Source of the DNA: Massospora cicadina
Lineage: Eukaryota; Entomophthoromycota; Entomophthoromycetes; Entomophthorales; Entomophthoraceae
Direction: 5' to 3'
Assembly: GCA_022478985.1 (NCBI GenBank)
Contig: JAKSZP010007882.1
Location: 372,001-436,000 of the forward strand
Length of the DNA: 64,000 bases
Shown here: positions 1-64,000 of the stretch, piece by piece
Layout of the letters: every line of letters begins with the position of its first letter
Numbering within the stretch: the first letter of the stretch is position 1
Notes under the pieces: generated by a model
What the model was told of the DNA's origin: nothing
Database searches by the model: none
The model's input: only the letters and a program-made list of their open reading frames with translations
Position numbers and translations under genes: made by a program

Positions 1-180
1 TTTATTGTCGGGATCATACTCACTGTTGTGTTACACCAACAATTCATCATTCCAAATTCACAGATCTATACAACGTCGTATGAGCGGCAATACCACTGGC
101 CTTCAGCTTGCTTTTTTGGGTACTTAAGCATCCCAACCGGCAGGCCAGTCTAAACTTCTTCTGCCGTTTTCATGATAATA
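1..180 (+). pseudogene. Element A: antisense ORF, C-terminal fragment
   Basis: The plus strand here, opposite to element A, encodes a fragment similar at protein level to minus-strand sequence at 52.6-52.8 kb in element K. Shared short stretches are VLHQQFII, a TTS motif, and LSIPTGRPV against LCILTGRLV. Both fragments abut a piece of the RT leader, so integrase and most of RT are missing from both. I read it as the end of the antisense ORF seen complete in elements B and E1. Function is unknown. It is cut by the window edge. Confidence 0.4.
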
Positions 181-336
181 TGTCACTTTAGTTTTCTAAC
201 AAGGTGTGAACTTTTTCCAACTACTCTGGGGTCAGCCTATCTGAAATATGAACATTGGGCCAGGTACACACCATGTTGTCCAGGGGTAAGCCCAAGTCTG
301 CCATAGAGCCAACGTAGTGGTTATGTTTGATGTCCT
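181..336 (-). pseudogene. Element A: dUTPase-RT spacer and RT leader
   Basis: The minus strand continues from the dUTPase frame after a frameshift. It reads a spacer (HPVEDIKHNHYVGS) and then LTPE-stop-LEKVHTLLEN, which has the usual look of the helical leader just before a gypsy RT (LTPEQ..K..LL..Y). The RT proper never follows: about 30 bases later the sequence passes into the antisense-ORF fragment. This implies an internal deletion of RT, RH and IN. Confidence 0.5.
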
Positions 337-669
337 CTACTGGGTGTAGAAAGCCTCTGCCAATCTCCAGATGTTCCTTATGATCATGTTTTTGCCGGTG
401 AGGTTTCCCAGTAGATTGGTAATAGGCCTCTGGTAGGCTGGGTCTAGTATCCCAGGCAAGACACGAGGCTCTAAGGGACTAACGCCCTCAGTACTTACGA
501 GGTGCAGCAAACAATGGTGTGGGATTTGAAGTGTGATCTTAGTGTCAACCACTCTTTGTTCACTAGGCTTAATCAAGACCTCATCTGCAGCGTAGAAAGG
601 GATACCATCCCCAGCATCCATTGAATCAGGTAATTTCTCTGTGTTGCGCCCAGAAGTGGAACAAGGCAC
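337..669 (-). pseudogene. Element A: dUTPase domain
   Basis: This 110-codon open stretch has the trimeric dUTPase layout. Motif 1 is DAG..IPFYAADE, then I.P and a T.I.LQIP strand. Motif 3 is PGILDPAYQRPI, matching the family G(V/I)IDxxYRG pattern, and the motif 4 region is IIRNIWRLAEAF (family kGdRiAQ.f). The enzyme hydrolyses dUTP to dUMP and keeps uracil out of newly made cDNA. Motif 2, normally RSS, reads STEG, and the motif 3 Tyr-Arg-Gly reads Tyr-Gln-Arg, so this copy is probably inactive. It lies between PR and the RT leader and is in a different frame from PR. The start codon is arbitrary because the domain was part of a polyprotein. Confidence 0.75.
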
Positions 670-751
670 GGTTTTAGCTGAAAAGGTGTATCTGACCAGG
701 TAAGAGTATTCGTGCTTGCTGAGCTTTTTATTGGATAAAACTAAAGGGACT

Positions 752-1075
752 TCAAGAGTTGAGTAACAAGAGGACCCCTTGCTTCAGGTTAATTATTCCT
801 TCATACTCAATCATAGTTTGAGTGCCGATGAGCATATCATATGCATTGTTGTCCAAAGCCACAGCAGGGGTTGCTAGGATAAGCTTCCCAATTCGAATAG
901 GAAGGTAAGAGTATGTCCCAATAGCACAGGTATTGGTAGGGCCAGTGGTTTCAAATTCTTGCGTGTACTCCAAGTCAGGCGCTAGCCTTATTTTCTTAAT
1001 AAGCTTAGTGGAGATCACGTTAACTGTGGAGCCAGTGTCCAGGATGGCTAGTATTCGGACCTTTTGAATGACCAC
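752..1075 (-). pseudogene. Element A: aspartic protease
   Basis: This is a retropepsin-like domain that processes the Gag-Pol polyprotein as a dimer. The catalytic motif ILDTGSTVNVIS is intact near residue 11, and the C-terminal ILG-type strand appears as YDMLIGTQ near residue 80. The length of 107 residues is normal. It is followed at once by the dUTPase in another frame. The DTG motif is preserved although the gag upstream carries stops, so this is a decayed copy with an intact catalytic site. Confidence 0.8.
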
Positions 1076-1082
1076 TTCAACC

Positions 1083-1505
1083 TTAATGAGCGTTCCTCCA
1101 ATTTTTAGGTGACAAAGCTAAGACCTCCTTGAGCCGAAAGGTGGAGGTTAGCTTTTTAGCAGTCGCAGGGTAACTATCCATGATGGATTTTATGGGATGA
1201 ACCTGCTGAATAGGGCGTATCAAGCCAACTAAGAATTGGTCACCATTGCTGGAAGCGTCAATAGCTTTTGGATCCCCTATTATTTGGCTGAGGTACGTTT
1301 CCTCAGTTATGATGGTCTCGTCTACCCCATCAGCTTTCAAATGATCAGGCAAATCTATTTTCGCAGGGGCTCTCAATATGTAGTAACCAACGTCATCATA
1401 ACCACATTCAGATTCTTCCCCCAATGGTATTTTCAACAATGGGCAAGGCCGCGATGGAGGTAGGAGAGATGGCCACAGAAAGTTGGGTGGCCTTAGAGCG
1501 CGCAT
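1083..1505 (-). pseudogene. Element A: gag-protease spacer
   Basis: This is a 140-codon open stretch between gag and protease. It is acidic in its middle and contains repeated Asp/Glu-Thr pairs. No domain is recognised, and a zinc knuckle is not visible. Its frame differs from both gag and PR. By position it is the C-terminal part of gag or the linker in front of PR. Confidence 0.45.
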
Positions 1506-1670
1506 CTACCAGCTTAGCTGGAGGGGTAGGCACAGCAGCTTTATGAGCTTGTGCGGGCGTATGATTGTTACTACCTTTCAGGGCTTTGAATCATAAAAAG
1601 GAGGGATAACCTTTCTAAGTCGCACTGAGGGAGCAGGTTTTGTAGGGAGGATAGGCGCAGGAGGGCTTAC

Positions 1671-2348
1671 TCATAACTGTTCAACTAGCGTTAGCTCCTC
1701 AAAAATAAGAGCTGGAGGGTTCACCTCAGCTTCCTTGGTTGTTGCACATGAATGGAAATTGGCAACATCTACTAATGCCTCCTTTAGATCACAAATATTT
1801 TTGAAATGGCGTTTCACTAAGATAATATTTCTGGATAGAGAGGGCTGAGAAGATAACCCAGTTAACATGGTCGCAATAGCATCATCAAGGGTTAACATGT
1901 TAGAGTTTGTTAACTTTTTCACAGTGAGGTAAAATCATTCAGCAAAGGCAAGGAGAGGTTCACCCTCATACATGCTAAGGCGCATAAAGGCATGCTTTTC
2001 CCTGAGTAGACTCTGATTTGATCCAAATTCAGCCAAAAGAGCCTCCTTCACCTCTGCCCAAGTGTGCGAAGGGTCCAGGTAAGGCGCTATCCTCTCATGC
2101 GCTAGGCGGCTTAAACAAGAAAGGATGTGTTGACCTTTTTGTTTATCAGTTGTGCCATGCATGGCAGCTTCATAAACATATAAAAATGTAGCAATGCTTC
2201 CTTTGCCAGGGATGTATTTATTTTTAAAAAGAGGTTTAAAGGGCGCTGATTAAGTTCTTTGAGACAGAATAGAGCGCTTGTCAGTTGCTTTTTCAAGAGC
2301 AACTAATCGTAATTCCATGTGGAGTAGAAAAGTGGGAGGGTTACTCAT
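1671..2348 (-). pseudogene. Element A: gag capsid
   Basis: A single minus frame runs from an ATG at 2348, about 45 bases inside the primer-binding site, to 1671. It has only two in-frame stops, one near 2254 and one at 1932-1934. The middle reads SHTWAEVKEALLAEFGS followed by MRLSMYEGEP, the retrotransposon gag capsid pattern. The same block is recognisable in element H (DVKEAITLEFGS, near 16.36 kb). The protein would form the particle shell. The ATG next to the primer site supports the start. Confidence 0.7.
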
Positions 2349-2392
2349 GGTTGAAGCCTCTATTTTTGATTATTTTTTCAGTGTACAGAGGT

Positions 2393-2410
2393 CCCCTGTA
2401 GTGAGCACCA
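2393..2410 (-). promoter_or_regulatory. Primer-binding site, element A
   Basis: On the plus strand this is cccctgtagtgagcacca. It ends in CCA like a mature tRNA 3' end, so the minus strand would pair with that tRNA to prime first-strand synthesis. The same 18-mer is found at H, and near-identical copies lie at B, D and M, each just inside a 5' LTR. Confidence 0.7.
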
Positions 2411-2680
2411 ATATTATAGGAATCCAGCTTATGGGTGCTCGCTGGTGCTTACGCCGCTGGATGCCACAAAAGTTTAATAAAATTTAATAAATATATACTA
2501 ATAAAAACTTGAATTTTCTAGGGCTTTTATTAGCAGAGGGGGTAAAAAAGAAAAAAATGATCTCTCTTGATATCTGACTGATCAGTATTTAAACTGTTTT
2601 GCAGGTCAGAGGGAATTTGAGGATAGTTTCATAATAGCTTCAACGCATTCTAAATTAAGAAATATTAGATATGCTCCTAT
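2411..2680 (-). repeat. Element A 5' LTR (partial, outer boundary not seen)
   Basis: The sequence directly outside the primer-binding site must be the 3' end of A's 5' LTR. It starts tattataggaatcc, comparable with tgttataaaatcgg in the B LTR, and has an A/T-rich polyadenylation-like stretch. The outer end could not be fixed because element L sequence takes over by about 2.7 kb. Confidence 0.4.
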
Positions 2681-3369
2681 CAGATCTTGAAAATTTGCAT
2701 TAATTTTGGCGAAACAATGGTTGGGATGGGGTTAAGGGACATATTGTACCAATGCGGTAATGTCTTGATGTATTTTACCCAATCACCACTGGATAAAATA
2801 CTTTCACCTTGGGGGACCTCTGCCACGCTTATAAAAGGGGGTGGTCCCCGCGTAGGTTCTTGGAAGGACCTGGTTGTGGCTGGGGGTGTGCCTTCCAATG
2901 GTCACCCCATGGTTCATCGTGTGGTCAGAGTAATCTGACTGCTCAATTTGAAGTTTCTTGCTCGTGCAGGTTTCAAGATGGTGTAACCCTAATTAGCAGG
3001 GTTCCACCGTGAATTGACCAGGGTCTTTTGGCTGATATTCTCAACATAATCATTATCTTTATTGTTAAAATCGCTCTTAGTATCATCACAGAATCACAAA
3101 TGGCTGACATTTCCACTTTTTGACAGAATTTGTCCTAGAACATTCTTATTTTCTAGCTGTGAGGCAAATGTCTGACATTGGATACCATTTCCAGTTTTTT
3201 ACAGGACAGGCCACAGGTACTTGACTGAGAGTATGATTTCTGTGAGATCCAAAGATGAGCTTCATTCACGCAGATTGACTCATCAGTTGTAAGAGCCAAA
3301 AATCTTTATCAGACATGCTGTCAAGCATCTGTTAATACTGAGACTCCAACTTTAACATATGAGCTGTAC
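2681..3369. other. Element L internal 3' region, degenerate
   Basis: This stretch lies between A's LTR and the polypurine tract of plus-strand element L. Short open frames exist on both strands at 2680-2938 and none is recognised. A minus-strand ATG reading MSDKDFWLL lies near 3.3 kb, where an antisense ORF would start if L follows the B and E1 layout; this is conjecture. A plus-strand tataaaag lies near 2830. Confidence 0.25.
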
Positions 3370-3380
3370 AAGAGGGGGGA
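3370..3380 (+). promoter_or_regulatory. Polypurine tract, element L
   Basis: Plus-strand aagagggggga sits directly before a TGTCGG LTR start. It would be the RNase H-resistant primer for second-strand synthesis. It fixes element L as plus-oriented and marks 3381 as the first base of its 3' LTR. Confidence 0.6.
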
Positions 3381-5038
3381 TGTCGGACTTTTATGATAGT
3401 CAAAGTTATGCATTTTGGAATTAATTAAGTTTTAATTTTGGATAAATTAATCTCAAAATTTATAAGATAAGCTCTCCAGATAAGAATTAAGAATGATATG
3501 AGCCAAAAAGTTATTATGAGAAAATAACAAGAGTGATTGTAAATGAGCATTCCTAATTGTTCTGCAAAATGAACATTGATGGCAAGGATTTCCTGATAAG
3601 GATGAGGAGGAAAATCAGGAAATGAAAATTCCAGATTAAGAGTCTTGAATATGACAGCAGGTCATATGTCCTTATGGGGGGAAAACTGGATCCCAGGAAC
3701 AGTATTGTCATGAGTAGATTGATCAGCCCAGCATGACATAAGGTCATGTGGACCACACTCTGAATAGGCGGTAGTGAGGAGGAAGAGGAATAAAACTGCA
3801 TGCTGCAGGTTGTCCTGAGCAGCATTGAGTTTCAGATTGACTGTACTCCACTAGAACCCAAGAAATATTTGAACTGGTGTCTGAGTCAGTATTCTCCAGT
3901 CAATACTATTCTTGCTGGAAATCTAGGCAAGAGGATGTGTTGGGATTTTTGCACACCTTCCCAGCCATCTAGATTACCATGGATCGCTAGGGGATAATTC
4001 CATATAGCAAGTGAATTGAATATCAGTTGGCCCTGATTTTGGGTTAAAAATGTTCAGGGATTTAGGCAATTTGATTGGTTCAGATCTGTCAGGGATTGAT
4101 TCAGGTGATTACTTAAGATCTCGTTGGGTAGAGTTTCTGACGAAATGGGGGCATCTGATAGTTGATTGATGATTAACTATCAGGTGTATCAATGGGATTG
4201 GTCAGGTTTTATCACCACCTTATTGGAAATTTAAAGAGCATTTTGTGAGGCGAGTGATGCTTCTTGAAACTAGTGAATCAATCAGTTGGTTTGTGACCTG
4301 CCATAATTGGTAACAAGCCCCATTACCTAAGCAGATTGCTTGCCAAATATGGTTGGTTAGCTGGGATCAGATGAAAAACACTAGGGACACATTTTCTGAC
4401 TCTTTCCATTTTAGGTCTCAAGTATTCCAATGAAGGGATCATGATCAGGATGGGAAAGACCATCACTGGTGAGATGACAAAGGGCAATTCAATGGCAACG
4501 GCCGCCGCTTCATTGCTGAGGCGCCAACTGAGGGTTGGGCGCCAAATTCCCTCTATAAATTTTCATGAGAATTCTATTAAAAAAACTTAGAAGTCAATTA
4601 GCAGTTTTTATTATTATTAGTTCTGTTTATCTTCAAGAAAATTATTGCTGTGCGCTTTAATTGGGAACTCTTTAATAGGTTAAAGCGTAAGGATTGAGGA
4701 TCCTAAGAAGAGAAGCTGAGCTGAGATGGGAATTGCTGCCAACTTCATGTCACAAGAGGAAAAGCCATAAACTAGGATCTAAGCATGGATCAAGTTAGCC
4801 GAATAAGGGAATAAATCACTACTGAGGACATCTAGAGTATTTCAAGGAGGAATACCAGTCAAGCGTTGGACCAGAAACTAGTGATCTATTCAACTATGGA
4901 TAATAGTATTCATACTGTTATCAAAAGAATATCATATATCATCAGACAACGCAAAGAGTGCACAAACTGAACTTGTGCAAGTTATCAATTAGGGGTTAAT
5001 ATTTGTGAATGAGCAGCGAAGCCCCTAGATTTTTAACA
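3381..5038 (+). repeat. Element L 3' LTR
   Basis: It starts TGTC after the polypurine tract and ends near tttttaaca. Parts match the reverse complement of H's 5' LTR in the same order: an agcagattgc block near 4330, a tgaggcgccaac box at about 4518, a TATA-like tctataaa near 4552, and gcgttggacc near 4863. At about 1.66 kb it is longer than H's 1.03 kb LTR, so it probably holds an undetected insertion. No target duplication was found. Confidence 0.5.
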
Positions 5039-5480
5039 CCTGGTGAATTCAGTTTTAACCCGTCCTGAATCTACTAATATATTTGCTTCTTCCAGTGCCT
5101 TGGGACTACTTGCGGTGGACCCAATTTAAACACAAGTTGGTCTTGTCATTTACATAAGGGCACATCATCAGATGATTTCTGATGTTGGAATGAAATGCTA
5201 CTAAATATTTTTTGTTTTTTATCTTTTTGTATATTTTTCTTTATGATTTATATTTTTTTATTTTTTTTGTATTTTTCTCTTGTGTTATTATTTCTCACCT
5301 TTTTTAATGGGATTAACCTATAATTAGGTCCAGAGGTCCAACTTTTCATTTCCCCTATTCTGGTTCAATAGTTCATTCTTTTTATTTGACCAGTTATCGT
5401 GGTCCAGATGTCTATTTTTAAGATTTAACCACCTCTCATGGTTCAGTGGCCCACCTGGGACTTGACCAACACTATGAATT
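5039..5480 (-). other. Element H 3' untranslated region with T-rich tract
   Basis: This holds no recognisable protein. A strongly T-rich plus-strand block at about 5195-5310 follows. Blocks of this kind occur at the same relative place in E1 (8.71-8.89 kb) and B (27.91-27.93 kb), between the end of integrase on one strand and the end of the antisense ORF on the other. H's own antisense ORF, if it existed, has been lost to element L. Confidence 0.35.
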
Positions 5481-6456
5481 AATCTATTTTTTCTAGGTTC
5501 AGTGGTCCTTGGAAATTTGCAATTATTACTCCCCTAGATCCAATAATTGAGTATCTTGTATAGACCCATTTTACTACATAATCACCCATGTTGTTCTTAA
5601 TTGAATAAACATCAATTGCTGACTTGGAGATCACCTTGAACATACCTGACCACAAGGCATCCAGCTTATTTACCCGTCAAAAACCATAGGTGGTGCAATA
5701 GGTACCCTATTCCCACATGGTACTCTTCGTTTGCTGGTCAGTTCTTAATGTCTGTCAACTTTTCTTTAATCCTTTTCTTTAAAATGGTATCAAATGCCTG
5801 CAATTGTATTTTGACATATTATTGGCCAGTCAGTTCAGGTATTGATTAGTACTCATCCCCGCTGCTGGCTCTATGGCAGAATACAAAATTGGCAGTGATG
5901 CTGTCATTCATTTGTAAAATTATTTCTATGTCATATTTCCTGTCAACGTATGATGGCCTATATTATAGGCGAAGGTAACTTGAACTTAGGTAAGTTCCCT
6001 CAAGCATAAGTTTTCCTCATGACCAATTTGCTTAGTGACACGTCGAGCATTTTACTTCCTCATTCCACCAGTCCATTTATTTCTGGCCTATATGGAACTG
6101 ATACCACTTCTCAGATATCCATCAATTTATTATGACTCAGGATTACATAGGAGATATTATTGGTTCCATTTTCTTTCAAGATAACTTGAAGGCATCATGC
6201 CAGTATACCACTTGATCCAAAATGAATTTTGCTGTGCTCATGTCATTTGATATGATCAGGGCTTTCATTTCGGCCTATCTAGCTAGATGTTGTATTACCA
6301 CTATGATATATTTCTCTCCTCCTGTACTATTATCAGGGGTCCTATCACATCTATTGACACCATGTGCCACGTGATCCAGGTGTACTAGCCTGTATCCTGT
6401 TAAATTCTTATAGGGCTTGTGGAGTTGGCATTTTACACAAAAGGACAGGTAGTCAG
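5480..6456 (-). pseudogene. Element H: integrase, zinc-finger end, core and C-terminus
   Basis: Reading minus from 6456: the CVKC pair of the HHCC zinc finger, a core motif SIDVIGPL holding the first catalytic Asp, then IVVIQH, YRPEINGLVE near 6.07 kb (family YHPqtnGlvE, last catalytic Glu), and a C-terminal barrel with VYSIKN and VKWVYTRY. Stops and shifts are frequent. The zinc finger is interrupted by E1: its first half lies at 11.68-11.75 kb, and the two halves read continuously (YNIDD..YLSFCVKC) once E1 and one target copy are removed. Confidence 0.65.
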
Positions 6457-7512
6457 TGTGAGAATTTGAGGACTAGCTCGCTTATTAATCTATTCCTGTT
6501 TCAATAGTTGGGAAGAGTTTTAGCCAATATATCCTTGATTATGCTATGTGTCTTATGGTATTTCCTAACCGTTCAGAAGCTCACAAAGCTAAACAATAAT
6601 ATATGACTCTTCTGGTCTTCTTTTGGGTATATTTTCCCTCTCTAATTGGGAACTCTCCAGACACAGGTAATTATGACAGCTCCCCTGAATGCTTGTCTAC
6701 ACATCTTATTATGAAAATCGAATTAAGATAAGATGAAAATATGAATATATAGAAATATGATTTTATTTTAGGGCCAGGCGCCGATATTATATACCTCCAG
6801 GGCATCTCCTGGCCATACTCATCTATTAGATGAGTTCATTAAAACCATTTTAATCCTCTATGGATTATGGAAGTGGTTATTAAAATATCTACAAGTTAAT
6901 TTGACCCCTATATTAACTCAATTACAATTGTTTCAGCCCAATTGGAGGCACTACTACTCTCATAATTGGGAAGATAACTAGCTTAATATTAGCACCTCAG
7001 TGGTTTAAATTCGCCTCTGAATCAGCCCAATTACATATCATCATACAGCTGATGAAATACAATAAATGGGGAGAATAAAAAAATATAGAGTTCAAATTAT
7101 GTTGCATCCCTAATTGGGACATTGGCAGGCCTCTCAATAGTACTAGGTACTCCCTATTTGGGCTGTCCATGTGCAAGTACAATTGTGCTGAATATAATAA
7201 TTGACATACTTTAATAATAGATTCATATTCAGTTTTGCATTAAAATCATAAATGCATTTAGGTTTGTGCCATAGATCACTTGGTTCACCCAAGTGGATCC
7301 CATAATTGGCCATAATATAATTATATCATAGCTATTATTAGCTATGATAATGGGTCATTAGATGCAATAAAGGCGGTTTTGAGGTTAATCTGATTTATCA
7401 GATTATGCAGATAAATTGGGAAGGATCAAAGGATCCATTAATGGGAGTAATCTATTAGCATTGATGGTATTCTCAAAGGGTTTATTTTCGAGTTAACCAT
7501 CAAAATATAACA
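6457..7512 (-). repeat. E1 3' LTR
   Basis: It begins tgtgagaattt and ends atataaca on the plus strand (TG..CA). It is collinear with 10629-11678 and more distantly with the solo LTR at 14886-16036. It contains a ggcgcc box near 6779, several copies of taattggga, and a perfect 11-bp inverted repeat with a 4-base loop at 7324-7349. Confidence 0.85.
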
Positions 7513-7524
7513 TTTCCCCCACTT
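7513..7524 (-). promoter_or_regulatory. E1 polypurine tract
   Basis: The minus strand reads aagtgggggaaa immediately before the TGTTAT start of the 3' LTR. It is the expected plus-strand primer and confirms the minus orientation of the element. Confidence 0.7.
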
Positions 7525-7566
7525 GACTGGAATATAAACCCTGAGTTTTCCAGATTTCATCTTTAA

Positions 7567-8707
7567 TGTCTAAAAAAAGTTCTGTCTCCGCCTACCACAA
7601 TTTTGTTGCTTCACTTTAAAACAAATAATGGCATCAGTTTAATCAATTAAATAGAGCTATGCAAATGCATATGTTCATAGGCTCTCTCTGAGCAGCAGAT
7701 TTGGGTCAACTCATTCCTGCACCAACGGTCATGACATCAACTCATCCATAAACCATCATTGAGGAAGAGGTTATCCCAGTTGTTGATCCTACCCAAGATC
7801 AGTGGGGTGCGAACTTCATTCATGTGCTTCAACAATTATTCTGGTGGATATTTTCAGGCGTATTTTTGATCCCAGAGAGTCAACCTTTTCGCTCTAATTG
7901 TTATATCAGGATGGCAATCTTCTGGCGGAGTTTATCTTTGGACTCGGCCATTTTCTGATGGCATGAGCCTACAATGCAGTGTTGGGTTTATTCAACTATT
8001 CACATCAAGGTCAACCTCATAATGAAATGAGAGTAAATATGAGCGGCTTTTTAACCCCATTTGTCTTTTTGCTTGCTGAGGATCTCACCATATGACCTCA
8101 AGATTTTGTTCAGGTCAATGGCTTTGTGGAGGAGGTCCTTAGTTCCTTGTCCGTGCTTCTTAAAAATCAGCCCAATTTTGCTTTTTCCTTGGGCCTGAAC
8201 ACTCACAATGTTCAGGATGTTCACTTCCACTTGGCTGTTTGGGCAGCTTTTAAGGCCCTTCATCAGGATAGTGCTAATGACTACCTTCTGAGAATGGCCT
8301 TACTTGACCATCTTATGCATATCATTCCTGATCAAATGCCTTTGGGCCAGCTTTTGCATGTTTACACCCTTATCAAGCGGTGGGAAACCCAGGTATATCA
8401 TGTTTGACTTGAGACTACAGAAATGTACCAGTACCAGACTAATTTCCTAGTCAATTGTCTTCTTCTAGGCGCTTGTTTTCCACCCAATTGTGGGATTGAT
8501 CAGATTATGGTAAATGGGTTTGCACCTCCCCTCCCAATCGTTCTCTGGGAGTCATCTACCACAAGCACATGGCACATCTGGCTTTATGCTCCTATGGTCC
8601 TTTTCCTCATCACCCAGCAACTAGATTGGGCCAAATTGACTCATAAAGATGAGGAATTAGGATCTGATTCGCCTCCCCCTCAAAGCAGAGAAATAAAACC
8701 TTGCTAG
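7567..8707 (+). pseudogene. E1 antisense ORF (opposite strand to pol)
   Basis: A plus-strand reading frame runs from an ATG 55 bases inside the LTR to a TAG at 8707, with a few stops and shifts. The clearest open parts are 8126-8407 (93 codons) and 8423-8707 (94 codons), plus 7710-7930 with one stop. It is rich in hydrophobic and aromatic residues. A short block, LVNCLLLGACFPP, resembles LMDCLALGTAFPP in B's antisense ORF at about 27.38 kb. No known domain is recognised. It converges tail-to-tail with integrase across an AT-rich block. Confidence 0.5.
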
Positions 8708-8935
8708 TTTATTTTTTCATTATTAAAGTTTAATTTTATTATATATATAATATTTCTTTCTTATATATTATATATTATTATTATTATTCTTACTATTTAT
8801 TAATTATTGATTTTTTGTTTCTTTCTTATTATATTTTTTGTATTTATTATTTTCCTATAATTGTGTATATTTATTTTTCATTTTCTTTTCTCTAATTAGC
8901 CCTCTTCCTAAATCTTCCTAGGAATTTTGCATGGA
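8708..8935. other. AT-rich block between convergent ORFs of E1
   Basis: This is a T-rich and TA-repeat stretch (long runs of tat, tta and ttattatta) just after the antisense ORF ends and before the integrase C-terminus. A-rich sequence on both sides of a convergent pair could supply polyadenylation signals for both transcripts. No gene is seen. Confidence 0.4.
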
Positions 8936-8939
8936 CTCA

Positions 8940-9560
8940 ATTATATATATGGCCTGTTTCAACCTCTTTGATGGTTTAAACAAACCTTGACGTTTTCTCA
9001 ATAACCTCAAATGGGCCAGCCCAAATGCGATTTAACTTCTGTATTTGGCCCAATCCGTGCTAATTGCAGAATAGTACCTCTTCTCTGACTTAAAATTTGG
9101 TCAAATTGTATTAATCCTTAAAATCCTTTTTGTGTTGGGCCTTTTTAACAGCAAAATTTTTGTCAAAGGCTTAAGCTTGCAATTTAATTAGGCTTTTGGC
9201 AAGCTCTCAACGTATTGAGGATAACTGCTTTCACCAGGATCTTCTAGGACTGAATAAAGCAGTGATGGTAGAGCTGGATGTTTTCCTATAAGACCTGAAA
9301 TGGTGACATCTTGGTGGCAGAATGATATAAAATGTTGTAAGCGAACACAGCCAAGCTATAAAATGTGCTCCATTCAAATGGTTTGCTTGAGTTTAATTTT
9401 TGTACAATTTTCACAAGCGTCCCATTTACGTGCTCAACTATTCCGTTTGTCTCTGGATGGTAGGGAGCAAAGATTACACCTCTCACTCTCATCAGCTGAT
9501 TAAGCTTTGTAATAACGTTGGCCATGAAATTGCTTCCATTATCAGTCAGATTAGCAACAC
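8940..9560 (-). pseudogene. E1 integrase, C-terminal half
   Basis: The open stretch 9286-9525 contains YHPETNGIVEHVN, the gypsy integrase block with the third catalytic acid, then NILYHSATKMSPF. Further down are a PSLLYSVLED block and a C-terminal barrel (GPFEVIEKT). The catalytic Asp residues upstream are absent because the element jumps from the gag-side ORF straight to this point, near 9.6 kb. Confidence 0.7.
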
Positions 9561-9682
9561 AGTCATTAGTTGCTGATAACTGTGTTTTAAGATCTATATT
9601 TCTTTAGTAAGTTTGATGTTCTTTGCTTGCAAAGATAAAATTGTTGAACGAAGTTCCATAAATCCTTCATGAATTTGTGCAA

Positions 9683-10600
9683 TTATTTCTTGTTATTTGG
9701 TCCTACTTGAATAGAAGCCAGATCTTCTTTGCTCTTTTGCAATATGCCCAACTCAGTTTGGACATACTCATCAAGTTGAACATGTATGAGCTTCAATTCC
9801 AAGTGATTTTTCTGAGCAGGTGTGGAATCTTTGGTTAAACGTTCAGTTCTAGATGATAGAAATTTGGAGTAATTCTCCATTTTCTGGCAGCATTTGCTGA
9901 TATTACTGACCCATCCGCTGGCCAGTCCATGTAATGAGAGAACCTCAGCTGCAACTTTTGAAACCTTTTCATTAGTTGATCTTTCAAAAGTGGTTACTCT
10001 TCTGTGTGCATCATTGACCTGTTCTGTATTACTTACAATAGCCTTTCTAACTTCAGTAAAGCTAGAATTTAGCTTATCTATTAGGTTTTATCAGCAAGAT
10101 CGCTCCTCCTCTTGAACTCAGTGTACTTCTGCAAGCTAGGTTCTGCTGAGCCAAAATCCTTTAGGTGTGCTTAATTGAGGGCTGTACAAAGTGAACCAAG
10201 AACTCATTTGTTACTTATGTACAGCTGAGACGTTTGTCAAGAGTTGCCATGGTCGCCTCCTTGGTACTACATATACATTTCCATCTTGAAGGCCTGATCC
10301 TTCAAGTATTAGAATAGCCCAAAAGATGGGTCCATCTGCAATGTACTGATCCTATACTCATAGAATAGGGTCTCCATCATCTACTTAACACTATCAGAGG
10401 TAAACTTGATAGGGCCAGTTGTGCTCACATTCCCCCCTCCCGCCGTGATTAGATCCAAGGAGTATGAAGTACCTCCTCATTATTCTGGCGTGCAGTGTTG
10501 AAGTACTCAGTGATTTCTCTGTCACTAGTTTCCATGTATTTTTCATCATATCTTCTGGCAGAATCTGCCTGAAATTTTGATGAATTATTCATAACAAAAG
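9683..10600 (-). pseudogene. E1 gag-side ORF with coiled coil
   Basis: An ATG near 10592, about 20 bases inside the primer site, opens MNNSSKFQADSARRYDEKY and runs some 60 codons to a stop. In another frame, about 10090 to 9683 is open for about 136 codons. It is rich in heptad-like Glu, Lys, Leu and Val (FTEVRKAIVSNTEQ, LDEYVQTELGILQ), suggesting a coiled coil. By position it is the N-terminal part of gag; no capsid motif or zinc knuckle is seen. Confidence 0.5.
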
Positions 10601-10614
10601 TGTAAAGTGGATTT

Positions 10615-10626
10615 TAGTGAGCACCA
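10615..10626 (-). promoter_or_regulatory. E1 primer-binding site (partial)
   Basis: Plus-strand tagtgagcacca retains the last twelve bases of the 18-mer shared with A and H, including the terminal CCA. It lies two bases from the 5' LTR (10629). The remaining six bases have drifted. Confidence 0.6.
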
Positions 10627-10628
10627 CT

Positions 10629-11678
10629 TGTGATAAATTAAGGACTAGCTCGCTTATTAATGTATTCCTGTACAATAGTGGGGAAGAGTTTCAGCTAACA
10701 ATCCTTGATTATGCTATGTGTCTTACAGTATTTCCTAACCGTTCAGAAGCTCACAAAGCTAAACAACAATAAATGACTCTTCTGGTCTTCTTTTGGGTAT
10801 ATTTTCCCTCTCTAATTAGGAACTCTCCAGACACAGGTAATTATGACAGCTCCCTATATGCTTGTCTACACTCTATTTTATAAAATCGAAATTAAGATAG
10901 GATGAAAATATGAATATATAGAAAAATGATTTTATTTTAGGGCCAGGCGCCGATATCATATACCTCTAGGGCATTTCCTAGCCATACTCATCTATTAGAT
11001 GTTTTCATTAAAACCATGCCAATCCGCTATGGATTGTGGCAGTGGCTATTAAAATATCCACAAGTTAATTTGGCCCTTATATTAACATAATTAAAATTGT
11101 TTCAGCCCAATTGGAGGCGCTACTACTCTCATAATTGGGAAGATTATTAGCTTAGTAAGCACCTCAGTGGTTTAAATTCGCCTCTGGATCAGCCCAATTA
11201 CGTTTCATCATACAGCTGATGAAATACAATAAATGGGGAGAATAAAAAATATAGAGTTCAAATTATGTTGCACCCCTAATCAGGACGTCAGCAGGCCTCT
11301 CAATAGTACTAGGTACTCCCTATTTGGCTGTCCATTTGCAAGTACAATTGTGCTGATTATGATAATTGACATACATTAAAAATAGATTCATATTCAGTTT
11401 TTCATTAAAATCATAAATGCATTTAGGTTTGTGCCATAGATCACTTGGTTCACCTAAGTTGGAACCATAATTGGACATAAACTACTATATCATAGCTATT
11501 ATTAGCTACAATAATTGGGTCATTAGACGCAATCAAGGCAGTTTTGAGGTGATTCTGATTGATCAAATTATTCAGATAAAATCGGGAAGGATCAAAGGAT
11601 CCATCAATGGGAGTAATCTATTAGCATTGATGGTATTCTCAAAGGGTTTATTTTCGAGTCAAACATCAAAATCTAACA
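10629..11678 (-). repeat. E1 5' LTR
   Basis: It runs from tgtgataaatt to aatctaaca, collinear with the 3' LTR at 6457-7512 and with scattered substitutions. The ggcgcc box (about 10947), the taattggga-type motifs and the region of the 11-bp hairpin are present; one hairpin arm has mutated (agctacaata). The divergence between the two LTRs shows that E1 is not a recent insertion. Confidence 0.85.
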
Positions 11679-12560
11679 GTCATCAATATTATAGTTGATT
11701 GATTCCCAGTAACAGTACTGGAAAATCTGGTCCATGGTTTTCCTTAGGCAACTATGGATGATGACTTTGTGCGCAGATTATTTATATATACTCATTTTGA
11801 TAGCTTTTAAAAATAAACTTTTCCATCAATCATTTTAGTAATTAACCATAATTCATCTCAGTGTTTTCCATTGCTTTTCTTAGTGCATCTTTAATTTCTT
11901 GGGTTTCGTCTCTAACATTGCCTTCAATCATCCATTAGAAATAACTTGTCCACTTGATGATAGACAATTTGGACAGCAGGTAATCTTAACAAACCATCAG
12001 AATTTTGATGCATTGTTCTGGACCAGTGTAGTATCTCAAAATTATAGGCTTGTAACTTTAAGTTCACCAGGCCAGTCGCCCCTCTGGTGCCTTCAGGTTA
12101 TGGAGCTAGCATGACAATGAGAGGTCCGTCACCACTTTAGAGAGCTCTATTAATGTACACTTGTAAATGCTTGCATGGTTAGATCACCACCTGGCATTCA
12201 TGCTCCATTATGGTATAATTTCTCTTTACTGGCGTTATTGTTCAACTCACATAGGCCACTAGATGTTCTTCCTTATCTTCATTTTCTTGACCCAAAAATG
12301 GCACAAATTGCCATCAAAAAGCATCAGTTTGGATAAAATATTCCCAATCAAAATTTGGGTACTTAATTCAGGATGGTCATCAAAATCAGCGTAATTCATC
12401 AATTGACTATTGGGCTTCTTCATTCCTCACAATCATATCTTGTATCCTATAATAAGTGGAATAATAGCTCCGCAACTCTAGTGTAATTCTTAAAGAGTTG
12501 GCAATAGTAGACTACTATACCAAGAGATACTTGGATATCCTAAACGCTCTTTGGGAATGA
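11679..12560 (-). pseudogene. Element H: RNase H and start of integrase
   Basis: Minus-strand remnants include NYTIMEHECQVV, an LKLQAYNFEILHWS block and NSDGLLRLP, which closes an RNase H domain of the gypsy type, then KMIDGKVYF and QYCYWESINYNIDD, the start of the integrase zinc finger. The order and wording match B's RNase H at 28.8-29.5 kb. The rest of the zinc finger is on the far side of E1, below 6457. Confidence 0.6.
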
Positions 12561-13420
12561 CATACGTTTGATTGCCATAATCCTCTGCTGATGGGGTTAC
12601 AGCACACTGGAATTTATCACAAATTCCAAGTACTCAAGCTCTTTCTTGTTGAAGTGACAATTATTTGGCTTGATTTTCAAGTTTGCCATTGACAGGCGCT
12701 TGAACAATCTTCTAAGTGCTCCAAATGGTCCGTGAAGGTCCTGTTGAGTACATTTACATCAACCAGATATATAAGACGCAGGATAGCTTCAGATCACTGA
12801 GGATAGAGACCATTGCTCTCTGAAATGTGGCCAGCGCGTTACACAATCCATGGGGCATTCAGATCAGCTGATAAAGTTCCTATGCAGTAATGATCGCACT
12901 ATTTTCTTGGTCCTACTTTGGCAAAACTAATTTTACAATATCTTAAGATTAAATCTATCACCAAAAAGTATTTAGCGCTCCCTAGGCGATTGAGCACGTT
13001 GTCAATCCTCAGCAGTGTATGATAATCCTTATTAGTGATTTTGTTAAATTGGTGATAATCAATCAATACTAAATTTGATCTGTTCTCCTTTTCCACTATG
13101 AGGATTGTATTCGCCCATGGACTCAATGATAAAACAAGGATCCCATGATCAACTAGCCTGATGATTTCTTCGCTGACACCAGATTCAGCAGCTCTAGACC
13201 TTCAAACAGGTCTCATCCTTTTTTATCACTAGTAGTTGGACAAGTCTCATCCTTATTAGAAAATCTTTCCCAGTGTCAACTTTATGGATTACATTCTTCA
13301 CACATCCTAGGTCATGGCCATCTTGGGCAAATATATCACAATATCTCCTAAATAATTAAAGAACATCTTCTTGCTGCTGTTTGGATAAACCAACCAGCCT
13401 CTTTCAATCCACTAAAACGT
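12561..13420 (-). pseudogene. Element H: reverse transcriptase
   Basis: The leader FAQDGHDLGC..NVIHKVDTG (about 13.3 kb) is followed by SPWANTILIVEKENRSN and FNKITNKDYHTL (12899-13126). Then, through frameshifts, come a palm block with FREQWSLSSVI and YLVDVNV near 12765, where the family has YLDD, so the first catalytic Asp of the pair is Val. The thumb begins with NCHFNKKELEYL. It is very similar to B's RT at 29.8-30.6 kb. Inactive. Confidence 0.7.
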
Positions 13421-13929
13421 TGAAACTCCTAGCAGTATCCACTGGTAATCCCATTTCATTTTTTTCTTAAAATTATGGCATTTGTTGATTTCTTCTACTT
13501 TATTAGATACAGAAAAGCTCGACTTAATTTTCTTTATCTTCATCAGTTGCTTTCCCAGATTAGCCAGTAGTACATTTATATCTCCATGTCCCATCATGAT
13601 TATCCATGGCGCTACCCATGGTTCAATTCTTGGTTTCCTCTATGGGATAACGACTTTTCCTTATAGTTGCTCCAGGATTTCGAGCATTAACCCTATGTTA
13701 GTGATTATCTGCGTTCTTGGTGGTTTGATACTTGTCATTTTTTCTCAAGAGTATACCGCCATTTTCTAGGATCTCTTTTAGCAATTCTTTCTGTTTTCGC
13801 TAACCAACTTGTACTGGATGGGAACAATGCCATCATTGTAAATAAAGGTTACAAATTATTCTTCTTAGCCAGCGGTGATTCTCTATCCCACTGATATACC
13901 AAGGGCAAGGTCTTCCCCATAATGATCAG

Positions 13930-14270
13930 GGTATTCTACTCAAACTTACATCTAACTCCATAATTTCTCAGGAATTCCGTCCCATGAGTATATCATAATT
14001 CTTATTAGCCAACACAATGGCGAGAGTTGATACCATAAGTGAATCAAACTGGAGTGGCAATGCACTGTAGTCTCCACAGGGTATTGTCATATCTGGTCCA
14101 GCCATTCCATCTTCCTTCTGGTGTTCTAGATCCAGTGAAATCTTTATTCATTATACTAGTTGAGTTAAACAACGTTGATGAGCACTCCACTGTCAATGAT
14201 CGTCCTCACTCTAAACTAGTTAGTTATAATATCCACATAATAACTTTCAGAATATTGTAATATAGTATTT
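13930..14270 (-). pseudogene. Element H: aspartic protease
   Basis: The minus strand reads VRTIIDSGVLINVV near 14.19 kb, matching AIIDTGAPVNI in B and keeping the catalytic Asp in DSG. About 75 codons later comes LANKNYDILMGRNS, the C-terminal strand of retropepsins. Frameshifts lie between the two. The stretch 13421-13929 between RT and PR shows no recognisable domain; by position it is the linker seen in B and D. Confidence 0.6.
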
Positions 14271-14639
14271 ACTGAGTGATTGGCGGCATTATTTGATAAA
14301 TCAAGAGTATATTAGTCATTCAGATAAATAAGAGAAAAACTCCTAAATTGCAATAATTGGGATAGATATGTTCTCTTCATCTAATCTAATATTTAGTAAA
14401 TTTTTCCTGGTTCTCAGCGGATCTAGTCTTGTCCTCTAGCTGATGAAAGTACAGTCAAGTCACCTACTATACAATTTTGGGGTCAATATCCTTTGTCTTG
14501 GCTCAGGTAATGGCGTTCACGTCCATGTTAATAACCTCTATAGTGGGTCAGTTGTTTCATCATCTACAAAGAGATTAGAAATGTCTATATCATAATTCAT
14601 AATAATATGAGGAACAGGTTTAACCGCGGTGTCAGACTG

Positions 14640-17066
14640 TTCCTGGTCTAGACCGTAGGACCTTTTTCCATCTCCTGACTGATTTTCTTCTCCTTCGCTT
14701 GGACTAAGGTAACTTGCTCCTTAAGTTTTCTTGCTCCAACATTGAGCAGCTATAGGTCCTGGTTTCCCACATGGGTGGCAGAAGATCTGCATCTTGTCCA
14801 CTCATTTTTGTACTTTTGGGCTTGTTCCCAACATGCCTCAATCTGGTTGCTCCTTATTTGTCTCAGTGAATTTTACAGTACTTTTTGTTAAGTTTCCAGT
14901 CAATGGTGCAGGCTAAAATAACTTAAAAATGAAATTGAGGATTTAAACTCGCTTTTCAAATGAAACTCCTGCTCTTAATTGGGAAGTAGATTCTCCAATA
15001 ATCCTTGATAATAGCCAAGTAACTCCAGTACGCTCACTGTTCTCAAGTCTACTGGCACCAACAAATACAAGACCTTCTGTCTTCGTACAAAATTTAGGAG
15101 ATTATTCCTCTATGATTGGGACTACTTCTCCGGCAGTCAACTATGTACTTCTCTTTGGGAAGAATAAACATACACAACTATCTAATATAGACATAATGAC
15201 AACAGATATGAATATCAGACAGACGACAGATGGATAATAATTAATAAACTAAGTGACAGTAGTTATTAATGATTAATAAAATGGTAAATGCTGATTTGTT
15301 GATGTTTTATTAATTGGCCAGGCGCCAGTATTATATACCTCTCAGGCATCTCCTGGACAAACTCATCTATTAGATGAGTTCATTCATATTATGTCAATCC
15401 TCTGCTGGTCATGGCAATAATTATGAAAAATCCCCAAGTCAATTTGGCCCATGAATTGACTAAAAATAACAATTGTTTCAGTCCAATTGAAGGCAATTTT
15501 ACTCTCATATTTGGGATGACTTTGGGTTTTGAACTCAACATTAAAATCTTCCCGATTAGAGCTACGTCATAACTTGACATCTAACAATAAATGAGGAATA
15601 AAACATATATGATCATAAAAGATGACGCACCCCAATTCAGGACGTTGGCAGGCCTCTCAATAGCACTAAGTACGCCCATAATTGGGACATCTATGTTTAA
15701 GTGCTTAATTATCAATTTCAATAATCAAACCCAACTTCAGCCTTAGTGCATTAAGATTAATGCACTAATTTAGGAGGCGCAATTTAGTTAATGCTGTGAG
15801 ACCACTTTGCACCCAAGTGGAACCATAAGCAGCCATAATATGATTATATCATAGCTATTATTAGCTATGATAACTGGGCATCTCAGATGCAATTAGAGCA
15901 GTTATGAGGTGAATCTGATTTATCAGATTATGCAGATGAATTGGGAGGATCAAAGGATCCATCAATGGGAGTAATCTATCAGCATTAATGGTTTTCTCAA
16001 AAGGTTTATTATCGAGTCAACCATCAAAATCTAACACTTTTCTTGAGTCTGGATCACTTTGAATGTCAGTTTGGGGCTTCAAAGTGGCTCCCAATATCTT
16101 TAAATGATCAACCATTTGAGATGTGGACATTTGTGCTATTAACGCTGAAGTCATTGGATAATGAAAATCATGATAGGGCCATAGTACCGCTTGCATCATG
16201 ATTTTGGTGTCAAAATATGTTATCATATTTTTACTGGCCAGTATCTGCGATTTCTAGTAAAATTGATCTGCAAAAACTACTAGGGTCTCATCTTTTTGTA
16301 AGTAATACCCATAAATTCCTGTCTGTGGTTAAACATACTTGTAGGGCTTCCAAATTCTAACGTAATGGCTTCCTTGACATCATGATAAGACCAATTGTCC
16401 CTGTTTAGTTGGGGTAACACCAGATTCTGACAATCAGTGTTCATGCAGTTCAAAACGGTCACTGCCTTTTGTCAGTCACTGAATCTGAACATAATCATCT
16501 TTATTAATCAGAAAAATGCATGGACATTATCCTTATGGAATGAAGGTAATTTTGGTGCTCGTCAAAATTCATCTGTGGTCCACTGGCAGGGGAATCCTAC
16601 CTGATGACTCGATTGACCATGTGAGTAACTTTGGGAGTCATTTACAAACTTGTCTAAATGACCCAATTCTATTTTTGGGTGGTAAATCTTCCCAACTAGA
16701 GTTTCAGGAGTGCTGTTGTCAGTTTCTTATGCCTCAATTTGCTTACAATAACATTTATGGTTCTCCAGTTCTTCTATACGCTTCAATTGTCATGCCATCT
16801 CTTCACTAAACTGGTTTAAGCATCAATGATCCATTTCTCATTCTGCCATCTGAAACAGTACTTATTTAATCTACACTCCTTGCGCTTCAAGGAGTTGACT
16901 TTTCCACAGAGGTCATTGTAATTTTACCAACTTGTTCAACTCTTACTTGGCCTTTGTCACCCATTCTCTATTACAGTGAAATCAGCCTGTAACACCAAGT
17001 TGAGTGCGTTCTTGTTGACAGTCTCTAGTTCTATCCAGAGCGTGCGTAGTTTGTTCTTATATGACA
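14640..17066 (-). pseudogene. Element H: gag, interrupted by a solo LTR
   Basis: The frame opens at an ATG at 17066, about 45 bases inside the primer site (MSYKNKLRTLWIELETV, possibly a coiled coil). The capsid block WSYHDVKEAITLEFGSP at 16280-16462 matches A's gag. A damaged zinc knuckle lies near 14.78 kb: C-x2-C-G-x2-G-P-x4-C, with Pro where His is expected. Stops and shifts are frequent. The solo LTR 14886-16036 separates capsid from knuckle. Confidence 0.65.
14886..16036 (-). mobile_element. Solo LTR inserted in H gag
   Basis: This is a 1.15-kb LTR beginning tgttaagtttcc and ending aatctaaca, flanked by a perfect 5-bp duplication ctttt (14881-14885 and 16037-16041). It is homologous to the E1 LTRs over most of its length, with a diverged left part. 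It has the ggcgcc box (near 15321) and the perfect hairpin at 15847-15872. No internal sequence remains, so it is the product of LTR-LTR recombination. Confidence 0.85.
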
Positions 17067-17112
17067 TGTTTAATTCGATCTCCTTATTAAAATTGGCGAA
17101 AAACTCAACTAC

Positions 17113-17130
17113 CCCCTGTAGTGAGCACCA
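17113..17130 (-). promoter_or_regulatory. Primer-binding site, element H
   Basis: Plus-strand cccctgtagtgagcacca is identical to the site in A and lies two bases from the LTR start at 17133. Its CCA end marks pairing with the 3' end of a tRNA. Confidence 0.75.
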
Positions 17131-17132
17131 TT

Positions 17133-18165
17133 TGTTAAAACTGAGGAAATTATAGTGATCTAATAGGGCACCAATTGTTAATTATCCAGGATCCGTTCAC
17201 TCTTTTTATAGTAAATCACTTCAACCTCTTGTTCAACTGCAAAGGTTCCTTGTATATGCGTTGTTTAAATAGTTGTTTCTTTGATTATGATGGACAGTAA
17301 CAGTATAAAGACTACTACTCTAGTTGAGCTTCTTTTAGCCAAGATGATTATTATCAGGTCCAACGCCAACATGGTGCTTGTCTGAATCTTAAATGGTATT
17401 TTAAAAAATCTGTGGAAACTTCTTCCCTCTTTGTAGAACTTAAACTTGGCTCAGGTTCAGAGGTTCTTCCCATCACTTCTCATCATGCAGAGTCCGCAAG
17501 TATAACAGTAATTTAAACAATTGATATTATTGCCCTTACAGCTTCAATTATAAGAGCAGACAGTCAAAATTATAAAACTTTATTTGAAAGTGATTTTTAT
17601 CACATCTACTTTATTGAAAAAACCAAAGAAACTTATAGGTAATTCAATGCCCACTCTTTGGTTGGCGCCTCAATTGGCTAATGGCAGCTATCGCCAATAT
17701 ATTAATTTTTAAGGGTCGCATAAAATGATGATCATTCTCATTGCATTGATTGGGTTCTCTTCCCTGTTTAAATGCAACCTCTTCTAGGTTAAATTAGAAC
17801 ATGTTCCAACACCATCACTCAAACTCATCTAATTACCCTTATTAGTTAATAACCTGCTTAGATAATGGGACCCTTACCCATAAACAGCATGTTATGATCC
17901 TAAAATAATAACTTAAAAGTTGCTCTATCACAGTAGGCTCTACTCGCCTAGAAACTCATAAGCCCCTTATTTGATCAGCGACCAACTGAATCAACTACAA
18001 GTCAATTGAGTTATTGATTTTAAAATCGACTCCCTTTTAACTTGTATATAATTGGGGATCATCTCTGACAAAACACTCATCAATCCAGCAAATTTGTAAT
18101 TAAGCGGATGAATAAATATTTTCTGAGAATATTTCGCAGATAGTAGTTGTCATATGAAATTAACA
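17133..18165 (-). repeat. Element H 5' LTR
   Basis: It runs from TGTTAAAACTG to aaattaaca (TG..CA), about 1.03 kb, directly outside H's primer-binding site. It carries a ggcgcc box (about 17667) and an aataaag-like signal on the sense strand. Its reverse complement aligns in patches with L's LTR at 3381-5038. No second H LTR was found, because the 3' end of H is lost around 5 kb. Confidence 0.65.
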
Positions 18166-18900
18166 ACTCCCACATCACTATTGGGCTAAAGCTCCTAGTG
18201 GTCAAGCAGATGAACCATAATCAATGAAGCTGGGTAATGTGGGCAAAATTCCCAACAATGCCTAAGAGCTTACTTTCCCTTGCCCAGACATTCTTATTCT
18301 TATTAGTGTTTCCCCCTGCTATAGTCTTGCACAACGATTCCTATAAAATGCTTATTAAGACTTAATTCTTTGTGATTTAAATATCCAAATTAGCTTCAGT
18401 GACATGTATTTCTCCATCTTAGGATACCGCATTCCGCTTATTGTCAAAGGTTTGCTTAAGAAGAAGGGAAGAAGAAAACTTCATAACTGCATTATAAAAC
18501 ATCCCAAGTTTCTGAAGAGACTTGAATATCAAGAGATGGTCCTTAAGGTTACTCTTTTTCCCTGTGGTGGATGCTCTAGAATTAAAGTCCATTTTCCCAT
18601 CAATAAGACAATAATATCCTCAAATCTCTCTTTTGATGGAAACAGAAATTCAAGTAACTGAAATTCCTGCACATCTTTAGAGATTTTTGGAATATCTAAT
18701 CCGTCAATTTAAGAACCCTTGACCTTCCCTGACATACTTGACCCTACATATCAGTGGACCAAGACTGTACTAATAGCAAACCTTACTGATCAGCCCTTGA
18801 CAATTACTCAGAACCACCCCATCATATATATCCATATCTTACATGTAGAACAAGCTAACTCTATCTGCACATATGGATCATAAAATGTTCTAGGACTTAA
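18166..18900 (+). pseudogene. Element F: region upstream of RT, unassigned
   Basis: A plus-strand open stretch at 18404-18661 (85 codons) contains a Lys/Arg-rich block (KKKGRRKLHNC) and CGGCSRIKV. Its position before the RT leader suggests the end of gag or the protease, but no DTG or zinc knuckle can be pointed to. The remainder is broken in all frames. Confidence 0.3.
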
Positions 18901-20400
18901 AGAGGATTCAATAACCACACAAAAGTTGTTAAGTTTGGCAACACCTTAACCGGTGATCAACAGCAAATAAATGAGTCATTAATTGAGGAATACGCTGATA
19001 TCTTTTTTCAAAGGTCCTGATGCTTTTGGGCTAATTAAAGAGGTTAAACACAAAGATTATACATGATACTTTAAACCCGCTGGTCTTGACCTTATCAGAA
19101 ATCCAATATTAAAGAGGCCCAAGTCACTCAGGACCTAAAACAACTGCTGGACGCTGGCCCCCTAAAGCCCTCTCAGAGCTCTTAGGCTTCCCCCTGTTAC
19201 TGATCTGCAAGAATAATGGCAGCTACACAGTGCATTCAAAAAGTTCTTGGACTAACGTTCTAAAGGCACAACTTTACAAATAAATAAACTTTCTTTTATC
19301 ATAATTTAACATACAACCTTTCCCTCTCTATACATATTTATATTGCTAAAACAATTGTTAAAAGGTATGCACATAGTTCCTATTTTGTATAACCATGTAT
19401 AAACCAGCTGTCACATTCTTCTGAATTGTCTCTACTTTATCAAAAGAATGAACCTTCAGTGCCACCCCAGATTATAATTATCCACCCTATTCACCAGATT
19501 TGGCTCTGTCTGACTTCTTTCTGTTCTCTAATCTGAAGGTGGCACTGAAGGTTCATCCTTTTGATAAAGTAGAGACAATTCAGAAGAATGTGACAGCTGG
19601 TTTAAACATGGTTATACAAAATAGGAACTATATGCATACCTTTTAACAATTGTTTTAGCAATATAAATATGTATAGAGAGGGAAAGGTTGTATGTTAAAT
19701 TATGATAAAAGAAAGTTTATTTATTTGTAAAGTTGTGTCTTTAAAACGTTAGTCCAGAACTTTTTGAATGCACTGTGTATCATGTTGGAATGGATTATTG
19801 AAATATGAATAAGATCATGTAAAAGGATAGCCACCCATTGCTTCAAATTGATAACTCTCTCCAACTCATAGTTAGATCTCAGACTTCTCAACTATGGATT
19901 TTGCTAGTGGATACTTGCATATTGAGCTAGCTCTTGAAGACAGGGAGAATTATGCGCTTTTTTTCAGGGAAGTCCTGTTGAAGCCTACCCGCATTCCTCA
20001 GGGTTGTGAAGCACCCCTGCAACCTTCCAGTGGACAATGGATGGTATGCTCTAAGATCTGAAAAGTTCTGCATATTGGTCTATCTGAAAGTTGTCACATT
20101 ATTCTACCAAACCTTCAATGAGAACTTGAGGCACTTTTGAGAGGTTTTTGATAAAATGAGAGCTGCATCTATCAAGTTGAATCTGACCAAGTGCAGTTTT
20201 TTCAGAGTGAGATGGAGTTCCTCAGCCATAAGGTTACTCGTGAGGTATTACCAATTGCCTGATAGAATTGAACCCATTTAAAAGATGTTTCGCCCCCAAA
20301 AATTGAGGGATGTGAAAGTATTCTTGGGGATGGTCAATTACTACTGACACGTTATCCCTTATAACACTAAATTTTCTAACCCCCTTATCTAACCACTCCA
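18901..20400 (+). pseudogene. Element F: reverse transcriptase, split by a mariner derivative
   Basis: The plus strand gives the leader (NESLIEEYADIF), DLKQLLDAGPLKPS and SPxLLICKNNGSY up to 19225. After the mariner insert it resumes as HVGMDY..MNKI, then LLQIDNSL, a palm strand and ILVYLKVVTLF near 20080, where YLDD is expected, so both Asp are lost. KLNLTKCSFF and KVFLGMVNYY give the thumb. Removing the insert and one TA rejoins the frame across the break. The NYY-type connection and order are standard gypsy. Confidence 0.65.
19226..19777. mobile_element. Fold-back mariner derivative
   Basis: This 552-bp palindrome is flanked by TA on both sides (19224-19225, 19778-19779). Two arms of about 250 bp in inverted orientation differ at only a handful of sites. 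They flank a spacer of about 50 bp. Each arm is the 3' end of a mariner element. The right arm plus spacer encodes the C-terminal transposase block (plus, about 19478-19646) with PPYSPDLALSDFFLF, which contains the third catalytic acid of the DDD triad, then a stop. The 5' half of the transposase gene is absent, so it cannot encode its own transposase. A transcript would fold into a long hairpin. Confidence 0.85.
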
Positions 20401-20930
20401 TAAGGAAGTTCTATTTCACTGGGAGGAATCAAAATGACAAGCTTTTAACTCTTTTAGAAACTCTAATGAATGCTCCATCTTGGACCACCATGAGTTAAGC
20501 AAGCATTTCTTTTTTTCATTGATGCTAGCCATGTTGCGGTTGGAGCTAACCTAGCACAACATGATTCCAACCAAGATGATCACCACATTTACTACTTCAG
20601 TAAAACCTTAACCAAGGAAGAACGGAATCATAGCATTATGGAACAAAAATGCTTAGCGGTACTCTTGACTATCAAGCAATTATAGCCCTACCTCTATGTG
20701 TAGCATTCTACTATTGTAACTGAGCATGAGTCACTTTGGTGGTTACAGAAGATGAAGGACCCAGATGGCCGGCTAGCACGTTGGGCCCTCAAGCTACAAG
20801 TTTATGACCTCTCAATAGTTCTATCAGGCGGGAGCTATATACCAAAATGCCAATGGACTATCTCGCTTGCCAATATTAACTTAAATGCACCTTAAGAAGA
20901 TTGTATATACAAATTTATATGTCAACCAGA
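20401..20930 (+). pseudogene. Element F: RNase H
   Basis: The plus strand gives FFIDASHVAVGANLAQ (about 20.51-20.56 kb), with the first catalytic Asp of RNase H in place, then IYYFSKTLTKEERNHSIMEQ with the second acid and LAVLLTIKQL. The region closes with GRLARWALKLQVYDLS. There are a few stops. It would degrade the RNA template during cDNA synthesis. Confidence 0.65.
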
Positions 20931-21049
20931 AGCATGGGATCAAGAGTCCCCAAAGGTCCAAGAGAAGTTAAAGAGAAAATGATAGTCAAACCTCAAATAA
21001 ATTATGGACTACTTTATAAGAAGGTAGCTCTGCTTGGGTCCACTATGTC

Positions 21050-22100
21050 CATCTGTCAGACAGTACTACAACCATTATGGAAGCAAATATGACTGTAGGT
21101 CATGGCACCGTGAAATAAAGCTACAAGTGTCTCAATAATTAATGCTACTGGGATGACATGATTGATTGCATCCACTATGTCCTTGACTTATGTCTTGTAT
21201 GAGTTAAACAGAGGCCTACTATGGCTAATTTTCAACGTCAAGTCATTGGACAACTTCTCTATTTTCCAATGTGAGTATAGATGTAATTGGACCACTATCT
21301 ACACCCTAATATGGACATCGCTACATTATTATTGCTCTCAACCATTTCACAAAGTGGGTTGAGGCCATCTCTGTAGTCTCCACCATAGCTTAAGATACTG
21401 TCTCATTCCTGCTTAAGCACATTTTCACCAAGAATGGTAGCTCAAAATTACTACTGTCTGAAAATGGGATAACCTTCATATTAAAAGTTGTGACTAAACT
21501 TATTGTATTATAAGAACTTATTAGGTTACTATTTTCTACAAATAAGCAACCAATGGTGCCATGGAACGAGTTAATGGCGCCATCATTTCCATATTGCAAA
21601 TGATGGCACAAACTGATCTGGGTTGATAAAATGAGTACCTTCCAAGGAGCTCTGATGTCTTACCAAGTGAGCTATCATAAAATCATCTAGATGTCTACAT
21701 CTGTAGCTCTGTATGGGAGGGATCCTGTTTTAACCTTCAGTGTTTAGCCTATCCTGGAGGCCTCCTTGCCAGAAACCCCTGACTTAGCCATAAAAAGGTT
21801 AGTGAAAGGTATATCTAGGTTACAAGCCAAAATTTTTAGATCCCTTAAAATTGTCACCCAAAGGGAGAAAACAAGCCAATGCCACAAAGCCTCTTATGCC
21901 AGAACACTAATTAGGAAATCTGGTAATGCTTTATCATCATCGCCCTGGAGGGATAGCCCACAAATTAGATGTGTTTTTGGTTTAAGCTTATAGGGCGATC
22001 TACCATCATAGCTTGAGTATTTCAATGCTTCTATCAATATGGGGACAATTGGTAATCAGGTTCACGGAAGATCTCACTGCAGCTATGTTGCACCTCAGCA
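21050..22100 (+). pseudogene. Element F: integrase
   Basis: Parts in order: YWDDMIDCIHYVLDLCLV (remains of the CxxC of the zinc finger), GHRYIIIALNHFTKWVEAIS (core strands), SKLLLSENGITFI (second acid drifted from Asp to Glu), a C-terminal segment at 21766-21993 (LQAKIFRSL..) and a last block AYRAIYHHS. Shifts are common. It ends just before the polypurine tract at 22105. Confidence 0.6.
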
Positions 22101-22104
22101 GGAT

Positions 22105-22117
22105 CATGAGGGGGTAA
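22105..22117 (+). promoter_or_regulatory. Polypurine tract, element F
   Basis: Plus-strand atgagggggtaa lies directly before a TGTCAG LTR start, at the place expected after the integrase C-terminus. It sets F as plus-oriented. Confidence 0.5.
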
Positions 22118-22805
22118 TGTCAGAAAAGGCTGAAATCAAGTCAGTTCAGTCAAAGATTAAATTTTACTTGAATCTCCCTTTAAACTTCAGAAGATGTTGA
22201 TCTATGAAACATTTGAATGGACCATTGTCCTAAAGGAATTATAGGGCCAAAGTGATGCTGAAACCTTCCAGGAGAGTGATGAAAGGTTCCCCTTCCTTGA
22301 TAAAAGGCTTCATCTCCTCCAAGTCTTTGGAAAGATCTTGACAATAACAGGGGGCAATACCACGCTAAGATTACGACCCTTTAAGACTATATCTGTACCC
22401 TCTTTTGATTAGATAAAGTACGTTGTTTACTACCCTGTCACGCTTTGATTACTGCCATAGTGTATAGATCTAGTGAATAATATCCCATTAGGATGAACGC
22501 TATAGTAAAATGACTCATAATTTTTTAACCTTCAAAGAAACTGGAAATTAAATAGGATTTTCTGAAAAGTGATTATTACTGTTATACGCATAATTTTGAA
22601 GTCACGCTGATAGCTAGCTGAAATAAAAGATATAAAATGTTAAGGATAATATTAACCTTAATTTTATACTTATTAAAAATCTTTAATCTGGTTTTAAGAT
22701 ATTATGAAATTCTACCTAGCTGGCCAGGCTTTTTCTTCCCGTCCCAACAATCTTTTGGTACTCCTGTCAAGTACCCCTGAGCCGTAGTGAACCTTGACAA
22801 TTGCT
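22118..22805 (+). repeat. F 3' LTR and possibly G 5' LTR
   Basis: This is non-coding sequence between F's polypurine tract and G's first ATG. It starts TGTCAGAAAAGG. A TATA-like gataaaagg lies near 22280. No matching second copy was found, so whether this is one LTR or two abutting ones cannot be settled. The stretch cctgagccgtagtgaacc near 22778 faintly recalls the shared primer site but is too diverged to call. Confidence 0.35.
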
Positions 22806-24850
22806 ATGGACAACAATGACTTAATTTCAGACTCTTCTTACTTTTTTAAAACTTTTCCCTCAATGAGTGGGAAGTTAACACAATTGTAGATTAACCTGTT
22901 GCCACTTCATGTAATCTGAAGCTACCAGCTCCTATGGAGGTGGGCCTTACCATTCCATCCACTGAACATTATCATCTACAGCTTTCAGACTTCTCAGATT
23001 CCATTCAACACCTTATCACTAGGGCCTTTGTCCCAGGTAGATGAGCTAATCAAAAACAAGATTTATCTTGTAAACTTAGACAATAAATCTACTCTCTACT
23101 AATAACTTAAACGCTGATTAATTTAGAGTAGGGAGTACTGAGCACTACTTATGTCAATTCGTCCACCCGGCACTTATATAGTTATGCAGATGCAAGATTC
23201 CATCATCAAGAACTTCTCTGACACTTTAACCTTCCATATACTTTACATACTCAACTCTTAGAATTCCTATAACTCTTCTTCTTTTTTGATGGATAGAATC
23301 AGAGTTAAGTATTTGACAATTACCATCTCTTTAACAAAATGAAGTCTTAATTAAATTGCCTCTATTAAAAGAGATCAGATATGTCCATCTGTACTATATA
23401 ATAACTTAGTGTTTTAGAAGTCAGTTTCCAAAACCAGATCAAAATTAATTCAACTGAAATACAATCCCAGAATGACGCCCTGATAGATTCTCGTGGTCCA
23501 AATAAATTACTAAGTTATTAATTTATTAAGCCCAATAAAAGTTGGTCAATACTTATTTTTTGGTCCTCTGGGATGCCTGGTCATCCTGGGCCCCCAAAAG
23601 ACTTATAATACCTGGGCCTACTAGAACTCCTGGGATTTATGTACCCCCTGGAAAACCTGGTGCACCTGACGCCCTGGTATTCAGGTAAGACCTTGCCCCT
23701 GTTCCTTTAGGGCCGATTAACAGTTTGGTGATTATGGAAGACAGACTCACCCTTTTAGTGCAGCAGATGAAATTGCTTAATACCCAGTTAGGACGCGTTG
23801 CTATGGGTAGTGAACTCGCTGTGATGGGGTGCCTTTAAATTCTGAAGTCTCTCTATCTGCTCACATGGTCAAATTGTAGCCTTATCAGAATTACCTGTCT
23901 CTATGCAAGAGGTGGATTAGAAAATTAATACTGTTAAACAGTATCAACTCATGCTTAAGGAAATGACTTCTATTATATAGATTGAGGTTAAACAGTCTTT
24001 TTGGAACTTTCCTAAGATTTACCTTCATACAGCCACAAGAATATTGATCTTTTACTAATGATTTGATCAAATTGAGCAATAAAGTAGATGGCAATTACCC
24101 ACTCAAATATCCCTGTTAAATAAAATTCTATTGGGCTGAATTTGTAACTCCTTCTTTAATCCATGTAGCTAACCAGCCTCTATGGGCATTGTATCTAAGA
24201 TCTCTTTTATAGAAATATGTCTTTTGGAGAAAGAAGTATCTTTTCCTACATGTACTGTTAAAAGAGCGCTCTGGAGGATTTTACTAATCAGAAAAAGCAC
24301 AAGGATTTATTCACTTTACTAAGCCAAGTTGCCTAAAATATTATGGTCCCACAATTAATGAATTGTTGCAATTTGTGCAATGCTAAGTCCGCATAGATAA
24401 ATAATTTTGGAGTGATATAATCTTGGAAAAATAAAATTGGGCTTTCATAGGGATAAGCCTCAATCAAGGAGAATCTATTAAAAAGTTTTCTCAAAGGTTC
24501 TATATTTATGCTAAAACTTTGGTTGTGGGAAATTGAATCACCTTGGACGACTCCATACATCTTCTTTATCTGAATTCCATCCATGTCCAATAATCAGTTG
24601 TAAATCAAGGCAGTTAAGCCCAATCTTGTCTCAAGCTGCACATTAAAAAGCCCTTACAATGGATCATCCTTATCTCCTAAATACTGGTGGACTTTCTCGC
24701 TCTGCACCTGAAGCTTTACCACACAATCTAGCTATGATGCCTCCCATATCTTCTACCCTGAGAAAGTTCTGCGCCTATTGCAAGAGTACCACTTACACCA
24801 TAGATAGCTGCTTCCATCGTCCTCAGAATGATGCTTTATTTGTGTTATAG
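22806..24850 (+). pseudogene. Element G: gag with Gly/Pro-rich tract
   Basis: It opens at ATG 22806 (MDNNDLISDSSYFFKTF). Near 23566-23690, after allowing shifts, there is a collagen-like run of Gly-x-Pro/Pro-Gly units (SGMPGHPGPP, then PGPTRTPG and PPGKPGAPDA). MEDRLTLLVQQMKLLNTQLG follows, a likely coiled coil. The C-terminal part at 24659-24850 has a Cys cluster, KFCAYCKSTTYTIDSC, in the place of a zinc knuckle (CxxC then C, with no canonical His). There are many stops. Confidence 0.5.
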
Positions 24851-24929
24851 GAGCTTTACTGTCCCAACATGATGAAAATCTCGTAAATCATTTCAACTAC
24901 TAACCAAAGTTATTTAACACTAAAATTAT

Positions 24930-25300
24930 TTTGTAAGGAAATGCGAGTGCTTGGCAGTCTTAATGGCCAATAAACCTCTCTAGCCCTTTCAATATGGGGA
25001 CACTTCATTTGCCTACTGATCATACATCCTAGCGGTAGCTCCAAAAATTGAAAGATCCTGATAGGCGCCTAGCTTGTTGGGCTTTAAACTTCAAAAATAT
25101 GATTTTTCTATAACTTATCACCCAAGTTTAAGAACCAAAACGTGGATTGCTTGTCCAGATTACCTATCCTTATTATATTTGAGTACTGAGGAAGATTGCC
25201 TCGTTAAAATCTTAAGCCAACCTCATATTGAAAGAAGGAACCTATTTTAATACAAAGAATTTAGAAAATGGTAAAAATATACAAATTTATGATGGCAAAT
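24930..25300 (+). pseudogene. Element G: RNase H remnant
   Basis: The plus strand gives LLGFKLQKYDFSITYHPSL followed by a degraded NVDCLSRLP-type ending (WIACPDYLS), the last block of gypsy RNase H. Protease and RT are missing between the gag Cys cluster and here, so G has an internal deletion. The frame then runs into chromovirus C1 at 25314 and resumes as integrase at 38231. Confidence 0.55.
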
Positions 25301-25313
25301 CTCTACATACTAG

Positions 25314-25957
25314 TGTCAACAGCCAGGGACTGGTGTACTACTGACCTGATTGGTGGTAGCTAACCATGAGCTAGCATAACCAAGGGGTTTGATCCAGTAT
25401 GATAAGTACATTAGAGGTGTCCAGGTATAAGGAATGGTGGGTAAGCTGGCATGGGAGTTGCCTAAAGACATGGTTTTAAATGGGAAAAATTGGAAGGGAG
25501 TTTCTTGTAGTCTGGGGTGGTGGATCGGGACTGATAACACTTTAGTAAAAAATCTTGTTAGTGTTTGCATGATACAGAATATTTTTATTGACCACAAAGA
25601 TTAACCAAATGAATGCCTTGATTTTATATACCATCCAACTTCCTGTACTTACCTAAGCTTAATTGATTTTAAAACAGTGCACTATTATTCTCTGGAGCTT
25701 ATGGGATTGTAAATTGCATGTGATTTTGAAAGAAAGTGGAAATTGTCTCAGTCTCATTGTAAATTTGGTTTGGTGCGATTAACTGACAAAATACTATTGC
25801 AATTGAGGTAAGTTAAATGATTAATCGAACATTTTCACTACAACTATTCATTTAATATGCAATTATTCGATCTAACTTCATCACATATCCTCCTTATCTG
25901 CTGGATGATGTCTGTAATCTCAGAATTTTATTAATGTCAGGATTTACCATGACATCA
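25314..25957 (-). repeat. C1 3' LTR (without the SINE)
   Basis: It is collinear with 37453-38230 from agggactggtg to the gtcaggatt block. At position 25576, where the 5' LTR has a 131-bp insert, this copy reads agaatatttttattgacc without interruption and so shows the empty site. On the minus side the polypurine run ggtggggga sits just outside (25958-25966). Confidence 0.85.
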
Positions 25958-26048
25958 TCCCCCACCAAGGCTGAAGCTATCTGAGAGGCCTTCTTCTTCC
26001 ATTTCTTACACACCTTACCTGCATTTTTTAAGTTCTCCTCAGGCTCCC
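25958..26048 (-). pseudogene. C1 chromodomain, distal half
   Basis: The minus strand reads EPEENLKNAGKVCKKWKKK, which completes the chromodomain begun at 33.43-33.52 kb (GYLAEEST then a Trp changed to stop). The two halves are separated by element B. The frame carries on through the polypurine tract into the LTR and stops at 25894, as is common for the last pol codons. Confidence 0.75.
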
Positions 26049-26614
26049 TGTTATAAAATTGCAGTATAGCAATGATACACTGAGGGTTTTGCACAGGGGT
26101 ATGACCACTGAGCAATAGGACCAAAGATATGAAGATTGTCATCCTTGAATCAATTCAATAAACTTTTTAATGAATATGGAGCAATTGCCCCACTGACACT
26201 TCTTTATTTGATATAATACCTTCAGTGGATCCTTCCTAGTTTTCTCACTCTCTTCTTACTAACCACCTCCTCTCTTCAATCGCCTCAGCTCTCTTATATC
26301 TCAGCAACTTAGATGATACCATTTTCTCAGCTTAGTAATTTTTATCACTGTATCTCATTGGTTCCGGCAGAGTTCATCAACTATTAATTAATGATTACCT
26401 AGTTTGAGGCGATTACCAATCATTTGTCATGCATCAACATATCCTAACCACCTAATCACTACATCTTCGGTGTACTTCCTTCTATATAGTGAGGTCAACT
26501 TCACTCATCAATTCAGATACTCAATAATACTCATATAGGCCTAACCATGATGTTAATTAATGATCCGCTGATAATTATTTTGGCTTATCATCCAGTCATA
26601 TAGATTTCTTGACA
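26049..26614 (-). repeat. B 3' LTR with adjacent polypurine tract
   Basis: It runs from TGTTATAAAATTG to tttcttgaca, 566 bp, collinear with 32835-33401. Just outside, plus-strand ataccccctttg (26615-26626) is the complement of a polypurine tract. The LTR sense strand is related to D's LTR start (tatgactggatgataag). Confidence 0.85.
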
Positions 26615-26654
26615 ATACCCCCTTTGACTGGACAATAAGCCATACAACGTTTCT

Positions 26655-27926
26655 TTGATCAACACAATGCAGCTTACCACACGCCAACAACCACAAGCTC
26701 ATGACTTTAACTTTTTCTTCCAATTATGGCTTGACGCAGATCTGACTGACCCAGGTCGCATCCCACTCCACCGGTTCCCTCTTCCTCTGGCCAATAAAGG
26801 AGATGCCAAAGTGGACGCTGTGGCCCTTTTAGCACAGGATGAGCTCCTTCCTGAATTTGTTGGTCATCTGTCTGCCTAGCATGCCCCCTTTGGGGACATA
26901 GTGACTTAGTTGCGCTGGAGAGGGGATTGGAGCCAAGGCCCTTCATTTAATGAGGCAGCCAGCTCCTGGCGGACAGCTTCAGCCATCTAGTGCTTCCGCC
27001 TCCTACTGAGCCTCATCCCATAGTACTATCAGTCTGACGAGTGCTGTGCTTCATGAAGTGGGTGATAGCCAGCTGGTCAGGGCCCTTTCCCCACGCTCCT
27101 ACCCACTTTTAGTCCCTAGGGGCGCAATTCCAAAACAACCAGTTGAATCACATGCAATCTGGAATCGCCACAGTGTTTGCCAGCCTTAACGCCAACAACC
27201 CATCCCAATACCTCCTCATCATGGCGCTTCTTGGCAACATGATTTTTTTCATCCTGTGGGTGAGTTAGGGTCAGGGATGGAGCAGCACTGGGCGACCCTT
27301 GAGTGGGCCTGTCAAGCAGCATTTACAGCGGCCGCTTCTTTCCCAGCTGCCTGTCCCATCATGGAGGACTTCCTCATGGATTGCCTGGCTCTGGGCACGG
27401 CCTTTCCCCCCAAGCCAGAACTCAACTTCTTGTGCGCCTGCCCTTACAACTCCGTCCCCTTCTTCTCAGGTAAATGCTGATCTCTTGAGAGCTTCAGCGC
27501 ATGTGGTTTCAGGCTTTGCTTCTAGTGGGGCAAGAGCAAGTTCATTTTGATCTTGAGCAGCTGGCCAAGCTATCGCCATCTCGCCTGTTACCTTGGGTCC
27601 CCAGTACATCCTCCTCCTCCAGTTACGCCAACCCATCCTCCCCTCCATTAGCTGGTGCGATGGCCCCAGAGCGGACACCAACTCTCTCGCCCTTGATAAG
27701 GTAGCCTCTGCCCCCACCACTAAACCTAGAAGGGTTCAGAAAATATGCACCACTTCTAAAGCAATGAAGAAAGAAACGTGGGTCCCACCAATCAAAGCGC
27801 AAGAATTACCATAAGAAACTGAAAAGGAGCAGGAAGAAGAAGACAGCTTGGCAGAAGATACAAGAGCCAACACCAATAAACTTAGCTTATATACCCACAT
27901 GATGATGATCTTTTTCTTTTTTAAAT
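26655..27926 (+). pseudogene. B antisense ORF (opposite strand to pol)
   Basis: The plus-strand frame opens at an ATG 40 bases inside the 3' LTR and closes near 27926, with at least three frame changes. Open parts are 26655-26879, 27256-27480 and 27501-27814. The N-terminal third reads FPLPLANKGD..VALLAQDEL, weakly like FPFLSKKVSK..VPLVTQGDL in K's antisense ORF. The middle has LMDCLALGTAFPP as in E1. The C-terminal third is Pro- and Ser-rich, then highly charged (Glu/Lys). It is locally more GC-rich than its surroundings. No known family is recognised and no transmembrane segment is convincing. Confidence 0.5.
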
Positions 27927-27989
27927 AAATCTATTGCTGTTTATATGCCCAAAAGAACTTTGTGTGCACTCGGTTAATAATTTGACCAC

Positions 27990-28830
27990 CCACTGGGTCC
28001 TTGATAGTATAGGTATCAACACATGTTTTTTCTATTATCTCAAAAGGGCCTATCTAAATATTAGCTAGCTTATGCTTCTGCCCAAACCTGTGCTGATTGT
28101 GGAATAGAACAATATCATCATCCTTGAACTGAGCTAGCTCACTATGATGTACCTGATTGGCAGCCTTGTTTTTAATTTTATTGGCCAAGCTGAATGAGTA
28201 CACTTTGGTTTGTAACTTAATCAACGTATTCATTAGGGTGGTCAGGTAGCGATGAGGATCCATTCTTCCAGTATCTTCCATGTAGGCATAGAGTAGCGCA
28301 GGTATAGCGGGGTGCCGTCCATATAGTAACGGAAAAAGGCTCTTCCCTGTTTCCAAGTGGTAACTAATATTGTAGGTGAACACAGTGGTAGATAAGAGGT
28401 TGCTCCAATTGGAGGGCTATCCATTACTAGCTTCCATAGTATATTCACCAGCGTCCCCTTGACCAATTCGACCATTCCACTAGATTCAGGGTGATATGGG
28501 GTTGTTAGAACCCGCAGAGGGCCATCATTTCATTGAACTTGGGTAGGAGTGAGAGGTAAAATTAGTTCAGCTATCGGTAAGGATAAACTGAGGGCAGCCA
28601 TGGCGCTGGATTATACACTCCATTACAAACTTAGCCACAGTAACTGCCCCCAGATCTCATATTGCCCATGCTTCAACTCACATGCTCAAGTGGTCGATCA
28701 CCACCAGAATGTACTTTGACCAGTAAAGCTCCCATTGGCAGGGGCCAAAGACATCAATGGGAATCGTATGCCAAGCAAAACTTGGTTTCACTAACTGGTA
28801 CAAGGTCTTCTGGCAGAATGGCTTTTCCAC
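27990..28830 (-). pseudogene. B integrase
   Basis: The minus strand gives IPIDVFGPCQW (first Asp), YILVVIDHLS, GCPQFILTDS..NF (second Asp), GMVELVKGTLVNI (the Glu block), then AFTYNISYHLETGKSLFPLLYGRHP and a C-terminal barrel (LANI, GPFEIIEKTCVDTYTIKDP) at about 28.0 kb. Parts are spread over three frames. The zinc finger HHCC sits upstream in the same region as the RNase H end. It would insert the cDNA into the genome. Confidence 0.7.
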
Positions 28831-28833
28831 TTG

Positions 28834-29560
28834 TCAATAATGGCAGCAGGATATCGTTACCAGCATGTCAAAGCTCATGCTTTCCCAATAATAGTGAGGG
28901 TGCAACAATTCCAACGTCTTGCTCACGCCACCATGCCCAACTGCCCTATATGCGCTCATGATAATGTTAGTCCATACCAAGAGTTGTGGAAAATTTATTT
29001 TTGAATTGCCAATCCGCTTGTACAACTCACCATTCTGCTGAAGAGTGTTGGCTCGCATTTCATTCAATGCCTTGATGACTTGTGGCGGCTCAACATCGTA
29101 CTTTCCGCTGAGCATCTTGTCATACATGATATTGCTCAGATACACCCTAACTGCAATAGTTGGTAGTCTCAACAAGCAATCAGCATTCTGGTGTTTTGCT
29201 CCTGATTGGTGAAGGATCTCAAAGTTAAAATCCTGCAGTTTGAGGGCCCACCTAGTTAAACGTCCTTCAGGATTGTTGAGGTTCTTCAACTAGCGTAGCA
29301 AAGCATGATCCGTTATGACTTTAAACTTAACTCTGTGCAAATATACTCTAAATTGCTTATTGCGTAGATCACCGCTAAGCACTCCTGCTTGGTTACAGTA
29401 TAGTTACGTTCATGGCAATTCAGGCTCCAACTGCAGTATGCAACTGGTGCTCTTCTCCCTCATCGTCCTTTTTGGATAAGACCGCCCCCACAGCGGAAAT
29501 AGATGCATCCATATGAACAATGAATTCTTTGTCAAAATTGGGATAGCGTAACACTGTCAC
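28834..29560 (-). pseudogene. B RNase H and integrase zinc finger
   Basis: Minus-strand FIVHMDASISAVGAVLS (near 29.5 kb) holds the first catalytic Asp. VKFKVITDHALLR, GRLTRWALKLQDFNFEILH and NADCLLRLP follow. The 151-codon open stretch 28834-29289 continues into ELYKRIGNSK and SAYRAVGHGGVSKTLELLHPHYYW, the His-x-His half of the integrase zinc finger; its Cys pair is degraded (SCCHY). Homologous blocks are in H and F. Confidence 0.75.
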
Positions 29561-29699
29561 ACTTCTCAGCGCTATTCAAAGTGTATCAAAGGAGCATTGA
29601 CGCTATTTCGTTCATTAGAAAGCAGCATTTTTCTTTAGCAACTCAAACAGTGGACCTCCAATACAGCTAAAGTTAGGGATGAAGCGCCAGTATTAGTTG

Positions 29700-30572
29700 A
29701 CCATCCCCAAAAAGACCTGAATGTCACGCTTACTGGTGGGCGTAGCCATTTTTTGGATAGCCTCCACCTTGGTGGTTAAGGCTTCAGCCCTGTCGCATCT
29801 ACTAAAAACCCAAGGTATTCCACATGGTCCTTGAAAAAGTGGCATTTCTGGGGTTTGGTCGTGATGTTGGCCTTGGTCAACCGGTGGAATATTTCCTCCA
29901 AATAGTTGAGGTGCTCAGAAAACGTGCAAGAGAATACATTGATGTCGTCAAGGTACACAAGGATGTATGCCAATTTCAAGTCGCTGAGAATGGTATCCAT
30001 AGCCCGTTGGAACGTAGCTGAGGCATTACACAACCCTTGTGGCATATGGGTCGGTTGGAAATGCCCCTTGGAAGTGATAATGACGCATTTCCTTTGTTCT
30101 GCCGCAGGCAACTTGATTTGCTAGTAGCTCAATATCAGGTCCATTGCCAAGAAGTAACAGGCTTTACCTAGTCGATCCAGTGCATCATTGATCCATGGCA
30201 AGGGATATAAGTCTTTCTTGGTGATGCTGTTAAGCTTCTGGTAGTCTATTACTACCTGATTGGTGCCATCCTTCTTTTTACAATAAGAACAGGTGAAGCC
30301 CATGGACTTTTTGATGGTTTGAGCATTCCTTGCTCCAGCAGCTTTGCGGTTTCCTCAGTTACTACTTCCTCAGCTGCCCTCAATTGGTGAATCAGCCACG
30401 ACCTGATGGAGGGATGATCCCCAGTGTCCAATTGATGAACCACCCCCTTAGCGCACCCTAAATCATGGTCATTGACAGCAAAAATCTCCTTATATGTTTC
30501 AAATAAAGATGTCACCTGATCCTTCTGATTTTCCATTAAACTGGCTAAAATTTCATGTGGAACCACCATCAC
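29700..30572 (-). pseudogene. B reverse transcriptase
   Basis: The leader DQVTSLFETYKEIFAVNDHDLGCAK is followed by KPSKSPWASPVLIVK. After a shift comes KKDGTNQVVIDYQKLNSI (30121-30303), and in a third stretch (29776-30111) MPQGLCNASATFQRAM and ILVYLDDINVF, with the catalytic YLDD intact at 29944-29955. KCHFFKDHVEYLGF starts the thumb. The breaks are few, so B was active relatively recently compared with H or F. Confidence 0.8.
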
Positions 30573-30599
30573 TATGCTGGACTTGAATCGATTAGCAAA

Positions 30600-30912
30600 C
30601 CAAATTCATCCAGTGATCCAAACTCATGAGCCTGAAGGACCTCCTCAACTGGGGTCAGATGTATATACGCCTCTATTTGATGCCAGCGGATTTGCATTGG
30701 TTTGTTCTATAAATTTGGTAGCAAAACCTTGGTCTCCCCATGACCTGTAAGTTTATGCCTGGAGCCACGTGGGGCTCAACCTGAGATTGCTGATAAGGGC
30801 TGATAACTTCCCCATAGAGTCCATATGGCACTTCTACTACCAATTCAGTGTTCATTATTACTTGGTGACTAGAGGGGATGGATATTGTCCCAGCTGCTCT
30901 GAGAGAAAGCAT
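30600..30912 (-). pseudogene. B linker domain between protease and RT
   Basis: The open frame 30673-30912 reads SIPSSHQVIMNTELVVEVPYGLYGEV and further short beta-strand-like segments (PHVAPGINLQV). The same arrangement recurs in D (62.3-62.5 kb) and J (50.5-50.75 kb). It occupies the place where A has its dUTPase, but shows none of the dUTPase motifs, so the two should not be equated. Its role is unknown, probably structural. Confidence 0.5.
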
Positions 30913-30949
30913 TTAATATTTGTATATCTGATGGGGAAGGGCCTGGGTC

Positions 30950-31477
30950 TCAACCTTTAATCGATGATAATGAATTGGAATTCACCCCATCACTGTAGGC
31001 CAGGTTAATATGACTCATGTGCACTGGATCCTTTGGCACTCCGCTGGAGGAAAAGTAAATTGGTATCCACTGACCCAGGATTATGAAGGTCTCCACCGTC
31101 ATATCAACAACAGCCCCAAAGTGGCTCAGAAAAGCAGTTTTATTTAACAGATTGTAAGTACTAGTGGGTAGCACTATTGCTAGGGCTACAATAACAATTG
31201 ACTCAAACCGCAAAGGTAGCGCGCTGTATGCTCCCTCAGAGACTGTGCCTTCCACACCTGCAGTCCCATATACCCTACGATGTTCCGCGTCAGGCTCTAA
31301 TGCCAAATTCGCCACCAACTTTGTGGACGCTATGTTAACTGGGGCGCCTGTATCAATTATAGCGCAGATATGGGTTTTTGCAACGATTATATCACAGTAG
31401 GTACATTCAGAATAGGAAGAATTCCGATTGTTTAAAACAAGGACATTTGACGGTTCTATTCTCCCCAGAGAGCTCAC
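30950..31477 (-). pseudogene. B aspartic protease
   Basis: This is a 175-codon uninterrupted frame. SYSECTYCDIIVAKTHICAI leads into IDTGAPVNIASTKLVANL with the catalytic Asp intact. The C-terminal half reads TYNLLNKTAFLSHFGAVVDM and ILGQWIPIYF. The lead-in SECTYCDI is shared with element D (61.84 kb), showing they are one family. It processes Gag-Pol; the start codon is not meaningful because the domain is part of the polyprotein. Confidence 0.8.
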
Positions 31478-31499
31478 AATACCCTCCCCTACTTTAAAT

Positions 31500-32772
31500 T
31501 ACTCTTTAACAATATTGTCCAAAGAGAGGGCAACACTCACAACTTTTAAGAGGGACGCATCAGAGGATGATCCAGCTCCTCTGTAAAATTTTGCTCAAAA
31601 ATTTGACAGTCATGAGGCTTCAATTTCTACTGGGTCCATCTTGCACCATGTCATTTTTTTGCACTTGGATCAATACATTCACCCCTCCAACCAACTGCTG
31701 ATATATGAATGCGTCATTATACTGAGAGACTTATGCTGCAGGTACGTGGATAGGTTCAAGTGAGACGTTTGAGGTTGTAATAGCAGAGGTAGAGAGTCCC
31801 ATCTCTACTCCGCTCTACCTTTTCCCTGATAGCACTGATCCTGCTGTATGTGATGGACCAGATGGGTGGGGCAACCCTGTGCCAGGTGCCCCGGCTGAAC
31901 ATATTCTTAAAAATTGACCCCATAGGGCCTGAGTCCGTGATTGTTGAAATATGGCCCACGCCGAAGGTTAGACTGGAACTAATCAGCATAAAAGATCCAA
32001 CCTGATAAGTGAACTGCTGATGACAACTCAGTTGAGGGCAAGGCGCATAGTGATAATAAGGTCAGGGATTACTAAGCAAACTTTGAGCAAAACGGAGTAA
32101 TTTCTCCAAATAAGAAAGTTCAGCAATGGATGCAGTATGGTTCCACTATGTATAGGGCGGAGAAAAGGCAGTGGATAGATGGTGCAGAATGCAAATAATT
32201 CTAAGCAAGGGCACGTCGTCCTCTTAGTATGGAGTCATATCATTGTACAGCTCATAGAATGGCTTCACTGAGGAGGTAATGGCAATGCACATGTCCAATT
32301 TGGATAAAGTCCCTGCCCCAATTAACATGTGAGCTTCTGCCATAAATCAATCAGCAAATGCGGTACGGGTCTCATTATGCAGGAACCCAATGGTCAGGTA
32401 GTCTGCCTTCCGCTGATACATATTTGCAGTACCCCCAACTAACTACAGCACCTTATCCTTCACTTCCTGGTATGTAATGGAACTGTTTGGAAGGTAGCAA
32501 GTAACTTGATCAGCACTTCCAACATTTGAGGTGGTTATTGGTAATTTCACTTTACACCAACCTGAAGCTCCTTCTATTGTAAACTCAAATCGCTTGAAGA
32601 AGCTCTAAATATTCCTATCACAATTGAACGGAGGCAGCTTATCACTACAAACTTCTTGAAGAAGCTCATCATGCCTTTTGAGCACAGCGTCCATGGCAAG
32701 TTTGAGTTTCTCATATCCACTGGGTTCAGCTTGGCGCAAAGATCCTCTGTTAAAGCAAGCCTGATGCGCCAT
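31500..32772 (-). pseudogene. B gag
   Basis: An ATG at 32772, about 40 bases inside the primer site, opens MAHQACFNRGSLRQAEPSGY. One frame continues about 200 codons with three stops (KRFEFTIEGASGW, SADQVTCYLPNSSITYQEV, QRKADYLTIGFLHNETRTAF, AITSSVKPFYELYNDM). This is a capsid of the retrotransposon gag type and aligns with D's gag. Near 31.89 kb a damaged zinc knuckle reads QPGHLAQGCP, without its first Cys pair. Confidence 0.7.
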
Positions 32773-32815
32773 GGCTGACAATTGAAGGTTTTATTTATTT
32801 ATTTCATCAATGGGC

Positions 32816-32833
32816 CCTCTGTAGTGAGCACCA
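32816..32833 (-). promoter_or_regulatory. Primer-binding site, element B
   Basis: Plus-strand cctctgtagtgagcacca differs by one base from the 18-mer of A and H, ends in CCA, and is one base from the 5' LTR (32835). Confidence 0.75.
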
Positions 32834-32834
32834 C

Positions 32835-33401
32835 TGTTATAAAATCGGTGGTGTAGCAAGGATACACCGAAGGTTTTTTACAGGGATATGCCCACTGAAT
32901 AATAGGACTGACAACATGAAGATTGTTGTCCTCAAATCAACGCAATAAACCTTTTAATTAATATGGTAATTGCCCCAAGGACACTTCTTTATTTGATCTG
33001 GTACCTTCAGCGGATCCTTCCTAGTCAGCTCACTCTCTTCTTACTAAACACCTCCTCACTTCAATCGCCTCATCTCACTTATATCTCAGCGACTTAGATG
33101 ATACCATTTTTTTAGCTTAGTTATTCATTCCACCATGTCTCATTGGTTCTGGCAGAGTCCATCAACTATTAAATTCACGATCGCCTAGTTTGAGGAAATT
33201 ACCAATCATTCATTGTGCATTGACATTTCCTAACTGCCTAATCACTATATATTTGTAGGAATTCCTCCTATACTCCGAGGTCAACTTCCCTCATCAACAT
33301 AAATACTCGATAATATTTATATAGGTCTAACCACGACAGTTAACAAATGATCCATCAGTAATTATTTTGGCTTATCATTCAGTCATATAGATTTCTCAAA
33401 A
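32835..33401 (-). repeat. B 5' LTR
   Basis: It runs from TGTTATAAAATCGG to tttctcaaaa, collinear with 26049-26614. Its outer end has mutated from the expected tgtcaaga start. The boundary was set from the interrupted chromodomain codons rather than from the TG..CA rule. Confidence 0.85.
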
Positions 33402-33406
33402 CTCTC

Positions 33407-33720
33407 AAGTGCTCTCTTCTGCAAGATATCCAGTTCAATTAACCAGGTATTTCACTTTACCATGATGTGTTTGTCTCCCTTTAATAGCCTCCACCTTATA
33501 CTCAGGACAGGGAACTTTAATCAGTGGTGGTGCTAGTTCTTTGACTTTCTGGTGTGGTAGGGAACTTCCTTCTTTTTTTGTGCAAGAGGGAACGATGGAA
33601 TACTTTGTGAATTTTCCAACCTTCAGGCAATTCAAGACGGTAAGCCACCTTTCCTATAGCCTCTATGACCTTGTATGGCCCTACGCGCCTATGAGCAAGT
33701 TTCTGACATGGTACATTCAA
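33407..33720 (-). pseudogene. C1 integrase C-terminus and proximal chromodomain
   Basis: The GPY/F module (RRVGPYKVIEAIGKVAYRLE, then WKIHKVFHRSLL) at 33517-33720 is followed, after a shift, by CPEYKVEAIKGRQTHHGKVK and YLVN (33435-33560). The latter is a chromodomain, a methyl-lysine histone reader that directs integration of chromoviruses to chromatin. The domain is cut after GYLAEEST by element B; its end is at 25.96-26.05 kb. Confidence 0.8.
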
Positions 33721-33832
33721 AGGAATATTGTGAGCATCCAGATAAACTTGGCTACCTACTTCAACACCTTACCAGGCACATGCTTCCTATCCGCAAAGTC
33801 CTTGTAAGTATGTACTGCTCAGTTCATATTTT

Positions 33833-34603
33833 CTAAGCAAAGTACATAAGTTTGATGAATTTTTTTAAAAATTTTCTCCCAGGGGAGTTGTCTGCTTCAA
33901 CAGATGGCAATGGTTCCCAGTTCGCATCATGCCTATAGTTAGTTTTGAATGGTGACATTCCAGTTGAAGAATGATCTAGAGCGTTATAACAGAATTGGGC
34001 CATAGGCAACAACTCAGCCCAGTTGTCCTGCTCCGCATTAACATAGCATCTCAGGTACTGCTCCAGCTCCTGATTAACTCTTTCAGTCTGTCTATCAGTT
34101 TGCGGATGGTATGCAGTGGATAAACATCTCTTGATTCCAAGGTCTATATGGATCTTTTTCCAAAAGTTTGATGTGAATTGAGACCCTCTGTCTGAGACCA
34201 CCTCCTTGGGAGTACCATGATGCAGGAATAGATTTCATATAAACAGACGAGCTATCTCTTTATCCATGACATTGGTAGTAGTTGGGATAAAATAAGCCAT
34301 TTTAGTAAATCTATCTACCACCACCAGTACTGCATTGAATCCTTTGGAACGGGGTAGCTCTACTATAAAATCCATGGATATTGACTCCCATGACTTTTGT
34401 GCGATTGATAATGGTTGTAATTGTCCTTCAGGAAGTCCTCTACGAACCTTGATGCGCCCACAGACCTCACACCATGCCACATATTTTAAGGCGTCCCCTC
34501 TAAGACCAGGCCATTGGTAAGATCTTTGAATCAGTTGGATCATTTTATTCTTTCCAGGATGTCCTGCCATGCCTACATCGTAGTGCTCGCGCATAACATC
34601 CAA
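33833..34603 (-). pseudogene. C1 integrase core
   Basis: An HHCC zinc finger (EHYDVGMAGHPG..., then WCEVC) is followed by SMDFIVELP (first Asp), VVVDRFTKMAYF, VSDRGSQF (second Asp) and RQTERVNQELEQYLRC (Glu). All three catalytic acids are present. A single break near 34.2 kb separates two long open frames (122 codons each). This is the Tf1/sushi-like chromovirus integrase pattern. Confidence 0.85.
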
Positions 34604-35331
34604 TCTTAAAGGTCCTTCTGGTACATAAAAACAACTTTTTTCAGAATAATGACTGACCCTTTAACGAGTAATCCTTTTTGTACCACATGCTGTCTAAGTT
34701 TTAAATGAGATCATTCTTCACATTCTAACAGAAAGCATCATCATTTTGAACATCCAAAAGCTCATCTCCACGGCCCACTAGTACAAGATGTGATAATAAT
34801 GCAGCAGGATCCTTGGTCTTCAGAAACACATGTATATTAAACTCTGTAATTTCCCCCTCTTCAGGTATCATGTCAAGACGCCGGCTTAAGGAATCTTGAA
34901 CGACATTATTTTCCCAGGTTTGTAGCTAATGTCCAAGTCATAATCCGTCAGAGTAATTGCCCATCATGCCTGACGCTGGTTCAATTGCCGTGGGGTGAAA
35001 AAGTAAGTGAAATTTTATGGTCTGTCAAAACATTTTTGTACTTTGCCCCACATAGGCACCAGCGCCAGTGTTTTAGACATTAAACAACGGCCAACATTTC
35101 CATGTCATAGATAGGATAGTTTCATTCCGCTGGGATAAATTTCTTGAAATAGTAGGCTATGGGATGCAGCCTACTATCATCCCACTTCTGCAATAAAGCC
35201 CCCCCAATAGCGTATCCTGTAGCATCAATCTCAACCACTAAGGGCTTTTCATCTTTGGGCATTGACAACACAGGTGCAGAAACAAAGACAGCCTTCAAGT
35301 CAGAAAAGATTTTTCCGCCACATGAGACCAT
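34604..35331 (-). pseudogene. C1 RNase H
   Basis: The open frame 35122-35331 has FSDLKAVFVSAPVL and VVEIDATGYAIGGALLQ, with the first catalytic Asp, and PIAYYFKKFIPAE, with the second-acid region. The remainder down to 34604 is broken but in register before the zinc finger. Confidence 0.7.
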
Positions 35332-36060
35332 TTATATGGAACACTTTCTGATGTAAGCCGTGTTAAGGGTAACGCAATAGAAGAAAAGTTTTTGATAAAA
35401 TCCTTGCAAAAGTTTGCCAAGCCTAAAAAACTGTGAACATCCTTCCAAATATTAGATGCAGGCCAAGATGTGATGGTATCCACTTTGCTAGGTGCCATGG
35501 TGAACCCATTTCTGCCCAAAACATAACTAAGAAATTCAACTTCCTCCTGTGCAAACTCACATTTTGATAGCTTTACATGTAAGCTGTACCTTCTAAGCTT
35601 CTCAAAGTCCAAATTCAAGTGCAGTAAGGGCTCCTCCTGCGTCTTGCTGTAGATCAAGATGTCATCAAGATAGCCTACGCAGAAGTGGTCTAGGTAGCCA
35701 CCCAGCACCGTATTAATCATTTATTGAAATGTATTAGGTGCGTTGCACAATCCAAATGACATCACCAGATACTAAATAGCCCAAATTGTGTCTTAAATGC
35801 TGTTTTCCACTCATCACCTTCTTTTATCCATATATGGTTGAATGCATCCTTCAAGTCAACTTTGAAAAAGATTGTAGCTCCAGACAATTGGTCACTCAAG
35901 TGATCAGCATCAGGTAAGGGATACCGGATCTTTATGGTTATTTTATTGAGCTTCTGGTAGCTTATACATGACCATAGTTCACCGCTCTTCTTACAAACAA
36001 ACAACAATGGTGATGAACAGGGAGAGTGGGACTCTCATATAAACCTCTTATCAAGCATTG
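35295..36060 (-). pseudogene. C1 reverse transcriptase
   Basis: Two long open frames. 35762-36007 has KSGELWSCISYQKLNKITIK, YPLPDADHLSDQL, FFKVDLKDAFNHIWI (first Asp) and WKTAFKTQFG. 35295-35720 has the palm GYLDDILIYS with YLDD at 35661-35672, then KCEFAQEEVEFLSYVL and FLGLANFCKDFI. The catalytic triad is intact, and only a short segment between the frames is lost to a shift. Confidence 0.8.
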
Positions 36061-36251
36061 TATCCGGGTATTCTCTCAGGGGCAATCTGTTCCCTCTTAT
36101 TTCAACTATAGATAGGTCCATGCATAGGCTGCTTCCCTTCTAGTAAATCAATTGCGTGATCAAAAGGACCCATGAGCTGGTAGTTGCTTAGCCTCCTCCT
36201 CTCCCAAAAAAAGTGAAGCCCATTTTTCGAGATACTCAGGGATCTTTCCTT

Positions 36252-36675
36252 TTAAGGCTCCAATGGACCACACTGAGAAACTGTTGCAGACATGTGAAAA
36301 CCTTTATGCTCTTCTGAAGCACACTCAATGAGCTTATCCTTTAGCTTAATTGTGATAGAGTTCCGTCCATAATTGTGCTGGAGTTCATCCTTTGTCCACC
36401 AAGGATACCCAAGAATTACAGGATGGGGTAAACTACGCAGGACCCAAAATTCAACTTTCAATTTACTTACCCCAAAAGTTAAGTCAATGTGACGTGAGCA
36501 GCGGTAAGCTAAAATACTGTCCATCATTTCCCAAGGTTACTTTCATCAAAGGTTTCTTTGCATGCAAGCCCATCATTTTCACTGCATGCTCTGAGATGAA
36601 GTTCCGTGAGGCCCCACTGTCCAGCAAAGCCATAGTTTTCAAATTTCTCTTTCCAACATTTAAATTTAAACTCAA
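36252..36675 (-). pseudogene. C1 aspartic protease
   Basis: MALLDSGASRNFISEHAV holds the intact DSG catalytic triad (36484-36675). A shifted frame (36252-36527) has LPHPVILGYPWWTKDE, the C-terminal strand typical of chromovirus proteases. The same strand is found in C3 (HPVILGIQWW). The region 36061-36251 is the degraded RT leader. Confidence 0.75.
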
Positions 36676-36847
36676 TACTGGATAAGATGCTTATTATTTT
36701 TAATGAGGAATTGAGGGTCTGAGGTTTTTTTGTAGCACTTCTGTTCCCAGAATTATCTTGGTCTGCTAATACCCACTATTAGACTCTGGGTGACCTCAGT
36801 AACTTTGTTTAAGGGTAGCGTGATGGGGTGGTGTCTAATCAAATCTG

Positions 36848-37392
36848 CTAAGTGACCTCCAACCCTTGTCTGAAATAAGGCGCTCCCATTTCCTCATCTG
36901 ATTCTGCCCTCTGAAAGTTCTTAAAAAACTCATATGTATATTGCTCAATTGTTTGACCTTCCTGTTGAAGGTTCATCAAGGCAATCCGTGCCTGTAATCT
37001 GTTACCAGTGGAAGCCACCGCAAATAACAACTGACCTTTAAATGCTTCATAATCTTCACACAAATTCTCATTCTCTTCTAAGGCCCTTATAAAACATCAC
37101 AGAGCATCATCAGTGAGTTGTGAGCCTACTGCCATCTTTTTCACGTGTCATCTGAATAGTAATCAGGATAAGCTTTTAAATATGCCCCCAACAATGTAAT
37201 ACCTTCTTTTACTTCAGCTAAAGTTAATTTCTTAATCAAGGAGACTGTAGGGTAAGTCATAGTTGTATAGTTGGCAACACACTCTGTTTGCATCTGAATG
37301 GGTCCTACTGCTTCTTTGTAAGTTATTTCATATTGCTTTACCAGTGAAACCATCTGCACCAGTAATTGGTATCTTTTCATCGAATAAAACAA
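36848..37392 (-). pseudogene. C1 gag
   Basis: Two open stretches in order, 37141-37392 and 36848-37063. The second reads FKGQLLFAVASTGNRLQARI and LQQEGQTIEQYTYEFFKNFQ, the C-terminal gag capsid pattern. A knuckle is not visible. It begins about 60 bases inside the 5' LTR. Confidence 0.65.
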
Positions 37393-37452
37393 ATATTAAA
37401 GCTCCCAATAAAAATGCAGTGGAATATTTATTATAAATCATGGTGGGCAAAA

Positions 37453-38230
37453 TGTTAGGGACTGGTGTACTACTGACCTGGTTGGTGGTAGCTAACCATG
37501 AACTAGCATAACCAAGGGGTTTGATCCAGTATGACAAGGACACTAGAGGTGTCCATGTATAAGAAATGGTGGGTAAGATGGTATGGGAGTTTCCTAAAGA
37601 TATGGTTTTAATATAGGAAAATTGGAAGGGAGTTTCTTGTAGATGGGGTGGTAGATTGGTATTGATAACACTTTAGTAAATAATTTTAATAGCGTCTGCA
37701 TGATAAAGAATATTTTTAAAATTATTTGAGGTGAGTCAACCTTGGGACAACTATACCACACCGAGAATGTTTTCTAGCCAGTACAGGTTTTTAACTCAAA
37801 ACCTGCACTAGGGGTGGAAGCAATTTACCCGCTCAGCTAAACACCCTAAGAATATTTTATTGACCACAAATACTAACCAAATGAATGCCTTGGTTTAATA
37901 TACCATCCAACTTCCTGTACTTACCTAAGCTTAATTGTTTTTAAAACAGTGCACTATTAATCTCTGGAGCTTATGGGATTGTAAATTGCATGTGATTTTG
38001 AAAAGCAGTGGAAATCATCTCAATTGTATTGTAAATTTGGTTTGATGTGATTAACTGACTCAATATTATCACAATTGAGGTAATTCAAATTAATGATCGA
38101 ACATTTTTGATACAATTATTCATTTGATATGCAATTATTCGATCTAACTTTATCACATATCCTCTTGATCTGATAGATGATGTCTGTAATCTCAGGAATT
38201 TCACTAATGTCAGGATTCACCCTGACACCA
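37453..38230 (-). repeat. C1 5' LTR carrying a SINE
   Basis: It is collinear with 25314-25957 on both sides of a 131-bp insertion (37717-37847). It ends ccctgacacca before the target copy actaa. The sequence between the LTR and gag (37393-37452) shows no copy of the shared gypsy primer site. Confidence 0.85.
37717..37847 (-). mobile_element. SINE family 1, copy 1
   Basis: This tRNA-derived SINE on the minus strand is flanked by a perfect 11-bp duplication aagaatatttt (37706-37716, 37848-37858). The empty site is seen in C1's other LTR. The head reads TAGCTGAGCGGG (37828-37839), a perfect match to the RNA polymerase III A-box pattern. A B-box-like stretch follows but has drifted. The 3' end is CACCTCAAATAATTTT. 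It would be transcribed by Pol III and moved by a LINE. Confidence 0.85.
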
Positions 38231-39260
38231 ACTAATGACTACCTTATATATTCATACCATTTTTGAACTTATAACATTCTAGAAGGACACCTACAAGTTT
38301 GTTATGGGGGATTCAGAGAACTGTTGTGGCTTAGTTCTGAGCGCTTCTGGGATTGGTCATCCTTAGAAATACTAATTAATTAGAGGCTTTCTTAGTATGA
38401 AAAAGCTAGACAAGCCCTATTTTCTCCCAATATCAAGTGGTTTCTCTTTCTAAACCTTTTTAGATGGTTAGTATCAATGTTGTAAGTCTGCTAAATCAAG
38501 CGTCCAATGGCCAATGATTCATATTAATAGCTGTACTTACTTACTAAATAGATCAAGGCCACATTCCTTTCTTCAGCTCCAGCCAAAGCTACCACCTTAT
38601 TGTATATAATTGCATTATCAACCAAAATGGTTGTCCTATAATTCTCTTAGAGAGATGGAGAAAGCATTTGGTCATCAATGGTGAAAGAATTAACTGACTT
38701 AATGGTATTCACTCAAGTGTTTACCACCCTTATCATTCTGCTACCAATGAGATTGTAGATCAAGTTATGCTACTTTAGTCTCAACTTATCTAAAAAATGC
38801 CTGACAACCTTCTACATTGGCTGCAATATTTACATAGTGCAATTCTGGCTTACCAATTTTAGCCAACATCATGTCTTTAAAATTTCTCCTTTCAAGCTTT
38901 GTATAGAAGGAATCTTTAATTAACCACTAAAGTACATATATGTTAGACCATGCCTCCTCAAAACCCTGAAGTTACCATGAAAGCTATTGCTAACTATATT
39001 ATTTGGCTTCATGATCTGGCCTTAGATAATCTGTCTACTACCATCTCCAGAGAACATATCAGTAGAAAACAAATCTCACTACATATCTTCTAGCTAGGAC
39101 TTAGTCTTTTTTACCATAACCAGCCAGGTAGAAGAAACAACAATCTAGCTTCAAATTGTCAGGACCTTACAGGGTCATTTTAAGAGAGTAAATGAACATT
39201 TGATTGTCAAGATTACCAAGGGTACTGTTGAATGGTTGACTGGATCTAAATCTTCGCTTA
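38231..39260 (+). pseudogene. Element G: integrase
   Basis: Plus-strand sequence beyond C1 gives FILIAVLTY, INQNGCPI, SSVYHPYHSATNEIVDQVML near 38.73 kb (family YHPatNgivErvn), KMPDNLLHWLQYLHSAILAY and a long C-terminal stretch with IIWLHDLALDNL. It continues G's RNase H remnant at 24.93-25.30 kb. The third catalytic acid of the YHP block is Asp (VDQ), where Glu is usual. Confidence 0.6.
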
Positions 39261-39625
39261 TTATAAACCAAAGATATCCTAAGTATATCTGAACTTGAAT
39301 TTGTGGCCTAGCGATTTCACTTAATTATATTCAACTATGATGACATGGGCTCGAGGGCTTTGTTGGTTAGGTCAAACTTAAATTTAAATTTTGATATAAT
39401 GATTCAGGCACGTGGGCTTTGTTGGTTTATGTTGAAATTAGTTTTTAATGTCGGTCAAGTTTTTGATCAAATTAATTATTAATTAGTGATACAAATCGTC
39501 TTGGTATGTGCTGCTGATTGCATGTGAAAGTGAATTGGTTCAGCTATTTTGAAGATATGACAAAACGCCATCTCAAGGATGATGATGGTGTTTACTCTGA
39601 CTCTGAGGCTGAGCATGATGCCCTG
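39261..39625. other. Non-coding stretch after G integrase
   Basis: No gene is seen. It contains two imperfect direct copies of a roughly 70-bp unit, each with gggctttgttggtt (near 39355 and 39417). It may be G's 3' untranslated region or a degraded LTR. No polypurine tract could be placed. Confidence 0.25.
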
Positions 39626-39843
39626 TGTTGAAGTATTTGTAGACGTCATTACAAACTTTTTACGTGGCCAAGGGTCACTGAAAAGTAAGGCGTTATGGGT
39701 AAGATGTGGTTAACATTGAATCCTATAAATAACCCTTGCAATTAAACTAATAAAGATATCCTTTAACTTCTGGATTAAGTTTCTAGTTTATCTTATAACC
39801 TTTTTGCGTTATCACTTTTGCTTTATATTAAAGTTGATTTTCA
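39626..39843 (+). repeat. Possible copia-type LTR and primer site
   Basis: A 218-bp segment starts TGTTGAAGTATTTG, holds a TATA-like cctataaataa and aataaag, and ends gattttca. Directly after it comes ttgggatcagtaggatcatgg, which resembles the initiator-tRNA primer site of Ty1/copia elements. An ATG at 39862 opens some 39 codons (MAAGHYPSETTGYTIEVLP) before a stop. A partner LTR was not found. Confidence 0.35.
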
Positions 39844-40364
39844 CTTGGGATCAGTAGGATCATGGCAGCGGGCCATTATCCAAGTGAAACAACTGGGTAT
39901 ACAATTGAAGTATTACCAAAAAGCTATATCATAAATTTAAAGCACCATCCTGTCTATTGTCCTCACACAATAGATGCTTGAAGCTGCAGTTTCCACCAAA
40001 CAACAAACCAGCCATCAGGTGAAGCCCAAATTTTCAACAGGTACCATGCTGAATAGAGTGCATAGCTATTTATGGTCTTTTACCCCCACGCCAAGATTTA
40101 GGATAAATCATCATCAAGATTTGATATCTGATTTGGGCAATTTCCCAATTAGACAGTCTAACTTGATATGAAGAAAATAAATTCCCTAGAGTAGTGTTAC
40201 TAAATCCAATATAAAGAATTCTTTACATCTTCATTGAATAATCCTAGGAAGCCTGTCAAAATCTGAGAAGAACAAATTGAGTGAAGACCTTGTCTTGGAA
40301 GTCCCTGTCAATTTATCTAGAGAACTGGTACCTTACCCCTTATAAACATTACTCACTTTTAATA

Positions 40365-40479
40365 AAAAAGTATTTGAGGTGGGTCAACCTTGGGAAAATA
40401 TACCAACACTGAGAATTTTTCTAGCCAGTACAGGCTTTGAACCTGTATTGAATAAAACCTGCACTAGGGTGGAAGCAGG
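40365..40479 (-). mobile_element. SINE family 1, copy 2 (5' truncated)
   Basis: It is homologous to 37717-37847 and flanked by a perfect 15-bp duplication tactcacttttaata (40350-40364, 40480-40494). It retains the B box (ggctttgaacc on plus, 40433-40443) and the 3' end CACCTCAAATA, but has lost the A-box head. 5' truncation at insertion is typical of LINE-driven copying. Confidence 0.8.
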
Positions 40480-40494
40480 TACTCACTTTTAATA

Positions 40495-42870
40495 TAGTAG
40501 TTTACTGTTCATATGATATTTTTAGTTGTCAAGCCGTTGTTGAGCTAAACTTAAACATAATTAGATATTAATGATAATTCTACTTTAATTTTTATATTTA
40601 TTGAAGCTTAAATTAAGGTCTAAAGGTATCCTAAACTATACCTGGCCGTCAGAATCTTTCCTCTCACCAAAATGCCCTGACTTAATCCTTTTTGCTACAC
40701 CAATTTTAGCTCCAGACAATTTACCACTTGCCAGTGTTGCAATAAAGGAGGCTAAAATGTAAAGTTATGAAGTTTGTTTAAAATACGATATGGTGTCAAT
40801 TATATTTAGATTAGTGACTGAACAAGTTGAAATTAGATTCTAATACATGGCCAGGTATTCATTAGGGTACATGAATGCTCAGTGACAATACTGAAAATTG
40901 GCTAGCTAGCCTAAGTATACCCCAAGAATATAATTGCATCAGCATGCAAATGGGTCTTTAAAGCAATTTCTAGAGTATCTACAGGAGAGATGATATTGCT
41001 ATAAGAGGCACTGGCATTAAAGCTGATGAGAGGTTAATTAATTGCAATCCTGTGATAGGACCAGGAATTTCAACTATTCCTATTGATTAAGATTTTGTAC
41101 TTCATCTAAAAAATATTTTCATATCATTATATTTTGGAAGTATTAAAAACACAATTTTATTATGTTTTAAGTATTTTATTGAACCTAAAGGTGCACAATT
41201 TTAATTTTCTAAGAGTGGCACTCAATACAGAGAGTGGTAATTTGACCACCTTTGGAACTCTCAGCTCACCTGGATCATGGTGGACTCCCCCAATTTTGGC
41301 TGTAATCCTCTCACCAATTCATACACAGAATTTGTGGGCTTCAGCTCAAAGTATGAAAAGAAACTTATTATTTTAGATGAAGAACCACAATTTTTTACCT
41401 TAGAAGTCCCTTCTAATCAAAATGTGTAACAGCAGATATACAGCTCTTAGGTGTTAGAACCTCATTATCTTATAATTGGAGGTCCTCCAATTACACACCT
41501 GAAAATCACAAAAAATTCTCAAATAGCTCATTAAAGAGTTCAATTTGCATGCCAATGACCAAGAGAAAAACTTTATGGACAAATTTTACATCACTGAGAC
41601 CAAGCCTAACGCTACAAAAGTTACATGGCTTACCTCATTAGAGCAATGATGATCTTAATCAGAAGACTTATTATAATCAAAACATTAAGTAATAACTTGC
41701 TTCCTAATTTTAGTATCTATTCACCAACTCAGCATGTGCTGGCTTGCCACAGCATTAAGATTTAATACTTAATGGACTTTTCACAGTTGCAAAAGAGCAA
41801 CAATTTTATTTCCATGATTATTTTGACTACACTTTTTAGAAGTCAGAAATGTGTTGTCCAATTTCAAAGATGCATCATAGAATTAAGCGAGTATTTAGAC
41901 CAATTTGTGCAACAATTGTATGATGAGCTTCCATAGGCAATATGTGACCTTATAGTTGCAGAGGTCTTACCCTTACATGTATCTGCAAAGAAATACACTT
42001 TAAACCACCTTAAAGTGTTCCACGAAGGATTTTAAATAAAAACCAGTTTCTATGCTAATGCTGAACACTGTTAGGAACAGGTTAATCCATTAAATGATGC
42101 CTCGCCAAGTTTAGAGATTAGGTCACTGATAAACTCAATTAGCTCCAGTTATATATATCCAGATCTGAAAAGATGAAAACAGAGATTTTCTCATTTCATA
42201 GAACTTCAGAGTATATTCAACTGTTCACTTCTGAACCCTTTACATGGGATGGTACAAACTCAAGATCACTCAGGCGCCATGGCCACACATTTGCTAAAAC
42301 AAATGAATATGCTGTAATTGAAGGACAACTTGATTCCCTGAATGACGCAAATGGCAGATTATATTGCAAAAACAAAAACTACTACAATCATCTGAACATC
42401 ACTACCTTAAAGCAAGAGATGCTCAATGTGATAGTTATCAACTATGTAATATTCTATATGACTTTTAATAGTGATTAAGCCATCTGGAAAAAAGCTAGAT
42501 GCCAAGAAGTAACACTAACAAAGCGCCTAACAAAAAACTGATAAAGGGAGGGGAAAATTAAATGAGGTTGTTTGTAAAAAGGAAGATCTAAAAGCACCTC
42601 TCAAGGGGCCTTTTGCAGCTTTAAATGAAGAGGGAATGGGTCCGCCTCAAGAAGCAGTTCTGGAGAAAAAGAATTCGCTTCCACATATGATTTTCTCAGA
42701 GGAATCAAAATCATGCTTGTTGCAATGTACACATATCCAAAATTCCGCACATAAACCTGCTGTTGGCAAGAACACTCCTTTACATGTCACCATTTATCTC
42801 ACCTTAATCATTTTTAAAAAAGTGGAGATGCCCCATTGGTGCTGATATTGTGCAGCTCAGAAGGTGAATA
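40495..42870. other. Unresolved degenerate sequence
   Basis: No domain could be assigned. Plus-strand open stretches of 70-100 codons (41134-41376, 42173-42478, 42636-42845) have no recognised motif. Near 41.87 kb the plus strand reads ELSEYLDQFVQQLYDEL and LNHLKVFHEGF, which look gag-like. The region is probably gag and LTR remains of element J and an older copy. Confidence 0.3.
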
Positions 42871-42879
42871 GTATTTTAA

Positions 42880-43280
42880 ATTAGGTTTAGATTGCCAGAA
42901 GAATAAAAAAAGTTTGAGTTTACTGTGGAAGGATAATCGACCAGAATAAATTAAAGTTCTAACCTCAACATCAAAAGTGCAGACAAGTCATCTGTTACTT
43001 GGATAGTAGCTATGTTTTTTATCAGAAGGTCAAAAAATCCATGATGAAGCTCTTTTTTGGGTTGTGGTGACTGGGAAGTTGGAACAATGCAAAGCCAAGC
43101 TCCTCAATATTGGGTTTCAACGCAATATGACCTTCACCAAATTTTCCAACCACCTTATTCAAGAGTCTTGCTTGTTACAAGGGGCTGTGATCTATCTGAA
43201 GCTGATTTGGATATAGTGATGATCTCAGTTATAAAGCCATGCAAAAACTTTTCTGATGCAATTTCTTCAGTTCTATAAGG
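42880..43280 (+). pseudogene. Element J: gag
   Basis: The plus strand aligns with the gag of D and B. NIKSADKSSVTW parallels SADQVTCYL, and VMISVIKPCKNFSDAIS parallels AMMAAVKPYxELYNAM. Three frames are mixed. It shows that J belongs to the B/D family. Confidence 0.5.
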
Positions 43281-43999
43281 AGAGTTGCCCTTATGTAAAA
43301 TGGGCGCTACTTGTAGCAGGTTTGTACCAATTTCTAGTCCCTATAATTGTGATATAATTTTTTATCCCTGACCAAACGACAATCCCTCCCACATGAACCA
43401 AGCATAATCCACCCATGAACCCAGAGCTGGGAAAACAAATAACATTTAAAAACGTGATGGTTCCTATATAACTTGTTACAAATACCACCAAATAGGCTAC
43501 TAAGAATTGAACTTCCCTGAGAAGAAAAAGAGTACACATGGTACAATTGACTTTTAACGATCTTGGAAAAGACATGCATAGAAGAGGAGGGACTATTCAT
43601 CTCTACCAATATAATACACCAGTCTAACAAAATAAGCACAATATAATTTTGTAATATACACAGAACTTCATCTGATATTTACTATAGCAGACAACTGCAA
43701 CCAAAATTAATGTAGTAATGACTTATATACAAACAAATTAAGTTACAGTAAAATAAAGCCCTAAAAGGAATAAATAAGACACCCAACTATCAAATATAGA
43801 GAAAAGCTCATCAGACAAACCACGCTGATTCACCAATGAACATCCCTTAGGAAGGAGTTAATATGACTGTCTAAGCAAACATAATTACAAGAAACTATCC
43901 AAAGGTTGGGTTTTGCTTTAAGTTTTATAAACAGGAATGAATAATTATGTGTACAAGTATTGGATAACTGAATTTATTCTTACTATATATTTACTTATT
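43281..43999. other. Element J: region between gag capsid and protease
   Basis: This holds no recognised motif. Minus-strand frames at 43291-43639 are open for about 100 codons but are hydrophobic and low-complexity and lie opposite to J. The place where a zinc knuckle would sit could not be identified. Confidence 0.3.
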
Positions 44000-44341
44000 G
44001 AAATAATTTTATGGCAAAAAATTGGGTAATAATTAACACTGGGGCATAGTTCAACGTTGTGTTGATCAAGATGACGGCTAAAAATTATAAAAAATGGATG
44101 TTAAAAACAGGTACATATCAATACTGATGGAACTTAATGTACCTTAACTAAAGGAACATATAACATCTTACATCAACATTGGTTCAATTGGTGTATTAAC
44201 GACCACATATAAATTTCCAATTAGCGTTATGTCCTGTTGATTTTGAAGGTTTTTATGCAGTATTTCTAAAGCCATTATCAGTATGTCAAGAGTCATTAAA
44301 ACTCAAAGTCACAAAATTCCAGTTTATTCTCATTGCATGGC
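44000..44341 (+). pseudogene. Element J: aspartic protease, first part
   Basis: The plus strand reads KNWVIINTGA then stop then FNVVLIKMTAK, the retropepsin start. The catalytic Asp codon is AAC (Asn) at 44035-44037, so the enzyme is dead. The frame is interrupted at 44346 by chromovirus C2 and J resumes at 50352. Confidence 0.6.
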
Positions 44342-44346
44342 ATACT

Positions 44347-45217
44347 TGTAAGGAGAGTGTCTATAACTCTTTTGTTCCCAGCAGGGTAGTGCACGGTGCA
44401 CATGCCCAACGCAAGGGACCTAGATGTCAATAATAAAGTGAGAAGAGCCCCGCAGAGGGTGCTGGAGCTGAAGTAACTTAGAACAATGGTGTTTAAAGAT
44501 ATATAAAAGAACAAAACCCAGACTAACACCAAGACTGGAGTGAACCCCAAAAGTGGGGTCCATACCCAAGCGGTGCTATGGGATGGAGGGACCAAAGGTC
44601 CAGCGGGGCACCTGAGGAGAGAGTTAGGGTTGTGAAAATAAAATGGTTAACATTGCATGAGACCTCCTCAAAGAGGTCCACGCACAGGTACACCCAAGGT
44701 AAAAAACAAATAGTATAATGCATGAAGGACTTTTATTAGGAAAAAAGTTAATCAACAAAAGATTAGTCTCAAGTGAACATATTTAAGGAAACTCGGTGGA
44801 ATAATTAAATGATGGAAGTGGTTCTAAGCTTAGCGCTCCAATAAGTTCACGCTTCCATTGGTCAATGTACTATACTTGGTAATCGACCAAACTTGGGTAT
44901 TGATTGTAGGTAAGGCTGATCTGAGCTGGAAATTTCAAAAACTGAACAATTTTCAAGCCCCCATTGACTGAGAAATTGAAGAAGGCCGTCATTTATATTT
45001 GAAAAGCTGGTTCATTTTGATGCACCTGCTGTAATACAGGGCCAAAATTTTCTCACATCCTCAGGACCAACCTGGGCATACCTCGCCTTAACCCAGCATT
45101 GGTCAAAGGTATGTTTGAGGTCAGGCAGACCTGCCAACTTTACTCTCTTGGCCTCCTGACATGCAGCTTTATCTTTGGTGTTTGTCCCCATTATCATGTC
45201 ATCCTTAAGCCATGACA
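44347..45217 (-). repeat. C2 3' LTR with polypurine tract
   Basis: It starts TGTAAGGAGAGTG and ends AAGCCATGACA on the plus strand. Outside its inner end the minus strand reads aaaaataagagggtaa (45218-45233), the polypurine tract. It contains the block atataaaagaacaaaa (TATA-like on plus) and tttttatt near 44732 (AATAAA on the sense strand). Confidence 0.9.
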
Positions 45218-45364
45218 TTACCCTCTTATTTTTGGGGCTCCACCCCCTCCAGGGGCTTGCGCCAGGAAAAAGTTCTTGTGGGATGGGGCCAACTTCATAG
45301 TGGAAACAGTTTTCTTTGATTGAGATATGGCGGCCTGAGAAAATTTTTCTATGGAAACCGTCAA

Positions 45365-46812
45365 TCAGATACTGGGCGTGCGTGCAGTTTCATGCTGGTA
45401 CCCAACGGTTTTCCGCTGCATCAAATCCTTCCAGGATACCAGGTACACAAGTCTTCTTTTCACTCGGTGGGAGGCTACTATCTCCTCTACTTCCCATTCT
45501 GGCGCCCCATCCACGAGATAAGCCTCAGAACTCTCTGGTGGGGGCCCCTCAAACAACATCAATTTTCTTTTGTGAAAGACTGAAAAAATTTGAAATGAAG
45601 AGAGAAGATCTAACTGGTGTGAGGCGTGGCCCACCTTTCTGGCAACGCAGTAAGGGTCAATCATCTTTAGTCCCAGCTTTTTGCATGGCTTCTTGATAGG
45701 GATGTTTTGAGCATCAAGCATCATGAGATTCCCTTCTTTGTACGCTGGACCCACTTGTATTTTTCCATCGGCGTTCTCCTTATAAACTTTCATTGACGCC
45801 TCCAAACTTATGGAGACCCCTGGTGTACTTTATTGATAGTCTTAGCAAAGTCCACCACCTCTTCTACTTTTGATCCACAACTAGGCTCCATGTTATAGGT
45901 GGGGTTAAACCCATGGTTGGCGAAAATGGGGACAACCAATAGATGCATGTAACGTGTTGTTATAGCTAAACTGGGCCATAGGAAGGTGAGAAACCCAATC
46001 TGAATGATCTGCGGCATTTAAACACAGCAGAAACTGTTCCAAGCATTGGTTCACTCGTTCAGTCTGCCCATCTGATTGGGGGTGATAGGCAGTTTAATGG
46101 CAGGGGCGAATCTGAAGAGTCTTACACAACTCTTCCCAAAAGACAGAGGTAAATAGGGTCCCCAATCACTAATAATTTCTTGGGAGACCCCGTGAAGTGT
46201 AAACACATGAGTGATGAAGAGCCTAGCCATCTCAGCTGGGGTTACTGTGGTTCTGCAAGGAATAAAGTGGGAAAACTTCGTAAAATAGTTTACTACCACC
46301 ATGATGGCATCATAACCATCAGAAACAAATAATTTCTACAATGAAATCCACTGATAGGGAAGTACAAGGCTCTTCAGCATTTGAACTGGTACCAATAACC
46401 CCGCTAGTGGTTGTCAACTTGGTTTTATTTGATTGCTGATCAGGCGCTCTTTACAATACCTGCCCACCTGAGTGGGTAATCCCTTCCAATTTCATGTGCG
46501 GTGAATTAGCTCCAGAGTCTTCGCCTTTCCAGGATGACCAACGGTGATTCCGTCATGATAGTCCCAGATAATTTCCAGGTGAAGTGGTCCAGCGGAAACC
46601 CATTGACGCCCCTTAAACCATACCATCTCATCCTTTACATGATAACCCCTGGTTATATCCTCCTGATTCAGTGCACTCTTAGCAAGGACTATAGTATATT
46701 TGGCTGACAACGGCTGAGAAAGGACTAACTTTCTGAACATACCATATTCCTCCACATTTTCCGGAGGAGCAAGAGCTAGACCGTTGTTTGAGGGAGAGGG
46801 AGGTTGAGACAA
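45365..46812 (-). pseudogene. C2 integrase and chromodomain
   Basis: 46492-46812 holds the zinc-finger His pair (DYHDGITVGHPGKAKTLELI). 46051-46302 has VVVNYFTKFSHFIPC, VSQEIISDWG (second Asp) and the start of the YHP block. 45365-45805 is a 146-codon open frame with the GPY-like module (KKLGLKMIDPYCVARKV, IFSVFHKRKLM) and a clear chromodomain EWEVEEIVASHRVKRRLVYL followed by VSWKDL. Short frameshifts separate the parts. Confidence 0.8.
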
Positions 46813-47472
46813 AATCTTGCTGGGGAAATCATCAACTGGGTATTATGCACCTCTACCTCCTTCGGATTGGGAGCTAATGCAGGATTTTGGTTTAATGCGT
46901 CCACCAAACCATTCTCCTTGCCCTTAGTAAACTCATAAGAAAATGCAAATTGGGCAAGGGTCTCATGCCAACGGGTTTGCCATGAGGTCAAGACATGAGG
47001 TGCGTGGTAATACAGTAAGGCATGGTGATCTGTAAATATATGGAAAGGTTGGGAAGAGCCATGCAGGTGATGACGCAATAAGTTAACGTCTTAACCACTG
47101 CAATAAATTTTTGTCATAAATTGCATAGAAAAATTCAGGCAGGGACATCTTCCTGGAAAAATATCCCACCGGTTGCTCTATTCCATCTTCACCTACTTGT
47201 AATAAGGCAGCTGCTATGACGAAGTTGGAGGCATCAGTAGACAAAATGGACTCCTTTTCAGGATCTACATGGCAAAGGATGGACGTGGACAACAGGGTAC
47301 ATTTTACTGCTTGGAAAGCATCCTCCAAAAAGGGGGACCACTGGAGCACTTTTTCCCCACTTGCCTTATACAAGGGCGCTGCCACTTCAGAAAGATTTGG
47401 TGTAAACTTTTTAAGGAACATACATGTCCCCAAAAACTTCTCAATTCCTTGACCAAAGTTGGGGTGGGCCAC
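46776..47472 (-). pseudogene. C2 RNase H
   Basis: 47083-47472 reads FLGTCMFLKKFTPNLSEVAA, VLQWSPFLEDAFQAVK and LSTDASNFVIAAALLQ, with the first catalytic Asp, then YFSRKM. 46776-47078 adds FHIFTDHHALLYY and RWHETLAQFAFSYEFTKGKE and closes the domain. The frame is broken once. Confidence 0.8.
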
Positions 47473-48142
47473 TCACAAAACGATTTCTCCTTGTCTGGAG
47501 TTATCATGTATCCTTAGTCAAACATGACGTTGCCCAGGAGGGTGACCTAGGACTTGAAGAATTTAATTTTACTGATCTTCAGCGTAAGTTGGCTGCCTTT
47601 AACCGCTCCACCACTTGCCAAAGGTGTGCTGCATGGGACTCATGATCAGGAAGAACACCATAAAAAATCCATGTAGACAACCGCACATACCCCCAACAGG
47701 TCCCCCAAAGGCTGTAACGATATGGCGTTGAAAGATAGCAGGGCATTCTTAATCTCAAAGGGAATAACCCGAAATTGGAATATCCCTTTTCTGGTATGGA
47801 ATGTGGTTAGCCACTCCTGGACCTTCTTAATACGGATCAGATTGAATGCATTTTGGCAATCCAGTTTGGAGAAAACTTAGCCTTCTCCACATAGCGTGCA
47901 ATTTTTATGTCCAGTGGAATGGGATGTAAATCTGGTACAGTGACATTGTTTATGTTCCCATAATCTACGCATGGGCGTAAAGTACCATCAGACTTCTCCA
48001 CAAAGAGAAGTGGGGAACATACAGGGGAGGTACACTGAAAAATCGCACCTTTGGCTAACTGTTCCTTCACCCACACATCCAACGCCTCTTCCTCCCGGAC
48101 AGTCAATGGGTAAATGAGGGAAGATATATGCACCAGATCCAA
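47473..48142 (-). pseudogene. C2 reverse transcriptase
   Basis: 47837-48142 has the entry REEEALDVWVKEQLAKGAI, SPVCSPLLFVEKSDGTLRPC and VDYGNINNVTV. Downstream, in other frames, come VIPFEIKNALLSF and VVYMDFLW near 47.68 kb, where YxDD is expected, so the second catalytic Asp is lost. The thumb is near 47.5 kb. Confidence 0.75.
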
Positions 48143-48202
48143 AGTGAGCTTGAAGTCACAATCGAACTCAGAGTGCTCAGGAGTGCGTTGGCTAAATCTG
48201 CA

Positions 48203-48680
48203 TCAAACGAAGATTCCAGACCCTCCAAGCAGGAAAGTAAAGGTACCTCCAGTGAGGGCTTCAACAATGGAGCGAGACTGAGATGGGGATATTGGGCCAG
48301 TGGGGCAAATCGCCCTAAAAGTAGTCTCAGACAATGGAACAATCAATGTACGACCATTCTTTAATGTCAAGGATAGGGTATTGTCTCTCAAGTTGGTCCT
48401 GATGTCAAACTTTCGCCACCATTCTAGGACCAAAATAATGGGTACAAAAGAGTTTTTGATTGCTTGGAAACGGTCTGTCAAAAGATACTTGCCCACTTGA
48501 TAATCCACTAACCCTAGAACTTCAGGGTGGGAATACCTTGAGAAGCCCCTCTCTCTAACCATATCACCTGGAAAGTAACTAAGCTCAAGGTAGTCGGCTA
48601 GTTCTTGGTCATATAATTTTCAGAGGCTCCTGAACCACCAATTTAGTAGTGCTGATTTTATCTGAAGGGAAAGAAGGGGT
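48203..48680 (-). pseudogene. C2 aspartic protease, catalytic Asp lost
   Basis: 48203-48562 has the C-terminal half (VDYQVGKYLLTDRFQAI, PIILVLEWWRKFDI, LKNGRTL). Upstream, in another frame, the sequence reads GGSGASENYMTK: the codon at 48634-48636 is GGT where GAT (Asp) is expected, a single A-to-G change. A frameshift at the same place hides the motif in the long open frame. Confidence 0.7.
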
Positions 48681-49330
48681 AGCAGCTAACAAAAAATAAC
48701 CTGAATGATATTTATTTATAGCAGACAACGCCAACACTTCACCACAAAAATCTTTTTCAGGCGTATACATACCTCCAAGGTACGTCTCTGCATCAAAAAA
48801 TGGAGAGTGATAGTTGGCCACTCTTACAAATGAGGTCACATGTCCCATCATATCTTCAGCAACTGCATAAACATTTTTGTATTTAAGAAGCAACTCCTTT
48901 TCCACCTCCTATGTTCTAAGAATCATGGTTGTGGACAAGCGTGGGTTATCTGGAGTGATTTGATACACTGAAATGGGGTCCATATCTGAGTCATAAGAGA
49001 AGATATATGTCTCAGTTGTATATATGTAAACGCCATTATAAAACGCATTTTGGGCCAAAAATGACACCATACCCATTTTGGAGGTGGGTTGTGAACCGTT
49101 ATTCAGGGCCATCACCACCAGCCCTTCGTCAAGTATTCCACCTGCACCGCCTTAATGCGGTGCCAAGGAAAAACCAATTTTATTGTATTGATTTTGTGAT
49201 TTTTGGTGGAAAGTTGGGGAAATATGACTCTCAAGCTAAGCATCTGTATCCACTGGTACAAGCAAGAAGGGCGGGTACTTTCCAGTTGGAGGTAGCAAGA
49301 ATTACTCTGAGATGCTCCAACCTTTAGGAA
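48681..49330 (-). pseudogene. C2 gag C-terminal remnant
   Basis: Two adjacent open stretches, 48609-48905 and 48909-49118, are read in the same direction as protease. They contain KELLLKYKNVYAVAEDMMGH, AINKYHSGYFLLAA and SYDSDMDPISVYQITPDNP. I do not recognise the fold. Position says gag C-terminus or gag-PR linker. Only about 120 bases separate this from the 5' LTR, so the capsid has been deleted. Confidence 0.4.
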
Positions 49331-49455
49331 AAAGAGTAAACAGGGGTGAGCCCCACCGCGGTCATGACCAACATCTGGTGCACCCCGTTTGCACTTTGTG
49401 AAAGTCCCACACAGGAAAAGTTAGTGCATATAAAAAAAAATGGTTGGTCAACTAA

Positions 49456-50351
49456 TGTAAGGAGAGTGTCTATAACTCTCCTGTTCCCAGAGGGGTGTTG
49501 CATGGTGCACATGCCCAATGTAAGGGAACTAGTTGTCAGTAATAAAGCGAGAAGAGCCCCGCAGAGGGTGCTGGAGCTGAAGTAATGTAGAATGATGGTG
49601 TTTAAAGATATATAAAAGAACAAAACCCAGACTAACACCAAGGCTGGAGTGAACCCCAAAGTGGGTCCATACCCAAGCGGCACTCTGGGCTGGAGTGCAA
49701 AGATGGCCCAGGCTGGAGGGACCATGTAGTCCCAGCGGCGCACCTGAGGATAGAGTTATGGTTGTGAAAATTAAAAGATTAACGTTGCATGAGACTTCCT
49801 TGAAGAGGTCCATGCACAGGTTCACCCAAGTTAAAATAGAGGAAACCTATACTGCATGAAGGGTTTTTATTAAGAAAAGAAGTAAACCAATGAGAGAGAT
49901 TGGTCTTGAGTGAACAATTCTAGAAATTTTGGGTGAATAATTGATTGATGGAAGTAGTGCTAAACTGAGTGCACCAATAAGTGCACGCTTTCATTGGGCA
50001 ATGTACTATACTTGGTAATCGACCAAACTTGGGTATTGATTGTAGGTAAGGCTGACCTAAGCTGTTAATTTCGAAAACTGAACGTGTTTCAAGACCCCGT
50101 TCACTAAAAAATTGAAGCAAACCATTATTTTTAATTGAAAAGATGGTTCATTTTAATGTACCTTCTCTAATACAGGACCAAACTTCCCTCACATCCCCAG
50201 GACCAACCTGGGCATACCTCGCCTTAACCCAGCGTTGTTCCAAGGTATGTTTGAGATCAGGAGGCCTGCCAACTTCACCCTCTTGGCCTCCTGACATGCA
50301 TCTTTATCCTTGGTGTTTGTCCCATTATCATGACATCCTCAAGCCATGACA
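49456..50351 (-). repeat. C2 5' LTR
   Basis: It is collinear with 44347-45217, with small indels. The inner neighbour on the minus strand reads ttagttgaccaacc, which does not match the gypsy primer site found elsewhere in this window. The primer tRNA for C2 was not identified. Confidence 0.9.
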
Positions 50352-50990
50352 ATACTAATAATAATTGTCTCATCTCATGTAAAATTGGCGTAGAAGGATG
50401 GGGTAATCCCCATGCATTTTTGTCATATAAATTGAAAAGAACAAAACTTTACCTACCATATCCATAAAAAGGGCACATCTACGTTCAAGTTAAATATTGT
50501 GATACACTTTGGGCACCAAGTAATCTTGGGCACCACTCTATAATTGACATACTGGAAGGGCTTTATAGAAAAGTGAATTACTCATACTTAGCAATATATG
50601 GAACCTCATGTAGTTCCAAGAGTAGTATTACCAGACATGGTGGCTATAAAATTTTGTTGACAAACTTGAAACATGTGCTGATGATGGTAAAAAGTCACCA
50701 AACGTTGGCTATTTATACTTGACCTAAACCAAAGAGAAAAAATAAACGTATTTTTTGATTCATTGAAAGAATTTGGCCCCCAAGTTATGTCCCACCAAGC
50801 ATATTAGCCTTAGTCACCAAAGAAACATGAAAAGCTTACTGTAGATCAGAAGAACAGGGCTTTAGCCTTGTTTGACAGTTACTGTAAGCTATTTGCTGTA
50901 AATGATCATGATCTAAACTGCACTTGTAACACAATCCACCATATTTGAATTTGGGATCACTCCCTATTTTGCCTTTGGCCTATTTACTTC
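50352..50990 (+). pseudogene. Element J: protease end, linker and RT leader
   Basis: This continues J beyond C2. YKILLTNLKHVLMMVKSHQT aligns with SEILIVNLQKESIKLSGIKW of D's linker. Near 50.83-50.93 kb the leader reads DQKN.ALALFDSY-like and AVNDHDLNC, as in B (FAVNDHDLGC), through two frames. No RT follows; J ends here. Confidence 0.55.
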
Positions 50991-52269
50991 TCTTATACTT
51001 CAAAAAGGTTGTTACTTAGGATTGTTGAAATTGCATAATAGCGTTGTATGTCACATCAAGGGTCAGTTTTACAACAGCTTAAGGTATTCTGCATGATGAC
51101 AGGACTTACAAAACAGAAATTAACGTTATAAATTAAAAGCAAGTTATTATTTAAATATGATGTAATGTAATATCTTAGTACTGACAGTGGCTTAGGGCTT
51201 ACTGTTTAGTAGTCTAAGTTATAGTGTTAGTTGTTAGATGCTACTTGATGAATTAGATCTTCCTTCCCAGTTGCAGTTCATTGAGTATAATCCTATATTA
51301 TCACTTAGTTCCCATTTTTCAAATAATTTGCAATTGAGAAGCACTTAGAATTTTAGTCATTTGCATATATATGAAAAAAGTTGGAAAAATAGCGCCTGTA
51401 CTCAGGCATTTATAATATTATATCAATCAGGCTATTACAGCGAGACACTGACAAATGTATGAGTGGATAATAAATATTTTTAAAATTAAGTTTATTCCAG
51501 CGTGAGGGCAAGGTAATTAATAATTAAAAATAAAGATACTAGTTTCCATGGCCATGGACTAGTTAAATCAATGAAGATTATAAATTTAAAGTTTGCATTG
51601 GCAAGATCAGGGAATAACCATGATAATAGTTATCATAAACTAGGATGTGAGGTAAAATCATTAGAAAGTAATTTAATTTGAGAGAGACAAAGTTTTTCTG
51701 GTTGAACAAGACCAAACCTCTGATGAGTTGACCCTTTATCAACGGAAATCACCACCTAATGAATCCGTTGATTGGTCCTATACCTTTAAGAATACAAAGG
51801 GTCAGAATGATTACAATATGCCTTCATTATATAAATATAAGACTGAATAAAGTACAAACTAAGGAAAAACTCTTTTAAAATTAGGAAAGATCTTGCCAAT
51901 CAAAGGGCACATATCTTAAATGAAGCGTGGCCTTTAAAGACTATAAATATCCCCTTGTTTAAATGAAAAAGTACGCTTTATCATTAAATCTGATTACATA
52001 TTACCCAAAATGAACATTTTCCATAGTTAGACATAGTACAAATAAAAGCACACTTATGCTTTAAATGACTAATAATTGTATAGCATTCAAAGGGACTGGC
52101 TAAAAATCTTTGGAATCTCAAAATTTTAGTGCTTTCTGAAAACTACCTTTCAAGGCTACTAGGTGAAGACACATCTTAACAATGATAAATAATTCCAGCA
52201 GTAATGAAAACCCCAAATGGAGGAAGGCACAGTTGTGACAAGTTGGCCACTTCAACTAATAATAATCCC
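50991..52269 (+). repeat. LTR-like non-coding stretch
   Basis: No protein motif is seen. Near 51.83 kb attatataaatataag is followed by gactgaataaag, a plausible TATA box and polyadenylation signal for a plus-strand LTR. Its boundaries and partner are unknown. It could be the 5' LTR of element K or the 3' LTR of J. Confidence 0.3.
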
Positions 52270-52586
52270 TATCAAAATATAGAGATTTGAAAATACCAAG
52301 TGCCAATGGCATTTACTCTTCTAGTTCCTAATGATGCGACCTATCAGATTAAGTCAACCAAAGTAGCTGAGACTGCTGAAGCTTTACTTTATGATTCTCT
52401 ACAACTTGGAGGAATATTCAAATGAAGTCATTTCATCCATGTCAAAGAGTATATGATGATCCTAAACAACAATGCCACCCTCTCAAGTAATTCAGTTGAA
52501 GTTGCTAAAATTGAGTCATACATCTGAATGTTTGTCCATCCTACTCTCCACCATAAGCTGCAGCTTTAGGAACTAAAATATTGCCA
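52270..52586 (+). pseudogene. Element K: possible dUTPase trace and RT leader
   Basis: The plus strand has VPMAFTLLVPNDATYQIKST, loosely like the dUTPase strand before motif 2, and TLHHKLQL-stop-ELKY, which parallels A's RT leader. The next bases (catggaaatggcagaagaag) align with A's catgaaaacggcagaagaag at the junction where A jumps into its antisense ORF. Confidence 0.35.
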
Positions 52587-54032
52587 TGGAAATGGCAGAA
52601 GAAGTTTAGACCAGCCTTCCAGTCAGGATGCATAAGCACCCAAAAAGCAAGCCAGAATGCCAGGGGCATTGCCAATCAAATGACGTTGTATGGAGCTGGG
52701 CATCAGGAAATGATGAATTGTTGGTGTAGGACAATAGTGAATATGATCCTGAGAGCAAACCAAATTGAGGCCACCCCAGACCCTGGAGGTCTTGCTGCAG
52801 GGGGCGGAACCACAGATATTGTTTCAACAAATTCACCGGTATACTGGGCTGGTTCAACTGGGGAGACAAGGGGGCGCATCCTTGCTTGAAGATGGTGGAC
52901 ATAAGGCCACAAGATCTCAGTATATTGTTGGCGAAAGTTCATAATGACAGGGTTAAATTGCCAGAAGTATCTAGCTTACTGAATCCAATCTATGACGGTG
53001 AGGGCCATAGTGACCATGAGTACTGGTAGAGCCCATCCAGTGTACAGTCTGATAGGCCACCAGGGAAAAGCCATTGGGAATGCAGCCAGAAGAAAATCAA
53101 TAAAATCAAAATTGATTGGTAGTTTGAGGAAACTTTATACTGCAAAGGAAAAGAAAGAAAATCAACCAACAATTTTCTCAGTGCAATGCAATTGATTAAA
53201 TAGTGGTCAATTGATGCAGGAACAAGATGGGATCGAGACCCTCAATTTTGACCTAAACAATGAATTATTTGGGAATGGGCGGATAATTTCACTAAGAACT
53301 GACATTGAAGAATTCAGCGGCAGGCCAAGTTGCTGTCAGTTTGGCCTCAAACGTCCAAACTGAGGCTCAGCTATGTTTCTAATGGTTGGCGCGATGGCGT
53401 TTGGCCTGACAAGCAGCGGGAATCACCTAAGGTCACCCCACACAGGGGCGGTCCTATTTGGTTGGGAACAAGTTTGGGACACCCAACCCACCCATGCCCG
53501 GTTGCTGGGCCATTAATTTAGTAAAAAGCGTTGCATCAGCCATAACACCCGATTTTCTGGAAGGGAGCTTCTAACCCTCATTGATGGCGTCTGATGCTAA
53601 CACCTGCCCGTTGGGGATGATCCCTGACAATTTTGAGGGGGGGTTGATTTTTTCAATCATAGTATCAGCTGAATCAAAACCATTGGCTATTCCAGATGAT
53701 TGATCGGTCTTCATCCCTTTATGACTACATGGAATCCAAATATTGGGCTGACTCCCACTCAATTTTGGGATGATTTATTTCATTTTGGTGATCTCAGCAA
53801 AGATTTCCCTGCTTAACTGTATGAGTTCTGCTGAGGTGAGTGTGGGCATCAGGGGAGGGATCTGGAGCGGAAAGGCTGTTACCCAGCGCTCATATACCAT
53901 GTGGGCGAGGTCGCCCTGGGTAACAAGGGGTACAGCTGCCCTCTTTGATACCTTCTTACTCAGGAATGGGAAAAGGGCCTGATCAATGGCCAAGGGACTT
54001 TCCCTGGGACTTACAAATATATGGAGATCCAA
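52587..54032 (-). pseudogene. Element K: antisense ORF
   Basis: A minus-strand frame opens at ATG 54032 (MDLHIFVSPRESPLAIDQAL) and stays open for 85 codons. It then continues through shifts via 53571-53762 (SGSQPNIWIPCSHKG) and 52703-52942 to the block shared with A near 52.6 kb. K's pol remnants are on the plus strand, so this ORF is antisense, as in B and E1. FPFLSKKVSK..VPLVTQGDL weakly resembles B's N-terminal part. No domain is recognised. Confidence 0.45.
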
Positions 54033-54059
54033 AAAAAATTTAAACTTACAAGCAGCTTT

Positions 54060-54469
54060 ATTAAAGACTCCTTAAATTATATGAGACTTCTTTAAATTTT
54101 TGTTCAGGACAATAAAGAAGCCACTTTGAGATTAAAGAGAATTTAGTTTCCTAAATTCAAATCAATTAAATCAATAGCAGAGTTGGTAGATATCTTTGCA
54201 TTGAAATTACTCAGCAGAATGTTAATGCTTCAGCAACCTTACATGGTTGATTAGAACAAGCTGTGACAAAATTGTTAGACCAGTTGAATGAATGACAGCA
54301 AAATTATAAGACCCGGATTGGATTTGAAAAATGGAACTGCCAGCTCAACAAATAGCAGATTTTAACCAACCTCTGAAGTGCATTTAAGAAGGCCCCCAGG
54401 CCAACTGGTCCTTCAGGGTCTTGAGGCCCTGAAGTACCCTGAGATCCAAGGGCCATCAGGATCTCTGGT
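54060..54469 (+). pseudogene. Gag fragment with Gly/Pro tract
   Basis: The plus strand gives ATLHG-stop-LEQAVTKLLDQLNE, coiled-coil-like, and then a short run APRPTGPSGS-stop-GPEVP with Gly every third residue. The arrangement of coil and Gly-x-y tract recalls element G's gag at 23.56-23.80 kb, though the order is reversed. It is cut at 54470 by an LTR. Confidence 0.35.
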
Positions 54470-55157
54470 GTCAGGATTTGACCCTTTTGAGGTTAATCCT
54501 TATCCTGGGTAAACCTTGACACTTTACTTAAGTCCAAGTCTTGAGATACTAACTAAAAGTTTAATAAGTTTTAATAATAACTCACCAAAGGGTCTAGATC
54601 GTCATAGGACGATGTCCTATCCAGTTTGAGATGAAATCATTCCTATCTGACCCTACAAGGTGCTTTATAGCAACCTTGTTATGATATTCCATATTTAATA
54701 TTATTATTGGATCTGATATCTCTTTTATTAGATATCATAGTATCAACCTTTTCCTATATCAATTATTGATGACCCTATAAAAGGGTCCTAAAATACCCAA
54801 ATAAAGATATCATATATAGCGCTACCTATAGTATTATCTATATATTCTATTTATAATATTTGAGAGCTATGGGCGAACCTTTTTGACCCTGAAGTGTCTA
54901 GACCATGTCCAAGGGCCTCTATGTTTTGATCTGAGTCTAGACCTTCTGCCAAGGATCCTAGATAAATAACACCTAATCTGAGTATATCTTCTAAATTGGA
55001 TTAACTCAAATCGAGGCCAATCAATCATTTGGACTAAAAGATTTATATTATAAGAAAATAAATTTATCCCAAATTCCGTACTAATACTATTCTATCCCCT
55101 CCACAACATCCAGCTTTGAGAGCTATCTGATCTTTGAAAAGAGAACCTGTTTTTCCA
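54470..55157 (+). repeat. Element M 5' LTR
   Basis: It starts TGTCAGGATTTG and has a TATA box (cctataaaaggg, near 54773) followed by aataaag (near 54802) and a second aataa signal. It ends a few bases before a diverged copy of the shared primer site. No partner LTR was found in the window. Confidence 0.5.
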
Positions 55158-55161
55158 AGAG

Positions 55162-55179
55162 TTGTTCTCACTACAGGGA
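55162..55179 (+). promoter_or_regulatory. Primer-binding site, element M
   Basis: Plus-strand ttgttctcactacaggga matches the family sequence tggtgctcactacagggg at 15 of 18 bases, in the correct place after a plus-oriented LTR. Confidence 0.5.
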
Positions 55180-57595
55180 CAACTACAATCTGGAATCAAG
55201 CAAAGTTGTCTACTAAGGCCTGGAGGATAAGTTAAAATAAGTCTTTTTCCTGAAGTGCAGTGATACAATAATGCATTGTGAAGCCAGTTGTCACAACATA
55301 AGGTATTCTAGCCATATATCTGATGAGACCCAATTCAGTTATTAAGATGTCCTCTGGCAAGGGTGAACCTGTCCAAGGTTAAAGTCTAGCCTTTTGAAAT
55401 AGGAATGCTGCTGGGCTCTACAGTTTTTCACTACCATAGAGAGCCTGAGTTGTTTCCTCAATTGATAATGGATTAAGTTATTTTTATATGTATTTACCCA
55501 AATGGGATGAGCTGGGAATTTCTGATTAGTTATAAAATTTTTAAATCCCCAAACCTAGCTTTGTCATCAATTACACCTAGGGCCAAAATTTTATTAGTGA
55601 GCCTTCCCAGTGCCAATATTTACCCTGGGGATGAGCCTTGGGATTTTCTGTGTAATAACACATGACGTTTTATTATATATAATTCTTTAATTGTAATATC
55701 CTGATTTCTGCAAACATTGTGCATCACTTCACAGTTCTCTCATTGCGAAATGCCATGAAAAAATCTTAAGTAAAATCAACTCCTGATGGCCATTTACCTT
55801 GCTTGGCCTTTCCAAGACTCATTCTTGCCCTTGATGGGTGAGTAAATTATGGGTGTTGTCTTTTCAGTACCTAGGGGTTTTTCTATTTTGGTTGTGGACC
55901 CCTCCAAGGAGTTATCCTGCACTCCCCCCATTTTGGTGATCTTTTGGCATAGTTAAGTGCAGGATTCCTGATAGCTGTCTTACCCATTGATTGAAGCAGC
56001 ATTAATTCAGAAGGCCCTGTTTACTCTGACAGGAGAGTATATCCAATCCAATCAACAGTGTTGACTGGCTTCTCAGCTCTTTGTAACTATAATGAGAAAC
56101 ATCATTCAATTTAGGGATTGAGTCTCTCTAACTTTGGATAAGCTTGATATTATTTTTTTAACCTATTATTTTATTTATATTTATATGCTAACTTTAAAGC
56201 AGTATTATTCTTTCATGCAAGTTCATATCATTCTTTTAATCGTCTAATGCTTAATTGTTTATTTTCAAAAAAATGTTACTCCAGCCTTTAATCATAATTT
56301 GCAAAAGATGTTTATATCAAACTCAGTGAGTTATAAATAAAAATATTTGAACATTTGGAATGTTTCAAAGCCATCCTTTTGGATTGACTTTATGGTCTCT
56401 TCTTTTTAACAACTTATTTTAAACTTTTTGGATTGTTATCTTCTCCTGTTGAACCAACTAATTTATCCAAATGTGGAAACTATTCATATGAAAAAATCCT
56501 CTGGTTTCAAATCCTCCTCAAAGACATATAAATACTGGATGAAGACTTTCACTTTTGGCTTTGATCACACTCTTAATGATTAATAGCTGTGTTAGAGAAA
56601 CCCCTGGAGCCTTGCTTGGGGAATCATCAATGACAAAATTAAAGTTTGGGAATTTTCTGCTGTCAACATCTCATGGTGGCAAAAACTTAGGGCCCCAACG
56701 ACGTTGTCTTTTGGTTTCCTAATACTAACACCAGAGATAATGCCTCTGGTTGCTGAGTGGGTGCCAATGACATTGACTCTGACATCACAGCTCTATTTTT
56801 ATATATTTGTCGTTTGTTTTTTGTTGTTTTTGTATTTTGCTAAGCACCAACAGCGTAGTCTTTGGTGCTCTACCCCTTTCCTTTATACATATATACAAAT
56901 TAAGGTACATTAACGACGTTTCCTCTGGAGCACTAAGTATTAATGACATTGCCTCTGGTACTTTATCTTAGGCACCAACTGTAGTGGATCAGGCACAACT
57001 TATCCCACACATCAGCCTATTGAACAAAATCTCAGATTTTACTGCAACTTCAAAGGTCAAGTTGGATAATTCAGGCCCAGTTGAGGAATGGAACAGAAAT
57101 AGGTTTGTGAGTAGGAATTTAGAAATTGGGAATGTTGTCTGATCCATCATAACGCACCACCGGTGTCCCTAATTCCTTGAATCATGATTAATTGGAAATG
57201 GAGCTTTCAAAAATGATGATATAGTCGTCATTCAAAAGCCTGGGTTAAAGAAGCCTACTTAAGTGAGATTTTGCGATGTTATAAAATGGAAAAGAAGATA
57301 ACTGACAATTTTGTTTCATTTTCTAATAAAGTTAACATTCAACTTAATAAAAAATTGGTAGCCTTGATATTAATTACGTTTATTTAAAATAAATTTTAAA
57401 AACATCTAACTGGAGAAAACCCCCAACTATATCTCCTTATGCCCCATTTCGCTGATGCTCCCACCCCAATGCTGTCCGCCATGGTCTGCCAGCTAAAGCA
57501 GGCACCAGACAAAAGTTGCCCCAAAGCCTCCTCTCCATCTGATATGGCTTCCTAGGCTGATAACCTAGGGGCTATATTAGGAATTTTTTAATTTA
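55180..57595 (+). other. Element M interior, degenerate
   Basis: No domain is assigned with confidence. LTLDKLDIIF and similar short blocks near 56.1 kb, and GPVEEWNRNRFV near 57.08 kb, look gag-like. At 56.69-56.97 kb there are four imperfect copies of a unit containing acgttgcctctgg or gacattgcctctgg. The 56704-56913 frame is a hydrophobic low-complexity shadow. Confidence 0.25.
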
Positions 57596-57973
57596 TGTTA
57601 ATCCCTTTGCTTGGCCCATTTGCGAATAAAGATGCGTGGTGGCTCCCCATATTTGGGTTGGGCACCACTAGTATTAAAAAACATCTAAATGGAACAATGA
57701 TCTTAACAAGTGAGCTGGCTCAGGCATTGGCTTCATTCTTGGCACTCTCATGGAGGCAGACGCTGCTGTTAGCATGCTGCATTGCTGGCCCCATAGTCCA
57801 GGAATATATCGTGACATCCAGGAACGGCATTCAGTTTTGAGGGGTGAATTTCTGCCAGATCGTCATTCCTGTGGATGGTGAAATGGCTTATACTTACCAA
57901 CTCCTTTATAGCATACTGGTGCAAGCACGCACGTTACATTAAAAAAAAACTAAAACTACCTTCCTCTCTGTCA
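57596..57973 (+). repeat. Chromovirus C3 possible 5' LTR
   Basis: It starts TGTTAATCCC and ends CTCTGTCA, 378 bp, immediately followed by tggggcccctgtgaggac (57977-57994), whose complement ends in CCA and could be a primer site. C3's gag starts shortly after. An 81-codon open frame inside (57595-57840) is probably chance. A second LTR was not found. Confidence 0.35.
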
Positions 57974-58146
57974 ATTTGGGGCCCCTGTGAGGACTTGGTG
58001 GTCTCAGAAGGAGAGAAGTGGAACTGAAATTTATTGACATAATTATGGTGAGGTTCTTATTGGCATTTTATTGCTTGAGGTGGGGCGATTATGCGGGGCA
58101 GCAACGCTGCAATCCAAGGAAGTTTCAGTAAAGTCCAGGTCACCTA

Positions 58147-58704
58147 ATGGTTGAGTGGCTCTGTCCAGGAGGCGCTGGACAAAATCCACCAGTTAATAGC
58201 GTGAATCCATTTTCAGGCGCGTTTGGCACAGGCAACAGGAGGGAAACCCCTTTCTCAATCCAAATAAATCAGATTGTTGATGCGTTATCTTTAGACTTGG
58301 CAGTATGGGTTCAGGAACTTATTAAAGAACATGGACACCTGGCAAGTTCCATAAAGGAGTTCATAGATTTGACTGACCATGCGGCCTTCCTGGATGAGGT
58401 GAATGATGAAGCATGGTAGGAGCTCCTGATGGTTAGCCAGGGTCATAGCTCAGTGGAGGAGTATACGCATATTTTCTGTCTGTTGACAAAGGCAGCCCAA
58501 GTGGCGGATTACCCATCCTTTCATATGCTCCATCAAGGGTTGCAGGCAGATTTGATGGTGGCCATGGCGGCGGCGAAGGTACAGGACATGCTGGTGGAAG
58601 AGGTCACATTAGCCTTGCAGATTGAGAAGCAATTGGCACTGGCTCAGGACCATCATAAGGGCTCCATGTCGCCAGGGAAAGTACAATCTCCAGCAAGTGG
58701 TTGA
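58147..58704 (+). pseudogene. Chromovirus C3: gag
   Basis: Two long open stretches joined by one stop (58417-58419). The first has QINQIVDALSLDLAVWVQEL. The second reads SQGHSSVEEYTHIFCLLTKA, LHQGLQADLMVAMAAA and VTLALQIEKQLALAQ, the standard capsid C-terminus of chromovirus gag. It is much better preserved than neighbouring elements. The zinc knuckle is not seen before the protease. Confidence 0.75.
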
Positions 58705-58914
58705 CCCAGTCAGGGGGGCTAGCATACAGTCATGAGAAATTTTGGAATTGTACAAGGGGGAGTGCGGTTAGGGAACAAGGATCAATCACATAAAACATCG
58801 ATATGGACATGAGATGGAGAATGTGCTTAAGTATATGTTGCCTGAAAATCTACAATTTTCATTTGTATAGAAATTTAATCGTCTTTTTCACTTTATCTGC
58901 ATTTATTTATCCTG

Positions 58915-59310
58915 GTGAAGTTGTATACAGATGGCGGAATGGAAGGGGAGATGGCCCTGGTAGATACAGGGGCAGAAGCATTTTATGTCAAGCTACGTTG
59001 GCCAAGCAACTTAAGTTGCACATTCAGGAAGGGATGACGTGGTGTTTGCCAATGCATTGTATAGGAATCCCTCATGGTGGGTAAGTCCCTTTAATAGAAG
59101 CATAGCAGTGTCCATTCGAGTTCAGGGAGAAGTTCTGTGTGATAGAAAATTTAGCACATCCAGTGATTTTGGGGATACAGTGGTGGCATCAGTTTCAAAC
59201 ACAGATTGATTTGCCTTTCAATACCATTACTCTGAATCTGAGTACGGTGCCACCAATGAGATGGAGACTGATGGTGGGAGAGCATAAGTTAGATGAACCA
59301 AGAGCATAGG
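58915..59310 (+). pseudogene. Chromovirus C3: aspartic protease
   Basis: GEMALVDTGAEAFYVKL has the catalytic DTG intact at 58963-58971. After shifts, HPVILGIQWWHQFQTQIDLP and ITLNLSTVPP give the C-terminal half, similar to C1's protease. The sequence then decays into an RT leader and is cut at 59471 by element D. Confidence 0.7.
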
Positions 59311-59470
59311 TGTCATGCAGGCAGAGGAGTTTCAAGTGAATAACTGCAAGTTTGTGGGAATATTTGGGCTAAAAAATGATTCGCCATTCTCTCCCACAGT
59401 TACATTTGCATTTTTCATTTCAATTAAAGGAAGAATCTGAACTTCCCCACGGATATCTGGTCTATTCACT

Positions 59471-60271
59471 TGTCACAAAGTTGATATGACTGGATGATAA
59501 GTCACCTATCCAGTGGATCATATTTGGGAGTCAAGGTGATCCTCAAGATTGTGTGATTAATTATGCCGATGCAAAGTGAATTCAATCAAAGAAATGCTGT
59601 TTTAGAAAATTTGGATAATTTTCCAAAACCTCAATGTGTGAATGAAACCCCTAGATTGTAGCAATTAGAGAATTACTAAGCAGAAAATGTTGAATCTGCT
59701 AAGGAATACTAAGAATTAAGAGTCAAGCATGAGAGTGAGAAGGAGGAGGTTTTACAAAGAAAGAGAGGAGTAGGAAAGAGTAACGGAAGTAGCCATTAAT
59801 ATTATTATTATATAATTGGTATCATCAGAGGGGTGGAAGGCAAGTCAGTAGGGTGTATGGCTACCAACCTGAAGTTTGTAGTTTGGTTCCCACCCTTTGC
59901 ACATCGATTGGGATGCCAGAAGAAGGAATCTATTGGCAGCTAGTAGGTCTAATAACATGAAAACCTTACCATGATGTAATTAGAAAAATCTGAGTCCCAA
60001 TCTGGAGGTGGAAAAACTATCAACGATGGAGTTGACCCTGCTCAGGTTTCATATCGATGTTTACAATCTTTCTTTCTTTTGGCAATGTCCATCCCCTGGT
60101 CAGCTTGCCTCAAATAAATAATTGGTATCATCAGGGTATTAGCTCCTTATTAAATTTTATTATTATCAAATGCTGAGGGCCATAAATCCTCATATTGCTC
60201 ATCCATTTCTCAGTGGGTTTTAGACTTTCAACCAGTTTTGCAGTTTTAACCAAATCCACCAAAAGTTAACA
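59471..60271 (+). repeat. D 5' LTR interrupted by a SINE
   Basis: It starts TGTCACAAAG and ends aaagttaaca. The start (tatgactggatgataag) and the middle (gaaggaggaggtttta..) align with B's LTR read in sense. Without the SINE and one target copy it is about 0.5 kb, near B's 0.57 kb. Confidence 0.7.
59829..60117 (+). mobile_element. SINE family 2
   Basis: This is a 289-bp insert with a perfect 17-bp duplication ataattggtatcatcag (59812-59828, 60118-60134). The head has tRNA-like boxes: ggcaagtcagtagggt in the A-box place and ggttcccaccc in the B-box place. The 3' end reads GCCTCAAATAA, the same tail as SINE family 1 (CACCTCAAATAA). The body is unrelated to family 1. It would be moved by the same LINE. 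Confidence 0.75.
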
Positions 60272-60272
60272 G

Positions 60273-60290
60273 TGGTGCTCACTACAGGAA
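60273..60290 (+). promoter_or_regulatory. Primer-binding site, element D
   Basis: Plus-strand tggtgctcactacaggaa matches the A/H sequence at 16 of 18 bases and lies one base after the LTR end. Confidence 0.7.
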
Positions 60291-60333
60291 ACCTATTAAT
60301 CAACTTATCAAATAGCTTCATATTGGCCATGCA

Positions 60334-61428
60334 ATGGCGCAACTGGTTCCTATTAACAAAATACTACCCCAGTTTATTGAGTTGTCACAATTTGCGGAAC
60401 TGAAGCTTACCTTGGATACACTACTACAGGCTCAAAAAATGCTTTTCTGCAAGAATAAAAATATAAACGATCAGCTTTTCAAGAGTTTTCACCAGCTGCA
60501 CATGGTGGGTGGCCAAATTAAGCAACTTGCTGACATTGTGGGTGACACTACCAAGTAGCTTTACTGTGCAGAGTGTAAATTAAATGAAGCTGTTAGGGAA
60601 GGGGAGGTCTGCAGCAACAAGAAGCCCCCATTTAATTATGATGGAAATATTTGGGTTTTTTGAGCGGTTTGAATTCACTGTGGATGGTGCTTCCAATTGG
60701 CGGAAAGCTAAACTTTTGTATTTGCTTTGGACGTTGAAAGCGCTGATCAGGTCACATGTTACCTTAAGAGTAGTACCATAGCTTACCAAGGGGTGAATGA
60801 GACCGTGATCCATTTGTTTGGAGTCAAGGCAAAAATTTCTCAGCGCAAGGAAGAGTTTTTAACAATATCTTTTTCAAAAGAATAAGTCTTTGGTAAAGTT
60901 TGTGGAGCGATTATGACCAAGGCTCATTTGTTGTTAATAATGAATATCTTGTCTAATGAGGAGGTGGGCATAGCGATGATGGCGGCTGTCAAGCCATATT
61001 GAGAACTGTATAATGCTATGCTATACATTCTTCAAGAGGATGTGGAGCTACTAAAAATTGTCAATCATTTACGCCATCTATCCATCACCTTTAGTGCTCT
61101 CAATGTGGAGTGTAATGCTCCTGCATTCATTACCAAAATTCTCAGGGGAGGGACCCCAATGGCATGGGGAGCAATCCATTGGTTAATCCTCATCCTCTTA
61201 ACGCGTTGGCGGTTCACATCTATCCTCATTATCATCCAGCTTATCATCAGACCAGTAACAAACCATTCTTTATTATGTGGCCCAGACCTTTGGGGTGATA
61301 CAGAGACAAGAATATTTACAAATGCTTGTTTCTTGTACGGCCAAAGAGGCCATTATGTGGCTAGCTGTCTGGGCTTGCTGTATGATCATGCAGTACTGGC
61401 TGCCCCAATAAAACATGAAAAAGGGTGA
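60334..61428 (+). pseudogene. D gag
   Basis: It opens at ATG 60334 (MAQLVPINKILPQFIELSQF), 44 bases inside the primer site. After shifts come KPPFNYDGNIW, SADQVTCYLKSSTIAYQGV, EEFLTISFSKE and MAAVKPY, matching B's gag. The 136-codon frame 61018-61428 ends with a zinc knuckle CFLYGQRGHYVASC, in which the second Cys is Tyr. Confidence 0.7.
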
Positions 61429-61733
61429 GAAGAGTAGAGATGGGATGCTCTACTTCCGCCGATTCCAACCTAAATGTCCCTTATGATTCTCATGGGTTGC
61501 TTTATGTCAGCCCTGGTACACTCCTGACAATTTACCATATCAACACATCCCCTATTATATATTAGCCTCAAACCAAGGGAGAGATTCTAATAATGTAGAC
61601 TTGGAGTTCTGCTGAGATGTGCAAAAGTCTTATGCCTGAAAAATACTTGAGCAGAATGGTACAGTCAATAGTGAGCCTTCATCAAATGTCACAGCCCTAG
61701 AGGGGGTGACTGTGGCGATCCCAGTAGAAAAAG

Positions 61734-62260
61734 TTGCCCAGGAGTATCCTCATGTCAACACTGGTATTATCGCTTTTCTGGATAACTGAAAAGCCCTTGG
61801 ATGTTCATGTAATAAACATCAACGATTACTCTTATTCAGAGTGTACATACTGTGATATCTTTGTGCAAAATACCAAAATCTGGGTGATAATAGATATTGG
61901 CGCTCCTGTCAGTATTATATCAACCAAGCTTGTGGCTAGGCTTCCATTGAAGCCTGATGTGGAATACCGAGTAGTGTTGAGAGAATGGGGGCACAGAGCA
62001 CAGTGTCAGAAGGCGCTTACAGCACGTTGCCTCTGAGGTTTGGTTCTGTGGGTGCATCTGCTATAATGTGGTTCTGCCTAACAGTCACTACAACATGTTG
62101 ATTGGAGCTGCATTTATGTGAAAATTCAGGATGGTGATTAATATGGCAGTGGGAACACTTAATATTTTGGGACAATGGATCCCCATTTACTTTACCTCTA
62201 GCAGAGTCCCAGAAGACCCAATCCTCTATAGTCAAATTAATCTTGCATATAGTGACAGGG
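61734..62260 (+). pseudogene. D aspartic protease
   Basis: SYSECTYCDIFVQNTKIWVI is followed by IDIGAPVSIISTKLVARL. The DTG triad reads Asp-Ile-Gly (61893-61901), so the Thr is lost though the Asp remains. The C-terminal half (LNILGQWIPIYF, near 62.17 kb) follows after shifts. It is nearly the same protein as B's protease. Confidence 0.75.
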
Positions 62261-62269
62261 TGATTCCTG

Positions 62270-62560
62270 TATGATATTGTGGATGAGGCGGAGAACCCAA
62301 GCGCTTCCTAACCAAATTTATGAGTACAGTGAGATTCTGCTACTAGCTGAAAGTGCTTTAAGCATACCTTTCAGGGTATCAGGTCATTATAGGGATGGAG
62401 CTTGAAATAGATATCCTGGAAGGCCTATACAGTGAGATTATGGGACCCTATCAGCAATCGCAGCTCAAACCCCATGTGGCTCCTGGGCTCCTTTTACCAG
62501 GTTAAGGGGAAGTGAAATTTTGATAGTGAACCTGCAGAAGGAGTCTATAAAGCTCAGCGG
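62270..62560 (+). pseudogene. D linker between protease and RT
   Basis: It is similar in wording and place to B's linker (30.60-30.91 kb): SIPFRVSGHYRDG, PCGSWAP, GSEILIVNLQKESIKLSGIK. Frames are mixed. It shows no dUTPase motif. Confidence 0.45.
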
Positions 62561-62566
62561 TATCAA

Positions 62567-63480
62567 GTGGTGGCTTATCTGCATCAAATTCCTATTGATG
62601 AGGCTCACTGGATGCACAACTTTAGTTCATGGGAAGATCTTAGGCTACCTTTAAAACCCTCATCCAACGTAATGACTGTAGTTCCTCATGAGGCTCTAAA
62701 TGGTCTGATGGAGGACCAGAAGGACAGGGTGATGGATCTGTTTGAGAAGTAACAAACCATCCTCGCATACAATGATCACAACTTGAGATGAGCGCGTGGG
62801 ATCATGCATCAGTTGGACATGGGGATCACCCCCTATCTGGTCACAGCCTATCCATCACTCCAAGGTGGCGGAAGAAGTTGTATCCGCTAAGATAGATAAA
62901 TTGATTGAACAGGAGATGTTAGAGCCGTCCAAGAGTCCCTGGGCGTCCCCAGTGCTAATTGTCAAAAAGAAAGGTGGCACCAATCAAGTAGTTCTTGACT
63001 TCCAGAAGATTAATAACATTTCAAAAAAATTTGCCTGCTTCTGCAAATCAACAATGCTTTAGATTGGCTGGGCGATGCCAAATATTCCTCCAGTATGGAC
63101 TTTATATTGGGGTACTGGCAAATTGAGTTTCCAGCGGTGGAACAAGAGAAGTGCACTTTAATCATCTCAAAAGGGTTGTTCCATCCTACACGTATGCCAC
63201 AGGGTTTTTGCAACACCTCAGCTACGTTCCAGAGGGCTATGGACACTATTTTGGGTGACCTTAAGCTGTCTTGCTTTCTAGTCTACCTTAATGATATTAA
63301 TGTGTTCTTATGGATGTTCACGGATCATCTTGATTACTTAGAAAATTGTTCCATAAACTCGCTGGAGCTAACATCAAAATTGAGCCCCAAAAAGTGCCAC
63401 TTTTTAATGAGCAGTTGTAATACCTTAGGTCTTTGGTAGACTCCAAAGGGCTTAGTCTTCAGCTGGCAAAGGTGGAAGCT
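62567..63480 (+). pseudogene. D reverse transcriptase
   Basis: The leader (VVPHEALNGLMEDQKDRVMD) is followed by KPSKSPWASPVLIVK..GGTNQV (62796-63062) and the 114-codon frame 63095-63439 with RMPQGFCNTSATFQRAM. There the YxDD motif is YLND (63285-63296), one Asp changed to Asn. KCHFL begins the thumb. A frameshift lies near 63.06 kb. Confidence 0.75.
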
Positions 63481-63527
63481 ATACACAAGATGGCTTGCCC
63501 AAGTAATTAGCACAATATATAAGTGAT

Positions 63528-64000
63528 TTGGGGATGGTTGGTTACTACCAATGGTTCATTCCCAACTTCAGCTGTATTGGGGCTCTGCTCTTTGAGCTAT
63601 TAAAAAAGAATGCACCCTTCAACTGGATGGAACGATGTCAAAACGCTTTTGATGTTCTAAAACCGCGTTGGCTAGCGCGCCCATTTTGCAATACCCTAAT
63701 TTTGAGAAGAAATTTATTGTACAACCGGATGATTCCCTTTCCACCATAGGGGCCATGCTATCCCAAAATGATGATGAAGGTGTGGAGCATCCTGAGGCAT
63801 ATTGTAGATGAATCTTAACAGGTCCTGAGCGAAATTACACAATGACTTAGTGGGAGTGCTTAGCGGTAATATACGCATATAAACAGTTCCAGGTATACCT
63901 TCACGGGGTGAAATTCAAGGTGGTAACAGATCATGCATCCTTGCATTTGCTGCAGAATCTCCATCAATCTGAAGGATGGCTCGCGCAATGGGCCTTGAAG
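63528..64000 (+). pseudogene. D RNase H, cut by the window end
   Basis: 63528-63749 reads MVGYYQWFIPNFSCIGALLF and NWMERCQNAFDVL, the connection and start of RNase H. Further on, through shifts, come AYCR, LAVIYAYKQFQVYLHGVKFK and VVTDHASLHLLQNL. The first catalytic Asp region (near 63.73 kb) is degraded. Confidence 0.65.

What the first reader, a model, noticed from the sequence alone, without database searches (positions are those of the whole stretch)
7567..27926. Antisense ORF between integrase and 3' LTR in several related gypsy elements
In E1 (7567-8707, plus) and B (26655-27926, plus), pol is on the minus strand, yet a long, mostly open frame lies on the other strand between the end of integrase and the 3' LTR. 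It starts about 40-55 bases from the LTR. K (52587-54032, minus, with pol remnants on plus) and A (1-180, plus, with pol on minus) show the same relation, so the orientation is consistent in four of four. E1 and B share a short block (CLxLGxxFPP); B and K share a weaker N-terminal block; A and K share their C-terminal block. Antisense ORFs in this position are known from plant Tat-lineage elements, and antisense genes exist in some retroviruses, but these sequences match no family I can name.
Basis: partly seen in the sequence, partly recalled or inferred. Interest (0 to 1): 0.75.

Follow-up and report, generated by a model that had tools for sequence, protein, structure and literature searches.

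The report
Antisense gene in fungal retrotransposons
Two families of old retrotransposons in a giant insect-pathogen fungal genome carry an extra protein gene that runs backwards relative to their other genes; such backward genes are known from plant elements and from another fungus, but no relative of this protein was found.

Summary
The window lies in a 1.47-Gb genome, most likely the cicada fungus Massospora cicadina. In E1 and B a frame opposite to pol starts 52-53 bases from the 3' LTR and runs towards integrase. In the window copies openness is weak (as open: 15 of 500 shuffles for E1, 200 of 500 for B), so the proof is comparative. Across 30 E1 relatives one antisense frame of about 370-390 codons stays largely open; shared differences favour third codon positions (positions 2/3/1: 30/114/58), while LTRs of the same loci are flat (45/47/45). 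An E1 profile finds the protein at the same place and strand in 27 of 30 B-family copies. dN/dS is close to integrase's. Of 68 loci, 68 have the LTR on the expected side and 59 opposite-strand integrase. A and K do not support the claim. The layout is a known kind (plant Grande/Retand; Boty of Botrytis); the protein has no relative found. Against: single copies are broken, some stops recur in many copies, the B signal is weak, and no RNA evidence exists. Function is inferred only.

The parts
6457..7512 (.). E1 3' LTR (element on minus)
   Evidence: 91% identical to 10629-11678, K2P 0.082
7566..8707 (+). E1 antisense ORF, broken copy; C-terminal 203-codon stretch 8096-8704 with one TGA
   Evidence: ATG 53 bases from the LTR end; own profile; N half matched in three frames at 7829-8075
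8901..9603 (-). E1 integrase remnant
   Evidence: tblastn to B integrase and to the element at 33944-34198; Pfam rve_3 only weak, E 0.016, below cut-off
10614..10626 (+). E1 motif beside the 5' LTR, putative primer-binding site on minus
   Evidence: 13-base motif shared with A and B, one mismatch
10629..11678 (.). E1 5' LTR
26048..26614 (.). B 3' LTR
   Evidence: 82% identical to 32834-33396, K2P 0.205; right end read
26667..27926 (+). B antisense ORF, broken; blocks at 26667-26876, 27041-27250 and 27338-27463
   Evidence: E1 profile hit 27041-27250, E 6.4e-6; N and C block profiles match all 30 B loci on the + strand, none on -
27934..28529 (-). B integrase core and tail
   Evidence: tblastn to E1 integrase; no Pfam hit for the two pieces tried; zinc-binding part 28834-29289 has Pfam Integrase_H2C2 E 4.1e-7
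29776..30605 (-). B reverse transcriptase
   Evidence: Pfam RVT_1 E 7.2e-22 for 29776-30120; Ty3 RT in PDB E 1e-16; tblastn for the rest
30950..31498 (-). B protease
   Evidence: Pfam Asp_protease_2 E 4.4e-4, below cut-off; tblastn to A protease
32821..32833 (+). B motif beside the 5' LTR, putative primer-binding site on minus
32834..33396 (.). B 5' LTR
1..182 (+). A block, considered and not accepted as part of the antisense ORF
   Evidence: DNA similarity to K only; no integrase beside it
52577..54015 (-). K unit, considered and not accepted as the same gene
   Evidence: E1 profile hits only E1 and B in the window; K and B N blocks not related by hhalign; no LTR or integrase found beside it

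Best explanation
E1 and B are old, dead copies of two Ty3/gypsy families whose active ancestors carried a third gene: an antisense accessory gene of about 370-390 codons that lies tail to tail with pol between integrase and the 3' LTR. Shown: position, strand, an open frame across E1 relatives, purifying selection in the E1 family, homology between the two families. Inferred: the gene is transcribed from a promoter in or near the 3' LTR, and its probably soluble protein acts in trans as a regulator of the element's own expression or nuclear steps, as has been proposed for the antisense proteins of plant Grande and Retand elements and as HTLV antisense proteins do. My odds: that it codes, about 0.95; own antisense transcript from the LTR side, about 0.7; regulator, about 0.4.
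For: One antisense frame low in stops over 15 blocks of 25 codons in 30 E1 relatives, 0.1-3.2%; 24 of 30 have ATG at one column near the LTR. Shared differences by codon position 2/3/1 30/114/58, LTR control 45/47/45, integrase 29/45/22; the N half, not used to choose copies, 18/61/31, one-copy differences flat. dN/dS aORF/integrase 0.523/0.467 (B, 29 and 30 loci), 0.518/0.585 (E1 by DNA, 8 and 7), 0.316/0.301 (E1 by protein, 30 and 22); LTR pseudo-frames 0.60-0.80. E1 profile hits 27 of 30 B loci, + strand only. LTR on the expected side 68 of 68, opposite-strand integrase 59 of 68. For the mechanism: own promoter and nuclear protein of Grande (PMC7264820, passages).
Against: No RNA or protein evidence at all. 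The window copies are broken, B no more open than chance. In the E1 alignment three internal columns bear stops in 12-20 of 30 copies; the other letters there are mostly those expected from CpG decay, but I cannot exclude that part of the family never had a full frame; for that reason too the end of the frame is uncertain. The C half of the 30 E1 rows was chosen by protein score. Alleles are not independent, so p values are indicative; one of three random halves gave a shifted order. B has little codon-position signal of its own. dN/dS of 0.52 is only moderately below the LTR range, and one wrong frame gave 0.38. No NLS or DNA-binding domain was found (Pfam none).
Confidence: 0.75

Rival explanations
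1. Chance open frame from base composition.
For: B and K window copies are no more open than shuffles (200 and 176 of 500); E1 only mildly so (15 of 500).
Against:: conserved frame, codon-position bias, protein homology between families, flat LTR control.
Confidence: 0.03
2. The antisense RNA itself, not a protein, is what matters: it pairs with the genomic RNA and regulates the element or triggers silencing; the ORF is a remnant.
For: Non-coding antisense transcripts are known from other retrotransposons (micropia, TART, IAP; PMC7264820 passages). Nothing here tests it.
Against: An RNA role does not predict third-position bias or protein-level homology.
Confidence: 0.07
3. A host or viral gene captured backwards long ago, still active in its old function rather than as a regulator of the element.
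For: Position fits capture; antisense genes of plants lack relatives too, and an unknown virus has been suggested as source (PMC11963269 discussion).
Against: No homologue at E<=1 among the scored candidates of a 5.8-billion protein set (41 and 5219 candidates), a set that holds Entomophthora muscae proteins; the search needs shared 5-residue words, so distant sources would be missed.
Confidence: 0.1
4. An envelope-like third gene.
For: Position between pol and 3' LTR.
Against: Antisense, and no transmembrane-like stretch: best 19-residue hydropathy 1.2-1.4 in four open copies.
Confidence: 0.02

Closest known systems
Antisense additional ORFs (aORF-3R) of plant Ty3/gypsy elements: Grande, RIRE2, Retand, PvRetro13
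   Same: [quoted passage not shown] PMC11963269)
   Different: Host is a zoopagomycete fungus; about 370-390 codons next to the LTR; no TRP28 (PF04195) domain
Boty of Botrytis cinerea and Sclerotinia with antisense gene brtn
   Same: Antisense gene in a fungal LTR element (PMC7264820 section 5; the original, Zhao et al. 2011, is not held)
   Different: Ascomycete host; I could not compare the proteins; none found in the protein search, which does not show by itself that brtn was in the set
Antisense genes of HTLV-type retroviruses (HBZ, APH-2)
   Same: Antisense gene read from the 3' LTR side (PMC11963269 background; PMC7264820 passages)
   Different: No Pfam domain of any sort here; likeness is in layout only

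Membership tests
aORF-3R (antisense additional ORF between pol and 3' LTR) | antisense to gag-pol | tested here: met
   59 of 68 loci have integrase on the other strand beyond the frame, 9 have no integrase match
aORF-3R (antisense additional ORF between pol and 3' LTR) | lies between pol and 3' LTR | tested here: met
   LTR on the expected side in 68 of 68 loci (66 distinct places)
aORF-3R (antisense additional ORF between pol and 3' LTR) | conserved to a degree like other element proteins | tested here: met
   dN/dS near that of integrase in three sets
aORF-3R (antisense additional ORF between pol and 3' LTR) | transcribed in antisense | not testable with these tools
   no RNA data
Retand antisense protein (TRP28, PF04195) | TRP28 domain | tested here: not met
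   no Pfam family at E<=1 in 10 of 10 members scanned nor in the window pieces
Boty brtn | homologous protein | not tested
   sequence not at hand; the protein search found no relative of any name
Retroviral env-like gene | sense orientation and transmembrane stretch | tested here: not met
K and A as the same gene as E1/B | same protein or same place in an element | tested here: not met
   weak hit E 0.49 between B and K N blocks told

The most novel reading that the evidence does not exclude
A previously undescribed antisense regulator gene family arose in, or was gained by, the Ty3 elements of Entomophthorales, and its protein (for instance by countering the fungus's silencing) helped these elements inflate the genome to 1.5 Gb.
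Probability: 0.1. Interest if true: 0.75.

Novelty: new member of a known kind. Interest (0 to 1): 0.45.

Why it matters
Antisense third genes are now seen in plants, an ascomycete and an early-diverging fungus. If the proteins prove unrelated, the same layout was invented repeatedly, which points to a shared need. That is testable in Entomophthora muscae, described as laboratory-tractable (PMC11105155 abstract). Gene calling in the Massospora genome avoided transposable elements (PMC9584336), so such genes stay unannotated.

Tried and rejected
Structure: AlphaFold2 on the single window stretch gave mean pLDDT 40.7, so no fold search was run. PDB by profile: nothing at 0.001 (best E 0.19). Pfam: none. 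Protein set: none at E<=1. Viral contigs: none. Rfam (gathering threshold) and tRNA scans of the window: none. That K is the same gene: not accepted. That A shows the arrangement: not accepted. Other species' genomes could not be searched (no relatives held). My notebook says 28 of 30; the recount is 27 (L043, L063, L065 miss E<0.01), with a smaller search space, takes in 29 of 30. I first read column 1130 as the end of the frame; one search shows it looks like an internal decay site, so the end lies further on and the length is given as about 370-390 codons.

Rows dropped: phase counts skip columns under 60% occupancy and, and where stated, columns touching a CpG; dN/dS skips codons with stops or gaps. 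The 30 tblastn-chosen E1 loci are the best 30 of 150 scored (9655 first-look candidates); the 8 DNA-chosen the best 8 of 40 scored (761); the B loci the best 30 of 40 scored (1378). Each set includes the window copy. L001/L009 and L008/L014 are the same places.
Full report
Host. The window is G000:C6793:372001-436000 of a 1.47-Gb genome in 16,968 contigs. An Ssb-type HSP70 from it is 94% identical to that of Entomophthora muscae and 88% to Neoconidiobolus. Contig C1 has 1,107,499 bases; the Massospora cicadina MCPNR19 assembly is 1.488 Gb with a longest scaffold of 1,107 kb (PMC9584336, part 1 of 3 read). I take the host to be M. cicadina or a near relative; the contig count differs (19,694 in the paper). 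That assembly is Nanopore-based, so some frame breaks in single copies may be sequencing errors.

What is in the window. E1: LTRs 6457-7512 and 10629-11678, 91% identical, enclose integrase on minus and the antisense frame on plus; no protease or RT match lies between them, so E1 is an internally deleted copy. The RT and protease at 12600-14257 lie outside this LTR pair. B: LTRs 26048-26614 and 32834-33396, 82% identical, with RT, protease and integrase on minus. A 13-base motif, probably the primer-binding site, stands beside the 5' LTR of B and, with one mismatch, of E1; it recurs without mismatch at A (2398), 17118 and 60273 (7 matches with up to 2 mismatches in all, 0.88 expected). In two other elements of the window with Tf2-1-type SH3 domains (33517-33768, 45365-45829; the second with a weak chromodomain match) the integrase tail lies within about 210 bases of the LTR end, leaving out a nested B in the first, without room for such a frame (inference from coordinates).

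Openness in single copies. In any 200 codons E1 has at best 1 stop, matched by 15 of 500 shuffles; B 2 (200 of 500); K 2 (176 of 500).

Relatives of E1. A tblastn search of the own genome with the 203-codon stretch gave 9655 first-look candidates; the 150 scored matched, 149 of them, the window copy apart, at 53-75% identity, with 0-8 stops. In the 30 fetched, the antisense frame has 0.0112 stops per codon against 0.0438-0.0705 in the other five. Extended to the LTR, the same frame is low in all 15 blocks of 25 codons (0.1-3.2%); other frames are low in single blocks only and no pol-strand frame is open through the region. 24 of 30 have ATG at one column near the LTR. Three internal columns have stops in 12, 14 and 20 of 30 copies; the other letters there are mostly what CpG decay would leave. 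The end of the frame is not sharp; about 370-390 codons fits.

Selection. Differences shared by at least 4 copies, which should mostly predate the insertions, fall by codon position 2/3/1 as 30/114/58 without CpG columns; LTR columns of the same loci give 45/47/45 and a 340-base integrase stretch 29/45/22 by phase (p 0.013). Differences found in one copy only are flat, as decay after insertion should be. The N half, not used to choose copies, shows 18/61/31. It holds for cut-offs of 2, 3, 4 and 6 copies and without the three rows nearest E1; of three random halves two gave the same order and one a shifted, still uneven one. Copies are related, so p values are indicative; the flat LTR is the control for that. 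dN/dS of the antisense frame and integrase: 0.523 and 0.467 (B), 0.518 and 0.585 (E1, chosen by DNA), 0.316 and 0.301 (E1, chosen by protein), against 0.60-0.80 in LTR pseudo-frames; in the wrong frames of the same E1 stretch 0.38-1.05. In B the position signal is weak (120/146/129 with one copy as ruler; p 0.27).

Two families, one protein. E1 and B showed no DNA similarity here and none by the first tblastn screen (E<=1e-5), but a finer tblastn links them, and a profile of the 30 E1 rows finds 27 of 30 B-family loci at E<0.01, on the antisense strand only and at the same place. In 68 loci, 66 distinct places, the LTR lies on the expected side in 68 and integrase on the other strand beyond the frame in 59; in 9 no integrase match was found.

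A and K. In A the block 1-182 lies beside a dUTPase-like stretch (337-783, Pfam E 0.0012, below cut-off) and protease, with no integrase match. K has no LTR or integrase match beside it. K's 40 scored relatives (19,084 first-look candidates) nearly all match the same part, window about 54015-52582: a bounded unit, or a window copy cut off at both ends. K's start has protein-level relatives in the flanks of three B loci (E 3e-12, 1.5e-11, 0.0016), so K may code for something, but not for the E1/B protein as far as these tests go.

What it is. No Pfam family in 10 of 10 members, no PDB chain at 0.001, no protein at E<=1 among the candidates scored from 5.8 billion, a set that holds E. muscae entries; no usable fold. 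The layout is that of antisense additional ORFs: plant Grande, RIRE2, Retand, PvRetro13, and Boty of Botrytis and Sclerotinia (PMC7264820, section 5 and passages). Retand's TRP28 domain (PF04195; PMC11963269 passages) was not found. In maize Grande the antisense gene is transcribed from a promoter upstream of it and its protein is nuclear (PMC7264820, passages). By analogy the most likely mechanism is a trans-acting regulator made from an antisense transcript that starts in or near the 3' LTR; this step is inference.

In print. Ten searches of open-access papers listed no report of an antisense gene in Entomophthorales elements; the main text of the E. muscae genome paper does not hold the word antisense. 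These searches also missed the original Boty paper, which is not held and was found through a review, so absence here is weak evidence.

Verdict. A real, old antisense gene in two Ty3 families of an insect-pathogenic fungus: a new member of a known kind, with a protein without found relatives, of moderate interest.

Noticed in passing
52582-54015: K unit: 40 scored relatives of 19,084 first-look candidates nearly all match the same 1.43 kb; its start has protein-level relatives (motif roughly AVPLxTQGDLAHxVxERWVT) in flanks of loci L061 and L067. Nature unknown.
   Followed up: partly
337-783: dUTPase-like stretch (Pfam E 0.0012, below cut-off) beside the protease of element A; such domains are reported from basidiomycete and rotifer elements and are enriched in Entomophthora muscae (passages of PMC5408684, PMC2864245, PMC11105155).
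   Followed up: partly
19239-19765: Inverted repeat with 228-base arms, 96% complementary, 71 bases apart.
   Followed up: no
25325-38230: Ty3 element with Tf2-1-type SH3 domain, LTRs 25325-25957 and 37457-38230, with B nested in it near its 3' end.
   Followed up: partly
44347-50355: Another Ty3 element with SH3 domain and weak chromodomain match, LTRs about 83% identical.
   Followed up: no
60273-64000: Relative of B on the plus strand (gag, protease, RT), cut off by the window end; whether it carries the antisense frame could not be seen.
   Followed up: no
9683-10087: 134-codon open frame on minus inside E1 with only weak Pfam matches to coiled-coil-type proteins; possibly a gag remnant.
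   Followed up: partly
L020:2-1213 (minus): 404-codon open frame beside the antisense ORF of one E1 relative, on the same strand; no Pfam match.
   Followed up: partly
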